Assembly: GCA_903922535.1 (NCBI GenBank)
Contig: CAIXUF010001271.1
Location: 1-42,910, forward strand
Length of the DNA stretch: 42,910 bases
Source: Candidatus Hydrogenedentota bacterium
Lineage (GTDB): Bacteria; Hydrogenedentota; Hydrogenedentia; Hydrogenedentiales; CAITNO01
Reading direction: 5' to 3'
Shown here: positions 1 to 42,910 of the stretch, one piece after another
Position numbering within the stretch: position 1 is the stretch's first letter
How the letters are laid out: the number at the start of each line of letters is the position of its first letter
Position numbers and translations under genes: made by a program
The notes under the pieces: model-generated
Databases searched by the model: none
The model's input: the letters and a program-made list of their open reading frames with translations, nothing else
Told to the model about the DNA's origin: nothing

Positions 1-53
1 GAATCCGAAGCAATGGCCCGAAAGAATGCCTTTCACGTGTGAGGAGCACTTCC

Positions 54-932
54 ATGAACGCCTCGCTGTACGGGCTCAAATTCGTCCTTGGTCATTATCT
101 GTTGGGGAAAACCCCGCCGCTCATCCGCGGGCTGGTGCTGACCAACCGCTGCAACCTGCATTGCGCCCATTGCCGGTTGGAGGAGCGCGGCGCCCAGGAC
201 CTGGATTTCGCGGAAGTCACCGCAGCGATAGACGCCTATTACCAGGAAGGGGGCCGCTGCCTTTACCTGGAGGGCGGCGAGCCTTTTCTCTGGCGCGACG
301 GACAGCACACCATGGGAGACATTGTCGAGTATGCCCGCCGCGCCGGATTCTTGACGGTCGTCGTCTACACCAATGGCACCTTTCCCATTCGCACCTCCGC
401 CAACACCGTGTTTGTCAGCGTGGACGGCCTTCGGGAGACGCACGACGCGCTGCGCGGCGTTTCCTTTGACCGCATCATGCAAAACATCCAAGCCTCGCCG
501 CACCCGTCACTCTTCATCAACTACACCATCAACCGGCGCAACCGGGACAAGGTCGGGGCGTTCTGCGCGCATGTTCAGACAATCCCCAAGATCCGGGGTG
601 TCTTCTTTTATTTCCATACGCCCTATTACGGATATGACGACCTGTACCTTGAGCCCGACGAGCGGCGCGTCATGCTGGCGGAACTGTTGCGCCTGCGCAA
701 GCGCCACAAGATTCTGAACTCGCGGGCGGGGCTGCTCTCGGCGATGCGCAACGACTGGAAGCGGCCCATGGATGCCTGCTCGGTGTATGAGAAGGGCACC
801 GTTCATTCCTGCTGCCGGTTCTCACACGATCCCGGGCTTTGCCGGCAGTGCGGGTATCTCAGCTATGCGGAAATAGACCAGACCCTGAAATTGAAACCCT
901 CGGCCATACTCAATGCATGGAAGTATTTTTGA
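54..932 (+). CDS. Radical SAM protein with Cys-rich C-terminus
   Basis: A protein of about 292 residues with the radical SAM signature CNLHCAHC (CxxxCxxC) near residue 35, which should hold the 4Fe-4S cluster that cleaves S-adenosylmethionine. It is followed by a glycine-rich EGGEPFLW segment of the usual SAM-binding kind. The C-terminal quarter has further cysteines (CSVYEKG, CCRFSH, CRQCGY), which could bind a second cluster or a metal, as SPASM-like extensions do. I prefer the ATG at 54 over an in-frame GTG at 39, because GAGGAG at 41-46 sits at ribosome-binding distance from 54. Only 28 bases separate it from the next gene, also a radical SAM protein, so the two probably form an operon that may begin outside the window. 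Family assignment is firm; substrate and reaction are unknown. Confidence 0.85.
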   Translation: MNASLYGLKFVLGHYLLGKTPPLIRGLVLTNRCNLHCAHCRLEERGAQDLDFAEVTAAIDAYYQEGGRCLYLEGGEPFLWRDGQHTMGDIVEYARRAGFLTVVVYTNGTFPIRTSANTVFVSVDGLRETHDALRGVSFDRIMQNIQASPHPSLFINYTINRRNRDKVGAFCAHVQTIPKIRGVFFYFHTPYYGYDDLYLEPDERRVMLAELLRLRKRHKILNSRAGLLSAMRNDWKRPMDACSVYEKGTVHSCCRFSHDPGLCRQCGYLSYAEIDQTLKLKPSAILNAWKYF

Positions 933-960
933 AGGACAATGCGGCTCCGGAGAGTGAGCG

Positions 961-2253
961 ATGGAACAGTTCATCCGGCAGTTTTTACTCAGGCGGCTTA
1001 CCGGCGAGCGGGAGATCCGCTTTGCAAAAGCGGTTCCATCGCGCGAAGTCCTGCGCGGTGAACTCGCGAAAACGGACACGCTCGGCGTTTACCTTCATGT
1101 TCCCTTCTGCACACAGATTTGCCCCTACTGCCCCTACAACAAGGAAATCCACCAAGGCGACCTCGCCGCGGCCTATGCCGACGCCGTAAGGCGGGAGACG
1201 GACGTCTACGCCGAACTCTTGGACGGCAAACCCATCAGCTCCTGCTACATCGGCGGCGGCACCCCCACCACCATGCTGCACAGCGGCCTCCCGGACATGA
1301 TCGGACACCTCCGCAGCGCGTTCAACATGCAATGCGACATCCATCTGGAGAGCCATCCCAACCATCTGGACGCGGCCAATCTGGACGCCATCGCCGCACT
1401 GGGCGTGCGGCATTTGAGCATTGGCGTGGAGGCGCTGTTTGACCGGCACCTCGAGACGCTCAGGCGGCCGTACACCGTCCGCAGTGTCAAGGAGGCGGTG
1501 GGACGGGCGGTCTCGCACGGGTTTGACTGCGTGAATGTGGACGTGATGTTCGGCCTGCCGGGACAGACACTGGAAGAGACAAGACAGACCGCCCATGAAC
1601 TTGTGGCCATGGGCGTGGACCAGGTGGCCGCCTACCCAATCTTCCTGTTCCCCCACACACCCATGGGACGCACGGAGCATGCCGCCAATCACAGCATCCG
1701 CCTGAGCCTCAAACGAAGGAAGATGCTGGCCATTTTCGAGGAGGTACTGTACGCGGCGGGCTACGAGCGCAGCTCGGCGTGGGCCTTCACCAGGAAAGGC
1801 GTTGCGCGGTACTGTTCAGTGACCGTGCCCGCGTACCTCGGCCTCGGCGCCAGCGGCGGTTCCTATCTCCGGGACCGGTTCTACCTGAACACCTTCGGCG
1901 CCGCCGGGTACGTGAAGGCGCTGGAGGAAGGTCGACTGCCCATCGCCCTGTCGCTCGACCTGACCGGGCGCATGCAGCGCGCCGGATGGCTGTACTGGCG
2001 GATCTACGAGACCAGATTCAGCAGATCCGCCTACCGGGAACGTTTTGGCGAGGATATTGACCGGGCCTACGGCGGGTACTTGCGGCTGTTGCGCCTGCTG
2101 CGCTTCTTGAAGGATGACGGCGAATGGATTGTTCTGTCGGACAGGGGCTCCTTCTGGCTGCATGCCTGCGAGGACATCGTGTCCATTGACTACATCGGCA
2201 AACTTTGGGGCGCGTCACGGCGCGAACTTTGGCCCGATGAGGTGGTCCTTTGA
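961..2253 (+). CDS. HemW/HemN-like coproporphyrinogen oxidase-family radical SAM protein
   Basis: A 430-residue protein of the HemN/HemW radical SAM superfamily. Visible motifs are VYLHVPFC at 43-50 and the cluster cysteines 50, 54 and 57 (CxxxCxxC). YIGGGTPT, SIGVEALF and VDVMFGLPGQT follow, all characteristic strand ends of this barrel. The C-terminal part (TRKGVARYC, YLGLGASGGSYL) matches the HemN C-terminal domain. HemN has an extra cysteine directly after the third one; here it is replaced (CPYNK), so this is not a canonical oxygen-independent coproporphyrinogen oxidase. HemW-type proteins act as haem chaperones and other relatives are methyltransferases or cyclases, so the job cannot be read from sequence alone. 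A GGAG site lies just before the ATG. It closely follows another radical SAM gene, which suggests a two-enzyme pathway rather than haem synthesis, since no other haem gene is nearby. Confidence 0.8.
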   Translation: MEQFIRQFLLRRLTGEREIRFAKAVPSREVLRGELAKTDTLGVYLHVPFCTQICPYCPYNKEIHQGDLAAAYADAVRRETDVYAELLDGKPISSCYIGGGTPTTMLHSGLPDMIGHLRSAFNMQCDIHLESHPNHLDAANLDAIAALGVRHLSIGVEALFDRHLETLRRPYTVRSVKEAVGRAVSHGFDCVNVDVMFGLPGQTLEETRQTAHELVAMGVDQVAAYPIFLFPHTPMGRTEHAANHSIRLSLKRRKMLAIFEEVLYAAGYERSSAWAFTRKGVARYCSVTVPAYLGLGASGGSYLRDRFYLNTFGAAGYVKALEEGRLPIALSLDLTGRMQRAGWLYWRIYETRFSRSAYRERFGEDIDRAYGGYLRLLRLLRFLKDDGEWIVLSDRGSFWLHACEDIVSIDYIGKLWGASRRELWPDEVVL

Positions 2254-2294
2254 GGGGAACCGGGGGGATGACAACCTGCTTGAAGCCCGCCCCC

Positions 2295-2316
2295 GCCCCG
2301 GCGGGGAAACCGGGGC
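2295..2316 (+). terminator. GC-rich hairpin downstream of the radical SAM pair
   Basis: GCCCCGG (2295-2301) and CCGGGGC (2310-2316) form a 7-bp stem about 40 bases after the stop of the HemW-like gene. No U-tract follows, so intrinsic termination is uncertain. Confidence 0.35.
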
Positions 2317-2409
2317 GAATTCATCCCCGGTCCGCAGAACAGCCGGCGACAGATGCTTCGCTGCTCACCCACCGCATTCCTCCCTTGCTTTCCGTCCATC
2401 CACTTTCCA

Positions 2410-2440
2410 TGGACTTCTGATTGCTTGCCTCCTGTATAAT
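2410..2440 (+). promoter_or_regulatory. Promoter of murB with a near-perfect -10 box at the start codon
   Basis: A consensus TATAAT lies at 2435-2440 and the murB ATG begins at 2447, only six bases later. A weak TGGACT at 2410-2415 could serve as the -35 box with 19-bp spacing. Transcription normally starts about seven bases after the -10 box, so the mRNA would begin on or next to the ATG. There is no Shine-Dalgarno sequence in the short gap. Confidence 0.6.
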
Positions 2441-2446
2441 GCCCCC

Positions 2447-3337
2447 ATGGTTGAGAATACGCTCAAAGCTTTGCCCTTCCCCTATGCGCGGCGGGATTAC
2501 CCGCTGGCGTCGGCCACGCTGTACAACATCGGCGGTCCGGCGCGGATAGCCCTGCTGCCGCGCAACGCGCCGGAAGTCGACGAGGCCTGGCGGTGGATGG
2601 TGGCCCAGCCCATGCCCCGGCTCGTCCTGGGCGGCGGCTCGAATGTGCTCATCAGCGACAACGGGTTTCCCGGCATTGTTCTGTTCACCACCCATCTCAC
2701 GCGGATGGAGGATCTGGGGGACGGCCGTTACCGCGTCGGCTCGGGTGTGCCGCTGGCCAAACTTGTGCGCGAGGTCATGCTGCCGAACAACTACTCCGGG
2801 GTGGGTGCGCTCACCGGGATTCCCGGCTCCGTGGGCGGAGCCATATACATGAACGCCGGCACGGCGAACGGCTCGACCTGCGCGTTTCTGGAATCAGTCG
2901 ACCTGATGAGCCTTGAGGGGCTCCGGTCGCTGCCGATGGAGCCGTCCCTCCACAGTTACCGGGGCCAGTCTTTCTGCGGCATCGACGATGTGATTCTGGG
3001 CGGCGTGTTCCGTTTTGCGCCCGCCGAAGAGGACCAGCGGGCCCTGTTTGATCATTACCTGCTGCGGCGCCGTGAAAAGCAGCCGCAGGGCCACTGCTGC
3101 GGCAGTGTGTTCAAGAACCCGCCCAACGACCACGCGGGACGGCTCATCGAGGCCTGCGGCCTCAAGGGCGTCCGCTGCGGCGGCGCGATCATCAGCCCGG
3201 TCCACGCAAATTTCATCATGAATGAAAACGGCGCCTCCTTCGACGACGTGATTGGCCTCATTTGGCTTGCCAAGGACCAGGTCCGTGAGCGCTTTGGCGT
3301 CACGTTGGAAGAGGAAGTGCGCATTATCCGCGCCTGA
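2447..3337 (+). CDS. murB: UDP-N-acetylenolpyruvoylglucosamine reductase
   Basis: MurB reduces the enolpyruvyl group of UDP-GlcNAc-enolpyruvate with NADPH via FAD, giving UDP-MurNAc in cytoplasmic peptidoglycan synthesis. The 296-residue product shows the FAD-binding features YNIGGPAR (26-33), LGGGSNVL (61-68) and GIPGSVGGA (124-132). It also has YRGQSF (171-176), GSVFKNP with the proton-donor serine at 220, and the C-terminal EEEVRII with glutamate 290. The length is usual for the family. I start at ATG 2447 rather than at the longer upstream open frame, because the family N-terminus and the promoter both sit here. It is followed after 65 bases by pilT in the same direction. No other cell-wall gene is adjacent, so murB is outside the usual division cluster. 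Confidence 0.96.
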   Translation: MVENTLKALPFPYARRDYPLASATLYNIGGPARIALLPRNAPEVDEAWRWMVAQPMPRLVLGGGSNVLISDNGFPGIVLFTTHLTRMEDLGDGRYRVGSGVPLAKLVREVMLPNNYSGVGALTGIPGSVGGAIYMNAGTANGSTCAFLESVDLMSLEGLRSLPMEPSLHSYRGQSFCGIDDVILGGVFRFAPAEEDQRALFDHYLLRRREKQPQGHCCGSVFKNPPNDHAGRLIEACGLKGVRCGGAIISPVHANFIMNENGASFDDVIGLIWLAKDQVRERFGVTLEEEVRIIRA

Positions 3338-3402
3338 AAGGCGCGGACTTCGGGAACGGCCGCAATCATGCCGCGGGCCTGTTCCGGACAAGGATGTGAA
3401 AG

Positions 3403-4464
3403 ATGACGCGAATGAGCATCAACGAGCTTTTCACAATGGTCGCCCAGGAGCGGGCGTCGGACCTGCTTATCAGCGCGGGCGCGCCGCCCATACTGCGCAT
3501 CGACGGGGAACTTTTCCGCATGCGCGTCGACGCACTGACGGCGGATGAGACGCGGGAGACGATTTATGAAATGCTCACCCCCGAGCAGCGCCAGCAATTT
3601 GAGCTGCGCCGGGAACTCGACTTTTCACTGGCCGTCGGCGGCAACACCCGGTTCCGGGTCAATGTCTACTACCAGAAAGGCGCGGTGACCGCCGCGCTGC
3701 GGCCGATTCCCGCCAAGATTCCCACCCTCACCGAGCTGGGCCTGCCGTCCGGCGTTTCCGATCTTGCCATGGCGCGCCAGGGGCTTGTGCTGGTGACCGG
3801 CCCCACGGGCAGCGGCAAGACCACCACCCTCGCCGCGCTGCTTGATCTCATCAACAACAGGCGATCCTGCCATATCATCTCGATTGAGGACCCCATTGAA
3901 TACATGCACGAGCACCGCAGGAGCATTGTGGATCAGCGCGAAATCGGGGAGGACACGGACAGCTTCCCCGGCGCGCTGAAGTATGTGCTGCGCCAGGATC
4001 CCGACGTGATCATGATTGGCGAGATGCGCGACCTGGAAACCATCCAGGCGGCCCTGACCGTTGCGGAAACGGGGCATCTCGTCTTTGCCACGCTGCACAC
4101 CAACGACGCCGTGCAGACCATCGACCGCGTGGTGGACGTGTTCCCCCCCGGACAGCAGCAGCAGATTCGGTTCCAGTTGTCCATGGTGCTGCTGGCCATC
4201 GTGTCACAGCGGCTCGTTCCCCGCCGCACCGGCATCGGGCGCCTGCTCGCCTGTGAAATCATGCTCAAACACAGCGCCATCTCCAACCTGATCCGAGAGC
4301 AGAAATCCCACCAGATCTACAGTGTCATGGAGACCGCCATCCGCGAGGGCATGGTCACCCTGGACCGGTCGCTCAAGGAACTTTTCGCGGGGGGCCTCAT
4401 TTCCCGCGAAGAGGCCATCAGCCTTATGCGCAACCCCAAGGAACTCCTGCGCGCGGGGGAATAG
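3403..4464 (+). CDS. pilT: Type IV pilus retraction ATPase PilT
   Basis: PilT is the hexameric cytoplasmic ATPase that depolymerises type IV pili and powers twitching motility. The 353-residue product has the N-terminal PAS-like domain (about 1-110), Walker A GPTGSGKT at 133-140 and an Asp-box region around IEDPIEY (161-167). The Walker B stretch VIMIGEMRD is at 202-210 and the His box HLVFATLHTND at 225-235. The AIRxGM-type retraction motif is present as AIREGM near 312. An AAGGA site lies before the ATG; a second ATG three codons in is possible. No pilus structural gene is nearby, so PilT works with pili encoded elsewhere. Confidence 0.96.
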   Translation: MTRMSINELFTMVAQERASDLLISAGAPPILRIDGELFRMRVDALTADETRETIYEMLTPEQRQQFELRRELDFSLAVGGNTRFRVNVYYQKGAVTAALRPIPAKIPTLTELGLPSGVSDLAMARQGLVLVTGPTGSGKTTTLAALLDLINNRRSCHIISIEDPIEYMHEHRRSIVDQREIGEDTDSFPGALKYVLRQDPDVIMIGEMRDLETIQAALTVAETGHLVFATLHTNDAVQTIDRVVDVFPPGQQQQIRFQLSMVLLAIVSQRLVPRRTGIGRLLACEIMLKHSAISNLIREQKSHQIYSVMETAIREGMVTLDRSLKELFAGGLISREEAISLMRNPKELLRAGE

Positions 4465-4970
4465 AAGCGGGTGCGCCGCCACTTTGGGCGGTCCCTGTCC
4501 GGGCATGGCGATCCTGCGGCAAAGCCGGGTCGCGGTCAAAACCTCTCCTCTTGCCGCTTGACCGGTTTGTCCGGCGTGCCGGCGTCGGCGCGCGATTCTC
4601 CACCCGCTTCTTGTTCCGTCTGTTTATCCCACAAACGGCGGTCGGTTTGTGGGACATTGCCGAAAGGCGCTGACGCACGGCGGGCATTGGGGCGACAACC
4701 CACAGGGTCCGCAACCTGCATTGTTGCCAAGGCCGGCCCAACTGCCTTTTCCAGGCTTGCTCCCCGCCACCCATGACGATTCAGAATCGGCGGTGCAAAA
4801 AATTGAAAAGCAATGCGGGAGGGCGTAGACTTTTGGATCGTTGGAGTGTTTTGGTTAAGTGTCATGCATGGGTGTCCGGCCTTGTCTCCAAGCAGTAGAC
4901 GGCGGGCAATTGGCGGCAGGGGCGCCCATTTTGGGACAGAGGTGCAGTACAACGGTTTGGGGTTGTTCCA
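4465..4970. other. 506-base gene-free spacer with a perfect inverted repeat
   Basis: I see no coding region here. The notable element is TCCCACAAAC (4627-4636) facing GTTTGTGGGA (4645-4654), a perfect 10-bp inverted repeat around an 8-base loop. It lacks a T-run, so it is more likely an operator or a processed hairpin than an intrinsic terminator. The last 100 bases lead into the lipoprotein gene. Confidence 0.5.
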
Positions 4971-7900
4971 ATGAGGTACTTAGGCAGGCCCATTTTCGGC
5001 GTAATGGCATTTTGTCTGCTTCTTGCCGGCTGCCCACCCGCCGCCCAGAAGTACACGTTGACATACACGGCCGGGGCGAACGGCGCGATTTCCGGTGTTT
5101 CGCCGCAGTCGGTGAGTTCCGGCGCAAGCGGCACGGAGGTCACGGCAGTGCCCAATGCGGGGTACCGCTTTGTCTCGTGGAGTGACGGCTCGACACAGAA
5201 TCCGCGCACGGACACAAACGTGGCGGCCAATATCTCGGTGACCGCGGGCTTCACCAGAAACATAACCACGCCCACCGTCACCGCATGGCCCGCGGCCAGT
5301 GCCATCACCTACGGCCAAACCCTGGCGGCCTCGACGCTGACCGGAGGCGCGGCCTCTGTGGACGGAACCTTTGTGTTTGCCGCACCCGACACGGCGCCCG
5401 ACACCGGAACCTTCACGGCACCCGTGAAATTCACACCGGCAGACACATCCGCCTACACCACCGTGTCCGGCACGACAAGCGTCACCGTGGGCAAAGCCAC
5501 GCCCAGGATCATCACCTGGCCCGTTGCCAGCGCCATCACCTACGGTCAAACCCTGACGTTCTCCGTGCTGAGCGGAGCCGAGGTGCTTGTGTCCGGGATA
5601 CTTTCGTTTGCCGCGCCCGCCACCATGCCCGGTGCCGGGACGTACACGGCGGACGTGACCTTCACGCCCATGGACTCAAACAATTACACCACGGCGTCCG
5701 GCACAACAAGCGTCATCGTGTACAAAGCCACACCCAAAGTCACCTTCTGGCCCACCGCCATTGACATCACCTACGGCCAAACCCTGGCGGCCTCAACGCT
5801 GACCGGGGGGGCGGTCAATGCGGCCGGAACCTTTGCGTTTGCCGCGCCCAACACCGCGCCCGCCATCGGAAACCACACGGTGTCCGTAATGTTCACGCCC
5901 GAGGATGCCGCCGATTACAACACGGTGTCCGGCACGGCGAGCGTCACCGTGGACAAGGCCACGCCCACCGTCACCGCCTGGCCCACCGCCAGCGCCATCA
6001 CCTATGGCCAATCCCTGGCGGCCTCAACGCTGACTGAAGGCGCGGCCTCCGTGCCTGGAACCTTTGCCTTTGCCGCGCCCGCCGGCGTGCCCAACATTGG
6101 AACCTGCACGGCGTCCGTGATCTTCACGCCCGCGGACACGACGGACTACAAAACCGTGTCCGGCACGGCAGGCGTCCCCGTGGGCAAGGCCACGCCCACG
6201 GTCACCGTCTGGCCCACGGCCACGGCCATCACCTACGGCCAAACCCTGGCACACTCTGCGCTGACCGGAAGCACGGTCTCCGTTTCCGGAGTGCTTGAGT
6301 TCACCGCCCCCACCACCGTACCCGGTGTCGGGACCTATACGGCGGACGTGACGTTCACGCCTGTGGATACAACACATTACAACACGGTGTCCGGAACGGT
6401 AAGCGTCACCGTAAACAAGGCCACGCCCGCCGTCACCGCCTGGCCTGCGGCCGACGCCATCACTTACGGCCAAACCCTGGCGGCCTCAACGCTGACCGGG
6501 GGCACGGCCTCCGCGGCCGGAACCTTTGCGTTTGCCGCGCCCGACGCCGCGCCCGGCACCGGAACCTGCACGGCGTCCGTGACCTTCACGCCCACGGACA
6601 CCGTCGATTACAACACGGTGTCCGGCACAGTAAACGTCACCGTGGGCAAGGCCACACCCACGGTCACCGCCTGGCCAACGGCAAGCGCCATCAACTACGG
6701 GCAAACCCTGGCGTCCTCCATCCTGACCGGCGGCGCGGCCTCGGTGCCCGGAACCTTTGCCTTTACCGTTCCCAACGGCATCCCCGACGCCGGAACAACC
6801 CCGGTGCCCGTGAAGTTCACACCCACGGATACGGCCGATTACACCACCGTGTCCGACATGGTAAATGTCAGCGTTGGCGTCAAGTCTTTCGTGAAACCAG
6901 GCGGAACCGGCAACGGCAGTTCCTGGGACAATGCGCTGGGCTCCATCCAGAGCGCCGCGGACACCATGGACTCCGTCGGCGGCGGAGAGGTGTGGGTGGC
7001 CGCCGGCACCTACACCGCCGCGAAAGACCCCGTCGTCCAGCTCCGGCCCCATGTCGCCGTCTACGGAGGCTTCACCGGGACGGAAACGAGCCGGGACGCC
7101 CGCGATTGGGAGGCCAACACCACCATCATTGACGGTCAGTCCGCGCGCCGATGCGTTATTGGCGAAAACAATGCAACCCTCGACGGCTTCACCGTCCGGA
7201 AAGGGCATGCCAGCGGCAATGGCGGCGGCATGTACAACACCGTCTTTTCTCCGACGGTGGCCAACTGCACCTTTGCGGAAAACAATGCGGCCGCGGACGG
7301 CGGCGGCATTTGCAACGAAGGCGCATCGCCAACCTTTGACAACTGCGCGTTTTCCGGAAACACGGCCATGGCCAACGGCGGGGCCATGTACAACATCTCC
7401 TCCGAGCCGACACTGGCCGCCTGCTCCTTTACCGGAAACTCGGCGCCCTCGGGCAATGGCGGCGCCATGTACAACGCGGGCGGCGGCGGAACGATGACCA
7501 ACTGCGACTTTGCCCGGAACACGGCATCCTCCACCGGCTATGGGGGCGGAATTGTCAACCATTCCTCGTCGCCCACGGTGACCGACTGCACCTTTGACCA
7601 GAACTCGGCCGGATGCGCGGGGGGAATGTACAACTACTCCTCTTCCACGCCCACGGTGACCAACTGCACCTTTACGCTAAACGGGGCAACCACCAACGGC
7701 GGCGGAATGTGCAACCAGGATTCCTCCCCCAGGGTGGACGGCTGCGACTTCACGCAAAACGAGGCGACCTCCAAGGGCGGCGGAATGTGCAACCAGGATT
7801 CCTCCCCCACGGTGACCGACTGCACCTTTACGGGAAACGCGGCAAGCTCCGACGGCGGTGGAATGTGCAACCAGAATTCCTCCCCCACGGTGGACGGCTG

Positions 7901-8516
7901 CACGTTTAGGGAAAACACGGCAGACTACGCCGGGGGAATGCTTAACTCCTCCTCCGCGTCCACGGTGAAGAACTGCACCTTTGCCAAGAACGCCGCAGGC
8001 TACGCGGGAGGGATATACAATCACGACGCCGAGGGTGTGACCGTCACCAACTGTGTGTTTGTTGGAAACACCGCCGCCGGAAGGACGACTGAAAATCATG
8101 GCGGCGGAATGTGCAACGACGGTTCTTCGCCCACGATAATGAACTGCACCTTTGCCGGGAACAGCGCCGACTACGGCGGTGCAATGGTCAACCAAACCGC
8201 TTCGCCAAGCGTGACCAACTGCATTCTATGGGGGGATTCGGCCGCGTCCGAAGGCAATGAAATATACAATATTCTGCCCGACGCCTCCGCGACGGTGACC
8301 TATTCGTGCATCAAGGGCGGCAGCGCCGGCACCGGCAACATTTCGACCGATCCGCTGTTTGAGAATGCGGACGACGGCAATGTCCGTCTGCAGGCCGGTT
8401 CCCCGTGCATCGACGAGGGCACGGAGACAGGTGCGCCGGACACGGACATTGACGACACTCCGCGCACGCACGGCGCCGGATGCGACATGGGTGCATACGA
8501 ATACAGCGACGACTGA
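4971..8516 (+). CDS. Giant surface lipoprotein: tandem MBG-type repeats plus beta-helix
   Basis: A 1181-residue exported lipoprotein. The signal peptide ends in the lipobox LLAGC with lipidated Cys21. Residues about 27-95 look like a divergent InlB-type bacterial repeat domain (GYRFVSWSDGS). Residues about 100-638 are seven 77-residue repeats with core ITYGQTLAASTLTGG and ending FTPxDTxxYxTVSGT, which resemble MBG-type Ig-like repeats. From about 643 (VKPGGTGNGSSWDNA) the protein becomes a right-handed beta-helix with about 13 GGGMYN...NCTFxxNxA repeats of the polymorphic-outer-membrane-protein kind. The C-terminus GCDMGAYEY matches the end of choice-of-anchor Q proteins. It is probably displayed on the cell surface as an adhesin or carbohydrate-binding scaffold; no catalytic motif is evident. 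It stands alone, convergent with the sigma fusion gene downstream. Confidence 0.85.
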   Translation: MRYLGRPIFGVMAFCLLLAGCPPAAQKYTLTYTAGANGAISGVSPQSVSSGASGTEVTAVPNAGYRFVSWSDGSTQNPRTDTNVAANISVTAGFTRNITTPTVTAWPAASAITYGQTLAASTLTGGAASVDGTFVFAAPDTAPDTGTFTAPVKFTPADTSAYTTVSGTTSVTVGKATPRIITWPVASAITYGQTLTFSVLSGAEVLVSGILSFAAPATMPGAGTYTADVTFTPMDSNNYTTASGTTSVIVYKATPKVTFWPTAIDITYGQTLAASTLTGGAVNAAGTFAFAAPNTAPAIGNHTVSVMFTPEDAADYNTVSGTASVTVDKATPTVTAWPTASAITYGQSLAASTLTEGAASVPGTFAFAAPAGVPNIGTCTASVIFTPADTTDYKTVSGTAGVPVGKATPTVTVWPTATAITYGQTLAHSALTGSTVSVSGVLEFTAPTTVPGVGTYTADVTFTPVDTTHYNTVSGTVSVTVNKATPAVTAWPAADAITYGQTLAASTLTGGTASAAGTFAFAAPDAAPGTGTCTASVTFTPTDTVDYNTVSGTVNVTVGKATPTVTAWPTASAINYGQTLASSILTGGAASVPGTFAFTVPNGIPDAGTTPVPVKFTPTDTADYTTVSDMVNVSVGVKSFVKPGGTGNGSSWDNALGSIQSAADTMDSVGGGEVWVAAGTYTAAKDPVVQLRPHVAVYGGFTGTETSRDARDWEANTTIIDGQSARRCVIGENNATLDGFTVRKGHASGNGGGMYNTVFSPTVANCTFAENNAAADGGGICNEGASPTFDNCAFSGNTAMANGGAMYNISSEPTLAACSFTGNSAPSGNGGAMYNAGGGGTMTNCDFARNTASSTGYGGGIVNHSSSPTVTDCTFDQNSAGCAGGMYNYSSSTPTVTNCTFTLNGATTNGGGMCNQDSSPRVDGCDFTQNEATSKGGGMCNQDSSPTVTDCTFTGNAASSDGGGMCNQNSSPTVDGCTFRENTADYAGGMLNSSSASTVKNCTFAKNAAGYAGGIYNHDAEGVTVTNCVFVGNTAAGRTTENHGGGMCNDGSSPTIMNCTFAGNSADYGGAMVNQTASPSVTNCILWGDSAASEGNEIYNILPDASATVTYSCIKGGSAGTGNISTDPLFENADDGNVRLQAGSPCIDEGTETGAPDTDIDDTPRTHGAGCDMGAYEYSDD
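5268..6884 (+). repeat. Seven in-frame tandem repeats of exactly 231 bp
   Basis: The marker gccatcacct (or a close variant) recurs at 5301, 5532, 5763, 5994, 6225, 6456 and 6687, a constant 231-bp (77-codon) step. Copies are clearly related at DNA level but differ by substitutions, with no indels between them. This implies duplication or recombination between copies and selection for unit length. Confidence 0.95.
7219..8232 (+). repeat. About 13 short beta-helix coding repeats
   Basis: GG-G/A-M/I-x-N followed by T-V-x-x-C-x-F-x-x-N recurs roughly every 23-27 codons. Copies 7-9 (around 7690-7890) share the stretch GGGMCNQDSSP or GGGMCNQNSSP and are nearly identical in DNA, which points to recent local duplication. 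Confidence 0.9.
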
Positions 8517-8732
8517 GACACCCCGGACACTCTGAACGCCGGGACACATGGCGGCCTGCCTTGTTCCTCTTGAAAAAGGGCTACCCTTGCATTTTCTGTG
8601 CTTGAAGTCCTTTTCGTCCCTCTTCTTGGTTCCCGAGGGTAGGATCTCTATGGCCTGATTTGGGAGGGCGGTTTCGGTGGCGGCGCGGAACACACACCCG
8701 ACATGCCACCCGAAAGTCCTGGAGGAAAAGTC

Positions 8733-11700
8733 TCACATCGCCGGAGAATTCACGCCGCCGCTGCGCGTCTCATCCGCTTTTTCTGAGTACTCGACCAGGA
8801 TTCTTCGGGTCCCGTTCTCCGTCAGGGAAATCGTCTGTATTTCCGCGCGGTCTTGGGAGGCCGCGTCGCTGACGGCGAATATTCTCAGGCGGGACATGCC
8901 GGACCGGTATGTGGACACGCCGAGGTGGTATTCGCCGGGCTGAAGGCCGGTCATGCGAAAGGTGCCGTCCGTTTCCAGGTCAATCCTTGGCCCCATCATC
9001 CCGCTTGATGTCTCCATCAAGCCGATGAATGCATGGGGCGGCGCTGTTCCGTCGGCAAGTACCTGCCCTTCCAATGAAGCCGTGCCCGGTGAAACCGCCA
9101 CATCCACCGCCGTGTCCTGTCCGGCCACAACGGTTACGGTCGCCGTGCCCCCCGCGTTGGTCTCCGTTTCGCTCGCGTGGACAGTCACCTCCGTTTCCCC
9201 CGGCGGGGCATTTTGAAACACAGCCTCTCCGTCGCGCGTCCCGACAGACCCCATTCTGTCTTCCCCGCCCGGCACCCGGCATGCCGCGACAAAACTGGAC
9301 AGGGGCTTTCCGTCCAGAGACGCATGCACCAGCAGGCGGCCCGTTTGTTTGAGCACGATGTCCAGCGGCGCGCCGCTTCCGGGCGTGACAGCCACACGCT
9401 CGGTTGCATATCCGTTGCAGGACACGGTGATCTGGGTTTCCTGGCCTGCGGCAAGCCCCTCGATGGCAAAGGTTCCGGCGGCGTCGCTGGTGACCGGCAT
9501 CACGCCGGGGGCGGAAACCTGCGCGGAAGCGACCGGTTCGCCGGCTTCGTTGCGCACCATCCCCGTCACCGGCGCGCCCGTCTGCAGTTCAACGGCAAGC
9601 GCGGTTTCCTGTCCGCCGGCCGGATCGGCGATGTCGGCGGACCACGCGGCATAGCCCGCCGCCCTGACTTCCACGTGGGTCGGAAACGCGAGCACCTTTT
9701 CTATGCGGAACCCGCCCAGCGGGTCGGAGAAGCCGCGTTCGCCGGACTCGATCCCGTTTGTGTCGAAGGGCATCTGCATCATGGCGTGATAGGCGACCGT
9801 AAAGTCTTTGACCGGCGCCTTCAGTTTCGCATCCACCACGGTGCCGACCAGGGTGACATAGTCCGAAAGGGCGATCTTGACGCTCCTGTTTCCGGCGTCC
9901 ACGCCCCGAACAACCGTGGGCGAATATCCGGGCGACATGACATACACATCGTACCGCCCTTCGGCAAGATCCTTGAAGGCGAACCGGCCCAGCGCGCCAG
10001 CGGTGGTCGCCTGCCGGGTGCCCAGCCCCAGCACGGCGAACGGGCAGGGCAGGCCGTTCGGATAGGAGACAACCCCTTCAATGGTCAGACGGCCCGCGGG
10101 AGCCTCCTGAAGGACCACATCGCGCACGACCGCATTGACGGGGACGCTCACGGGCGTCGCGGCAATGGGCTGGTACTGCAGCGAGGCGCTGACAATATAG
10201 TCTCCCGCCGAAAGCCCTTCCAGAACGAATTTTCCGGCGCTGTCGGTTCTGGAACTGCCGCCCCCGGCGAGCTGCACGGGTTCGCCGGCATCGCCCGCGG
10301 ACACGTTGATCATCGCGTTGTAGAGGGGTTTCTTCCTGCCGTCGAGCACGACGCCCTCAATGCGGCTGCCGGACAGAACCGTCAGGCGCAGGGTCAGTTC
10401 CTTCGCGGAAAACTCGGCGGGATCGATGGGGGTCGCCTCGCTTCGCATCGTCTTTGTCACGGCGGTCACGACAACTCTGCTCGAATCCTTCAGCGCCAGG
10501 GCGAAGGAACCGTCCTCGGCGGACTTGGTTTGATCATACTGCCCGCCGCGCATGAACACTTCGGCGGCCGCTGGTTTTCCGTTCACGTCCACCACGCGCC
10601 CGGCCAGCATTAATGCGGGTTCGAGCAGGATGTCCTTGTCCTCGAGCGTCTCACCCAGTTTCAGGTTGACGGTCATCGGTTCCCGGTTGGACCGATCAAA
10701 AGATCGCCCGGCCTCGCACCTGATTTCGTAGGTGCTTGCGGGCAGTCCGGTGAAAATATAATCCCCGGCGGCGCCGGTCTTGAGGTGACGGGACACGCTC
10801 ACTTCTCCGCGCATGGAATACAGGGACATGTCGGCATCCGCCACGCCTTCCCGGGTCTTGGCGTTCAACACGCGGCCGTACAGGGTCCCGCCGGTCTGCA
10901 CCGCAAGCTCCACCTGCGCCGTGCCGCCCGACGTGACCACCGCCGTGGTGTTCGGGCTGCTCAACACAAGCGCCGCATCGTTCAAGGAGAACGCGTAGGA
11001 GGCCGGCGGCATCGCGTCGATCTGGAAAGTGCCCTCTTCATTCGACGTGAACTTGTACTGCATCCGGTAGGAGTACCCCTCCTCGTCACTGTAACCGCTT
11101 GGCTCGCCCAAATGCGCCATCCCCTTGACCTTTGCCCTGGGTCGTCCCGCGCTGTCCACTATGCGGCCCGCAAGGGTTCCGGGGTCCTGGATAACGAGTC
11201 GGCTTTGAAGCCCGAAACAGGGGAAGTAATCCGAGTAGTACGGCTCATGGCCGGGGGCGACCACGTAGAGTTTCCAGCGTCCGGGGATGATGCCCGGGAA
11301 CTGAAAACGGCCCTGATCATCTGTGGAGGCCCGAAGCCCTGCGATCCGGGCATGGCTGAATTCCTCGCGGGGGAACAGCTCATGCGAGACGGGGTAAATC
11401 GCCGCCCCGGCCACCGGTTTGCCGCCGGCATCCTGCAAGAGGCCGTACGAGCTTATGAAGGGATACATCTTTATATTCGGAAAGTGTCTGGAGCCCGCAT
11501 CTCTCAGGGTAATGTCGGTTGCGCCGCCGAAGATCCGGGTCTTCGCGGTGATGCAGTATTTGCCGGGGGGCAGTCCCGCAAACGTGAAGGTGCCGTTTGC
11601 GTCGGCCATGGTGACCCACCGTTCCGTTTCCGGAGGCGGCAGTTCCCGGGCCGCCCAAGTGATTCGTTCCGCAACGACCTCGGCGTTTCCGATGGTCTGG

Positions 11701-12635
11701 TCGAGCGGGGTGGCCAGAACGCTGGAGTATGTGAACAGGGGTTCGTCTTTCTCTCCCTCCCCTTCCCCTGCTGTTTCGTTGAGCGCGGCGGCGGCGGCCG
11801 CTTCGGCAGGAACGGGCGCAACGGTCTTTTCCGTCACGCCGGCCTTTGCCGTCATGGTTCTCGGGACGGGCAGATCCGGTTTCCATCCCATCACCGTGGG
11901 CGCCGCAAAAAGCGCCCCCGCGGAAAGCGCGGCAATTCCCGCCCCCACACCGGCCAGTTTGAGCGCGCCCATGGCAAGCGTGGCGATCATGCCGTAGGCC
12001 GGGACCGTTTTCCACGCCGCGCCCGCGGCCAGCACCGCAGCGGTAATCGTCCTTGCGCGTTTCTTCCACGCGGAGGCCGTGGGGGCGTCGGGCACAAGCT
12101 TGAGGAACTCCGCGCCGAGCGCCTCGCGGGCCCGCTGAAGCCGTTTGCCCGCGGCAAGCCGGTTGATGCCCTTGATCCGTCCGATTTCACGGAGGGAGCA
12201 CCCCCCGTAATAGTGCATGAGCAGCAGTTCCCGGACTTCTGGATCGAGATCCATCAGCGTCGCGTGAAGCATCTGCTGCATCTCTTTGCGATCCGGCGCC
12301 GGCTCGTCCCGGTGCAGCGCCTCGGCCATGGCCTCCTCCAGGGGAACCTCCCGCGAACGGCTGCGCTGCCAGTTGAGCGCGGCGTGCCGGGCAATCGCCA
12401 TCAGCCACCCGGCAAACTTCTCCGGCGCCTTCAGCGTGTCCAGTTTCTGGTAGGCGGCCAGGAAACACTCCTGCGACACGTCATCCGCATCGGCAGGATT
12501 CTTCAGAATCCCCCGCGCCACCGACAACACGGCGGGCAGATAGCGCCGGACAAGCACGCCGAAATCATTGCGCCGACCCGAAAGTACCCTCCGGACCACA
12601 TATTCATCAGAGCGTGTCCACAATAGCGCGAGCAT
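8733..12635 (-). CDS. Membrane-tethered ECF sigma factor with exported carboxypeptidase-regulatory-like repeats
   Basis: A 1300-residue fusion. Residues about 22-95 are a good sigma region 2 (ADADDVSQECFLAAYQ; FAGWLMAIARHAALN). Residues about 120-178 are sigma region 4 with an HTH (LREIGRIKGINRLAAGKRL). Hydrophobic stretches at about 195-207 and 214-246 should anchor it in the membrane. After an acidic linker (GEGEGEKDEP) come about eleven beta-sandwich repeats with the pattern GxFxFxGLPPGxY, typical of carboxypeptidase regulatory-like domains, presumably outside the cytoplasm. Sigma factors with large C-terminal membrane extensions are known in Planctomycetes and relatives; release of the sigma part by proteolysis is an inference. 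AAAAGGAG precedes the ATG. No anti-sigma gene is adjacent, so the protein may regulate itself. Confidence 0.88.
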   Translation of the reverse strand: MLALLWTRSDEYVVRRVLSGRRNDFGVLVRRYLPAVLSVARGILKNPADADDVSQECFLAAYQKLDTLKAPEKFAGWLMAIARHAALNWQRSRSREVPLEEAMAEALHRDEPAPDRKEMQQMLHATLMDLDPEVRELLLMHYYGGCSLREIGRIKGINRLAAGKRLQRAREALGAEFLKLVPDAPTASAWKKRARTITAAVLAAGAAWKTVPAYGMIATLAMGALKLAGVGAGIAALSAGALFAAPTVMGWKPDLPVPRTMTAKAGVTEKTVAPVPAEAAAAAALNETAGEGEGEKDEPLFTYSSVLATPLDQTIGNAEVVAERITWAARELPPPETERWVTMADANGTFTFAGLPPGKYCITAKTRIFGGATDITLRDAGSRHFPNIKMYPFISSYGLLQDAGGKPVAGAAIYPVSHELFPREEFSHARIAGLRASTDDQGRFQFPGIIPGRWKLYVVAPGHEPYYSDYFPCFGLQSRLVIQDPGTLAGRIVDSAGRPRAKVKGMAHLGEPSGYSDEEGYSYRMQYKFTSNEEGTFQIDAMPPASYAFSLNDAALVLSSPNTTAVVTSGGTAQVELAVQTGGTLYGRVLNAKTREGVADADMSLYSMRGEVSVSRHLKTGAAGDYIFTGLPASTYEIRCEAGRSFDRSNREPMTVNLKLGETLEDKDILLEPALMLAGRVVDVNGKPAAAEVFMRGGQYDQTKSAEDGSFALALKDSSRVVVTAVTKTMRSEATPIDPAEFSAKELTLRLTVLSGSRIEGVVLDGRKKPLYNAMINVSAGDAGEPVQLAGGGSSRTDSAGKFVLEGLSAGDYIVSASLQYQPIAATPVSVPVNAVVRDVVLQEAPAGRLTIEGVVSYPNGLPCPFAVLGLGTRQATTAGALGRFAFKDLAEGRYDVYVMSPGYSPTVVRGVDAGNRSVKIALSDYVTLVGTVVDAKLKAPVKDFTVAYHAMMQMPFDTNGIESGERGFSDPLGGFRIEKVLAFPTHVEVRAAGYAAWSADIADPAGGQETALAVELQTGAPVTGMVRNEAGEPVASAQVSAPGVMPVTSDAAGTFAIEGLAAGQETQITVSCNGYATERVAVTPGSGAPLDIVLKQTGRLLVHASLDGKPLSSFVAACRVPGGEDRMGSVGTRDGEAVFQNAPPGETEVTVHASETETNAGGTATVTVVAGQDTAVDVAVSPGTASLEGQVLADGTAPPHAFIGLMETSSGMMGPRIDLETDGTFRMTGLQPGEYHLGVSTYRSGMSRLRIFAVSDAASQDRAEIQTISLTENGTRRILVEYSEKADETRSGGVNSPAM

Positions 12636-12673
12636 GAGATGGTCTCCTTTTGCTCTTAAGACACACTAACACG

Positions 12674-12683
12674 CCAAGTGTTG
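12674..12683 (-). promoter_or_regulatory. Possible ECF-type promoter element of the sigma fusion gene
   Basis: On the minus strand CAACACTTGG is followed after about 13 bases by TCTTAA, reminiscent of the ECF -35 (AAC core) and -10 (TC) elements. The same 10-mer occurs upstream of the proline-rich protein gene at 22544-22553. This is a pattern only; no test was possible. Confidence 0.25.
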
Positions 12684-12807
12684 ACATCTCGAATGCGGTG
12701 GAGGAACTCGAACAATGACCCAGTTTTTGTACCGCAGGCGTCTCCCCTGCCCTGGTCTTGACCGCGGCTCAACGCAACGGCAAGGAAGAACAAGGCGAGA
12801 CCCGGTT

Positions 12808-12833
12808 GTGGCGTGGTTTCCAGACCACGCCAC
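12808..12833. repeat. Perfect 10-bp inverted repeat
   Basis: GTGGCGTGGT (12808-12817), a 6-base loop and ACCACGCCAC (12824-12833). It lies in the 392-base spacer between the divergent sigma fusion and GH95-like genes. CGCTCTTTTGA follows it and recurs at 12969-12979. Confidence 0.6.
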
Positions 12834-12906
12834 GCTCTTTTGACCGAAGGTCTCCTCTTCCTTTCGCGGTCTCCCCTTTCGCTGTGCATCCGCCGCGCGG
12901 GACAAA

Positions 12907-12941
12907 GGGCGAAGTACGAAGGGCGAAGTACGAAGGGCGAA
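12907..12941. repeat. Direct repeat of 14 bp, two and a half copies
   Basis: GGGCGAAGTACGAA at 12907-12920 and 12921-12934, then a partial third copy. A similar purine-rich run (AAGGACGAAGGACGAA) lies upstream of the Nudix gene near 38231-38246, so this looks like a genome-wide simple repeat family found before genes. Confidence 0.65.
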
Positions 12942-12974
12942 AAGAGGAGGGAAGCGGCACAACGATCCGCTCTT

Positions 12975-13003
12975 TTGAACGATCCCCGGATAATATGGAT
13001 ACT
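12975..13003 (+). promoter_or_regulatory. Candidate sigma-70 promoter of the GH95-like gene
   Basis: TTGAAC (12975-12980), a 17-bp spacer and GATACT (12998-13003), 24 bases before the ATG. Each box matches the consensus at four of six positions. Confidence 0.4.
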
Positions 13004-13027
13004 TTGGGGCACAATCCGGAGAAACTA

Positions 13028-15337
13028 ATGATGATGACACTATGTTTATTGGCGGCGGTGACGGCCTCGACCTTGGCGCAGGAGGTGCAGCCGACGGCAG
13101 CGCAGGGGCTGCACTACGACAAGCCCGCGATGGTGTGGGACGAGGCCATGCCGCTGGGCAACGGCCTCTTGGGCGGGCTGGTCTGGGGCGACGGGAAACC
13201 GATCAAGATCTCGCTGGACCGCACCGATCTGTGGGACCTGCGGCCCGTGCCCGAATTCCACAGCAAAGACTATAACTACAAGACCATGCGCGAGTGGGAG
13301 AAGTCCGGGCGCGTGGAGGACCTTCTGGCGATGTACGACAACCCGTACAACCGCCCCGCGCCCACCAAGATCCCCGCAGGCCGCATCGAATTGACCTTTC
13401 CCGACGGCTGGAGCGCGGTTCCGGCCAGCCTCGATCTGGCCAAGGCCGAGGCAAAATGCGGTGACCCCGCCGGGAACGCGTCCCTGTCCGTCTGGATTCA
13501 CGCGACGGAACCGGTGGGCTTTATGGAACTGTCGGGGACGCTGCCCGCGATCAAACTGGCCGCGCCCGCCTTTGCGGGCGGGGAACCGGGCGACGGCAAG
13601 CCCGCCATCTCGGCCGGTGACCTGAAACAGTTGGGCTATCCAGCACCCAAGACGGCCGAAGGGGCCGATTTCCAATCCTACGAGCAGGAAGGCTGGGGTG
13701 GATTCCGCTGGGCCGTGTTCCTGACCTGGATGAAGGTGGACAACAGCAACCCGGCGCAGGCAGGCGAGACGCCTGCGGTACACACTGACCGTTGGCAGGC
13801 CGCATGGTCCATTGCCACAACCAATGAGAACTCCGACCCGCTGGCGCTGGCTGAGAAACGCGCGCGTGGCGGTCTGCAAAACATTGAGGCGCTGCGGACC
13901 TCACATCAGGCGTGGTGGCACAAGTGGTGGGAAGACACCTGGCTGGAAGTGCCCAACGCCGCCGTGGAGCGGCAGTGGTACCTGGACACCTACAAGTTCG
14001 GCGCGGCCGCGCGGCGCGACACGCCGCCCATCACCCTCCAAGGGCCCTGGACGGCCGACGACGGCAAGTTGCCCCCCTGGAAGGGCGACTACCACCACGA
14101 CCTGAACACGGAACTGAGCTACTGGCCCTGCTACAGCGGCAACCGGCTCGAACAGGGCCTGGGTTACCTCAACTGGCTGTGGGACACGCGGGAAAACGCC
14201 CGCGACTGGACCAAGCGCTTCTTTGGCGTGCCGGGGATCAATGTGCCCATGACGGCCGACATCAAGCAGGACCAGATCGGCGGATGGCGCCAGTACACCC
14301 ACTCGTCGACCACCGGCGCGTGGCTCGCCCACCATTTCTATCTGCACTGGAAATACAGCCAGGACCGCAATTTCCTGGAACAGCGCGCCTACCCGTGGCT
14401 GCGCGACTGCGCCATCTTTGCGGAGAACATCACCAGCGAGCGCGACGCCAACGGCAAGCGCACGCTGCCGCTCAGCTCCTCGCCCGAAATCAACGACAAC
14501 CGGCCCAATGCGTGGTTCCCGGCCATCACCAACTACGACCTCGCGCTGTTCCGCTGGCTCTTTGGCGCGATGGCCGAACTGGCCGACGAAATCAACAGCC
14601 ATGACGAGGCCGTGCATTGGCGCGCCCTCCTTGACGAACTGCCCGGTTTCGCCCTCGGCGACGACGCACGGCTGCTCATCGCGCCCGACTATCCGCTCAA
14701 GGACTCGCACCGCCATTTCTCGCACCTCATGTCCATCTACCCGCTCGGGCTGATAGACCTGTCACAGGGCGAGAACTGCAAGATCACCATCGACGCGTCG
14801 CTCAACGAACTGGACCGGCTCGGCTCCAGCCAGTGGTGCGGCTACAGTTTCGCCTGGCTGGCCGGTCTGGCCGCCCGCGATCATGACGGCGTGAAGGCGG
14901 AGAAGGCACTGGACACCTTCGCCAACGCCTTCGTGCTGCGCAACGGGTTCCACTGCAACGGCGACCAGAGCGGCAGGGACTTCAGCAAGTTCACCTACCG
15001 TCCCTTCACGCTGGAGGGCAATTTCGCCGCCGCTGCCGGTTTGCAGGAAATGCTCATCCAGAGCCATGCAGGCGCAATAGAGGTGTTCCCCGCCATCCCC
15101 GACACATGGAAGGATGCGCGGTTTCACCGGCTCCGCGCCATGGGCGCGTTCGTCGTCTCCGCGGAAAAGAAGGACGGCGAAGTGCAGTTCATTGAGATCC
15201 TGAGCGAGACCGGCAAGGCCCCCGTTGTCCGCTCCCCCTGGTCCGGCGCAATCTACGCCCTGGAAAAGGGCGTGTCCCCGTCCGGCATCCGCGTCAGCAA
15301 CCAGGGCGACCTCTGGCGCATCGAAGCGGCGCAATAG
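13028..15337 (+). CDS. Secreted GH95-like glycoside hydrolase (alpha-L-fucosidase family)
   Basis: A 769-residue exported enzyme. The signal peptide MMMTLCLLAAVTASTLA precedes a GH95-type N-terminal beta domain with the hallmark AMPLGNGLLGGLVWG, then the (alpha/alpha)6 barrel. Barrel motifs seen are DLNTELSYWP (substrate-binding region), SSSPEIND, SHRHFSHLMSIYPLG and LEGNFAAAAGLQEML. Near the C-terminus AIEVFPAIPDTW matches the family. Where classical GH95 fucosidases have QIDGNFG this protein has TLEGNFA, so a catalytic-site aspartate appears to be replaced by glutamate and substrate specificity may differ. I start at ATG 13028 because GGAG lies at 13018-13021 and the signal peptide begins there; the open frame extends further upstream without support. 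It likely acts on fucose- or galactose-containing glycans in the periplasm or outside the cell. Confidence 0.85.
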   Translation: MMMTLCLLAAVTASTLAQEVQPTAAQGLHYDKPAMVWDEAMPLGNGLLGGLVWGDGKPIKISLDRTDLWDLRPVPEFHSKDYNYKTMREWEKSGRVEDLLAMYDNPYNRPAPTKIPAGRIELTFPDGWSAVPASLDLAKAEAKCGDPAGNASLSVWIHATEPVGFMELSGTLPAIKLAAPAFAGGEPGDGKPAISAGDLKQLGYPAPKTAEGADFQSYEQEGWGGFRWAVFLTWMKVDNSNPAQAGETPAVHTDRWQAAWSIATTNENSDPLALAEKRARGGLQNIEALRTSHQAWWHKWWEDTWLEVPNAAVERQWYLDTYKFGAAARRDTPPITLQGPWTADDGKLPPWKGDYHHDLNTELSYWPCYSGNRLEQGLGYLNWLWDTRENARDWTKRFFGVPGINVPMTADIKQDQIGGWRQYTHSSTTGAWLAHHFYLHWKYSQDRNFLEQRAYPWLRDCAIFAENITSERDANGKRTLPLSSSPEINDNRPNAWFPAITNYDLALFRWLFGAMAELADEINSHDEAVHWRALLDELPGFALGDDARLLIAPDYPLKDSHRHFSHLMSIYPLGLIDLSQGENCKITIDASLNELDRLGSSQWCGYSFAWLAGLAARDHDGVKAEKALDTFANAFVLRNGFHCNGDQSGRDFSKFTYRPFTLEGNFAAAAGLQEMLIQSHAGAIEVFPAIPDTWKDARFHRLRAMGAFVVSAEKKDGEVQFIEILSETGKAPVVRSPWSGAIYALEKGVSPSGIRVSNQGDLWRIEAAQ

Positions 15338-15735
15338 AAACCCAATGCGCGTGTAGGCCGTATGTGAACAGGTGCGAAATGGGGCCGGGGCCATACCCGC
15401 CTTTCGGAGCGACCGGCCCCATGCCGGAACTCATCCTCAAACCATGGGCCCTGTCTGCCCTTTTCCTGACTCTCCACTGAAAACGGCGAATCAAGAACCT
15501 TTACCGGATAAGAATCCTGGGAAATCAGTCCTTCCCACTGAGGACATTATTCCGTACAGACTGTAGAATTCTACTTAAGAGTTATTCTGACGACTCCCTC
15601 ACTTGCGGTGTACTTGGGACTGCAAACCACCGTCCCTGCCGCCGCATATTCCGTGAAAACATCAGGATTCCTTGCGAAGAACTCCGGCTCAAGAGCGAAC
15701 AGGCATCAAATCCAAAGAACAAAAGAGGTTTTACA
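15338..15735. other. 398-base spacer with a long-loop hairpin and a 12-bp palindrome
   Basis: No gene is seen. ATGGGGCCGG (15379-15388) pairs with CCGGCCCCAT (15413-15422) across 24 bases, possibly marking the end of the GH95-like transcript although no T-run follows. GTAGAATTCTAC (15563-15574) is a perfect palindrome about 160 bases before the peptidase gene and could be an operator. Confidence 0.5.
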
Positions 15736-18687
15736 ATGAACAGAACCGTTTGCCGCGGGCGTGTGAAAGCCGCATTTCGCCTGAACAGACACCTGACCGC
15801 AGTGGCCTGTTCTCTCGCGTGTGTGTTGGCTGTGGCGGGCTGTGCCAACAAGACCCCGCCGGCCGATGTGTCGAGTTTCAGCGCAACCGCCGGGGACAAG
15901 CAGGTTGTCCTGACGTGGACGCTCCCGTCGGACGCCAATTTCAGCGGCGTCAAGATTCAGCGAAAGACCGCCACGGCGCCGACCTCCGCGACGGACGGCA
16001 CCACCGCCTATGACGGCGCCGGCGCAACGTTCACTGACACAAACCTGGACAACGGGCAGACTTACTGCTACGGGGCGTACGCGTACAACGCCAGCCACAT
16101 CTACTCGGCAGGGGTGCAGACATCGGCCCTGCCGACCAGCGCCACAGCGCAGGCCGAGACACTCTCGGAATTGGCCGATCTCAAGACCAGCGTGTCCTCG
16201 TTCCCCAGCACGGTCTTTGATGACCCGGCGAAGGCCGCGCTCGAAGGGGATTTGGCGCAAATCGACGGGCTGTACCGTGCCGGTGACATTTGCGGGGCGG
16301 CCGACGCGACCAAGACATACCTGGCCGATCTTCAGGGTCTTCGCCATGACGCATCAAAATCCGTCGCGGAGATTCTGTACAACTCGGGCCGGATGCTCCG
16401 GTACGACATGCTGTCAACGGCGTCCGCAAAGGCATTGTGCGCGGACAGTGCGCGGATCGGCACGGAAGCCGCCGCCGATCTGAATCCGGCCACGTCGGAT
16501 CTGGGCCAGGTCGAGGCAACGTTCAGCTTCGGCGAGCCGAAAGTCTTCACCGCCCAGGGCGACGGCGAGGTGTACACCACCCTGAACCTGCCGGGGCTCA
16601 GCACGGGCACGACCGACGTGGGGCTGCCGGCCATTCCCGTGGTGACGCGGCTGGTTGCGGTTCCGGACGGCGCCACCGTGGAGACCTCCGTGACGGTCGA
16701 TGAGGCGGAACAGATCCTGCTGAACGCGCTTCCGACGCAGGAGCCCGGCATCGCATCATCGCAGCAGCCCGGGGTAATGCGTGACATTGCGCCGCCGCCT
16801 TTCACCAAGGATGAGGCCTTCTACGCGCAGGACGCGCTTTACCCGCCGAACACGGCGACCGTTTCGGACCTTGGGAGCGCGCGCGGCCTGCACATTGTCC
16901 GCCTGGATGTTCCGGCCGGACAATTCAACCCCGCAACCAACACGCTGCACCTTTTCAAATCCAGCAATGTAAAGCTCACATTCACGGGCGGCCAGGGGAC
17001 CTATGGGACCTATGACCCGTCGAACCTTTTCGAGCCGCTGCAGACGGTGCAGAACGCGCTGCTGCTCAATTCGCCCGTGCTGGTGAACCTTAAGCCGCAG
17101 CCGTTCAAGGGCAGCAAGGAAGGCGCGGAACTGCTGATTGTCACGCACGCCAAGTTTCTGGAATCGGCCAACACGCTTGCGCAGTTCAAGACGAACTCCG
17201 GCATAATCACCAATGTGGTTCAGGTCGGGCTCAACGCCGCGATGCCCTCATCGGCGGATATCCGCAATCTGATTGTGAACTACTGGAACAACAGCCAGAT
17301 AAAGTTCTCCTATGTGCTGCTTGTCGGCGACGTGAACTATATCGCACCGTATTATTTCATCGGCGGGAAAGGCACGGGGCCGGGGGGCGAACCGTGGCCG
17401 CCTTCCGACTTCGCCTACTCCACGCTCGGGGATCCGGCAGCCCTGTCCACGTCCGACTGGGTCGTGGGACGCCTTCCGGTGAACGAAACCGCCGAGGCGG
17501 ACGCGGCGGTCAACAAGATCATCGATTACGAGAAGAACCCCCCGACCTCGGCCGATTTCTACAAGCACGTCACGCTGTGCACCGATTTCGAATGCTGCCA
17601 GCAGCCGCTCTATGGTTTTCCGGGACTGTTCGACTTCAACCCCCCGCTGTTGCAGGGGGTGGAACAGCAGCCGTTCCTCAAGCCGCTCGAGACCGCCAAG
17701 GGCGTCCTGGAATCCCGGGGATTCAATGTGCAGCGGCTCTATATTGAATCGGTGGACGCCGGCGATCCGCACGCCACCCCGCCCAGGCCCGCGTACACCG
17801 CAGACATGGCCCCCCGGGCCTTCTGTGACGGAAGCCTGCTTCCCGCGGACATCGGAAGCAATCCTCCCGGACAGGAGTATGCGGCTTCGGAAACGGCCAA
17901 ATTGACAACGGCCTGGAATGAGGGCCGAATCTTCATCTTCTACAACTCCCACGGCTACTGCAACGGGCCCGGATGGTGGGGGACGCCGTTTGCCTACTGG
18001 GATGCGGACGGGCTTGCACAAGACAAACCGCTGCCCGTGGTCTTCAGCACCACGTGTGACTCCGGTTTCTACGATCTGGAACTCAACCCGTCCTGCGACC
18101 CCATCACCGCAAACCCCTGCTTTGCCGAAGAGTTGATTCGGGCCGACCGGCGCGGCGCGGTGAGCATTATCGCCGCCCCGCGCGAAACGCTCATCTACGT
18201 CAACGGCCATCTTACGGAGGGCTATGCCAGCGCGATCAAGTATTTCGGGACAACCACCAAGATGCGGCTTGCGGACGTGTTCCTGTGGGGCCAGGGGTGG
18301 GTTGTCGGTTCGTGCGATTCCAACGACGCCCGGACGCACAACCACCTGTACCACATATTCGGGGATCCGTCCCTGCGCATCCGCATGCAGAAACCGCCCG
18401 TCACCCTGGTTACGACAGGGGTGAAGGTGTTGTTGCCGGCGGCGGGGCACCTGACAGTGAACTTCCCCACGGACGGCGTGACGATAACGGCATATCTCAA
18501 CGGGGTGAGCAACCAACCGGTTCCCGTGGGCCGCGGCATCGTCAAGGATGGCGTGGCCACGCTGCAAATGTTGACCACGCGGTTTGCCAACACCGTTGCC
18601 GTGGGAAGCACTCTCCAGCTTGTGGCAACGCATCCGGACGCGCTGCCGGTTTCCGTCCAGGCCTCGGTGGAGCAACCAGCATTGTAA
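15736..18687 (+). CDS. Gingipain-type (C25) cysteine peptidase lipoprotein
   Basis: A 983-residue lipoprotein. The signal peptide ends in LAVAGC with lipidated Cys36. A fibronectin type III-like domain follows at about 42-140 (DKQVVLTWTLPSD), then a helical segment, then the propeptide-like region (AIPVVTRLVAVP) and the C25 catalytic domain at about 465-890. The His of YNSHGYCNG is residue 739 and the Cys of FSTTCDSGFY is residue 774, the His-Cys dyad spacing seen in gingipains. HIFGDPSLRIR closes the domain, again typical of C25 members. AGAGG precedes the ATG. The substrate is unknown; no type IX sorting domain is obvious at the C-terminus, and lipid anchoring is the clear export signal. 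It sits just upstream of the sigma-like membrane protein, so one could speculate that it processes surface proteins that are sensed there. Confidence 0.87.
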   Translation: MNRTVCRGRVKAAFRLNRHLTAVACSLACVLAVAGCANKTPPADVSSFSATAGDKQVVLTWTLPSDANFSGVKIQRKTATAPTSATDGTTAYDGAGATFTDTNLDNGQTYCYGAYAYNASHIYSAGVQTSALPTSATAQAETLSELADLKTSVSSFPSTVFDDPAKAALEGDLAQIDGLYRAGDICGAADATKTYLADLQGLRHDASKSVAEILYNSGRMLRYDMLSTASAKALCADSARIGTEAAADLNPATSDLGQVEATFSFGEPKVFTAQGDGEVYTTLNLPGLSTGTTDVGLPAIPVVTRLVAVPDGATVETSVTVDEAEQILLNALPTQEPGIASSQQPGVMRDIAPPPFTKDEAFYAQDALYPPNTATVSDLGSARGLHIVRLDVPAGQFNPATNTLHLFKSSNVKLTFTGGQGTYGTYDPSNLFEPLQTVQNALLLNSPVLVNLKPQPFKGSKEGAELLIVTHAKFLESANTLAQFKTNSGIITNVVQVGLNAAMPSSADIRNLIVNYWNNSQIKFSYVLLVGDVNYIAPYYFIGGKGTGPGGEPWPPSDFAYSTLGDPAALSTSDWVVGRLPVNETAEADAAVNKIIDYEKNPPTSADFYKHVTLCTDFECCQQPLYGFPGLFDFNPPLLQGVEQQPFLKPLETAKGVLESRGFNVQRLYIESVDAGDPHATPPRPAYTADMAPRAFCDGSLLPADIGSNPPGQEYAASETAKLTTAWNEGRIFIFYNSHGYCNGPGWWGTPFAYWDADGLAQDKPLPVVFSTTCDSGFYDLELNPSCDPITANPCFAEELIRADRRGAVSIIAAPRETLIYVNGHLTEGYASAIKYFGTTTKMRLADVFLWGQGWVVGSCDSNDARTHNHLYHIFGDPSLRIRMQKPPVTLVTTGVKVLLPAAGHLTVNFPTDGVTITAYLNGVSNQPVPVGRGIVKDGVATLQMLTTRFANTVAVGSTLQLVATHPDALPVSVQASVEQPAL

Positions 18688-19052
18688 CGGCCAACAAACG
18701 ACAGCATACCCGCGGTTTGGCGGCGCCGGAAATGATCAGACAGCCATCAGGGGGCGGTGCCGCGCGTTGAAGGAGGACCGCGGCCAATATCGGTGAACGA
18801 CAGGCGCGGCCGCCAACCGCACCTTTTTCCGAACGCCTGCGGGCGGCCCATTCATGGCCAGTTCCAGCGATCCGGTCCGGTCTTCAACTGTCCCATCGTG
18901 GGACTTGACCCTGTGTGCCGCCTCTCGCATAATGGTGGCTGTTGGGGCACCGTGCGGCCATTCCCCTCCGCAGGAGCCCTTTGTCGCGCGGGAGCAAGGT
19001 GTGTCTAGGCAGGCCCGGGCAGCGCCCGACAGGGCCGGAAGCAAGGGGCAAC
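18688..19052 (+). promoter_or_regulatory. Strong promoter and 113-base leader of the second sigma-like gene
   Basis: TTGACC (18905-18910), an optimal 17-bp spacer and CATAAT (18928-18933): five of six matches in each box, the best sigma-70 promoter I see in the window. Transcription would start near 18940, leaving a 113-base leader. The leader contains the hairpin CGGGC-AGC-GCCCG and an AAGGGG ribosome site before the GTG at 19053. The rest of the 365-base spacer holds no recognisable gene. Confidence 0.7.
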
Positions 19053-21254
19053 GTGTTCGGATTCGGCACAGCGAACAAAGAGAAGGCTGCGATACGGCGG
19101 ATCTTCAAGGGGCATCAGGATGCGTTCCGCCAGATCGTGGAGCAATATCAGCCGGTGGTGTACGCGATTGCCCTGGCCCAGTCCGGCAGCGTTGTCATTG
19201 CCGACAAGGCTGTCGTCGCCGCGTTCCGGCAGGCCTTTGAAAGACTGGTTTCCCTCACGGACGCCAGGCGTCTGGGCCACTGGCTGTGCGCCATTACCCA
19301 CAAGGAAACCGACCTGCTCACGGCGGCTCGCGGCAACGGCCGCCTCAAGCCGCGGGATCGCGACCCCTCGGCAAAACTGGTTGATCTCGCCTGGCTCCAG
19401 TCGGAGTTGATTGACCCGCTCAACGAGGAGCTGGGACCGTTCTCCCTGCAGCAGCGCAAGGGACTGCTGCTCAGCGTGCTGTGCGGCGCCACCCCGCGCA
19501 CCATCGCCGACTACCTCAAGATTGACGCCAAAGAGGCCGCCGAAAACCTGGCGCGCACCCGCGAAAAGCTTGACAGGAAATTCCTGCGCGAAGTAGCCGG
19601 CGCGCTCGCCCCCGAGATAAACAGCAAGGAGCGCATGGTCCACATCATGCGCGAGGTCGCCGGTGACGCGGCCGCCATCAAGGCCGCGCGGGAGACCCAC
19701 CTGGGCCGGTCCGGGGGCTGCGGGCGTTCCCTGTTTATGGGTGCGGCCGCACTGCTCCTGCTGGCCGCCGCCGGATTCTACGTGCACAGGGCCTATTTTA
19801 CCCCGCCCGGGCAGGCGCCCCTCCAGACGCCATGGTCGTCCACCGAGCCGGCCGAACAGGAAACGCCGGCGCCCAGCAACTATTCCCTCAGCGGCCGCGT
19901 CGTGGACCGGCGCTTCCTCAACGGCATCCCCGGCCTGACCGCCAGCGCGGGGGACAAGTCGGCCGAAACGGACTCCTTCGGCGGCTTTGAAATAAAGGAC
20001 GTGACCCGCGGCGAGTACGAGGTGGTGATCTCCCATAATGGTGAGGTGCTCTCCAAGGGCAACATCATGCACACGGAGAAACGCAACGCGAAACTGCAGA
20101 TCGACGTGACGGACAAGGTGCCCGCGCGCTTCACCTTCCGCGCCAGGGTCACCGACGCCAAGACCGGCCAGGCCCTCCCCAGCTTCGAGACCGCGGCCTG
20201 CAAAGACGCGCAGCAGATGATGCCGCCCTACCTGCTCAACGAGTTCCAGCCCCAGTCCAATCCCGACGGCCTGCTGGTGGACCGGTATGTGACCTATGGC
20301 ACCTATTCCCTCTATGTCCGCGCCGAGGGCTATGCGCCCCTGCCCAGCACGGTCAACATCGGCGACGGATGGAACAACGACACGGTGCATGAAGTGCGCC
20401 TGCTGCGCGCCGCCACCATCCAGGGCCGCGTCTACGGCGCCAACGAACTGACCATACAGGACGCGCGCATCATGCCGCGCGAGGGCAACCCGGAGAGTCT
20501 CGCGCGCAACCGGATTTTCTACGCCACCACCGACGCCAACGGGCTCTTCGCCATCTCCGGCCTGCCCGTCGGCGTGAACTGGTTCCTTGTTGACCACCGC
20601 TCTGGCGGCATTGCCCACGCCGTCGTCGTCAGCGAACCGGGCAAGGTCACCGAGATCAAAATCCAGATGCCCAAAAAGGGTTCACTGACCGGCGACATCA
20701 CCGTGGACGGTTGTCCCTCCAAATTCAGCCAGTTCCGCGTCGCCAACGGCATGGTCGCTGGCAACCGCCTGGTGGAGCCCCAGTACAATTCGCCCGGCGC
20801 CTATGAGGTGCCCAAACTCCCGCCCGGAGAGCTGACCATCCTCGCCAGCGTCGCCCCGCCGGACGGCGCGCCCTGGTTTGACCGCGTCTACGTCCGCAAC
20901 ATTACCCTGGACCTGGACCAGCCGACCTGGCTTGACTTCAACTACGCCACCGGCGCCAACAAACTTGCCGGCGCGGTCACCCTGCGCGGCGCGCCCCCCA
21001 AGTCCGCCTTCGTCGAACTGAGCCTGTTCCGGCCCGACGCGGCCAATGTCGAGCGCCTCTATTTCGACATCGGCGCAACCGGGGCCTTCACCGTTGGCAA
21101 TCTGCCCGCGGGCAAAGGCGAGGTGACGGTGTACTGCTCCAACAAGGCCATGGGCAAGCCGGACTTTTCCGCCTCCCGCGGCTCCATGGAAAAATCCACC
21201 AAACCTTTCGAGTTCGTCGAGGCCCGCGACATCCGGCTCGATTTTGCCCTGTAG
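19053..21254 (+). CDS. Degenerate sigma-like membrane protein with exported carboxypeptidase-regulatory-like repeats
   Basis: A 733-residue protein with the same plan as the 1300-residue sigma fusion at 8733-12635. Residues about 15-95 follow sigma region 2 (AFRQIVEQYQPVVYAIAL; LGHWLCAITHKETDLL) and residues about 125-180 follow region 4 with an HTH-like ATPRTIADYLKIDAKEAAENL. The acidic core-binding signature of region 2.2 (usually DAEDLVQE) is replaced by IADKAVVAAF, so binding to core RNA polymerase may be lost or changed. One clear membrane segment lies at about 226-243 (LFMGAAALLLLAAAGF). At least four beta-sandwich repeats follow (GGFEIKDVTRGEYEVV; GLFAISGLPVGVNWF). I choose GTG 19053 because AAGGGG lies just upstream; the open frame reaches 18942. 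Function is unknown; an anti-sigma-like or sensory role is inference. Confidence 0.75.
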   Translation: MFGFGTANKEKAAIRRIFKGHQDAFRQIVEQYQPVVYAIALAQSGSVVIADKAVVAAFRQAFERLVSLTDARRLGHWLCAITHKETDLLTAARGNGRLKPRDRDPSAKLVDLAWLQSELIDPLNEELGPFSLQQRKGLLLSVLCGATPRTIADYLKIDAKEAAENLARTREKLDRKFLREVAGALAPEINSKERMVHIMREVAGDAAAIKAARETHLGRSGGCGRSLFMGAAALLLLAAAGFYVHRAYFTPPGQAPLQTPWSSTEPAEQETPAPSNYSLSGRVVDRRFLNGIPGLTASAGDKSAETDSFGGFEIKDVTRGEYEVVISHNGEVLSKGNIMHTEKRNAKLQIDVTDKVPARFTFRARVTDAKTGQALPSFETAACKDAQQMMPPYLLNEFQPQSNPDGLLVDRYVTYGTYSLYVRAEGYAPLPSTVNIGDGWNNDTVHEVRLLRAATIQGRVYGANELTIQDARIMPREGNPESLARNRIFYATTDANGLFAISGLPVGVNWFLVDHRSGGIAHAVVVSEPGKVTEIKIQMPKKGSLTGDITVDGCPSKFSQFRVANGMVAGNRLVEPQYNSPGAYEVPKLPPGELTILASVAPPDGAPWFDRVYVRNITLDLDQPTWLDFNYATGANKLAGAVTLRGAPPKSAFVELSLFRPDAANVERLYFDIGATGAFTVGNLPAGKGEVTVYCSNKAMGKPDFSASRGSMEKSTKPFEFVEARDIRLDFAL

Positions 21255-21368
21255 GAAAGGGTGACGGGTGAATTCTTCTGAACCAAGAACACCCTCCCTC
21301 GCAAAAGGTACGGGTAATAAGCCGAACCCTCGCTCCTGCTTCGCTGAATGCACCGCGTAGGTCGTCGG

Positions 21369-21415
21369 TTCCCGTCCACACGGGAAGGACGCATGGGAGA
21401 GGGAGATTACTCCCT
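21369..21415. repeat. Two tight hairpins downstream of the second sigma-like gene
   Basis: TTCCCGT-CCAC-ACGGGAA (21369-21386, 7-bp perfect stem) and AGGGAG-ATTA-CTCCCT (21400-21415, 6-bp stem). They may end transcription from the left or from both sides. Only a short T-poor tail follows. Confidence 0.45.
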
Positions 21416-21465
21416 TGTCTTGAGCATCGATGCCTCACACTCCGCACTTCCGTCCGAGCACGGGT

Positions 21466-22416
21466 TCACTTGAAATGATAGCCTTGATTGAACGGGGTGG
21501 GTTTTACCTTGTAGATGTAGGGTTTCGGGGGCGGAGGCGGCCCGGTTCTTGTGGGAACGATGCAGGGCATGTACGGGGGAACCGCTGGCAAGGGATCGTT
21601 GACCGTTGACCGTGCGGACTTTGGCGCGGGACTGGGTGCTGCGGGCTGGGAAGCATGGGAATCGGCGGGAGTATGGGGCGGGCCATCGGCCCGTGCTTCC
21701 TCTTGCGCTTCGGTCTCGTCCTTCGCTGACGCTACGGAGGATTCCTTATCCGCTGCCTCCGACGGGTCTGGGGCCGGATCCGGGGACTGGGCTTCCGTCT
21801 GCGCGGGGGTGGCCGCAGCGGCAGCTTCGAGTTCGGCGCTGGTCGGACGGCGATAGGGGGGGAAATCGTAGAAATTGTCCTCGTCGGCGAAAAAGTCGGG
21901 GTCGTTGAGGTCAATGCCGACCTCCTCGATGAGGGCTTGACGGAATTTGTAGTCATCCAGGGGGGTGTAGGGCTTTGCCGTGCCCGAAATATTCCTCTCC
22001 CCCGGGGTTTTGGGTGCTTCGTTGGATGAGGGGATCGGTGGGGTGAGTTTGTTGGCGGTGTCTTCGAGGTCTTTGAGCGAGCGGCGCTGGCGGTCGTGGG
22101 TCTTGCCAATTTGTTCAGCGAGTTTGGGCTCGACCGTGGCCGGTGGAGAGGCGCTGGCCGCCAATGGCTGGCTGGGCGTTGACGGCGGGGACGAAAGGCT
22201 GGATTCTTGGGCAAAATCCGGGGTGAGGCTCCGTTCGAGGCGGCTGGACAGGGTGTGGTGCAGGAGATAGTCCCGGACGCGGAGCGTGAGGAAGGTATTT
22301 TCGGGGATTTGGCGGTCGGTAAAGCATTGCTGGAAGGATTGAACCAGATCGGCGGCGGTTCGGCGCTCTTCGGGGTCCATCCAGGGTTCGCCTTGGGCGA
22401 GGTCGCTGAGCTTCAT
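21466..22416 (-). CDS. Proline/alanine-rich hypothetical protein
   Basis: A 316-residue protein that I do not recognise. The N-terminal 65 residues look folded and helical (MKLSDLAQGEPWMDPEERR; DLVQSFQQCF; LRVRDYLLHH). From about residue 68 it becomes Pro-, Ser- and Ala-rich low-complexity sequence, interrupted by an acidic block near 190-215 (EEVGIDLNDPDFFADEDN). It ends in PPPPPKPYIYKVKP. There is no signal peptide or membrane segment. I start at ATG 22416 because AGGAGA lies seven bases upstream; the open frame continues to 22602 without support. It stands alone, with dnaN the next gene in the same direction. The N-terminal block could be a small interaction domain on a disordered tail. 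Confidence 0.65.
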   Translation of the reverse strand: MKLSDLAQGEPWMDPEERRTAADLVQSFQQCFTDRQIPENTFLTLRVRDYLLHHTLSSRLERSLTPDFAQESSLSSPPSTPSQPLAASASPPATVEPKLAEQIGKTHDRQRRSLKDLEDTANKLTPPIPSSNEAPKTPGERNISGTAKPYTPLDDYKFRQALIEEVGIDLNDPDFFADEDNFYDFPPYRRPTSAELEAAAAATPAQTEAQSPDPAPDPSEAADKESSVASAKDETEAQEEARADGPPHTPADSHASQPAAPSPAPKSARSTVNDPLPAVPPYMPCIVPTRTGPPPPPKPYIYKVKPTPFNQGYHFK

Positions 22417-23221
22417 GGCAGGGTCTCCTGTGGAAAGTGGGGTTGGCAAACCGGTTCTTTGGAAGCCGGCAGGGACGCTCCGGCCTGCCCGAAACGGTCG
22501 GTCAGTCCCAGTGTTGTAAAAAGTAGTCCCTATAAGATCTGCACCAAGTGTTGCATTTCTTATGTGAGTGTGCGCGGATAGTAGACAGGAAAGAAGGGGC
22601 ATTGTTAACCACGGAATACACGCAACCGCTTATAAATAGCGTATAAAGGATAAAAACGCCGAGATGGGAAAGTTGATGTTTTAAATTTTAGTATGGAACA
22701 TGGGACAATGGTGTGCAGGGATTATGGGTTGAAAAGGGTATGTTATAACCACGGAATACGCGGAAATACAGGGAAATACGGACAACACAGGGATTATGTT
22801 CAGAGAATTCAGAATACGCAGAGGCTTTATCGAATGTTACATATTATTGTCTGAAAAGGATAATTACTCATAACAGAAATGCTCGACAACAAGGCTGCAA
22901 TCACAGAATTGGGAGATGAAAGGGAGAGCGAAACCACAGCGTGGACCGCCGTGAAGTGCGGCGGCAACAGTGCCGCTTTGGATGTGACGGCCACAGCAAC
23001 CAAAGCGGTGTCGCCGCCACCGCACGCCACCTGCCGTTTGGACGGCGTAGCCAACTGTACGGAAATGGGAATGAGTGAGAGAACAGGAATTCAATGCGTA
23101 AACATTCTAGTGTCAACGGCAGAAAGAGCGCTGGACGGCTCCGCCATCAACAAGACGCCCTGCTCTCAAAGCGTGCGGACAAAATAGATTTGACTTTTCT
23201 CGACACTAATTACGGATACTG
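22417..23221. other. 805-base AT-richer spacer with repeats
   Basis: No convincing gene. The composition is visibly more AT-rich than the flanking genes. AACCACGGAATAC occurs at 22607-22619 and again at 22747-22759, the second followed by degenerate copies (cggaaatacagggaaatacgg). A long palindromic element lies at 22956-23025. A 102-codon open frame at 22879-23187 runs across the palindrome and looks non-coding. Confidence 0.6.
22956..23025. repeat. REP-like palindromic element
   Basis: CCGCTTTGG (22973-22981) pairs perfectly with CCAAAGCGG (23000-23008). Further out GTGCGG (22956-22961) pairs with CCGCAC (23020-23025), with imperfect pairing between. The two arms make a cruciform or hairpin of about 70 bases, the form of extragenic palindromic repeats. 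Confidence 0.6.
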
Positions 23222-23269
23222 ATAAAAATGCCACGGCCCGAGAATCCTTGGTGGAACCTCGGGCCGCGG
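23222..23269 (-). terminator. Intrinsic terminator of dnaN
   Basis: Read on the minus strand, CCGCGGCCCGAG and CTCGGGCCGTGG form a 12-bp stem with one mismatch around a 15-base loop, followed by CATTTTTATC. It begins about 25 bases after the dnaN stop codon. Confidence 0.85.
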
Positions 23270-23294
23270 TTGAACCGTTATGCTTGTCCGTGCC

Positions 23295-24407
23295 TCAGAT
23301 GCGGATGGGCATGACCACGTTGACGTAGTTGTCCTGGGGGGCATCGGTGTACGGCTTGATGATACCGGGGCTGGAGGTGTCCTTCAGAAGCAGACAGACT
23401 TTTTCACCGGCAATGAAGCGCAGCACGTCGAGAATGAATGCCGGGTTAAAGGCAATTTCCACCGCCTCGCCGTCGTAACTGCTCTCTATTTCGTCCTCGA
23501 ACTCGCCGACTTCGGGGGTTTTCACCTGGACTTTGAGCGCGCCATTGCCCGCAACCACCCGCACACTGCGGAATTTATCGCTGGTAACCGCCAAGGAGAG
23601 GCGCATCGTGCGAATGAACTCGTCCGTCTTCACAACCACTTCGCGATCGTGCTTTTTCGGCACCACGGCGTCGTAATTCGGGAAATTCCCCTCAATCAGG
23701 GCCGAAACAATGCGCAGGCGGTCAAAGGCAAAGGCCGCATGGCTTTCCTCCACCCACACATCCACCGTGGAATCGCCGTCGGACGACAGCAGCGTTTCCA
23801 ATTCGTGAATCATCTTCGCGGGAATAATCACCCGCACATCGTTGGCGTCCACCTCCTCGTCTGCCACCGCCATGCTCATGCGTCGTCCATCCGTCGCCAC
23901 CACCGTCAGCTTCCCGTTCCGCAGTTCAAACAACAACCCCGTCAGGTTGTATCGTGACTGGTCGCTGCAGATGGCAAAAGACGTCTTCTGAAATATGTTC
24001 TTTAGCATGGACTGCTTGAGCACCATGGCCCCCGCCTCCGGGAAGGTCTTTACCGGCGGAAACTCGTCCGGCGCCTGGCAGAACAGCTTCGTGCACACCT
24101 TGCCGCAGCGCAGCTCCGCCACATTGTTCTCTATAAGTTCCAGCGTCACATCGGCGTCGCCGGGCAGTTCCGCCAGAATCATCGAAATGCGCTGGCATTG
24201 CACCGTCATCGCGCCCGGCCGCTCCACAGCGCAGTCCGTTTCCGATTCAATGCTGATTTTCAGGTCCGTAGCCGTCAGTTTCACCGACGACTCACCTGTT
24301 TCCAAGAGTATGTGCGAGAGAATGGGCAACGCACTCTTGGAAGCCACCACGCTCTTGACCTTGTTCACCGCCGCCAGCAGGTCCACACGTGAAAGGGTGA
24401 TCTTCAT
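23295..24407 (-). CDS. dnaN: DNA polymerase III beta subunit (sliding clamp)
   Basis: DnaN is the ring-shaped processivity clamp that tethers the replicase and repair polymerases to DNA. The 370-residue product has the usual length and three-domain layout. It starts MKITLSRVDLLAAVNKV and contains LPILSHILLE, the FEL...TDGRRMS region of domain 2 (about 160-180), IEGNFPNYDAVVP near 240 and ends NYVNVVMPIRI, the conserved C-terminal form. GGAGACG lies just before the ATG. The gene is monocistronic here, ending in a strong intrinsic terminator. dnaA, recF and gyrB are not adjacent, unlike the classical origin cluster, but the upstream spacer carries DnaA boxes. Confidence 0.98.
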   Translation of the reverse strand: MKITLSRVDLLAAVNKVKSVVASKSALPILSHILLETGESSVKLTATDLKISIESETDCAVERPGAMTVQCQRISMILAELPGDADVTLELIENNVAELRCGKVCTKLFCQAPDEFPPVKTFPEAGAMVLKQSMLKNIFQKTSFAICSDQSRYNLTGLLFELRNGKLTVVATDGRRMSMAVADEEVDANDVRVIIPAKMIHELETLLSSDGDSTVDVWVEESHAAFAFDRLRIVSALIEGNFPNYDAVVPKKHDREVVVKTDEFIRTMRLSLAVTSDKFRSVRVVAGNGALKVQVKTPEVGEFEDEIESSYDGEAVEIAFNPAFILDVLRFIAGEKVCLLLKDTSSPGIIKPYTDAPQDNYVNVVMPIRI

Positions 24408-25188
24408 GAGACGTCTCCGTGCTTTGAGGTTGTCTGATAACTTGTGCTCATCTTCATAAGTTCTTTCTATAAGTAACGAGTAGTACCCGTCATAGGCCGG
24501 TGGATACCGTTGATAACCGATCTAAACACAAACAGGACAAGGAATTACAACTCCAATACTTTGTGCATAACCCTGTGGTTTATCCCCCGCCGTCCACAAA
24601 CTGCCCAAAGCTTTGTTTCGCTCTTCATCCCCTCTGATGAAATTAGTGGATAACTTTTACCTGTTATCCCACGATTCTCTTCATCCCCTCCACCGCCCAA
24701 CTGTGCTGGATGTTCCACGGCTTCTGCCGTGAGTTATACACAGTCTTCTTTCTTGCCAGTATTCAACTTAGAATATCTCAAGTGGATGTTGTCCAGACTG
24801 CGTGGAACATCTTCGTCCACCCTATCCGCCACCAAACAGCCCATAAACCATCCACCACGCAACCACTTACTCCACAATGACTTATGTGTTTCCGTGTGGT
24901 ACGGTTCTCGATCTTCTAACACTATCCTAACTCAATTTGGCACAACCACTTGCGCCCGCCAAACTGATGTTGCCTCTTCATGCCGTTCACCTGCTGTCAA
25001 CGGCTTATCAACAGTTTATCCACATGGAATTCAACCAAGCCTTACCCTACTGCGTCCTCATGCTAGCAGAGGATCACGCTAAAAGCAAGCACAAATACGT
25101 CCTCTTTTTCCGTTCTTTTGCCTCATGTCTGGATAAAGCAAAGGTACTGTTTCAGTTTGTGATTGTGGTCTGGATCGATCCAGACACA
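24408..25188. other. Candidate chromosomal replication origin (oriC)
   Basis: A 781-base gene-free stretch between dnaN and nagB, clearly richer in A and T than its neighbours. It contains DnaA-box matches to TTATNCACA: TTATGCACA on the minus strand at 24562-24570, TTATACACA at 24734-24742 and TTATCCACA at 25016-25024, all exact. Near matches are TTATCCACT on the minus strand at 24645-24653 and TTATCAACA at 25005-25013, the last only two bases before an exact box. Closely spaced boxes in an AT-rich non-coding region beside dnaN are the standard signs of a bacterial origin. The dnaN promoter must also lie here. Confidence 0.75.
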
Positions 25189-25980
25189 CTATAAATCTTG
25201 GTAAGCGGTCCACTGCGGCTCATTTTCAAAGATCCAGCGGTAGTATTCCTTCTGTTCGAGGAGGTCACCCGCGCTTTCGTCCACGACCACGGTGCAATTT
25301 GCGTGCAGTTGCAGCGCCGTCGCGGAAATCATCGAGGTGACCGGCCCTTCGACGGCTTTCGCCAGCACCCAGGCCTTCTTGGACCCGGTGACCAGCATCA
25401 GGCACCGCTCCGCCTCCAGAATGGTGCCGACACCCATGGTAATGGCGAGCCGGGGCATTTCATTGGGATTTTTGAACAACGGCGAATTCTGCTCCACCGT
25501 CATGGGCGTGAGCGCCTTCATCCGCGTGCGCGAAAACATCGCAGAAAGCGGCTCGTTAAACCCGATGTGGCCTGATTCTCCCACGCTGAGCAGTTGGAGA
25601 TCGATTCCGCCCACATCCTTGATCAGTGCGTCATAGGCTGCGCCCGCGGCTTCGGGGTCCGCCGTCATGCCATCGGGCAGGTGCGTGTTGCGCGGATCGA
25701 TGTTCACCTTCGAGAACAGATGCTGGTTCATGTAATAGCGGTACGAGTTCTCATGCGTTGGCGGCAGTCCGACATACTCGTCCAGATTAAATGTCACCGT
25801 CAGCGAAAAATCGAGCCCATCCTCCCGGTGCATCCGGGCGAGGTGCGCGTACAGCGCCTCCATCGTGCGTCCCGTGGCAAGACCCAGCACCGAATTCGGC
25901 TTGCGCCGCAGTTGGCCGGCAATCACCCGTGCGGTGAGTTCCACCGCCTTTTCTTTCGTTTCGAGCAAGATAACCTGCAT
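25189..25980 (-). CDS. nagB: Glucosamine-6-phosphate deaminase
   Basis: NagB converts glucosamine-6-phosphate to fructose-6-phosphate and ammonia in the cytoplasm, feeding amino sugars from chitin, mucin or peptidoglycan into glycolysis. The 263-residue product is of normal length. It shows GLATGRTM (33-40, phosphate loop), NLDEYVGL with catalytic-base Asp67, and GESGHIGFNEP with His138 and Glu143. The position before the GH pair, aspartate in the E. coli enzyme, is serine here; that position varies among bacterial homologues. The ATG at 25980 is preceded by GGAACGGAG and, further up, a CATAAT box. No nagA or transporter gene is nearby. The open frame runs on upstream to 26937 without coding support. 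Confidence 0.93.
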   Translation of the reverse strand: MQVILLETKEKAVELTARVIAGQLRRKPNSVLGLATGRTMEALYAHLARMHREDGLDFSLTVTFNLDEYVGLPPTHENSYRYYMNQHLFSKVNIDPRNTHLPDGMTADPEAAGAAYDALIKDVGGIDLQLLSVGESGHIGFNEPLSAMFSRTRMKALTPMTVEQNSPLFKNPNEMPRLAITMGVGTILEAERCLMLVTGSKKAWVLAKAVEGPVTSMISATALQLHANCTVVVDESAGDLLEQKEYYRWIFENEPQWTAYQDL

Positions 25981-26040
25981 GATTGTCGCTCCGTTCCTGC
26001 CGCTATTATGGCAGAACAGCGCGGGGAAGGGAATCCCCCC

Positions 26041-26101
26041 TGGGACCGCAAATCTCCTGATGGGCATTTTTCCAGAGCCAATCTGGAGATTGGCGGTCCC
26101 A
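26041..26101. repeat. Nested palindromic repeat between nagB and the DUF2752 gene
   Basis: TGGGACCGCAAATCTCC (26041-26057) pairs with GGAGATTGGCGGTCCCA (26085-26101), 16 of 17 positions matching. The inner TCCAGA...TCTGGA gives a second hairpin, and the right arm itself carries a CCAATCT/AGATTGG repeat. This looks like a REP-type mobile palindrome rather than a terminator. Confidence 0.7.
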
Positions 26102-26105
26102 GGAT

Positions 26106-26552
26106 TTACGTCACCGGTCCCAAGACGTTGCGCAGGATGCCGAACAGGATCATTGCGGCAAGCAATGCAATAGCCTGCCAGTTGCGCACGGGCACGCAAG
26201 AAAGACGGGCCACGCCCAGTACCCGGAGCACATACGCGGCATAGGCGCAAACCGTCAGCGGCAGGAATACGAGCACGGCAAAGGGGTTGAACCGCAGCGC
26301 GGCGGTGAAATGGCCGTGAAGGAGCTCGTGGAGCGCGCGCTGTCCTCCGCAGCCGGGACAGTACCAGCCTGTCAGGCGATGGAACGGGCACACCCAGAAG
26401 GCGTTCGAGGTGGCGGGATCGAAAAGATAAAACACCAGCAATCCGGCGGCAAGAAACACGGTCAAGAGGGCGGGCGACCAACCCCCGCGCGGCGGGGCGC
26501 TGCCTGAAGTCTCGCCGGGTCCGTTGGTCTTGCTGGGATTTGTTCTGTCCAT
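26106..26552 (-). CDS. DUF2752 membrane protein
   Basis: A 148-residue membrane protein with the DUF2752 signature: CPFHRLTGWYCPGCGGQRA at 55-73, with cysteines 55, 65 and 68, then LLHGHFTAALRFNPF (78-91). Three hydrophobic segments lie at about 27-44, 90-108 and 125-142. The family is widespread in Bacteroidetes, Planctomycetes and others; its function is unknown, and the cysteines suggest metal or redox chemistry near the membrane. I start at ATG 26552, where the family N-terminus begins, ten bases after a TATAGT box. It is divergent from the membrane-protein pair on the plus strand, and such proteins often sit beside small multi-pass membrane proteins. There is no clear ribosome-binding site. 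Confidence 0.85.
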   Translation of the reverse strand: MDRTNPSKTNGPGETSGSAPPRGGWSPALLTVFLAAGLLVFYLFDPATSNAFWVCPFHRLTGWYCPGCGGQRALHELLHGHFTAALRFNPFAVLVFLPLTVCAYAAYVLRVLGVARLSCVPVRNWQAIALLAAMILFGILRNVLGPVT

Positions 26553-26562
26553 GGCGCATGAT

Positions 26563-26568
26563 ACTATA
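26563..26568 (-). promoter_or_regulatory. -10 box of the DUF2752 gene
   Basis: TATAGT on the minus strand, ten bases before the ATG at 26552, predicts an mRNA leader of only three or four bases. A -35 box is not convincing. Confidence 0.4.
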
Positions 26569-26664
26569 CCGAATGAGGCGCACACGCTCCATTGCGTTGG
26601 TGTTATTGTATCGCCTGTACAGCCATTGTGCCCGCGATTTGCGCGGGGCGAAAAGGAGACACTC

Positions 26665-27318
26665 ATGAACAACACCTCCGTCACGTTCGAACTTGGCGAA
26701 CTGTTCAGCCGGTCTTGGGAAGTGTACAAAAAGAACGTCGGCCCGCTGCTGGGCGCGGTCCTCGCAATCTGGGCGGTCGTGGTCGTGGGCATGGCCCTGG
26801 TGGGCATGATTGTGAGAATTGGGCCCCTGGCGGCGTCCATTCTTCTTGGCCCGCTGCAACTGGGCCTGTTCAAAATGATCCGGAAGGCGCTGAAGGGCGA
26901 GCCGGTGAATTTCAACCTTCTCTTCTCCGGTTTCCAACGCATTCCCGACGCCTATCTTGCCGGACTGTTGACAGGACTGTTTTCCGCTGTTGGAGCTCTT
27001 TTTTGCGTTATCCCGGGCCTGATCATCGGAACGGTTTATGCCTGCACCTATCTGTTCATGAATGAAAAGAACCTCGCTTTCTGGGATGCCATGGAGGCCA
27101 GCCGCAAGATGGCCATGAAGAACATCGGCCAGTGGGTCATCCTGGCCTTGGCGCTGTTCGCCTTCAACCTGGTCGGGATGATTCCCTGCGGTCTCGGACT
27201 GCTGGCCACCGCGCCCATGACCTGCATCATCATCACCATGGCCTATGACCTTGAACAGAACGCCGTGCTGGACGTGGCGGCGGAACCGGTCCCGCCGGTC
27301 GAGCCGCCGTCCGCCTGA
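26665..27318 (+). CDS. Multi-pass membrane protein, first of a paralogous pair
   Basis: A 217-residue integral membrane protein with about five hydrophobic segments (roughly 27-50, 55-70, 97-131, 155-172 and 177-193). It resembles the loosely defined DUF975-like membrane families; I cannot name it further. Marker motifs are FSGFQRIPDAYLAGLL (87-102), DAMEASRKMAMKNIGQW (141-157) and the Pro/Glu-rich tail. The next gene is clearly its paralogue: FSGFRMFP and MMASRRMVWNNAGRW occupy the same places. AAGGAG lies at 26653-26658, so the ATG at 26665 is well supported. It is probably co-transcribed with the paralogue 88 bases downstream and divergent from the DUF2752 gene. Its role is unknown. Confidence 0.75.
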   Translation: MNNTSVTFELGELFSRSWEVYKKNVGPLLGAVLAIWAVVVVGMALVGMIVRIGPLAASILLGPLQLGLFKMIRKALKGEPVNFNLLFSGFQRIPDAYLAGLLTGLFSAVGALFCVIPGLIIGTVYACTYLFMNEKNLAFWDAMEASRKMAMKNIGQWVILALALFAFNLVGMIPCGLGLLATAPMTCIIITMAYDLEQNAVLDVAAEPVPPVEPPSA

Positions 27319-27406
27319 TTCTCGACGTTGGATGCTTCAAGCGCCGCGCGGGCGGTTTCCCGCGGTGCTGTGGGTTTGGCGAGTGGAACCGCCGGAGTTG
27401 AACGAC

Positions 27407-28078
27407 ATGCAGAATCCCGAATTTCCCCCGGGTCACATGATATCCGCCGCATGGCGGGTGTTCACCGATCATTTCATGCTGCTGTTCTTTGGCCACCTGC
27501 TCATCAACCTGATCCTCTCCACCGGCCCCGGCATCATCATCGCCGGTCCGCTGTGGTTCGGCCTGAGCGCGGTGGCGCTGCTTGCCGTGCGCGGCCTGCC
27601 CGTGAAGATAGACGATCTGTTTTCGGGGTTTCGGATGTTCCCGCCCACGCTTGTCCTTGGCCTGCTGATGACGGCGTTCATTCTCGGCGGGTGCCTGGTG
27701 TTTGCCGTTCCCACCCTGCTGCTGGCGCTGTTGGCCTTCTCCACCCAGTCGTCGTCGCTTGTGGTCATCACGGTTTCCGTGGGTTTGACGCTGTCGCTGG
27801 TGCCCGTCTGCGTCGTGCTGTTCTTCTATGCGCCTGCTTTCTTCATCCTGTTTGACGGGGAGATGGATGCGGTTAGTGCGATGATGGCCAGCCGCAGGAT
27901 GGTGTGGAATAACGCGGGGCGGTGGCTGGGGTTGTGGGCCGTGCTTTCGCTGTTGCACGTTGCGGGGCTGCTGCTTTGCTGTGTGGGGATATACCTGGTC
28001 ACGCCGTGGATGGTGGTGGTGCTGGCGATGGCCTACGAGCGGGAGAAGGCGGCGGCGGAGTGGGCTCCGTCGGAATAG
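27407..28078 (+). CDS. Multi-pass membrane protein, second of a paralogous pair
   Basis: A 223-residue membrane protein paralogous to the preceding one. It has hydrophobic segments through most of its length (HFMLLFFGHLLINLIL; LVLGLLMTAFILGGCLVF; VVITVSVGLTLSLVPVCVVLF; LLHVAGLLLCCVGIYL). The paired motifs are LFSGFRMFPPTLVLGLL and AVSAMMASRRMVWNNAG. GGAG lies about 10 bases before the ATG. The tandem pair probably arose by duplication and may form a heteromeric membrane complex. No catalytic residues are visible. The repeat island begins directly after the stop codon. Confidence 0.72.
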   Translation: MQNPEFPPGHMISAAWRVFTDHFMLLFFGHLLINLILSTGPGIIIAGPLWFGLSAVALLAVRGLPVKIDDLFSGFRMFPPTLVLGLLMTAFILGGCLVFAVPTLLLALLAFSTQSSSLVVITVSVGLTLSLVPVCVVLFFYAPAFFILFDGEMDAVSAMMASRRMVWNNAGRWLGLWAVLSLLHVAGLLLCCVGIYLVTPWMVVVLAMAYEREKAAAEWAPSE

Positions 28079-28502
28079 TGCCGCGCTTTCAGCGCTTCCT
28101 GCTTCCATCGCGGTGGTCGACCCAGGCCGTGAGGCCTGGGCTAACGAATACCGCACCTTCGGTGCTCTTTGTGAGACAGGCGGACGGTTCAATTCCGGCT
28201 TGTTGCCAAGGCTTCTCCCAAGCTTGATAGATGGTCGGAAAACACCGTGTGGGCGGCATTCAAGAGTCGCCCCCGGCCTTGGGCCTGGGCTTATGAATGC
28301 CGCACCTTCGGTGCTCTCTCCTTGGCGTCAAGCCTTTCCCAGGTTTGAAGATGGTTGGAAAGCACGGCGTGGGCGGCAATCACAACTGTCATGAACCTGC
28401 GCGGACGGTTCTGAGCGCCGAAGGCGCGGTATTCAACAGAGCCTGGGCCTTGAGGCCCAGATGGGCGGTAATCCCCCTGATTCAAGCGCTGAAAGCGCGG
28501 CA
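28079..28502. repeat. Island of degenerate intergenic repeats
   Basis: A 424-base non-coding stretch made of related modules. CCGCACCTTCGGTGCTCT occurs at about 28158-28175 and 28301-28318, each preceded by a CCTGGGCT stretch. An inverted relative (GCGCCGAAGGCGCGG, then GCCTGGGCCTTGAGGCCC) lies at about 28412-28460. The segment around 28208-28266 (GATGGTCGGAAAACACC) recurs about 124 bases later (GATGGTTGGAAAGCACG). GCGCTTTCAGCGCTT at the left edge mirrors AAGCGCTGAAAGCGCGG at the right edge, so the island is bounded by an inverted repeat. Confidence 0.7.
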
Positions 28503-28688
28503 CTATTTCGCCAATTCCTCCATGCGCTTGACCAGCGCCGCGCGTTCCTCCTCGCTCAGGCTCTTGAGGAATTTCTTCCACCCCGGACACCAGCCGGTGT
28601 GCCATTTCCACAGCCGGCCCAGCAGGGATTTGGGTTTGCGCTCGTAGCGGGCGCGCATTTTGCATTTCACACAGCCCGGTTCGCCCAT
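28503..28688 (-). CDS. Small CxxC protein of 61 residues
   Basis: A short basic protein (MGEPGCVKCKMRARYERKP) with a CxxC pair at 6 and 9 and a further cysteine at 34 in a Trp-rich stretch, WKWHTGWCPGWKKFL. The C-terminus is a charged helix (SEEERAALVKRMEELAK). AGGAGA lies at good distance before the ATG at 28688, and the open frame extends upstream without support. It could bind a metal or nucleic acid. It is not a family I can name. It lies downstream of the GH99-like gene in the same direction, 139 bases away. Confidence 0.6.
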   Translation of the reverse strand: MGEPGCVKCKMRARYERKPKSLLGRLWKWHTGWCPGWKKFLKSLSEEERAALVKRMEELAK

Positions 28689-28827
28689 GATAGGTCTCCT
28701 CGTTGTGCGGAACAGCCGCCGTCGGCTGTCCGGTCTGCAATCAACATACAGGGTTTGCCAGGCGAGGGCGCCTGTTCCTGCATTCGACAGGCCGGTACGC
28801 CTGCCCCGCATCTTCTGAATCTGTCCG

Positions 28828-30066
28828 CTATTTCTTGCCGAAGACCTCACGCAGGGCGTCGAGATAGGCCATGCCGTGCACGGTGTCGGGTTCGAGATAG
28901 CTTCCCTCGGTCCATTCGTTCCATGCGTTGATGGTCATAATGCGGCGGTCCGCCGGCTGTTTGTCAAGGAACGCCCTGGCGCGCTGGAGCGCCTCCTTGA
29001 AGTGTTCAGGGGTGTTGTTGGTCACCACCACGGTGAACGGATAGCCGACGTTTTCAAACTTGTCCGCCTGGTTGGTGCGCGGCGAGGAGTCCCAGCCCAT
29101 ACTCACGTTCGGATAGTAGGGTACCGGCCAGCGCTTGACGAACTCGGGCCACAGCGCCGTGGACTTGTCCATCCAATTCACGTAGTCCGACGTGGGGAAA
29201 CCCTCGGGGGCAATATGATGAATCCAGCAATAGCTGGTGACGCTGTCGAAGCCGAGCTTCTTCAGCATCTCCTCCGGGTTCTTGATGATGTGCTCCGTGG
29301 GCAGCACCTGGATGCCCCACATGACGGCGTTCAGGTGAATCTCCCCCACGCCGGCCTTGCGCGCCCGGTCGCGGAAATCGTCCAGCGCGGCGCGCGTGGC
29401 GTCCACGCCGCCGAAACCCTTCACCAGTGTCATCAGTTCATAGAGGGAGAAATAGGGCCTGCCGTCGATGCGCCAGTAGTTGGGCTGGGAGAAATAGGTG
29501 CTGATAATGTGGTCCGTCGCCTTCACAAAGGTTTCCGGCGTGACCGGACCGGGATGCACGATCTTTGGCTTTACGCCGTTGCTGGCGGGAAAAATGTCGA
29601 TCCAGTCATGGTTGGCCCACATGAGCGCGAACTTGAGCCGGTCGCGGTTGGGCGCCTTGAGGAAACCGCGCTCCAGGCCGCCCTCAATGAAGGGGCCCGT
29701 GTCGTGCCAGTACCAGTCGAAGATGAAGGCCGTGAGGCCGTTGTCCGCCGCGGCGTCAATGCGCCGCGCCATCGCGGCCGGGTCCGACTCGTCGTCATAG
29801 CCCCACGCCGGCACCTTTGGCTGCTGGTGGCCCTCAAAGCGCGGCTTTGCCTCCTTGAGGAGATTCCACTCGGTCCATCCCTCGCCGTGTTCCCTGGAGT
29901 AGACCGCGTTGGGATGATAGCTGGGGAAATAATAGGCGGCAATCTCGTAGGCGGGTTTGGACATCTTGGGCGGCTCCTGCGCGGCGGATGTTTGGGCCGC
30001 GGCGGTGAGACCCAGCAACAGCACGGCCAAAGCGGGCACCCCGCAGGTGAAGCATGAAAGGCGCAT
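28828..30066 (-). CDS. Secreted GH99-like / WbsX-type glycan-active protein
   Basis: A 412-residue exported protein. The signal peptide (LAVLLLGLTAAAQTSAAQ) precedes a barrel domain with the GH99-like hallmarks AAYYFPSYHPN, EGWTEWNLL, FIFDWYWHDTGPF, FALMWANHDW and, near the end, INAWNEWTEGSYLEPD. The family includes endo-acting mannosidases and WbsX-type proteins encoded in polysaccharide loci; exact activity is unknown. GGAAAGGAAA lies before the ATG at 30066, and the long upstream open frame has no support. Together with the GH95-, GH98- and GH36-like genes it points to breakdown of complex glycans. The upstream TPR gene runs in the same direction but is 250 bases away. Confidence 0.82.
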   Translation of the reverse strand: MRLSCFTCGVPALAVLLLGLTAAAQTSAAQEPPKMSKPAYEIAAYYFPSYHPNAVYSREHGEGWTEWNLLKEAKPRFEGHQQPKVPAWGYDDESDPAAMARRIDAAADNGLTAFIFDWYWHDTGPFIEGGLERGFLKAPNRDRLKFALMWANHDWIDIFPASNGVKPKIVHPGPVTPETFVKATDHIISTYFSQPNYWRIDGRPYFSLYELMTLVKGFGGVDATRAALDDFRDRARKAGVGEIHLNAVMWGIQVLPTEHIIKNPEEMLKKLGFDSVTSYCWIHHIAPEGFPTSDYVNWMDKSTALWPEFVKRWPVPYYPNVSMGWDSSPRTNQADKFENVGYPFTVVVTNNTPEHFKEALQRARAFLDKQPADRRIMTINAWNEWTEGSYLEPDTVHGMAYLDALREVFGKK

Positions 30067-30222
30067 GTCAGGTTTCCTTTCCGGTCGGAGATTCTGCAAG
30101 CATCTTAGGCAAAGCGCGGGGTGTGAGTCCAGAATGGGGGAATGGGAAGTATGGGCGTTATGGGAATGAGAATGGGATGCCGGTCGGTCAAGCGTGGACA
30201 CAGAGGCGGGCTTCTTTCGTAG

Positions 30223-30243
30223 TCCGGCTTCTCCGACGCCGGA
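30223..30243. repeat. Short palindromic repeat
   Basis: TCCGGC (30223-30228) and GCCGGA (30238-30243) around a 9-base loop, in the spacer between the GH99-like and TPR genes. It resembles the other extragenic palindromes of the window. Confidence 0.35.
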
Positions 30244-30316
30244 GTCTCTTGGGGAAAAGAGCGTGTTTGCCCGCGTGCGCCTGGTCCCGGAGAAGGCCGG
30301 GATTGGAAGTCTTGGC

Positions 30317-31288
30317 TTACTTTTCCCCCTCCGGTGCGGCGGGCGTTTGTGTCTTGTCGCCGGGTGGGGTGCCGGGGGGTGCGGCAGGCGGCTCAACGGG
30401 GGGTTGGGCCGTTTCCGAAGGCTGCATTTCCGGACCGGGGCCCTCGGGCGGCGCGGGCACATAGGCGGGCGGGCCGTAAACAAGCTCCTGGAAATCGGAC
30501 CGGTCGCGCAATGACTCAAGATCGGGGTCGTTCATGGCGTCGCGGCGCAGCGCGTCGGAACGGTGCACCGCCTCAGTGAGCATTTCCATGGCGTCGTTTT
30601 CCTGTCCCTCCACGGCGTACAGGCAGGCCAGATTGTAATAGGGGCGCGGGTGGTTCGGGTCAAGATTGAGCGCGGTGCGGTAATGCTCCTCCGCCTCGGT
30701 GATCCGGCCCAGGGAAGTCAGCAGGTTGGCGTAGTTGTTCTGCGAGGCGATGTCGTCGGGGGCCAGCTCAATCGCGCTCACGGCCTCCTTTTCCGCCTCT
30801 TTCGGTCGGTGCAGCAGGCGCAGCACCACCGCCAGGCTGTTGTGCGGCCGCGCCCAGTCGGGGTCGAGCGCAATCGCCTTGCGCAGCGCCTGCTCGGCCT
30901 CGTCCAAACGGTCCGGCGCGTCGCGCCCTATCAGACTGCCCAGCGCCGCGTAGGGCCAGCTCCACTGCGGGTCCAACAGGATGGCGCGCTTGAACATGGT
31001 CTCTGCCGCCCAGGCGTCGGCCTCGCGCTGCTGCTGCATGCCCATGATGTAGCAAGACTGTGCCGTTTCAATGCGGGCCTCGTCCACGGCGACTGCGGCG
31101 GCGCGCACGGCAAACTGGGTTTCCACCCGCCACGCCACCGGGTCGTCGGCGAGCAGCGCCAGCGCATCGGCCACGCGCTCTGCCGGCGACGGGGGACGCG
31201 CTTCCCAGAAAGACACCGCTAACCGTGCGCCTGCCGCGGCAAGCGCAATCAGTACGGCCGACAGGGCCAGTTTCCATCGCAGTTTCAC
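30317..31288 (-). CDS. Membrane-anchored TPR protein
   Basis: A protein of about 323 residues with an N-terminal membrane anchor or uncleaved signal (LALSAVLIALAAAGARLAV), then tetratricopeptide repeats over about residues 75-240. Visible repeats are AETMFKRAILLDPQWSWPYAALG, EAEQALRKAIALDPDWARPHNSL and EAEEHYRTALNLDPNHPRPYYNL. The last 60 residues are Pro-rich (PPEGPGPEMQP; PPAAPPGTPPG). I choose GTG 31288, which opens the hydrophobic segment and has GGGGAGG about 13 bases upstream; the longer frame to 31477 lacks a ribosome site. TPR domains scaffold protein complexes, here probably facing the periplasm. No specific pathway is indicated by the neighbours. Confidence 0.75.
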   Translation of the reverse strand: MKLRWKLALSAVLIALAAAGARLAVSFWEARPPSPAERVADALALLADDPVAWRVETQFAVRAAAVAVDEARIETAQSCYIMGMQQQREADAWAAETMFKRAILLDPQWSWPYAALGSLIGRDAPDRLDEAEQALRKAIALDPDWARPHNSLAVVLRLLHRPKEAEKEAVSAIELAPDDIASQNNYANLLTSLGRITEAEEHYRTALNLDPNHPRPYYNLACLYAVEGQENDAMEMLTEAVHRSDALRRDAMNDPDLESLRDRSDFQELVYGPPAYVPAPPEGPGPEMQPSETAQPPVEPPAAPPGTPPGDKTQTPAAPEGEK

Positions 31289-31517
31289 GGGTCTCGGTAT
31301 ACCTCCCCGGGAATAGGTGTGACTTCCTGACTGTAGAAAAAGTGGCGCGAACAAATACTTTACCACGAACGCTGGAAAACGATTCACAGACGACAGGACA
31401 GCACGCATGCGGTACCAGAACAAGCTGGCAGGGATGCGGCCGCCCCCGCGGCAGTGACGGGTGCCCCCAGTACCCATCCGTTTGCGCCCAACGCGCCATC
31501 TTGGTTAGAGTGACGGC

Positions 31518-32039
31518 ATGACCTGGCAACCGCCCACACCCTTTGAATGGAACTACTGCGGCACCTGCGGCGCGCCGCTTGCGCACACCCACGACGGGGA
31601 GCGCGACCGGCCCTATTGCGCCGCCTGTAACCGCTTCTACTACCGAAACCCGGTTCCGGCCTGCTGTGTGTTCGTGCATGACGCCGCGGGCGCGCTGCTG
31701 TTTGCGCTGCGGGCCATGGAGCCGGGCAAGGGGCGCTGGTGCCTCCCCGGCGGGTTTATGGAGGCGGACGAGACGGCTGAGCAGTGCGCCCTGCGGGAGC
31801 TGCGGGAGGAGACGTCACTGCGCGCAAATTCGGCGCGGCTGCTGGGCGCCAGCATGGGCAACAGCCCGCTCTCGGGCAGCGTGGTGGTGCTGGGTTTTGC
31901 GATTGACCTGTGGGAGGGGGAACCCTTTCCAGACAGTGATGCGGCGGAACTGGGCTTCTTCCCGCGCGACGCGCGGCCCGACATTGCCTTTCAGGCCCAT
32001 CGCGACCTGCTGGCAATCTATGACCGGGAATACCCATGA
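31518..32039 (+). CDS. Nudix hydrolase with N-terminal zinc ribbon
   Basis: A 173-residue protein. Four cysteines at 14, 17, 34 and 37 (YCGTCG; YCAACN) form a zinc ribbon of the NADH-pyrophosphatase-like kind. The Nudix box GGFMEADETAEQ...RELREETSL lies at about 77-100 and matches Gx5Ex7REUxEE, with serine in place of the final glycine. Such enzymes cleave nucleoside diphosphates linked to another moiety, such as NADH, dinucleotide polyphosphates or capped RNA ends. The stop codon overlaps the rtcB start in ATGA, so the two are translationally coupled. That pairing suggests a role in RNA end processing, but this is inference. No strong ribosome site precedes the ATG. Confidence 0.88.
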   Translation: MTWQPPTPFEWNYCGTCGAPLAHTHDGERDRPYCAACNRFYYRNPVPACCVFVHDAAGALLFALRAMEPGKGRWCLPGGFMEADETAEQCALRELREETSLRANSARLLGASMGNSPLSGSVVVLGFAIDLWEGEPFPDSDAAELGFFPRDARPDIAFQAHRDLLAIYDREYP

Positions 32040-33229
32040 AAAAAGACAAAGACACGCCGCAGCTTGGGTCGGCGCCGTGGAAACAGTGGGGAACGGGGTT
32101 TGAAGCCGATGCGGTCAGGCAGATGGAGAATGCCTGCCGCCTGCCCGTGACCGTTCGGGGCGCGCTCATGCCCGACGCGCACGTGGGATACGGCCTGCCC
32201 ATCGGCGGCGTGCTTGCCACGCGCAATGCGGTCATTCCCTTTGCGGTCGGCGTGGACATTGCCTGCCGGATGAAAATGACCGTGCTGGACTGGCCCGTGT
32301 CGGCGATTGAGGAGCGGGAGGACGAACTGCGCAAGGCGATCTCGGCCGAAACCCGGTTTGGCATCGGCTCCGAGTTCAGGCATCACCGCCAGCACCCGGT
32401 GATGGACCGGGACTGGTCCTTCTCCAAGGTGGTTCGGGAGCACAAGGACAAGGCCTGGGCGCAGTTGGGCACCAGCGGCAGCGGCAACCATTTCGTCGAA
32501 TTCGGCGCGCTGGAGGTCCATGACCCCGCCGTCGGCCTCGAACCGGGCACCTATCTGGCGCTGCTCAGCCACAGCGGCAGCCGCGGCACGGGCGCGCAGG
32601 TCTGCGACTATTACAGCCGGATCGCGCAGCGCATATACCCCGGCCTGGATGCCGCCATGCGCCATCTCGCCTGGCTGAACCTGGACACGCAGGAGGGCTT
32701 GGAATACTGGAAGGCCATGAAGCTCATGGGGGAATACGCCGCGGCCAACCACGCGCTCATCCACAAGCACCTTGCGGCGCATCTGGGCGCGCAGGTGCTG
32801 CTCGACATCGAGAACCACCACAACTTTGCCTGGAAGGAGACGCATGACGGGCAGGAGGTGATTGTGCATCGCAAGGGAGCCACCCCTGCCGGAAAGGGCG
32901 TCATCGGCATTATTCCCGGCTCTATGGCCACGCCGGGGTACATCGTGCGCGGGCTGGGCAATCCCGAAAGTCTGGAAAGCGCCGCGCACGGCGCGGGCCG
33001 CGCCATGAGCCGCACCCAGGCGAAGAAGACCTTCAACTGGCAGCAGGCCAACGAGGTTCTGCGCGAGCGGCATGTGACGCTGATTGCCGCCGGTCTCGAC
33101 GAGGTGCCCATGGTATATAAGGACATACACACCGTCATGGCTGCCCAGCGTGATCTGGTGGAGACCTTGGCGCGTTTTGACCCCCGTCTGGTGAAGATGG
33201 CCCCCGCCGGAGAACGCCCGGAGGACTGA
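32036..33229 (+). CDS. rtcB: RtcB-family RNA ligase
   Basis: RtcB joins RNA ends bearing 2',3'-cyclic phosphate or 3'-phosphate to 5'-OH ends, using GTP and manganese. The 397-residue protein shows the full motif set: MPDAHVGYGLPIGG (45-58), GVDIACRM with metal-ligand Cys77, and GTSGSGNHFVE. HSGSRG, ENHHNFAW, HRKGATPA and IIPGSMATPGYIVRG follow. His318 in AHGAGRAMS sits where the guanylated histidine is found, by motif alignment. DEVPMVYKDI ends the core. The bacterial variant GVDIACRM replaces the GVDIGCG of archaeal and E. coli enzymes. It overlaps the Nudix gene by four bases, and no archease gene is adjacent. It probably serves RNA repair after nuclease damage. Confidence 0.95.
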   Translation: MKKDKDTPQLGSAPWKQWGTGFEADAVRQMENACRLPVTVRGALMPDAHVGYGLPIGGVLATRNAVIPFAVGVDIACRMKMTVLDWPVSAIEEREDELRKAISAETRFGIGSEFRHHRQHPVMDRDWSFSKVVREHKDKAWAQLGTSGSGNHFVEFGALEVHDPAVGLEPGTYLALLSHSGSRGTGAQVCDYYSRIAQRIYPGLDAAMRHLAWLNLDTQEGLEYWKAMKLMGEYAAANHALIHKHLAAHLGAQVLLDIENHHNFAWKETHDGQEVIVHRKGATPAGKGVIGIIPGSMATPGYIVRGLGNPESLESAAHGAGRAMSRTQAKKTFNWQQANEVLRERHVTLIAAGLDEVPMVYKDIHTVMAAQRDLVETLARFDPRLVKMAPAGERPED

Positions 33230-33261
33230 AACCGGGCGGGGGGAAAGCCGCGATAACAGCC

Positions 33262-33311
33262 AAAGACACTTTATTGACTGGAAATGCTCCAGTTGCCAAA
33301 AGTGTCCTTTT
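33262..33311 (+). terminator. Large hairpin downstream of rtcB
   Basis: GACACTTT (33265-33272) pairs with AAAGTGTC (33299-33306), and ACTGGA (33277-33282) with TCCAGT (33288-33293), around an AATGC loop with a small internal bulge. CCTTTTCG follows. It may terminate the Nudix-rtcB transcript, but the shape also fits a palindromic intergenic repeat. Confidence 0.55.
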
Positions 33312-33374
33312 CGCGGAACTCTTTGGCGGTTTGGGGGATATAGTGGGTTGGAGTGGTGCTCTGTCTTGGGCTGT

Positions 33375-33404
33375 TTGAGCCCCCACGGCAGGGTCACCTA
33401 CAAT
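33375..33404 (+). promoter_or_regulatory. Promoter of the GH98-like gene, close to the start codon
   Basis: TTGAGC (33375-33380), an 18-bp spacer and TACAAT (33399-33404). The ATG at 33414 is ten bases after the -10 box, which predicts a leader of only about three bases. Confidence 0.5.
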
Positions 33405-33413
33405 GCAGACCCG

Positions 33414-35744
33414 ATGCGAACTCCTTTCCTTCAGTCTCTCTGGGCAATGATTGCGCTGAGCGCGGCGGCGACCTTCGCCGGTGCGGATGGAGGGGCGTAT
33501 CCCCCCCCCGTGGTTGAACTTAGCCCGGAACACCCCTTCTTTGTTTTTGCCGACACGGCCGCCTCCGGGGCGGGCCCCGGGGCCTATGCGGCGGCCGTGG
33601 CCCAGCACTGGGCGAGTCTGCCCGGGCAGTTGCGTCCCTACAGCGCCCTGGGCATTTTGCTGCGTCCAGAGGACGCGACGGCGGTGCTCACGCCATTGCA
33701 GCAGGCGGCGGTGCCGGTGGTGGTGCGGGTGTGCGATGCGGCCTCGGGCCTGCGCTGGCCGTTGCGCGAGATTGAGGCCATGGTGAGCGCATTTACCATG
33801 GTGCGCGGCATTGAGGCGGCCGGATTCGCCTTTGACGATTATGATCCCGACACGGCCGATGATGCGGGTCTCCAGCCGCGCACGCGCTGGCTGATGCAGG
33901 CGATGGAAATGTCGGCCGGGTATGGGCGGATGCTGCTGCTGCCGCTGGACGGCCTCGCCGCGGCCCGGCTCGGGGCGAACACCAACACGGCGCCGTTGTA
34001 CGCGAAGATGCGCGAATGCCGGGATCACGTCGCGCCGGTGTGCGTGCAGCGCGGCCAACAGACGCTGCCGGGCACGGCGGCGCTGATGGGGGTGTGGCTG
34101 GAGGGCGCGGTGACGAACTGGGGCGTTGCCCCGGATGCGCGCTGGTACCGGGACGCGCGTTTTCTTGAGCCCGGCGTTTTTGGCGGCGGCGTGGACCCCG
34201 CGCGCATGCCTTCGGGGCTTTACCGCGCGATGATCCTGAACGGCGCGATGACCGGGGCGACGGTCTACCAGTTCCCCTGGGACCCGGATCTGTGGTTTGG
34301 CGTGAACACGCCGGCCTGGTCGGGGGCCATTCTGCCGACACTGGAGCAGATTGTGGAGGGCGGATTCATTGCCCGGCGCGATTTTGCGGCCAAGCGCGCG
34401 TCCGTGGGCCTGCAACTTGTCCCGGCGGCGACGCCGCTCGATTTTGCGGCCAACCTGCGCGAGATTGACGGCGCTGGCAACGCGGGCCTGCTCATCCAGG
34501 GCGCCTATGGCATGGAGCGCCCCGCACAGGTGCCCGAACTCATTCCCAATCGGGGGGACCGGTACTGGGTGCCCATCCTGCCGGCGCACGCCGCGCCGGG
34601 GGCGTTGAGCGGTTTCACCGAGATCGTGCGCGCGGGCCAGTTCTCGACGGCGGCGCAGTGGAACGAGGCGCTGTCGCGCCGTCATCCGCCGCAGGCGGAC
34701 AAGACGGCCTTTGTCACGCGCGTGGGCCGGGGCGTGTTTGTGCTGAACACGCGCGAGAACGTGATTGAGCCGCAGGCGTTCACCCTGCCGGACCTTCCCG
34801 CGCCGGTGCGCGCCATCACCGCGCGGCGCGAGGGCGCCGGGGTGACGGTGGCATGGCCGTTCCGCGAGAGCGACGTGTCGTACAACGTCTGGCGGCGCGT
34901 GCCGCCAGAGACGCACTTCACGCTTGTGGCCCGGGGGATCGACCAGCGCCAGTTTACCGACGAGCCGCCGTTGAACGCCGAGTCCGTGGCCTATTCGGTG
35001 ACCGCGCTGACGGGGGAAAAGGAGCCGCTGTCCGGGACGGTCGGCTATGCCGAGAGCCTGGTGTTCAGCACGGTCGAGAGCCGGATCGCCGAGGAGGTGC
35101 AGGTGACGCCGGTGCTGGCGCAGTCGCAAAGCACGGCGCTGCCCGGTTTCGGCGACGAGGCGGCGCGCATTCATCCGCCGCTGCCGCCGCTGCACGACGC
35201 GCAGGGCGGGGCCGCGTCCTGGTGGCCCTTCTACGGCGGGCTCGACGACAGCCAGCGCGCCGTCGCGCAGGAGATCGTGGCGCGCATTGAGGCGATGGAC
35301 ACGGCGTTTGCCGCCGCCGATCTTGAAGGGGTCATGGCGGTTTACGGACCCGCGTATGACGACGCCCAGGGATGGAATCTGGACTATGTGCGCCGGGCCT
35401 GGCAGTGGTTCTTCGAGCATTGCCGCGGCCCGCGCATGCACCGCCAAATTCGGCGCTGGGATTTCTCCGGATACGGTTCGGAGGGCCTGGTCAGCGTGCT
35501 GCTCTATTGCCGGTTCACCGGCGCGCCCCTCTCCGATCCCACGGGCCGCCGCGCTGTCAGTCCGGTCAGTTTCCCGCGCGAGGAGCCCGGCGAGGTGTGG
35601 TTTACCTTCATGCAGTCCGACAGTGTCTGGCGCATACTGCGCACCCAGCCGGCGCTGCCCAATTTCCGTGATTTGCTTTCCTGGTCCGCCAGTCCTGCGG
35701 ACGGACTGGCCCCCGGCCCCGACCAATACGCCCCGGCGAAGTAG
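33414..35744 (+). CDS. Secreted GH98-like glycoside hydrolase, multidomain
   Basis: A 776-residue exported protein. The signal peptide (LWAMIALSAAATFAGA) precedes a domain of about 320 residues that resembles GH98. Similar stretches are HPFFVFADT, RPYSALGI, MGVWLEGAVTNWGVAPDARW and MILNGAMTGATVYQFPWD. GH98 enzymes are endo-beta-galactosidases acting on blood-group-like or plant glycans. A fibronectin type III-like domain follows at about 465-545 (GVTVAWPFRESDVSYNVWRR). The C-terminal part (about 620-740; AAADLEGVMAVYGPAY; RRAWQWFFEH) looks like a SnoaL/NTF2-type fold. GH98 assignment rests on motif resemblance only. I start at ATG 33414, where the signal peptide begins. The gene stands alone with its own promoter. 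Confidence 0.65.
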   Translation: MRTPFLQSLWAMIALSAAATFAGADGGAYPPPVVELSPEHPFFVFADTAASGAGPGAYAAAVAQHWASLPGQLRPYSALGILLRPEDATAVLTPLQQAAVPVVVRVCDAASGLRWPLREIEAMVSAFTMVRGIEAAGFAFDDYDPDTADDAGLQPRTRWLMQAMEMSAGYGRMLLLPLDGLAAARLGANTNTAPLYAKMRECRDHVAPVCVQRGQQTLPGTAALMGVWLEGAVTNWGVAPDARWYRDARFLEPGVFGGGVDPARMPSGLYRAMILNGAMTGATVYQFPWDPDLWFGVNTPAWSGAILPTLEQIVEGGFIARRDFAAKRASVGLQLVPAATPLDFAANLREIDGAGNAGLLIQGAYGMERPAQVPELIPNRGDRYWVPILPAHAAPGALSGFTEIVRAGQFSTAAQWNEALSRRHPPQADKTAFVTRVGRGVFVLNTRENVIEPQAFTLPDLPAPVRAITARREGAGVTVAWPFRESDVSYNVWRRVPPETHFTLVARGIDQRQFTDEPPLNAESVAYSVTALTGEKEPLSGTVGYAESLVFSTVESRIAEEVQVTPVLAQSQSTALPGFGDEAARIHPPLPPLHDAQGGAASWWPFYGGLDDSQRAVAQEIVARIEAMDTAFAAADLEGVMAVYGPAYDDAQGWNLDYVRRAWQWFFEHCRGPRMHRQIRRWDFSGYGSEGLVSVLLYCRFTGAPLSDPTGRRAVSPVSFPREEPGEVWFTFMQSDSVWRILRTQPALPNFRDLLSWSASPADGLAPGPDQYAPAK

Positions 35745-35786
35745 TCTGAGCTGCGCATGCATAAACGCAGGCAGGGCCATGCTTTA

Positions 35787-35817
35787 AGTCCCCCTTCGAA
35801 GGGGGATTCAGGGGGAT
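35787..35817. repeat. CCCCCTTCGAAGGGGG-type palindromic repeat
   Basis: The 16-bp perfect palindrome CCCCCTTCGAAGGGGG (35790-35805) is followed by ATTCAGGGGGAT. From memory, this is a widespread intergenic repeat type seen in many phyla. It lies about 45 bases after the GH98-like stop codon and could act as a bidirectional terminator. Confidence 0.7.
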
Positions 35818-35858
35818 GGGGTCCTGCGTTGATTTCGGCATCCTTGCAGGGCGGATCC

Positions 35859-35886
35859 TTGCACTTGCGGCGAAGTGCTGTATAAT
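35859..35886 (+). promoter_or_regulatory. Promoter of the Ser/Thr kinase gene
   Basis: A consensus TATAAT at 35881-35886, with a weak TTGCAC at 35859-35864 (16-bp spacing). Transcription would start near 35893. Confidence 0.5.
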
Positions 35887-35918
35887 AAGGTATTGCGGCA
35901 CGGTCACCGCGAATTGGG

Positions 35919-36869
35919 GTGTTATTCTTCTTGGAACGGACGCCGACCATATCACGATTTGAGCCCGGCACGATGCTGGCCAACCGGTATGAAGTCCGCG
36001 GCATCATCGGCCGGGGCGGAATGGGCGAGGTCTACCTGGTCCTCGACCACGCCACCGGCCAGGAGGTCGCGCTCAAGACGCTTCACAACAAGTACGGAAC
36101 GAGCCGGCACGCGGTTGCGCGGTTCGTGCGCGAAGTGAAACTCGCCCGCCGGCTCAACCACCCCGGCATCGTGAAGATTTACGACGCGCAAAAGTGGCAG
36201 GGCACACTGTTCTTCACGATGGAATACCTGCATGGGAAGAGCCTGCGGCGCTGGCTGCAGCAGCGTCCGCGGCTCGATTTCGCGTCGACGGTGCGGGTGC
36301 TCTGCCTGACCGCGAGCGCGCTTGAACACGCCCACCGGATCACGATCCACCGCGACCTTTCGCCCGAGAACATCATGCTGCTGCAGGACGGGTCGGTGCG
36401 GCTGTTTGATTTCGGCCTTGCCAAACTGGACGACCAGTTGAACCTGACCGAAACCGGCGCGAATCTGGGCAAGCTGAAGTACATGGCGCCGGAGCAGGAG
36501 ATGAACGCGTCGGAGGTGGACCATCGGGCCGATCTGTACTCGCTGGGGGTCATCTTTTTCGAGATGCTTGCGGGCAACACCCCCATGCCGGGCCAGCGGA
36601 TTACGGATTTCCGACCCGATCTGCCCCCGGAAGCGGACCTGTTCCTCGTCAAGGCGCTTGCCCGTGAACCCGAAAACAGGTTTTCCTCCGCGCGCGAGTT
36701 CCACGACGCGCTGCTCCACCTGTACAAGCTCGACAAGGCGCGAAAGGAGGGCGTAGCGGCTCCTCCCCCCCCAACTCCCGCCGGGTTCCCCGAAAGCATC
36801 GCGCCCCGGAACGCGTTGGACCGGGCGATGGTTTTTTTCAAGCGACTCTTGCGCCGGGAAAAGGGCTGA
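35919..36869 (+). CDS. Hanks-type Ser/Thr protein kinase
   Basis: A 316-residue kinase with the complete set of motifs: glycine loop GRGGMGEVYL (31-40), ATP-anchoring Lys53 in VALKTL, HRDLSPEN with catalytic Asp146, DFG as FDFGLAKL with Asp164, and the activation-segment end MAPEQ. It therefore appears catalytically competent. After the kinase core there is a short Pro-rich stretch (APPPPTPAGFP) and a basic tail. There is no transmembrane segment or PASTA domain, so it is probably cytosolic. GTG 35919 begins the open frame after the promoter; a TTG at 35931 is an alternative, and no clear ribosome site decides between them. Targets are unknown. Planctomycete-like bacteria usually have many such kinases. 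Confidence 0.9.
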   Translation: MLFFLERTPTISRFEPGTMLANRYEVRGIIGRGGMGEVYLVLDHATGQEVALKTLHNKYGTSRHAVARFVREVKLARRLNHPGIVKIYDAQKWQGTLFFTMEYLHGKSLRRWLQQRPRLDFASTVRVLCLTASALEHAHRITIHRDLSPENIMLLQDGSVRLFDFGLAKLDDQLNLTETGANLGKLKYMAPEQEMNASEVDHRADLYSLGVIFFEMLAGNTPMPGQRITDFRPDLPPEADLFLVKALAREPENRFSSAREFHDALLHLYKLDKARKEGVAAPPPPTPAGFPESIAPRNALDRAMVFFKRLLRREKG

Positions 36870-36906
36870 ACGCCGGGACGGAAAGGGAAGGCATGGAAGT
36901 GATCGC

Positions 36907-37593
36907 TCAGCCGGGCGGTTCACCGGCGCGCAGGGCGGGCGCGAGAGGGCAGCCCTTGCAGCGCGGGTGGGTGTGGCAGAAATCTTTGCCGGTCCACACG
37001 ATTAGGCCGTGATACTCGCGATAGGTGTTCACGTCGGGCATGACGTGGGTTTCGAAGAGGGTGCGCAGATCCTCATAGCCTATGGTGGCGGGAACCAGTC
37101 CGTGCCGCGAAAGAATGCGCCGCGTGTAGGCATCGACCACAAACACCGGCTTGTCGCAGGCGTAGAGCAGGATGTCATCCGCCGTTTCGGGGCCGATCCC
37201 GTGGAGCGCGAGCAGTTCTTCGCGCAGTTCGGGCAGGGGCCGCGCCGACATGCGTTTGAGCGAGCCGTTGTGGTGCGCCATGAGGTGTTCGCAGAAGAGG
37301 CGCACGCGCTTCGCCTTTTGCCGGAAATAGCCCGAGGGGCGCAGGGCCGTTTCCAGCGCCTCATCGGAGGCGGCGAGGATTCCCCGGGGTGACAGCAATC
37401 CCGCCGCCTTCAGGTTTATGATGGCCTTCTCCACATTGGTCCAGGCCGTGTTCTGCGTGAGGATGGCGCCGATGGCAATCTCGAAGTCCGTGTCGCCGGG
37501 CCACCAGTGGGTGGGTCCGTAGTGGGCGGACATGCGGTTATAGAAGTCGCTCAGCCGCGCCGCAGTCCTCTTGGAGAAAGCCGGCTTGCTCAC
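36907..37593 (-). CDS. MagIII/endonuclease III-like DNA glycosylase
   Basis: A 228-residue HhH-GPD base-excision glycosylase. The helix-hairpin-helix LHGIGPETADDILLYAC (130-146) is followed by the catalytic Asp154 in FVVDAYTRR. The lysine that makes endonuclease III bifunctional (in GRKTAN) is Glu136 here, so a monofunctional glycosylase is expected. The C-terminus has only three cysteines (206, 212, 215; CHTHPRCKGC) instead of four, so the iron-sulfur cluster may be absent or altered. These traits fit the group related to Helicobacter MagIII, which removes 3-methyladenine. The GTG start overlaps the upstream Nudix stop in GTGA, so the two are translationally coupled. The pairing suggests cooperation in damage clean-up. 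Confidence 0.85.
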   Translation of the reverse strand: MSKPAFSKRTAARLSDFYNRMSAHYGPTHWWPGDTDFEIAIGAILTQNTAWTNVEKAIINLKAAGLLSPRGILAASDEALETALRPSGYFRQKAKRVRLFCEHLMAHHNGSLKRMSARPLPELREELLALHGIGPETADDILLYACDKPVFVVDAYTRRILSRHGLVPATIGYEDLRTLFETHVMPDVNTYREYHGLIVWTGKDFCHTHPRCKGCPLAPALRAGEPPG

Positions 37594-38150
37594 ACGAAGC
37601 GCCTTCCCCCGCGCAGCAGGCGATCGAGCAGGAGAATGCCTATGATGCTTATGGCGTCTTGAATCTCCCCCGCCGTGACCATGCGCACCGCCTCGTCAAA
37701 GGGCACGCGGCGCAGGGCCAGCACCTCCGTGCCTTCCGGTTCGGCCTCCACTTGGTGGAGACCGGTGGCGACAAACAGAAAGCCCTTTTCGGAGGAGTGG
37801 CAGTTGCTCATGTGCAGCTCGCCGCCGATGGGTTCCCAGCAGTCCGCGACAAGCCCCGCCTCCTCGCGCAGTTCGCGTTGTATGGCGGGCAGCGGGGACT
37901 CGCCGGGGTCGGTGCCGCCCTCGATGATTTCCCAGGAGTATTGGTCCATCGTGTAACGGTACTGGCCCACGAGGACGAGCTGCATGTCGGGCGTGAACGC
38001 CATCACACCCGTGGCGATGCGTGTCCCGACCACGCCATAGATGCCGGGCGCGCCGTCGGGGCGGATGACCCGGTCTTCACGGACGGTGATCCACGGGTTG
38101 GTGTAGACGACGCGGCTGTCCAGCGTCTTCCAGGGATTGGCGTCGGTCAT
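37590..38150 (-). CDS. ADP-ribose pyrophosphatase-type Nudix hydrolase
   Basis: A 186-residue NudF-like protein. After the N-terminal strand region (DSRVVYTNPWITVREDRV) comes GQYRYTMDQYSWEIIEGG, characteristic of ADP-ribose pyrophosphatases. A perfect Nudix box, GGTDPGESPL...RELREEAGL, lies at about 90-113. It should hydrolyse ADP-ribose or related sugar nucleotides to AMP and a sugar phosphate. AAGGAG lies just before the ATG at 38150, with a TATCAT box further upstream. It is the first gene of a two-gene operon with the DNA glycosylase. Confidence 0.9.
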   Translation of the reverse strand: MTDANPWKTLDSRVVYTNPWITVREDRVIRPDGAPGIYGVVGTRIATGVMAFTPDMQLVLVGQYRYTMDQYSWEIIEGGTDPGESPLPAIQRELREEAGLVADCWEPIGGELHMSNCHSSEKGFLFVATGLHQVEAEPEGTEVLALRRVPFDEAVRMVTAGEIQDAISIIGILLLDRLLRGGRRFV

Positions 38151-38223
38151 TGAAAAGACTCCTTGAACGACATGATAGCGCGTGATGGCGGGGAAGGGGA
38201 AATGTGCCTGGCTGACACGAATA

Positions 38224-38330
38224 AAGGACAAAGGACGAAGGACGAACATTCGGCGTCTGCCAACCCGGGTACAGCCCCCGATTTCAGGTTGTAGTTTTGC
38301 CTGCGCGGCCGGGCTCTTGGCTGAAATCGG
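38224..38330. repeat. Simple direct repeat and 10-bp inverted repeat between GH36 and Nudix genes
   Basis: Purine-rich AAGGACGAAGGACGAA (about 38231-38246) lies upstream of the Nudix gene. CCGATTTCAG (38278-38287) pairs perfectly with CTGAAATCGG (38321-38330) across a 33-base loop and lies downstream of the GH36 stop codon, possibly ending that transcript. Confidence 0.55.
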
Positions 38331-38360
38331 TGGCAGTCCCCCAGCGGGTTTCTGCGTTGT

Positions 38361-40388
38361 CTATTTGGCTTTGTAGTGGATGACTGCGGCGCCGGGTTTG
38401 CCGGGGATGGTCACGTCGAAACCGGCGGCGAGGTCTTTGCCGGTGATGTCGCGGGCGGGAGAGTTGTCCCAGTCGGTGAGCGTGTAGGTCTTTTCGGGAT
38501 CGAGTCCGTGCGGTGCGACGCGAAGATGATCGTCGGCGCAGTCGTCGCGGCGGAAGGTCATCAGCAGGCCTTCGTTGCGGGTGTCGTCGTGGTACTGCCA
38601 TGCCATCCAGCGGTTCTTATCGAGACTGTAGGGCGTGAGCGGGTAGTAGTCGGCGGTGAACAGGTGCCGGACGGATTTCACCTGTTCGATGATGGCCGCG
38701 CCCTTCTGCCACATGTCGGACTCGTGGTAGAAGTCGAAGGCCATGCTGATGTGGGGGCCCATGCCGCCGCGCATCGCATACGGTTCGGGGATCACCGCGC
38801 CGATGCCGACATAGGGCATCCACAGGGAGAGCGCATGGTTCATGGCCTGGTCGGCGATGGGATCCCACATGTGGTCGCTTCGGGTGAGGGTCAGGGCGCG
38901 GCGCATGATTTCAAAGTCAATGCGGCGTCCGCCGCTGGCGCAGTTGTCGATGAGCAGGTTGGGGTGGTCGCGCATGAGCGTGTCGTAGAAATCGTAAAGC
39001 CCCATGATGTGCCGGATTTCATTCATGCCCTGGCGGTCTTCGCCCTCGCCGTTGCGCCAGTACCAGAGCGGGGAGAGGTTGGCGTCCTGGCGGTAGATGT
39101 CGATGCCGGCCTCGCCGATGATGCGCGAGTATTCGGTCTTGAGCCAGGCGAGCGCCTCCGGGTTGCCCAAGTTGAGCATGTGGAACTTGTCGTTCTCCTG
39201 GTAGCGCCAGGGCATGGGCGTGTTGGCGGGCTTGAGCAGCCACTCTGGGTGGTTCTCGTAAAGCCATGTGCTGGGCATGACCCGCTCGGGCTCAAACCAC
39301 ACGAGGAAGCGCAATCCATTGGCATGGGCTGCCTCGCTGACCGACTTGAGCCCGTTTGGGTAGCGCTTCAGGTTGGCGGTCCAGGTACCGACGGCGCGGG
39401 CCCACATGTCCTGTTCGCCGTTCCAGCCGGCATCAATCCACCAGGTGTCCACGGGGAACTTGTGCGCGGCGATGTTCTTGATGCCCTCGACCATGTTCAT
39501 CTCGCTGGAACCCTCGAAAGGAATGACGCCGTGGGGCGACGCGGCGATGGGCGGCTCCACTGTTTTGCCGCCGGGGCGCGGGGTGTAGTGTTTCAGCAGC
39601 AGCGCGCGCAGCAGGTTGTTGCCCCTCAGGGAATCGCCGCCCCGCCAGAACAGGAGCAGTATCGCGGGGGTGCGAATTTCCTCACCGGGATGGAGCAGGA
39701 GATGCGTTTGTTCCATGCCTGCCCGGATATGCATGCCCTCCGGTTTCGGCTCAAAGGTCGCCGCCCATTGGCCGGTCCAGCCAATGCCCAGGATCACGCC
39801 GTCGCTGCCGGGTCTGGACAGGTTGAAAAAGGGCAGGACCCCGTCGGACGAGCGGCCGCCGTCAGGCGCAAAGTTCACCGTCTTGTCCAGGGTGGTTTCT
39901 TCCGGGGTGAAATCGCGGGCCTCCTCATGGCTGCCCCGCGCGTGCAGCAGGCGGAACGGACCCTTGTCCGTCTGTCCGCCGACGATGTGGTCCAACGGCT
40001 GCACATCCTTCAGGATTGCCGTGTCCGCCGGGCCGGTGTTCTTGAACCATACGGTCCATTCCATGGCGGGAAAATCGTTGTACTCAATGCCCACGCATCG
40101 TGTTACGAGGCCGGAACGGGCATCCGTCCAAGTCAGCGTGTGCTCGGTTCTGTCGGCATCCACCACGCGCGCAGACGCCTCAGCCCGGCATTGCGACAGA
40201 AACGGGGCGCTGTCCCCGTTGTCATAAACGAAATGAAACAGCGGCTCCGCAGGTGTCTCCAAATGTTGTTTCACCCACAGGTGCGCGTCGGCTTCTTCAT
40301 GGTTCACCAGCGTGGTGAGGGCGAAGGCTGGAACAGCGATGGAGGCGAACAGGGCAACCACAAGTGAACACATGCAAAGAGAGCGCAT
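38361..40388 (-). CDS. Secreted GH36 alpha-galactosidase
   Basis: A 675-residue exported enzyme. The signal peptide (CSLVVALFASIAVPAFA) ends near residue 23. The N-terminal beta-supersandwich is followed by the barrel with the GH36/clan GH-D motifs WWIDAGWNG, FLVWFEPERV and DIYRQDANLSP. The nucleophile is probably Asp435 in the last of these. LLIDNCASGGRRIDFE follows, with the acid/base probably Asp505 in RSDHMWDP. It should remove terminal alpha-galactose from oligo- or polysaccharides. AGGAAAGG lies before the ATG at 40388; the upstream frame to 40532 has no support. It runs alone, divergent from the MNT gene. Confidence 0.9.
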   Translation of the reverse strand: MRSLCMCSLVVALFASIAVPAFALTTLVNHEEADAHLWVKQHLETPAEPLFHFVYDNGDSAPFLSQCRAEASARVVDADRTEHTLTWTDARSGLVTRCVGIEYNDFPAMEWTVWFKNTGPADTAILKDVQPLDHIVGGQTDKGPFRLLHARGSHEEARDFTPEETTLDKTVNFAPDGGRSSDGVLPFFNLSRPGSDGVILGIGWTGQWAATFEPKPEGMHIRAGMEQTHLLLHPGEEIRTPAILLLFWRGGDSLRGNNLLRALLLKHYTPRPGGKTVEPPIAASPHGVIPFEGSSEMNMVEGIKNIAAHKFPVDTWWIDAGWNGEQDMWARAVGTWTANLKRYPNGLKSVSEAAHANGLRFLVWFEPERVMPSTWLYENHPEWLLKPANTPMPWRYQENDKFHMLNLGNPEALAWLKTEYSRIIGEAGIDIYRQDANLSPLWYWRNGEGEDRQGMNEIRHIMGLYDFYDTLMRDHPNLLIDNCASGGRRIDFEIMRRALTLTRSDHMWDPIADQAMNHALSLWMPYVGIGAVIPEPYAMRGGMGPHISMAFDFYHESDMWQKGAAIIEQVKSVRHLFTADYYPLTPYSLDKNRWMAWQYHDDTRNEGLLMTFRRDDCADDHLRVAPHGLDPEKTYTLTDWDNSPARDITGKDLAAGFDVTIPGKPGAAVIHYKAK

Positions 40389-40519
40389 GACGTGCCTTTC
40401 CTGAGTTTCTTCGACAAGATGATTATGCCGTCCCCGGCGGGGAAATGCGAACGGGTGGCAACCCCTTGCAGATTTGCCGGGGAATGTGGTTAGATTGATG
40501 TGCAGACAGGAACAGGACA

Positions 40520-40846
40520 ATGAACACCACATCGACAGAACTTGCCATCGCAGAGGCGGTTCGGCGGATTGTCACGGAGACTCAGCCGAGGCGGGTGATT
40601 CTGTTTGGCTCCGCCGCGAGGGGCGAGATGGGTCCGGACAGTGATCTCGATTTTCTGGTGGTCATGTCCAACGGGGCAGACTGTCTTTCCGTCACCGGCC
40701 GCATCCACCGCATTCTGCGCGGCCTCGGCTGCCCCAAAGACGTTGTGGTTGTGCTGGAAAAGGACATGGCCGCACATGCGCACAATCCCGCGTTAATCAT
40801 CCACACGGCGTTGACAGAAGGCCGGGAACTCTATCATGCAGCCTGA
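40520..40846 (+). CDS. MNT-type nucleotidyltransferase (antitoxin-like)
   Basis: A 108-residue minimal nucleotidyltransferase of the polymerase-beta superfamily. The signature LFGSAARGEMGPDSDLDFLVV at about 28-48 has the GS-x10-D-x-D arrangement that binds magnesium and nucleotide. Such MNT proteins usually form toxin-antitoxin pairs with a HEPN ribonuclease encoded directly downstream, which they modify or block. Here the downstream gene is reduced to a stub (40836-40872), so MNT appears orphaned. A TTAGAT box at 40490-40495 and an AGGAACAGG site lie upstream. The key residues are intact, so it could still be active. Confidence 0.87.
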   Translation: MNTTSTELAIAEAVRRIVTETQPRRVILFGSAARGEMGPDSDLDFLVVMSNGADCLSVTGRIHRILRGLGCPKDVVVVLEKDMAAHAHNPALIIHTALTEGRELYHAA

Positions 40847-40872
40847 CATTCCCCCAGGAACGCCCGAGTCTT
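40836..40872 (+). pseudogene. Probable stub of a HEPN-domain gene
   Basis: An ATG at 40836 overlaps the end of the MNT gene by 11 bases, the usual arrangement of MNT-HEPN pairs. Its first residues, MQPDIPPGTPES, look like the start of HEPN proteins, which continue with a W-L-x-x-A helix. After the twelfth codon the sequence no longer fits HEPN ([10 protein letters not shown]), and within 30 bases the 3' end of the next gene is reached. This suggests a deletion that removed nearly all of the partner. It rests on short similarity, so confidence is limited. Confidence 0.5.
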
Positions 40873-40900
40873 GCAGCTACCAGATCCCAGACCCTAAACC

Positions 40901-42910
40901 CTATTCCAGGCGCATTTCGGCGCGCACTTCCTCACCGACAGGTTTGGTCAGGGTGAAGCCGACTTTCTTGCACAGTCGGAGCATGGGCATGTTTTCGGGA
41001 TGGATGACGCCGACGACCCGGGCCAGTGTTTCCGCCCGGGCCACGGCAACAAGATGCCTCAGCAGCGCCTCGCCCAGGCCGCGCCCCTGAAACGCGTCGC
41101 TCACCACCAGGGCAAAGTCGCTGTTCCGGGTGCCGTGAATCGTCACGAGTCGGGCAATGGCAAGAATTCGTTCCTCCTCCAGCGCCTCGTCGTATTCCAC
41201 GGCGACGAGGCCGATGTGGCAGTCATAGTCCACAAAGCAGAGCTGGGTCAGCCGCTCGTGGCGGATGCGCTGGTCGAGCGAGAGCAGGCGCAGATACCTG
41301 AAGTACACCGTGTCGCTGGACAGGGTGCGGTGAAAGGCGACCATGGCGGCCTCGTCCTCGGGGCGGATGGGGCGCAGGGTCACCTTGACACCGTCTTTAA
41401 GCACCTTTGGCGCGATGTATTCGGACGGGTAGGGGCGGATGGCCGGACGGGGCAGCGCGTGCTCCGGCGTGCCCGGATCGTGCAGTGTCACCCAGGCGTC
41501 CAGCGCCACGATCCCTTCGGGGCCGATGACGACCGGATTGACCTCAATGGAGCGAATCCAGGGCTGGTCCAGCACGAGGTCGCCAAAGCGGACAAACACG
41601 CGCTCCAGCTCGTCGAGCTGCGCGGACACGTTTCCGAAACCTGCCTTGAGCGCGCCGTAAATGCGCGTGCGCTCCATGGTGCGCCGGGCCAGGGTGGAGT
41701 TGATCGGGGGCAGGGCAATGGCGCGGTCGCGGAGGATGGCGCCCAGGGGTCCGCCGGAGCCGAAGGTGAGGTAGGGGCCGAATTGCGGATCAATGCTGCC
41801 CACAAAGGCAAGTGCCAGCTCGTCGTGTCCGGGCACCCGGTCCGCCACGGGAATGCCGTAGGCCTGGAGCAGGGACCGGCTTTCGGGCTCATCGAGCAGC
41901 GTGTGGCCGGCGTCGCGGGCGGCGTGAATGATTTCGGTAACCCTGGCCCGGGCGCGCGTTTCCGACACTTCATCGGTGCCGGGCCGGGGGGTTTCATACA
42001 GGCCGTGGAGCGTTTCGCTGTAATGCCACATGGCGGCAAAGATGCGGGCGGCCGCGTCGGGATAGGTAAAATTGGGCACCAGTCTTTCGGTGAGGACGTG
42101 CGCGCCGGGGGCGACGGTTTCGCCGCCCATCCATGACGCCAGCAGCGGCTTGTCCTTGCCGGCGGCGGCATCGGCCACGGCGGTGGCGGTGCGGGCCGCG
42201 TCGGCGCTGGCCTGGGGCGTGAGAATGACCAGCATTCCATCGCTCCCGGGGTCGCGCGCGGCGATTTCCACGGCGGCGGCGTAGCGCGCCGGGTCGGCAT
42301 CGGCGACGATGTCGACCGGGTTGCCGTGGTTCCAGTAGAAGGGCAGTGCCTTGTTCAGTTCTTCTATGGTTTCATTGGACATGGACGCGAGTTCGCCGCC
42401 TGCGGCAATGAGCGCGTCGGTGGCCAGGATGCCGGGGGCGGCGGCGTTGCTCACGATGGTGAGGCGCGGCCCCTTGGGGCGGGGCTGCTTGCCGAGCGCG
42501 TCGGCCATGGAGAACAGTGTTTCCACATCGTCCACGCGCAGCACGCCGCAGCGCCGCAGCGCGGCGGAAAGCACGGCGTCGTCGCCGGTGTCGGTGGCGG
42601 AGTAGCCGGTGGTGCGCGCGGCCCGCGCGCCCGCCTCGGTCTGCCCGCCCTTGAGCACGATGATGGGCTTGGTCAGGGCCACCTCGCGGGCGGCGGAAAG
42701 GAACGAACGGGCGTCGCCGACGGCCTCCATGTAGATCACGATGCTGCGGGTGCCGGGGTCGTTGCCGAGATAGTAGATGAGGTCGCTCCACTGCACGTCG
42801 ACCATGCCGCCGAAGGAGACGAACTTGCTGAATCCGGTTCTTGTCTCGCGGCTCCAGTCGAGCACGGAGCGGCAGATGGCGCCGCTCTGGCTGATGAATC
42901 CGACGGTGCC
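40901..42910 (-). CDS. Acyl-CoA synthetase (NDP-forming)/GNAT acetyltransferase fusion, partial at the window edge
   Basis: The reading frame is open to the window edge ([15 protein letters not shown]...), so the N-terminal CoA-binding domain lies outside; 669 codons are seen. The order is a succinyl-CoA-ligase-like part ([30 protein letters not shown]), an ATP-grasp part, and a C-terminal GNAT domain ([40 protein letters not shown]). This is the layout of Pat/PatZ protein lysine acetyltransferases that control acetyl-CoA synthetase. In the ATP-grasp region the sequence passes from [12 protein letters not shown] to [17 protein letters not shown]. The roughly 100 residues usually between these points, with the ATP-binding lysine and HKSDVGGV motif, are missing. 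The synthetase half is therefore probably inactive and may only bind a ligand. GNAT motif A (GRGLGE) is intact. Confidence 0.88.

Follow-up and report, generated by a model that had tools for sequence, protein, structure and literature searches.

A predicted transmembrane ECF sigma factor with a CarboxypepD_reg array and a conserved promoter of its own in Hydrogenedentota

The window analysed here, a stretch of 42,910 nucleotides from a Candidatus Hydrogenedentota contig (CAIXUF010001271.1), carries on its reverse strand an open reading frame (8733..12635) that starts with ATG and encodes a 1300-residue protein, in which an ECF sigma factor, a predicted membrane helix and an array of CarboxypepD_reg repeats form one chain. 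Computational comparison shows this domain plan, the intact signature residues of the sigma part, a conserved promoter before the gene itself and conservation across a whole family. I consider it rather probable that the protein functions as an ECF sigma factor, is synthesised with a single membrane pass and is restrained by its anchor until proteolysis frees it to fire its own promoter; the inhibition by anchoring, the proteolysis and the signal are the parts that I infer.

In canonical ECF systems, sensor and sigma factor are two proteins (PMC8999054, in part). A one-piece, membrane-linked ECF design is already known from IutY and ECF52, and the window protein is a variant of it. Hydrogenedentota is a phylum in which this design is used on a large scale. 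Through the self-promoter of the window gene, it can be read out directly whether the membrane part restrains the sigma factor.

Domain plan, sigma residues and relatives

All features of the gene lie on the reverse strand. Pfam places sigma region 2 (PF04542) at residues 28-95 (12351..12554; 62.4 bits, cut-off 24) and sigma region 4 (Sigma70_r4_2, PF08281) at residues 121-173 (12117..12275; 36.5 bits, cut-off 25.7). Regions 2 and 4 are joined by a short linker and the score for TIGR02937 (sigma70-ECF), 81.0 bits, exceeds the curated cut-off of 42.9, as expected of an ECF sigma factor, while the 87.3 bits for TIGR02989, the Rhodopirellula/Verrucomicrobium sigma subfamily, fall below its cut-off of 124.55. 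An AlphaFold model of the N-terminal part and the first repeats (pTM 0.44) has a sigma-like helical N-terminal part, whose region 2 matches 4lup (E. coli sigmaE region 2 on -10 DNA) with a TM-score of 0.91 by target length and an rmsd of 1.3. Beyond it lie a juxtamembrane helix of low model confidence (residues 187-205; 12021..12077) followed by W208, a hydrophobic peak at residues 213-251 with the predicted membrane helix at 227-246 (11898..11957) after K226, and an Ala/Pro/Glu-rich linker (252-300; 11736..11882) modelled with low confidence (pLDDT <50 at 261-296). CarboxypepD_reg-like beta-sandwich repeats fill about residues 301-1260 (8856..11735), where Pfam counts 11 stretches of PF13620 (244 bits, cut-off 32.3); in the model, beta domains run from residue 301 onward, and the first repeats were also structure-matched. 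A likely ribosome-binding site, AAGGAG (12644..12649), lies 8 nt 5' of the ATG. A sequence-only reading had already described sigma regions 2 and 4, an anchor and about eleven repeats in one chain, and the open reading frame, Pfam and hydrophobicity confirm it.

The window protein has the signature residues D52, Q55, E56, W77, R83, K164 and R165, which I take to serve in core and DNA contact. Across 59 extended sequences, D or E stands at D52 and R at R165 in every one (59/59 each) and Q at Q55 in 53. Moreover, the three closest relatives are 80-86% identical over residues 1-260 against 68-70% over the whole protein. Together with the ECF-type self-promoter described below, these observations support the view that the sigma part is functional, in agreement with the earlier impression of intact-looking sigma regions.

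The gene is neither isolated nor chimeric, since 24 full-length relatives of the same plan could be aligned (25-70% identity), and across nine genomes of Hydrogenedentota, frames of at least 650 aa hold 55 of the 233 Sigma70_r2 matches listed (of 237 in all); the search for the same architecture across genomes, proposed with the original reading, has thus turned out positive. A hydrophobic 19-mer (mean Kyte-Doolittle of at least 1.6) begins 32-98 residues (median 51) past sigma region 4 in 59/59 extended proteins, and the chain stops at most 15 residues after that region in 17/17 short ECFs. These counts describe the chosen set and not all ECFs: the extended rows were picked for a long frame or for their resemblance to the window protein, and the short ones come from a single genome, G001. 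Among 20 short-frame loci of G001, one had no match, one was partial and one was an extended protein already included. The tree and the residue counts use 91 of 98 domain rows; the seven left out comprise the two pieces of a single broken gene, a partial domain, a second ORF from one of the loci and the duplicates L144, L161 and P0061.

That membrane-extended sigma factors occur in Planctomycetes and relatives, as had been suggested, holds in so far as one sigma-plus-CarboxypepD_reg protein (P0116) carries a Planctomycetes name, but the closest named relatives of the window protein are Hydrogenedentota. Annotation conceals the design: one relative is named an ECF sigma factor, 'specialized sigma24', CarboxypepD_reg and hypothetical protein are the labels of others, and the majority are nameless. 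P0061 has the window-type N-terminal part but Sel1 repeats in place of CarboxypepD_reg. The gene is also patchy, because G007-G009, the three nearest genomes when DnaN is compared (92-95% identity), hold no close orthologue, their best matches to the sigma protein being 28-30% identical among the best nine candidates per genome.

The promoter before the gene

A motif search found an ECF-type promoter, GTCAACA (-35)-N16-GTCTT (-10), on the reverse strand at 12658..12685, ending 22 nt before the ATG. It agrees with the rule of thumb for ECF promoters, an AAC-type -35 and a CGT- or GTC-type -10 element (PMC3426412, in part). Of the 51 regions upstream of extended sigma genes, eight contain the exact pattern GTCMACA-N16-GTCWW, namely those of the window gene and seven relatives, and in all eight it ends 21-24 nt 5' of the aligned start, while 300 shuffles of the extended set gave a mean of 0.007 matches and at most 1. 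It was found upstream of none of the short ECF genes (0/17) and none of the pseudo-sigma genes described below (0/14), these counts covering the 51 extended, 17 short and 14 pseudo-sigma genes with enough upstream DNA. A loose pattern is met in 14 of 52 extended genes (shuffles: mean 4.3, largest 13), 3 of 17 short genes and none of the pseudo-sigma genes (0/14). The idea of one promoter common to all extended sigma genes was rejected, gapped-word enrichment being no higher than in shuffles. Among the nearer tree relatives of the window protein, L085 has only a relaxed form of the promoter, and no site was found upstream of L082, L106 (where the upstream region is short) or L107. This bipartite promoter of the window gene and seven relatives is new here, and its conservation before the sigma factor's own gene points to a sigma factor that works and activates itself.

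Six whole genomes show no regulon apart from the gene itself: the GTCAT form has 10 sites there, of which five precede the orthologue of the window gene, and the five others are about as many as the four of the backward control. A scan of the window gave an exact match at the self site only, with three one-mismatch sites that are near chance (0.85 expected in all).

Release from the membrane and its alternatives

In the favoured model, the sigma domain (residues 1-185) would be cytoplasmic and a short juxtamembrane stretch would lead into one helix, beyond which the linker would hold the long beta-sandwich array outside the inner membrane. The anchor, perhaps helped by the juxtamembrane stretch acting as a latch, would keep the sigma part off its promoters, so that no separate anti-sigma factor would be needed; it is possible that helix 187-205 together with W208 forms such an inhibitory segment. 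A change outside, be it a ligand, tension in the envelope or the array being lost, would let a site-1-type protease trim the ectodomain, after which a site-2 protease would cut within the membrane helix or close to it, and the freed sigma domain would bind RNA polymerase and fire its own promoter in a positive loop with few other visible targets. By analogy, regulated intramembrane proteolysis appears the likeliest mechanism of release: cleavage by Prc and RseP activates IutY (PMC5411451 and PMC8999054, both in part). A site-2 protease (M50) gene, for which the earlier reading had proposed a search, was present in 66/68 genomes of the phylum, but it was present in 14/14 control genomes too, and M50 presence therefore discriminates nothing.

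The surroundings of the gene say little about partners. Pfam scans of 19 other ORFs, the immediate neighbours among them, brought up no recognisable anti-sigma gene (the window has 142 ORFs of at least 100 aa), in line with the earlier statement that none lies nearby, and no TonB-dependent receptor was found among the same 19. When 16 other window genes were compared with eight contigs that carry sigma homologues (two hold only distant ones), only 38361-40532 was matched, at a place in L130 that lies about 6 kb away from the sigma gene, and the eight contigs share neighbours among themselves only in the close pair L130/L131. A divergent GH95 gene (12758-15337, forward strand) was considered as a hint at a fucosylated ligand and rejected, as it was not found beside the sigma homologues on any of the eight; a C25 peptidase (15736-18687, forward strand) was likewise rejected as the site-1 protease, with no match on these contigs or at 12 pseudo-sigma loci. 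CarboxypepD_reg is a generic beta-sandwich, and with this, the missing GH95 and the Sel1 repeats of P0061, the proposal that the repeats sense envelope or surface polymers is left unsupported.

The hydrophobic region as a whole (196-251) is longer than a single anchor, and the topology consequently needed testing. On an approximate insertion-energy scale, a single main membrane segment stands out in the window protein, at 225-245 and with a marginal value of +0.69, as the earlier reading expected, the next best segment upstream scoring +4.2 and the best values of the soluble parts being +6.3 (sigma part) and +5.5 (repeats). Were 196-222 and 227-246 both to cross, the repeats would form a cytoplasmic scaffold or intracellular sensor, a hairpin that I regard as quite improbable. 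It could draw on the second hydrophobic stretch itself, on the weak K/R bias in the window's own subfamily (2 within N30 and 4 within C30 for the window protein), and on the upstream-stretch energies in a 24-row alignment (+2.7 to +5.5), which lie below those of the soluble parts. These energies nevertheless stand well apart from those of the main segment in the same rows (-5.1 to +1.1), and W208-K209 and K226, invariant in that alignment, break up the stretch in the window protein. AlphaFold, with low confidence (pLDDT about 38-51), gives one long helix at 217-248 after that at 187-205, and CarboxypepD_reg is usually a secreted domain. The homologous paralogue family is clearer still, with a single segment of negative insertion energy and more K/R on the N-terminal side (N30 5-9, C30 0-3) in 15/15 rows. 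A single pass with the repeats outside is thus the best topology, supported mainly by homology with this family; the claim that the repeats are exported stands to that extent, with the protein's own charge bias weak and its insertion energy marginal.

A further alternative is a tethered sigma factor that works without proteolysis. CadC and ToxR are activators that work at membrane-near promoters while membrane-bound, and the intact window protein could similarly bring RNA polymerase to promoters near the membrane, its ectodomain acting by conformation or clustering. The few promoter sites would suit one membrane-near self-promoter, and the window neighbours, proteases included, were not found beside the homologues on the eight contigs save for the one match noted above. 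I hold this to be unlikely all the same, as entering polymerase would presumably be harder from the membrane and, in the sigma/anti-sigma fusion that has been characterised, it is release that brings activation (PMC8999054 and PMC5411451, in part). There is only a very small chance that the sigma domain is decaying and the protein merely a surface protein: the paralogue at 18942-21254 seems to have gone that way, but the canonical residues, the conserved self-promoter and the slow evolution of the sigma part speak against it for the window protein. The lack of a close orthologue in G007-G009 might raise the suspicion of an artefact, the contig being chimeric or a sigma gene having been joined by chance to a surface-protein gene, yet this is refuted by the same architecture in 24 aligned proteins and by homologues on other contigs with other neighbours, and its likelihood is negligible.

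Known systems and a paralogue with a degenerate sigma domain

IutY (ECF243) of Pseudomonas putida, like the window protein, joins a cytosolic ECF sigma factor and an outer domain in one chain with no separate anti-sigma factor (PMC5411451, in part). Its outer part is a periplasmic anti-sigma domain, whereas that of the window protein comprises about 1000 residues of CarboxypepD_reg repeats and contains no FecR-like periplasmic anti-sigma family by Pfam. ECF52 (SCO4117 of Streptomyces coelicolor), ECF48 and ECF53 share an ECF sigma factor, a membrane region, a Pro-rich linker and an outer putative ligand-binding module, and positive autoregulation is suggested for the ECF52 group (PMC5826349, in part). 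The window protein too has a membrane segment (predicted, of marginal energy) and a Pro-rich linker past its sigma domain. It differs from ECF52 in lacking the zinc-finger anti-sigma motif (there is no Cys or His in residues 176-260, and no zinc-finger family by Pfam) and, by Pfam, a carbohydrate-binding module, and its host is not one of the Actinobacteria. The extension of ECF41 is a SnoaL-like domain, which Pfam does not find in the window protein, where the extension is membrane-anchored and of another fold. Still, a C-terminal extension controls ECF41 as well, a single target transcript is detectable, and its promoter, TGTCACA-N16-CGTC, resembles that of the window family (PMC3426412, in part). 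Planctomycete WD40 ECFs join an ECF sigma factor to a large repeat domain and some planctomycete ECFs were recovered in Triton or SDS fractions, but their repeats are WD40, which Pfam does not find in the window protein, and the available part of the source mentions neither a self-promoter nor a pseudo-sigma branch (PMC8567305), both of which are present here. My literature search, which ran outside the main ECF classification papers, returned no record of this sigma/CarboxypepD_reg family, nor any of a pseudo-sigma that is transmembrane.

The window encodes another protein built on this plan, P0119, which the sequence-only reading had missed, on the forward strand (listed ORF 18942-21254, conserved from about 19068, thus 19068..21254). 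Domain, residue and tree comparisons give it a degenerate sigma domain that has lost signature residues, one membrane helix (19731..19787) with a K/R excess on its N-terminal side, and CarboxypepD_reg repeats. Strong matches exist in 16/68 genomes of the phylum (best 15 candidates per genome scored), and dN/dS is about 0.2 among three close sequences of this type. PhyR has an ECF-like fold whose role is that of a mimic, not of a polymerase subunit, and Foldseek gives weak matches of P0119 to its sigma-like domain; unlike PhyR, P0119 has no response-regulator receiver domain and is membrane-anchored with outer repeats. P0119 is probably a membrane-anchored sigma mimic, and as a degenerate-sigma member of this plan it is new here. 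The branch suggests that selection can keep the sigma fold in a membrane protein after signature residues have gone. More tentatively, one-piece transmembrane sigma switches may form a large class in Hydrogenedentota, every member having an outer array of its own (and, in the window subfamily, also a self-promoter). One branch of this class, with P0119 as its member in the window, would have turned into a conserved transmembrane mimic that no longer serves RNA polymerase and that signals or regulates by binding whatever binds sigma domains, be it a latch, another sigma factor or a protease adaptor.

GH95 goes with this paralogue, as it adjoins the pseudo-sigma gene in G008 and G009 (2/12 loci). 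The ORF at 21466-22602 on the reverse strand, with no Pfam match and no clear tie, has several copies in the same two genomes.

A membrane-anchored sigma factor in one chain

The main sigma gene (8733-12635, minus strand) is an ORF from ATG encoding 1300 residues, in which Pfam places sigma region 2 at residues 28-95, sigma region 4 at residues 121-173, and 11 CarboxypepD_reg stretches. This confirms the sequence-only reading, which had seen ECF regions 2 and 4 and about eleven beta-sandwich repeats in a single chain. The protein passes the cut-off of the general ECF model TIGR02937 (81 bits vs 43) and falls short of that of the narrower TIGR02989 (87 bits vs 125). An AlphaFold model of residues 1-480, made with a 24-sequence alignment, renders the sigma part as confident helices (block pLDDT 82-92 across most of region 2 and 71-85 in region 4), followed by low-confidence helices at 187-205 and 217-248, a low-confidence linker at 261-296, and beta domains from residue 301 on. 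The pTM is 0.44, and the mutual arrangement of these parts is therefore left undefined by the model. By Foldseek, the sigma part with both regions scores 0.47-0.50 by target length against sigmaE, SigW and AlgU; for region 2 on its own, the sigmaE region 2-DNA complex 4lup is matched at 0.91. Matches to the first repeats are domains of pilins and adhesins.

The same reading had proposed a hydrophobic anchor with exported repeats. The predicted anchor is supported: on an approximate insertion-energy scale, residues ~225-246 are the top membrane candidate, and the equivalent segment is best in 24/24 aligned sequences (-5.1 to +1.1). The next-best upstream segment costs +2.7 to +5.5, and soluble stretches of the window protein give +5.5 to +6.3 at best. 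All rows of this alignment share W208 and K226. The export of the repeats leans on homology, as the charge bias across the helix is weak in the window protein's own subfamily but strong in the paralogue family, which has a single helix with 5-9 K/R in the 30 residues before it vs 0-3 after (15/15). By this homology, the best reading for the window protein is N-terminus inside and repeats outside.

Distribution and history of the extension

A protein search gave 60 matches; 25 of them, counting the window protein, were aligned, at 25-70% identity to it. A further search, with residues 1-260 and proteins of comparable full length, gave 94 matches, some of which differ in their C-terminal part: P0061 carries Sel1 repeats, P0027 has a weak match to DUF1559, and others have what I take from the listed Pfam accessions to be sortilin/BNR-like modules. 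Where a source name is attached in this list, which is seldom, it is Candidatus Hydrogenedentes, Poribacteria or, once, Planctomycetes; the DnaN of the window is 92-95% identical to those of G007-G009, genomes of the Candidatus Hydrogenedentota phylum. With the best nine candidates per genome scored, the window protein is matched at E 1e-30 or better in 35/68 phylum genomes, partly via repeats alone. The search for the same architecture across genomes yielded 24 aligned relatives. Among the 233 of 237 Sigma70_r2 matches listed for nine genomes, 55 sit in frames of 650 aa or longer (23/58 in genome G055, 0/9 in G010).

A comparison set of 59 extended, 17 short and 15 pseudo-sigma domains was placed on a tree. 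The hydrophobic segment begins 32-98 residues past sigma region 4 (median 51) in all 59 extended proteins, whereas the 17 short ECFs end no more than 15 residues beyond it. Along the tree the extended state changes 3 times, vs 26.5 times in shuffles, and so clusters strongly. One branch, with 49 rows, consists of 34 extended and 15 pseudo-sigma domains and no short ones; the other mixes 17 short with 25 extended, which means that gain or loss of the extension happened more than once. The locus L094 (contig C126 of G001) encodes a minimal form, with a sigma domain, a membrane segment and then only ~55 residues, close to the trimmed length of ~50 residues given for IutY (PMC5411451).

Likely sigma activity, self-promoter and proposed release

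In region 2 the window protein has retained the acidic, Q and W residues, and in region 4 the K/R pair; its three closest relatives are 80-86% identical over residues 1-260 vs 68-70% over the whole protein. An ECF-type promoter, GTCAACA-N16-GTCTT, lies 22 nt before the ATG, just ahead of a likely ribosome-binding site. Seven relatives and the window gene share the strict pattern GTCMACA-N16-GTCWW at 21-24 nt ahead of the aligned start (8/51 extended genes, 0/17 short, 0/14 pseudo-sigma; at most 1 in shuffles). The spacers of these sites are mostly unrelated, L102 and L103 being near-copies; L085 and L090 have the pattern in a relaxed form, and no site was seen upstream of the tree relatives L082, L107 and L106, the last with a short upstream region. 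A count over six whole genomes (39.8 Mb) gives 10 occurrences of GTCMACA-N16-GTCAT, 5 of them the site before the orthologue, vs 4 for the pattern read backwards; the sixth genome, G042, has a GTCTA form ahead of its homologue. PMC3426412 gives AAC at -35 and CGT at -10 as the usual ECF elements, and TGTCACA-N16-CGTC, very similar to the pattern here, as the ECF41 promoter. Residues, conservation and promoter indirectly suggest that the sigma part is functional, and the conserved promoter before its own gene makes self-activation likely.

By analogy, the best model is that regulated proteolysis would release the sigma domain. Cleavage by Prc and RseP frees that of IutY (PMC8999054, PMC5411451), the only experimentally characterised case named in the review section of PMC8999054. 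For ECF52, release by proteolysis has been proposed and positive autoregulation suggested (PMC5826349). ECF52 has a zinc-finger anti-sigma motif, however, whereas the window protein has none (0 Cys/His in 176-260), nor a FecR-like domain by Pfam, so inhibition would come from anchoring or from the short juxtamembrane helix. The suggested site-2 protease homologues do exist, with M50 in 66/68 phylum genomes, but so they do in 14/14 control genomes. Both proteolysis and its signal are inferred for the window protein; the earlier claim that surface polymers are sensed is without support.

The pseudo-sigma branch and its neighbours

Sigma factors that carry a membrane extension in the same chain are already known, and the main protein is therefore a variant; new in it are the putative outer array, the lack of a zinc anti-sigma, the expansion in one phylum and the self-promoter. 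The most novel part is the pseudo-sigma branch. No publication on this branch or on the sigma family was found in a partial literature coverage, outside which lie the main ECF classification works.

The paralogue P0119 (18942-21254, plus strand) has the plan of the window protein, CarboxypepD_reg repeats included, with a sigma-like N-terminal domain, for which Pfam lists nothing at E 1e-4 and NCBIfam gives weak sigma-model matches of at most 25 bits. It is matched at E 1e-20 in 22/68 phylum genomes, strongly (E 1e-89 or better) in 16, one a fragment, and far more weakly in the other six; a protein search found 28 relatives. The pseudo-sigma domains group as a single clade with 100/100 support, which sits within the extended branch at the end of a long stem. 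At the position of D52 in the window protein, D or E is present in 76/76 short and extended ECFs but in 0/15 pseudo-sigma members, which mostly have K; Q at Q55 is present in 70/76 vs 0/15, mostly V. K164 and R165, kept in 46/59 and 59/59 extended proteins and more typical of these than of short ones, are replaced by E and mostly D, respectively. Other residues are kept (for example F58 and R168 in 15/15, R170 in 12/15). Sigma70_r2, at E up to 1, finds 3/15 members (best 6.5e-4), and the gene is absent from the complete Sigma70_r2 match lists of G008 and G012; the family profile finds SigW in the PDB at E 2.4e-6. By target length, the P0119 model is closer to anti-sigma-held sigma factors (0.41-0.73, highest for CnrH) than to polymerase-bound ECFs (0.29-0.39), with no structure match at E <0.001. 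For three close pseudo-sigma sequences, dN/dS ranges over 0.18-0.23 for the sigma-like domain, 0.19-0.38 for the membrane part and 0.17-0.24 for the ectodomain. Taken together, these results describe a conserved sigma-like domain that is probably out of polymerase service.

A GH95 glycoside hydrolase gene (12758-15337, plus strand) is divergent from the main sigma gene; in G008 (L192) and G009 (L190) a GH95 gene stands immediately before the pseudo-sigma gene. In the window the two are separated by a gene for a gingipain-like C25 peptidase with propeptide (15736-18687, plus strand), directly upstream of the pseudo-sigma gene and without a match in 12 related pseudo-sigma loci. At five loci (L196-L200) a UvrD-like helicase-nuclease gene, the pseudo-sigma gene and a gene of one BLAST cluster follow one another; two tested cluster genes from these loci match alpha/beta hydrolases and a member from L201 does not. 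The proline-rich protein at 21466-22602 (minus strand) has no Pfam match and multiple copies in G008 and G009, one of them (contig C272 of G009) immediately before an extended sigma gene. Convergent with the main sigma gene, 4971-8516 (plus strand) encodes an exported-looking protein of 1181 aa with a Flg_new_2 domain and, by eye, ~80-residue tandem repeats and a beta-helix-like end.
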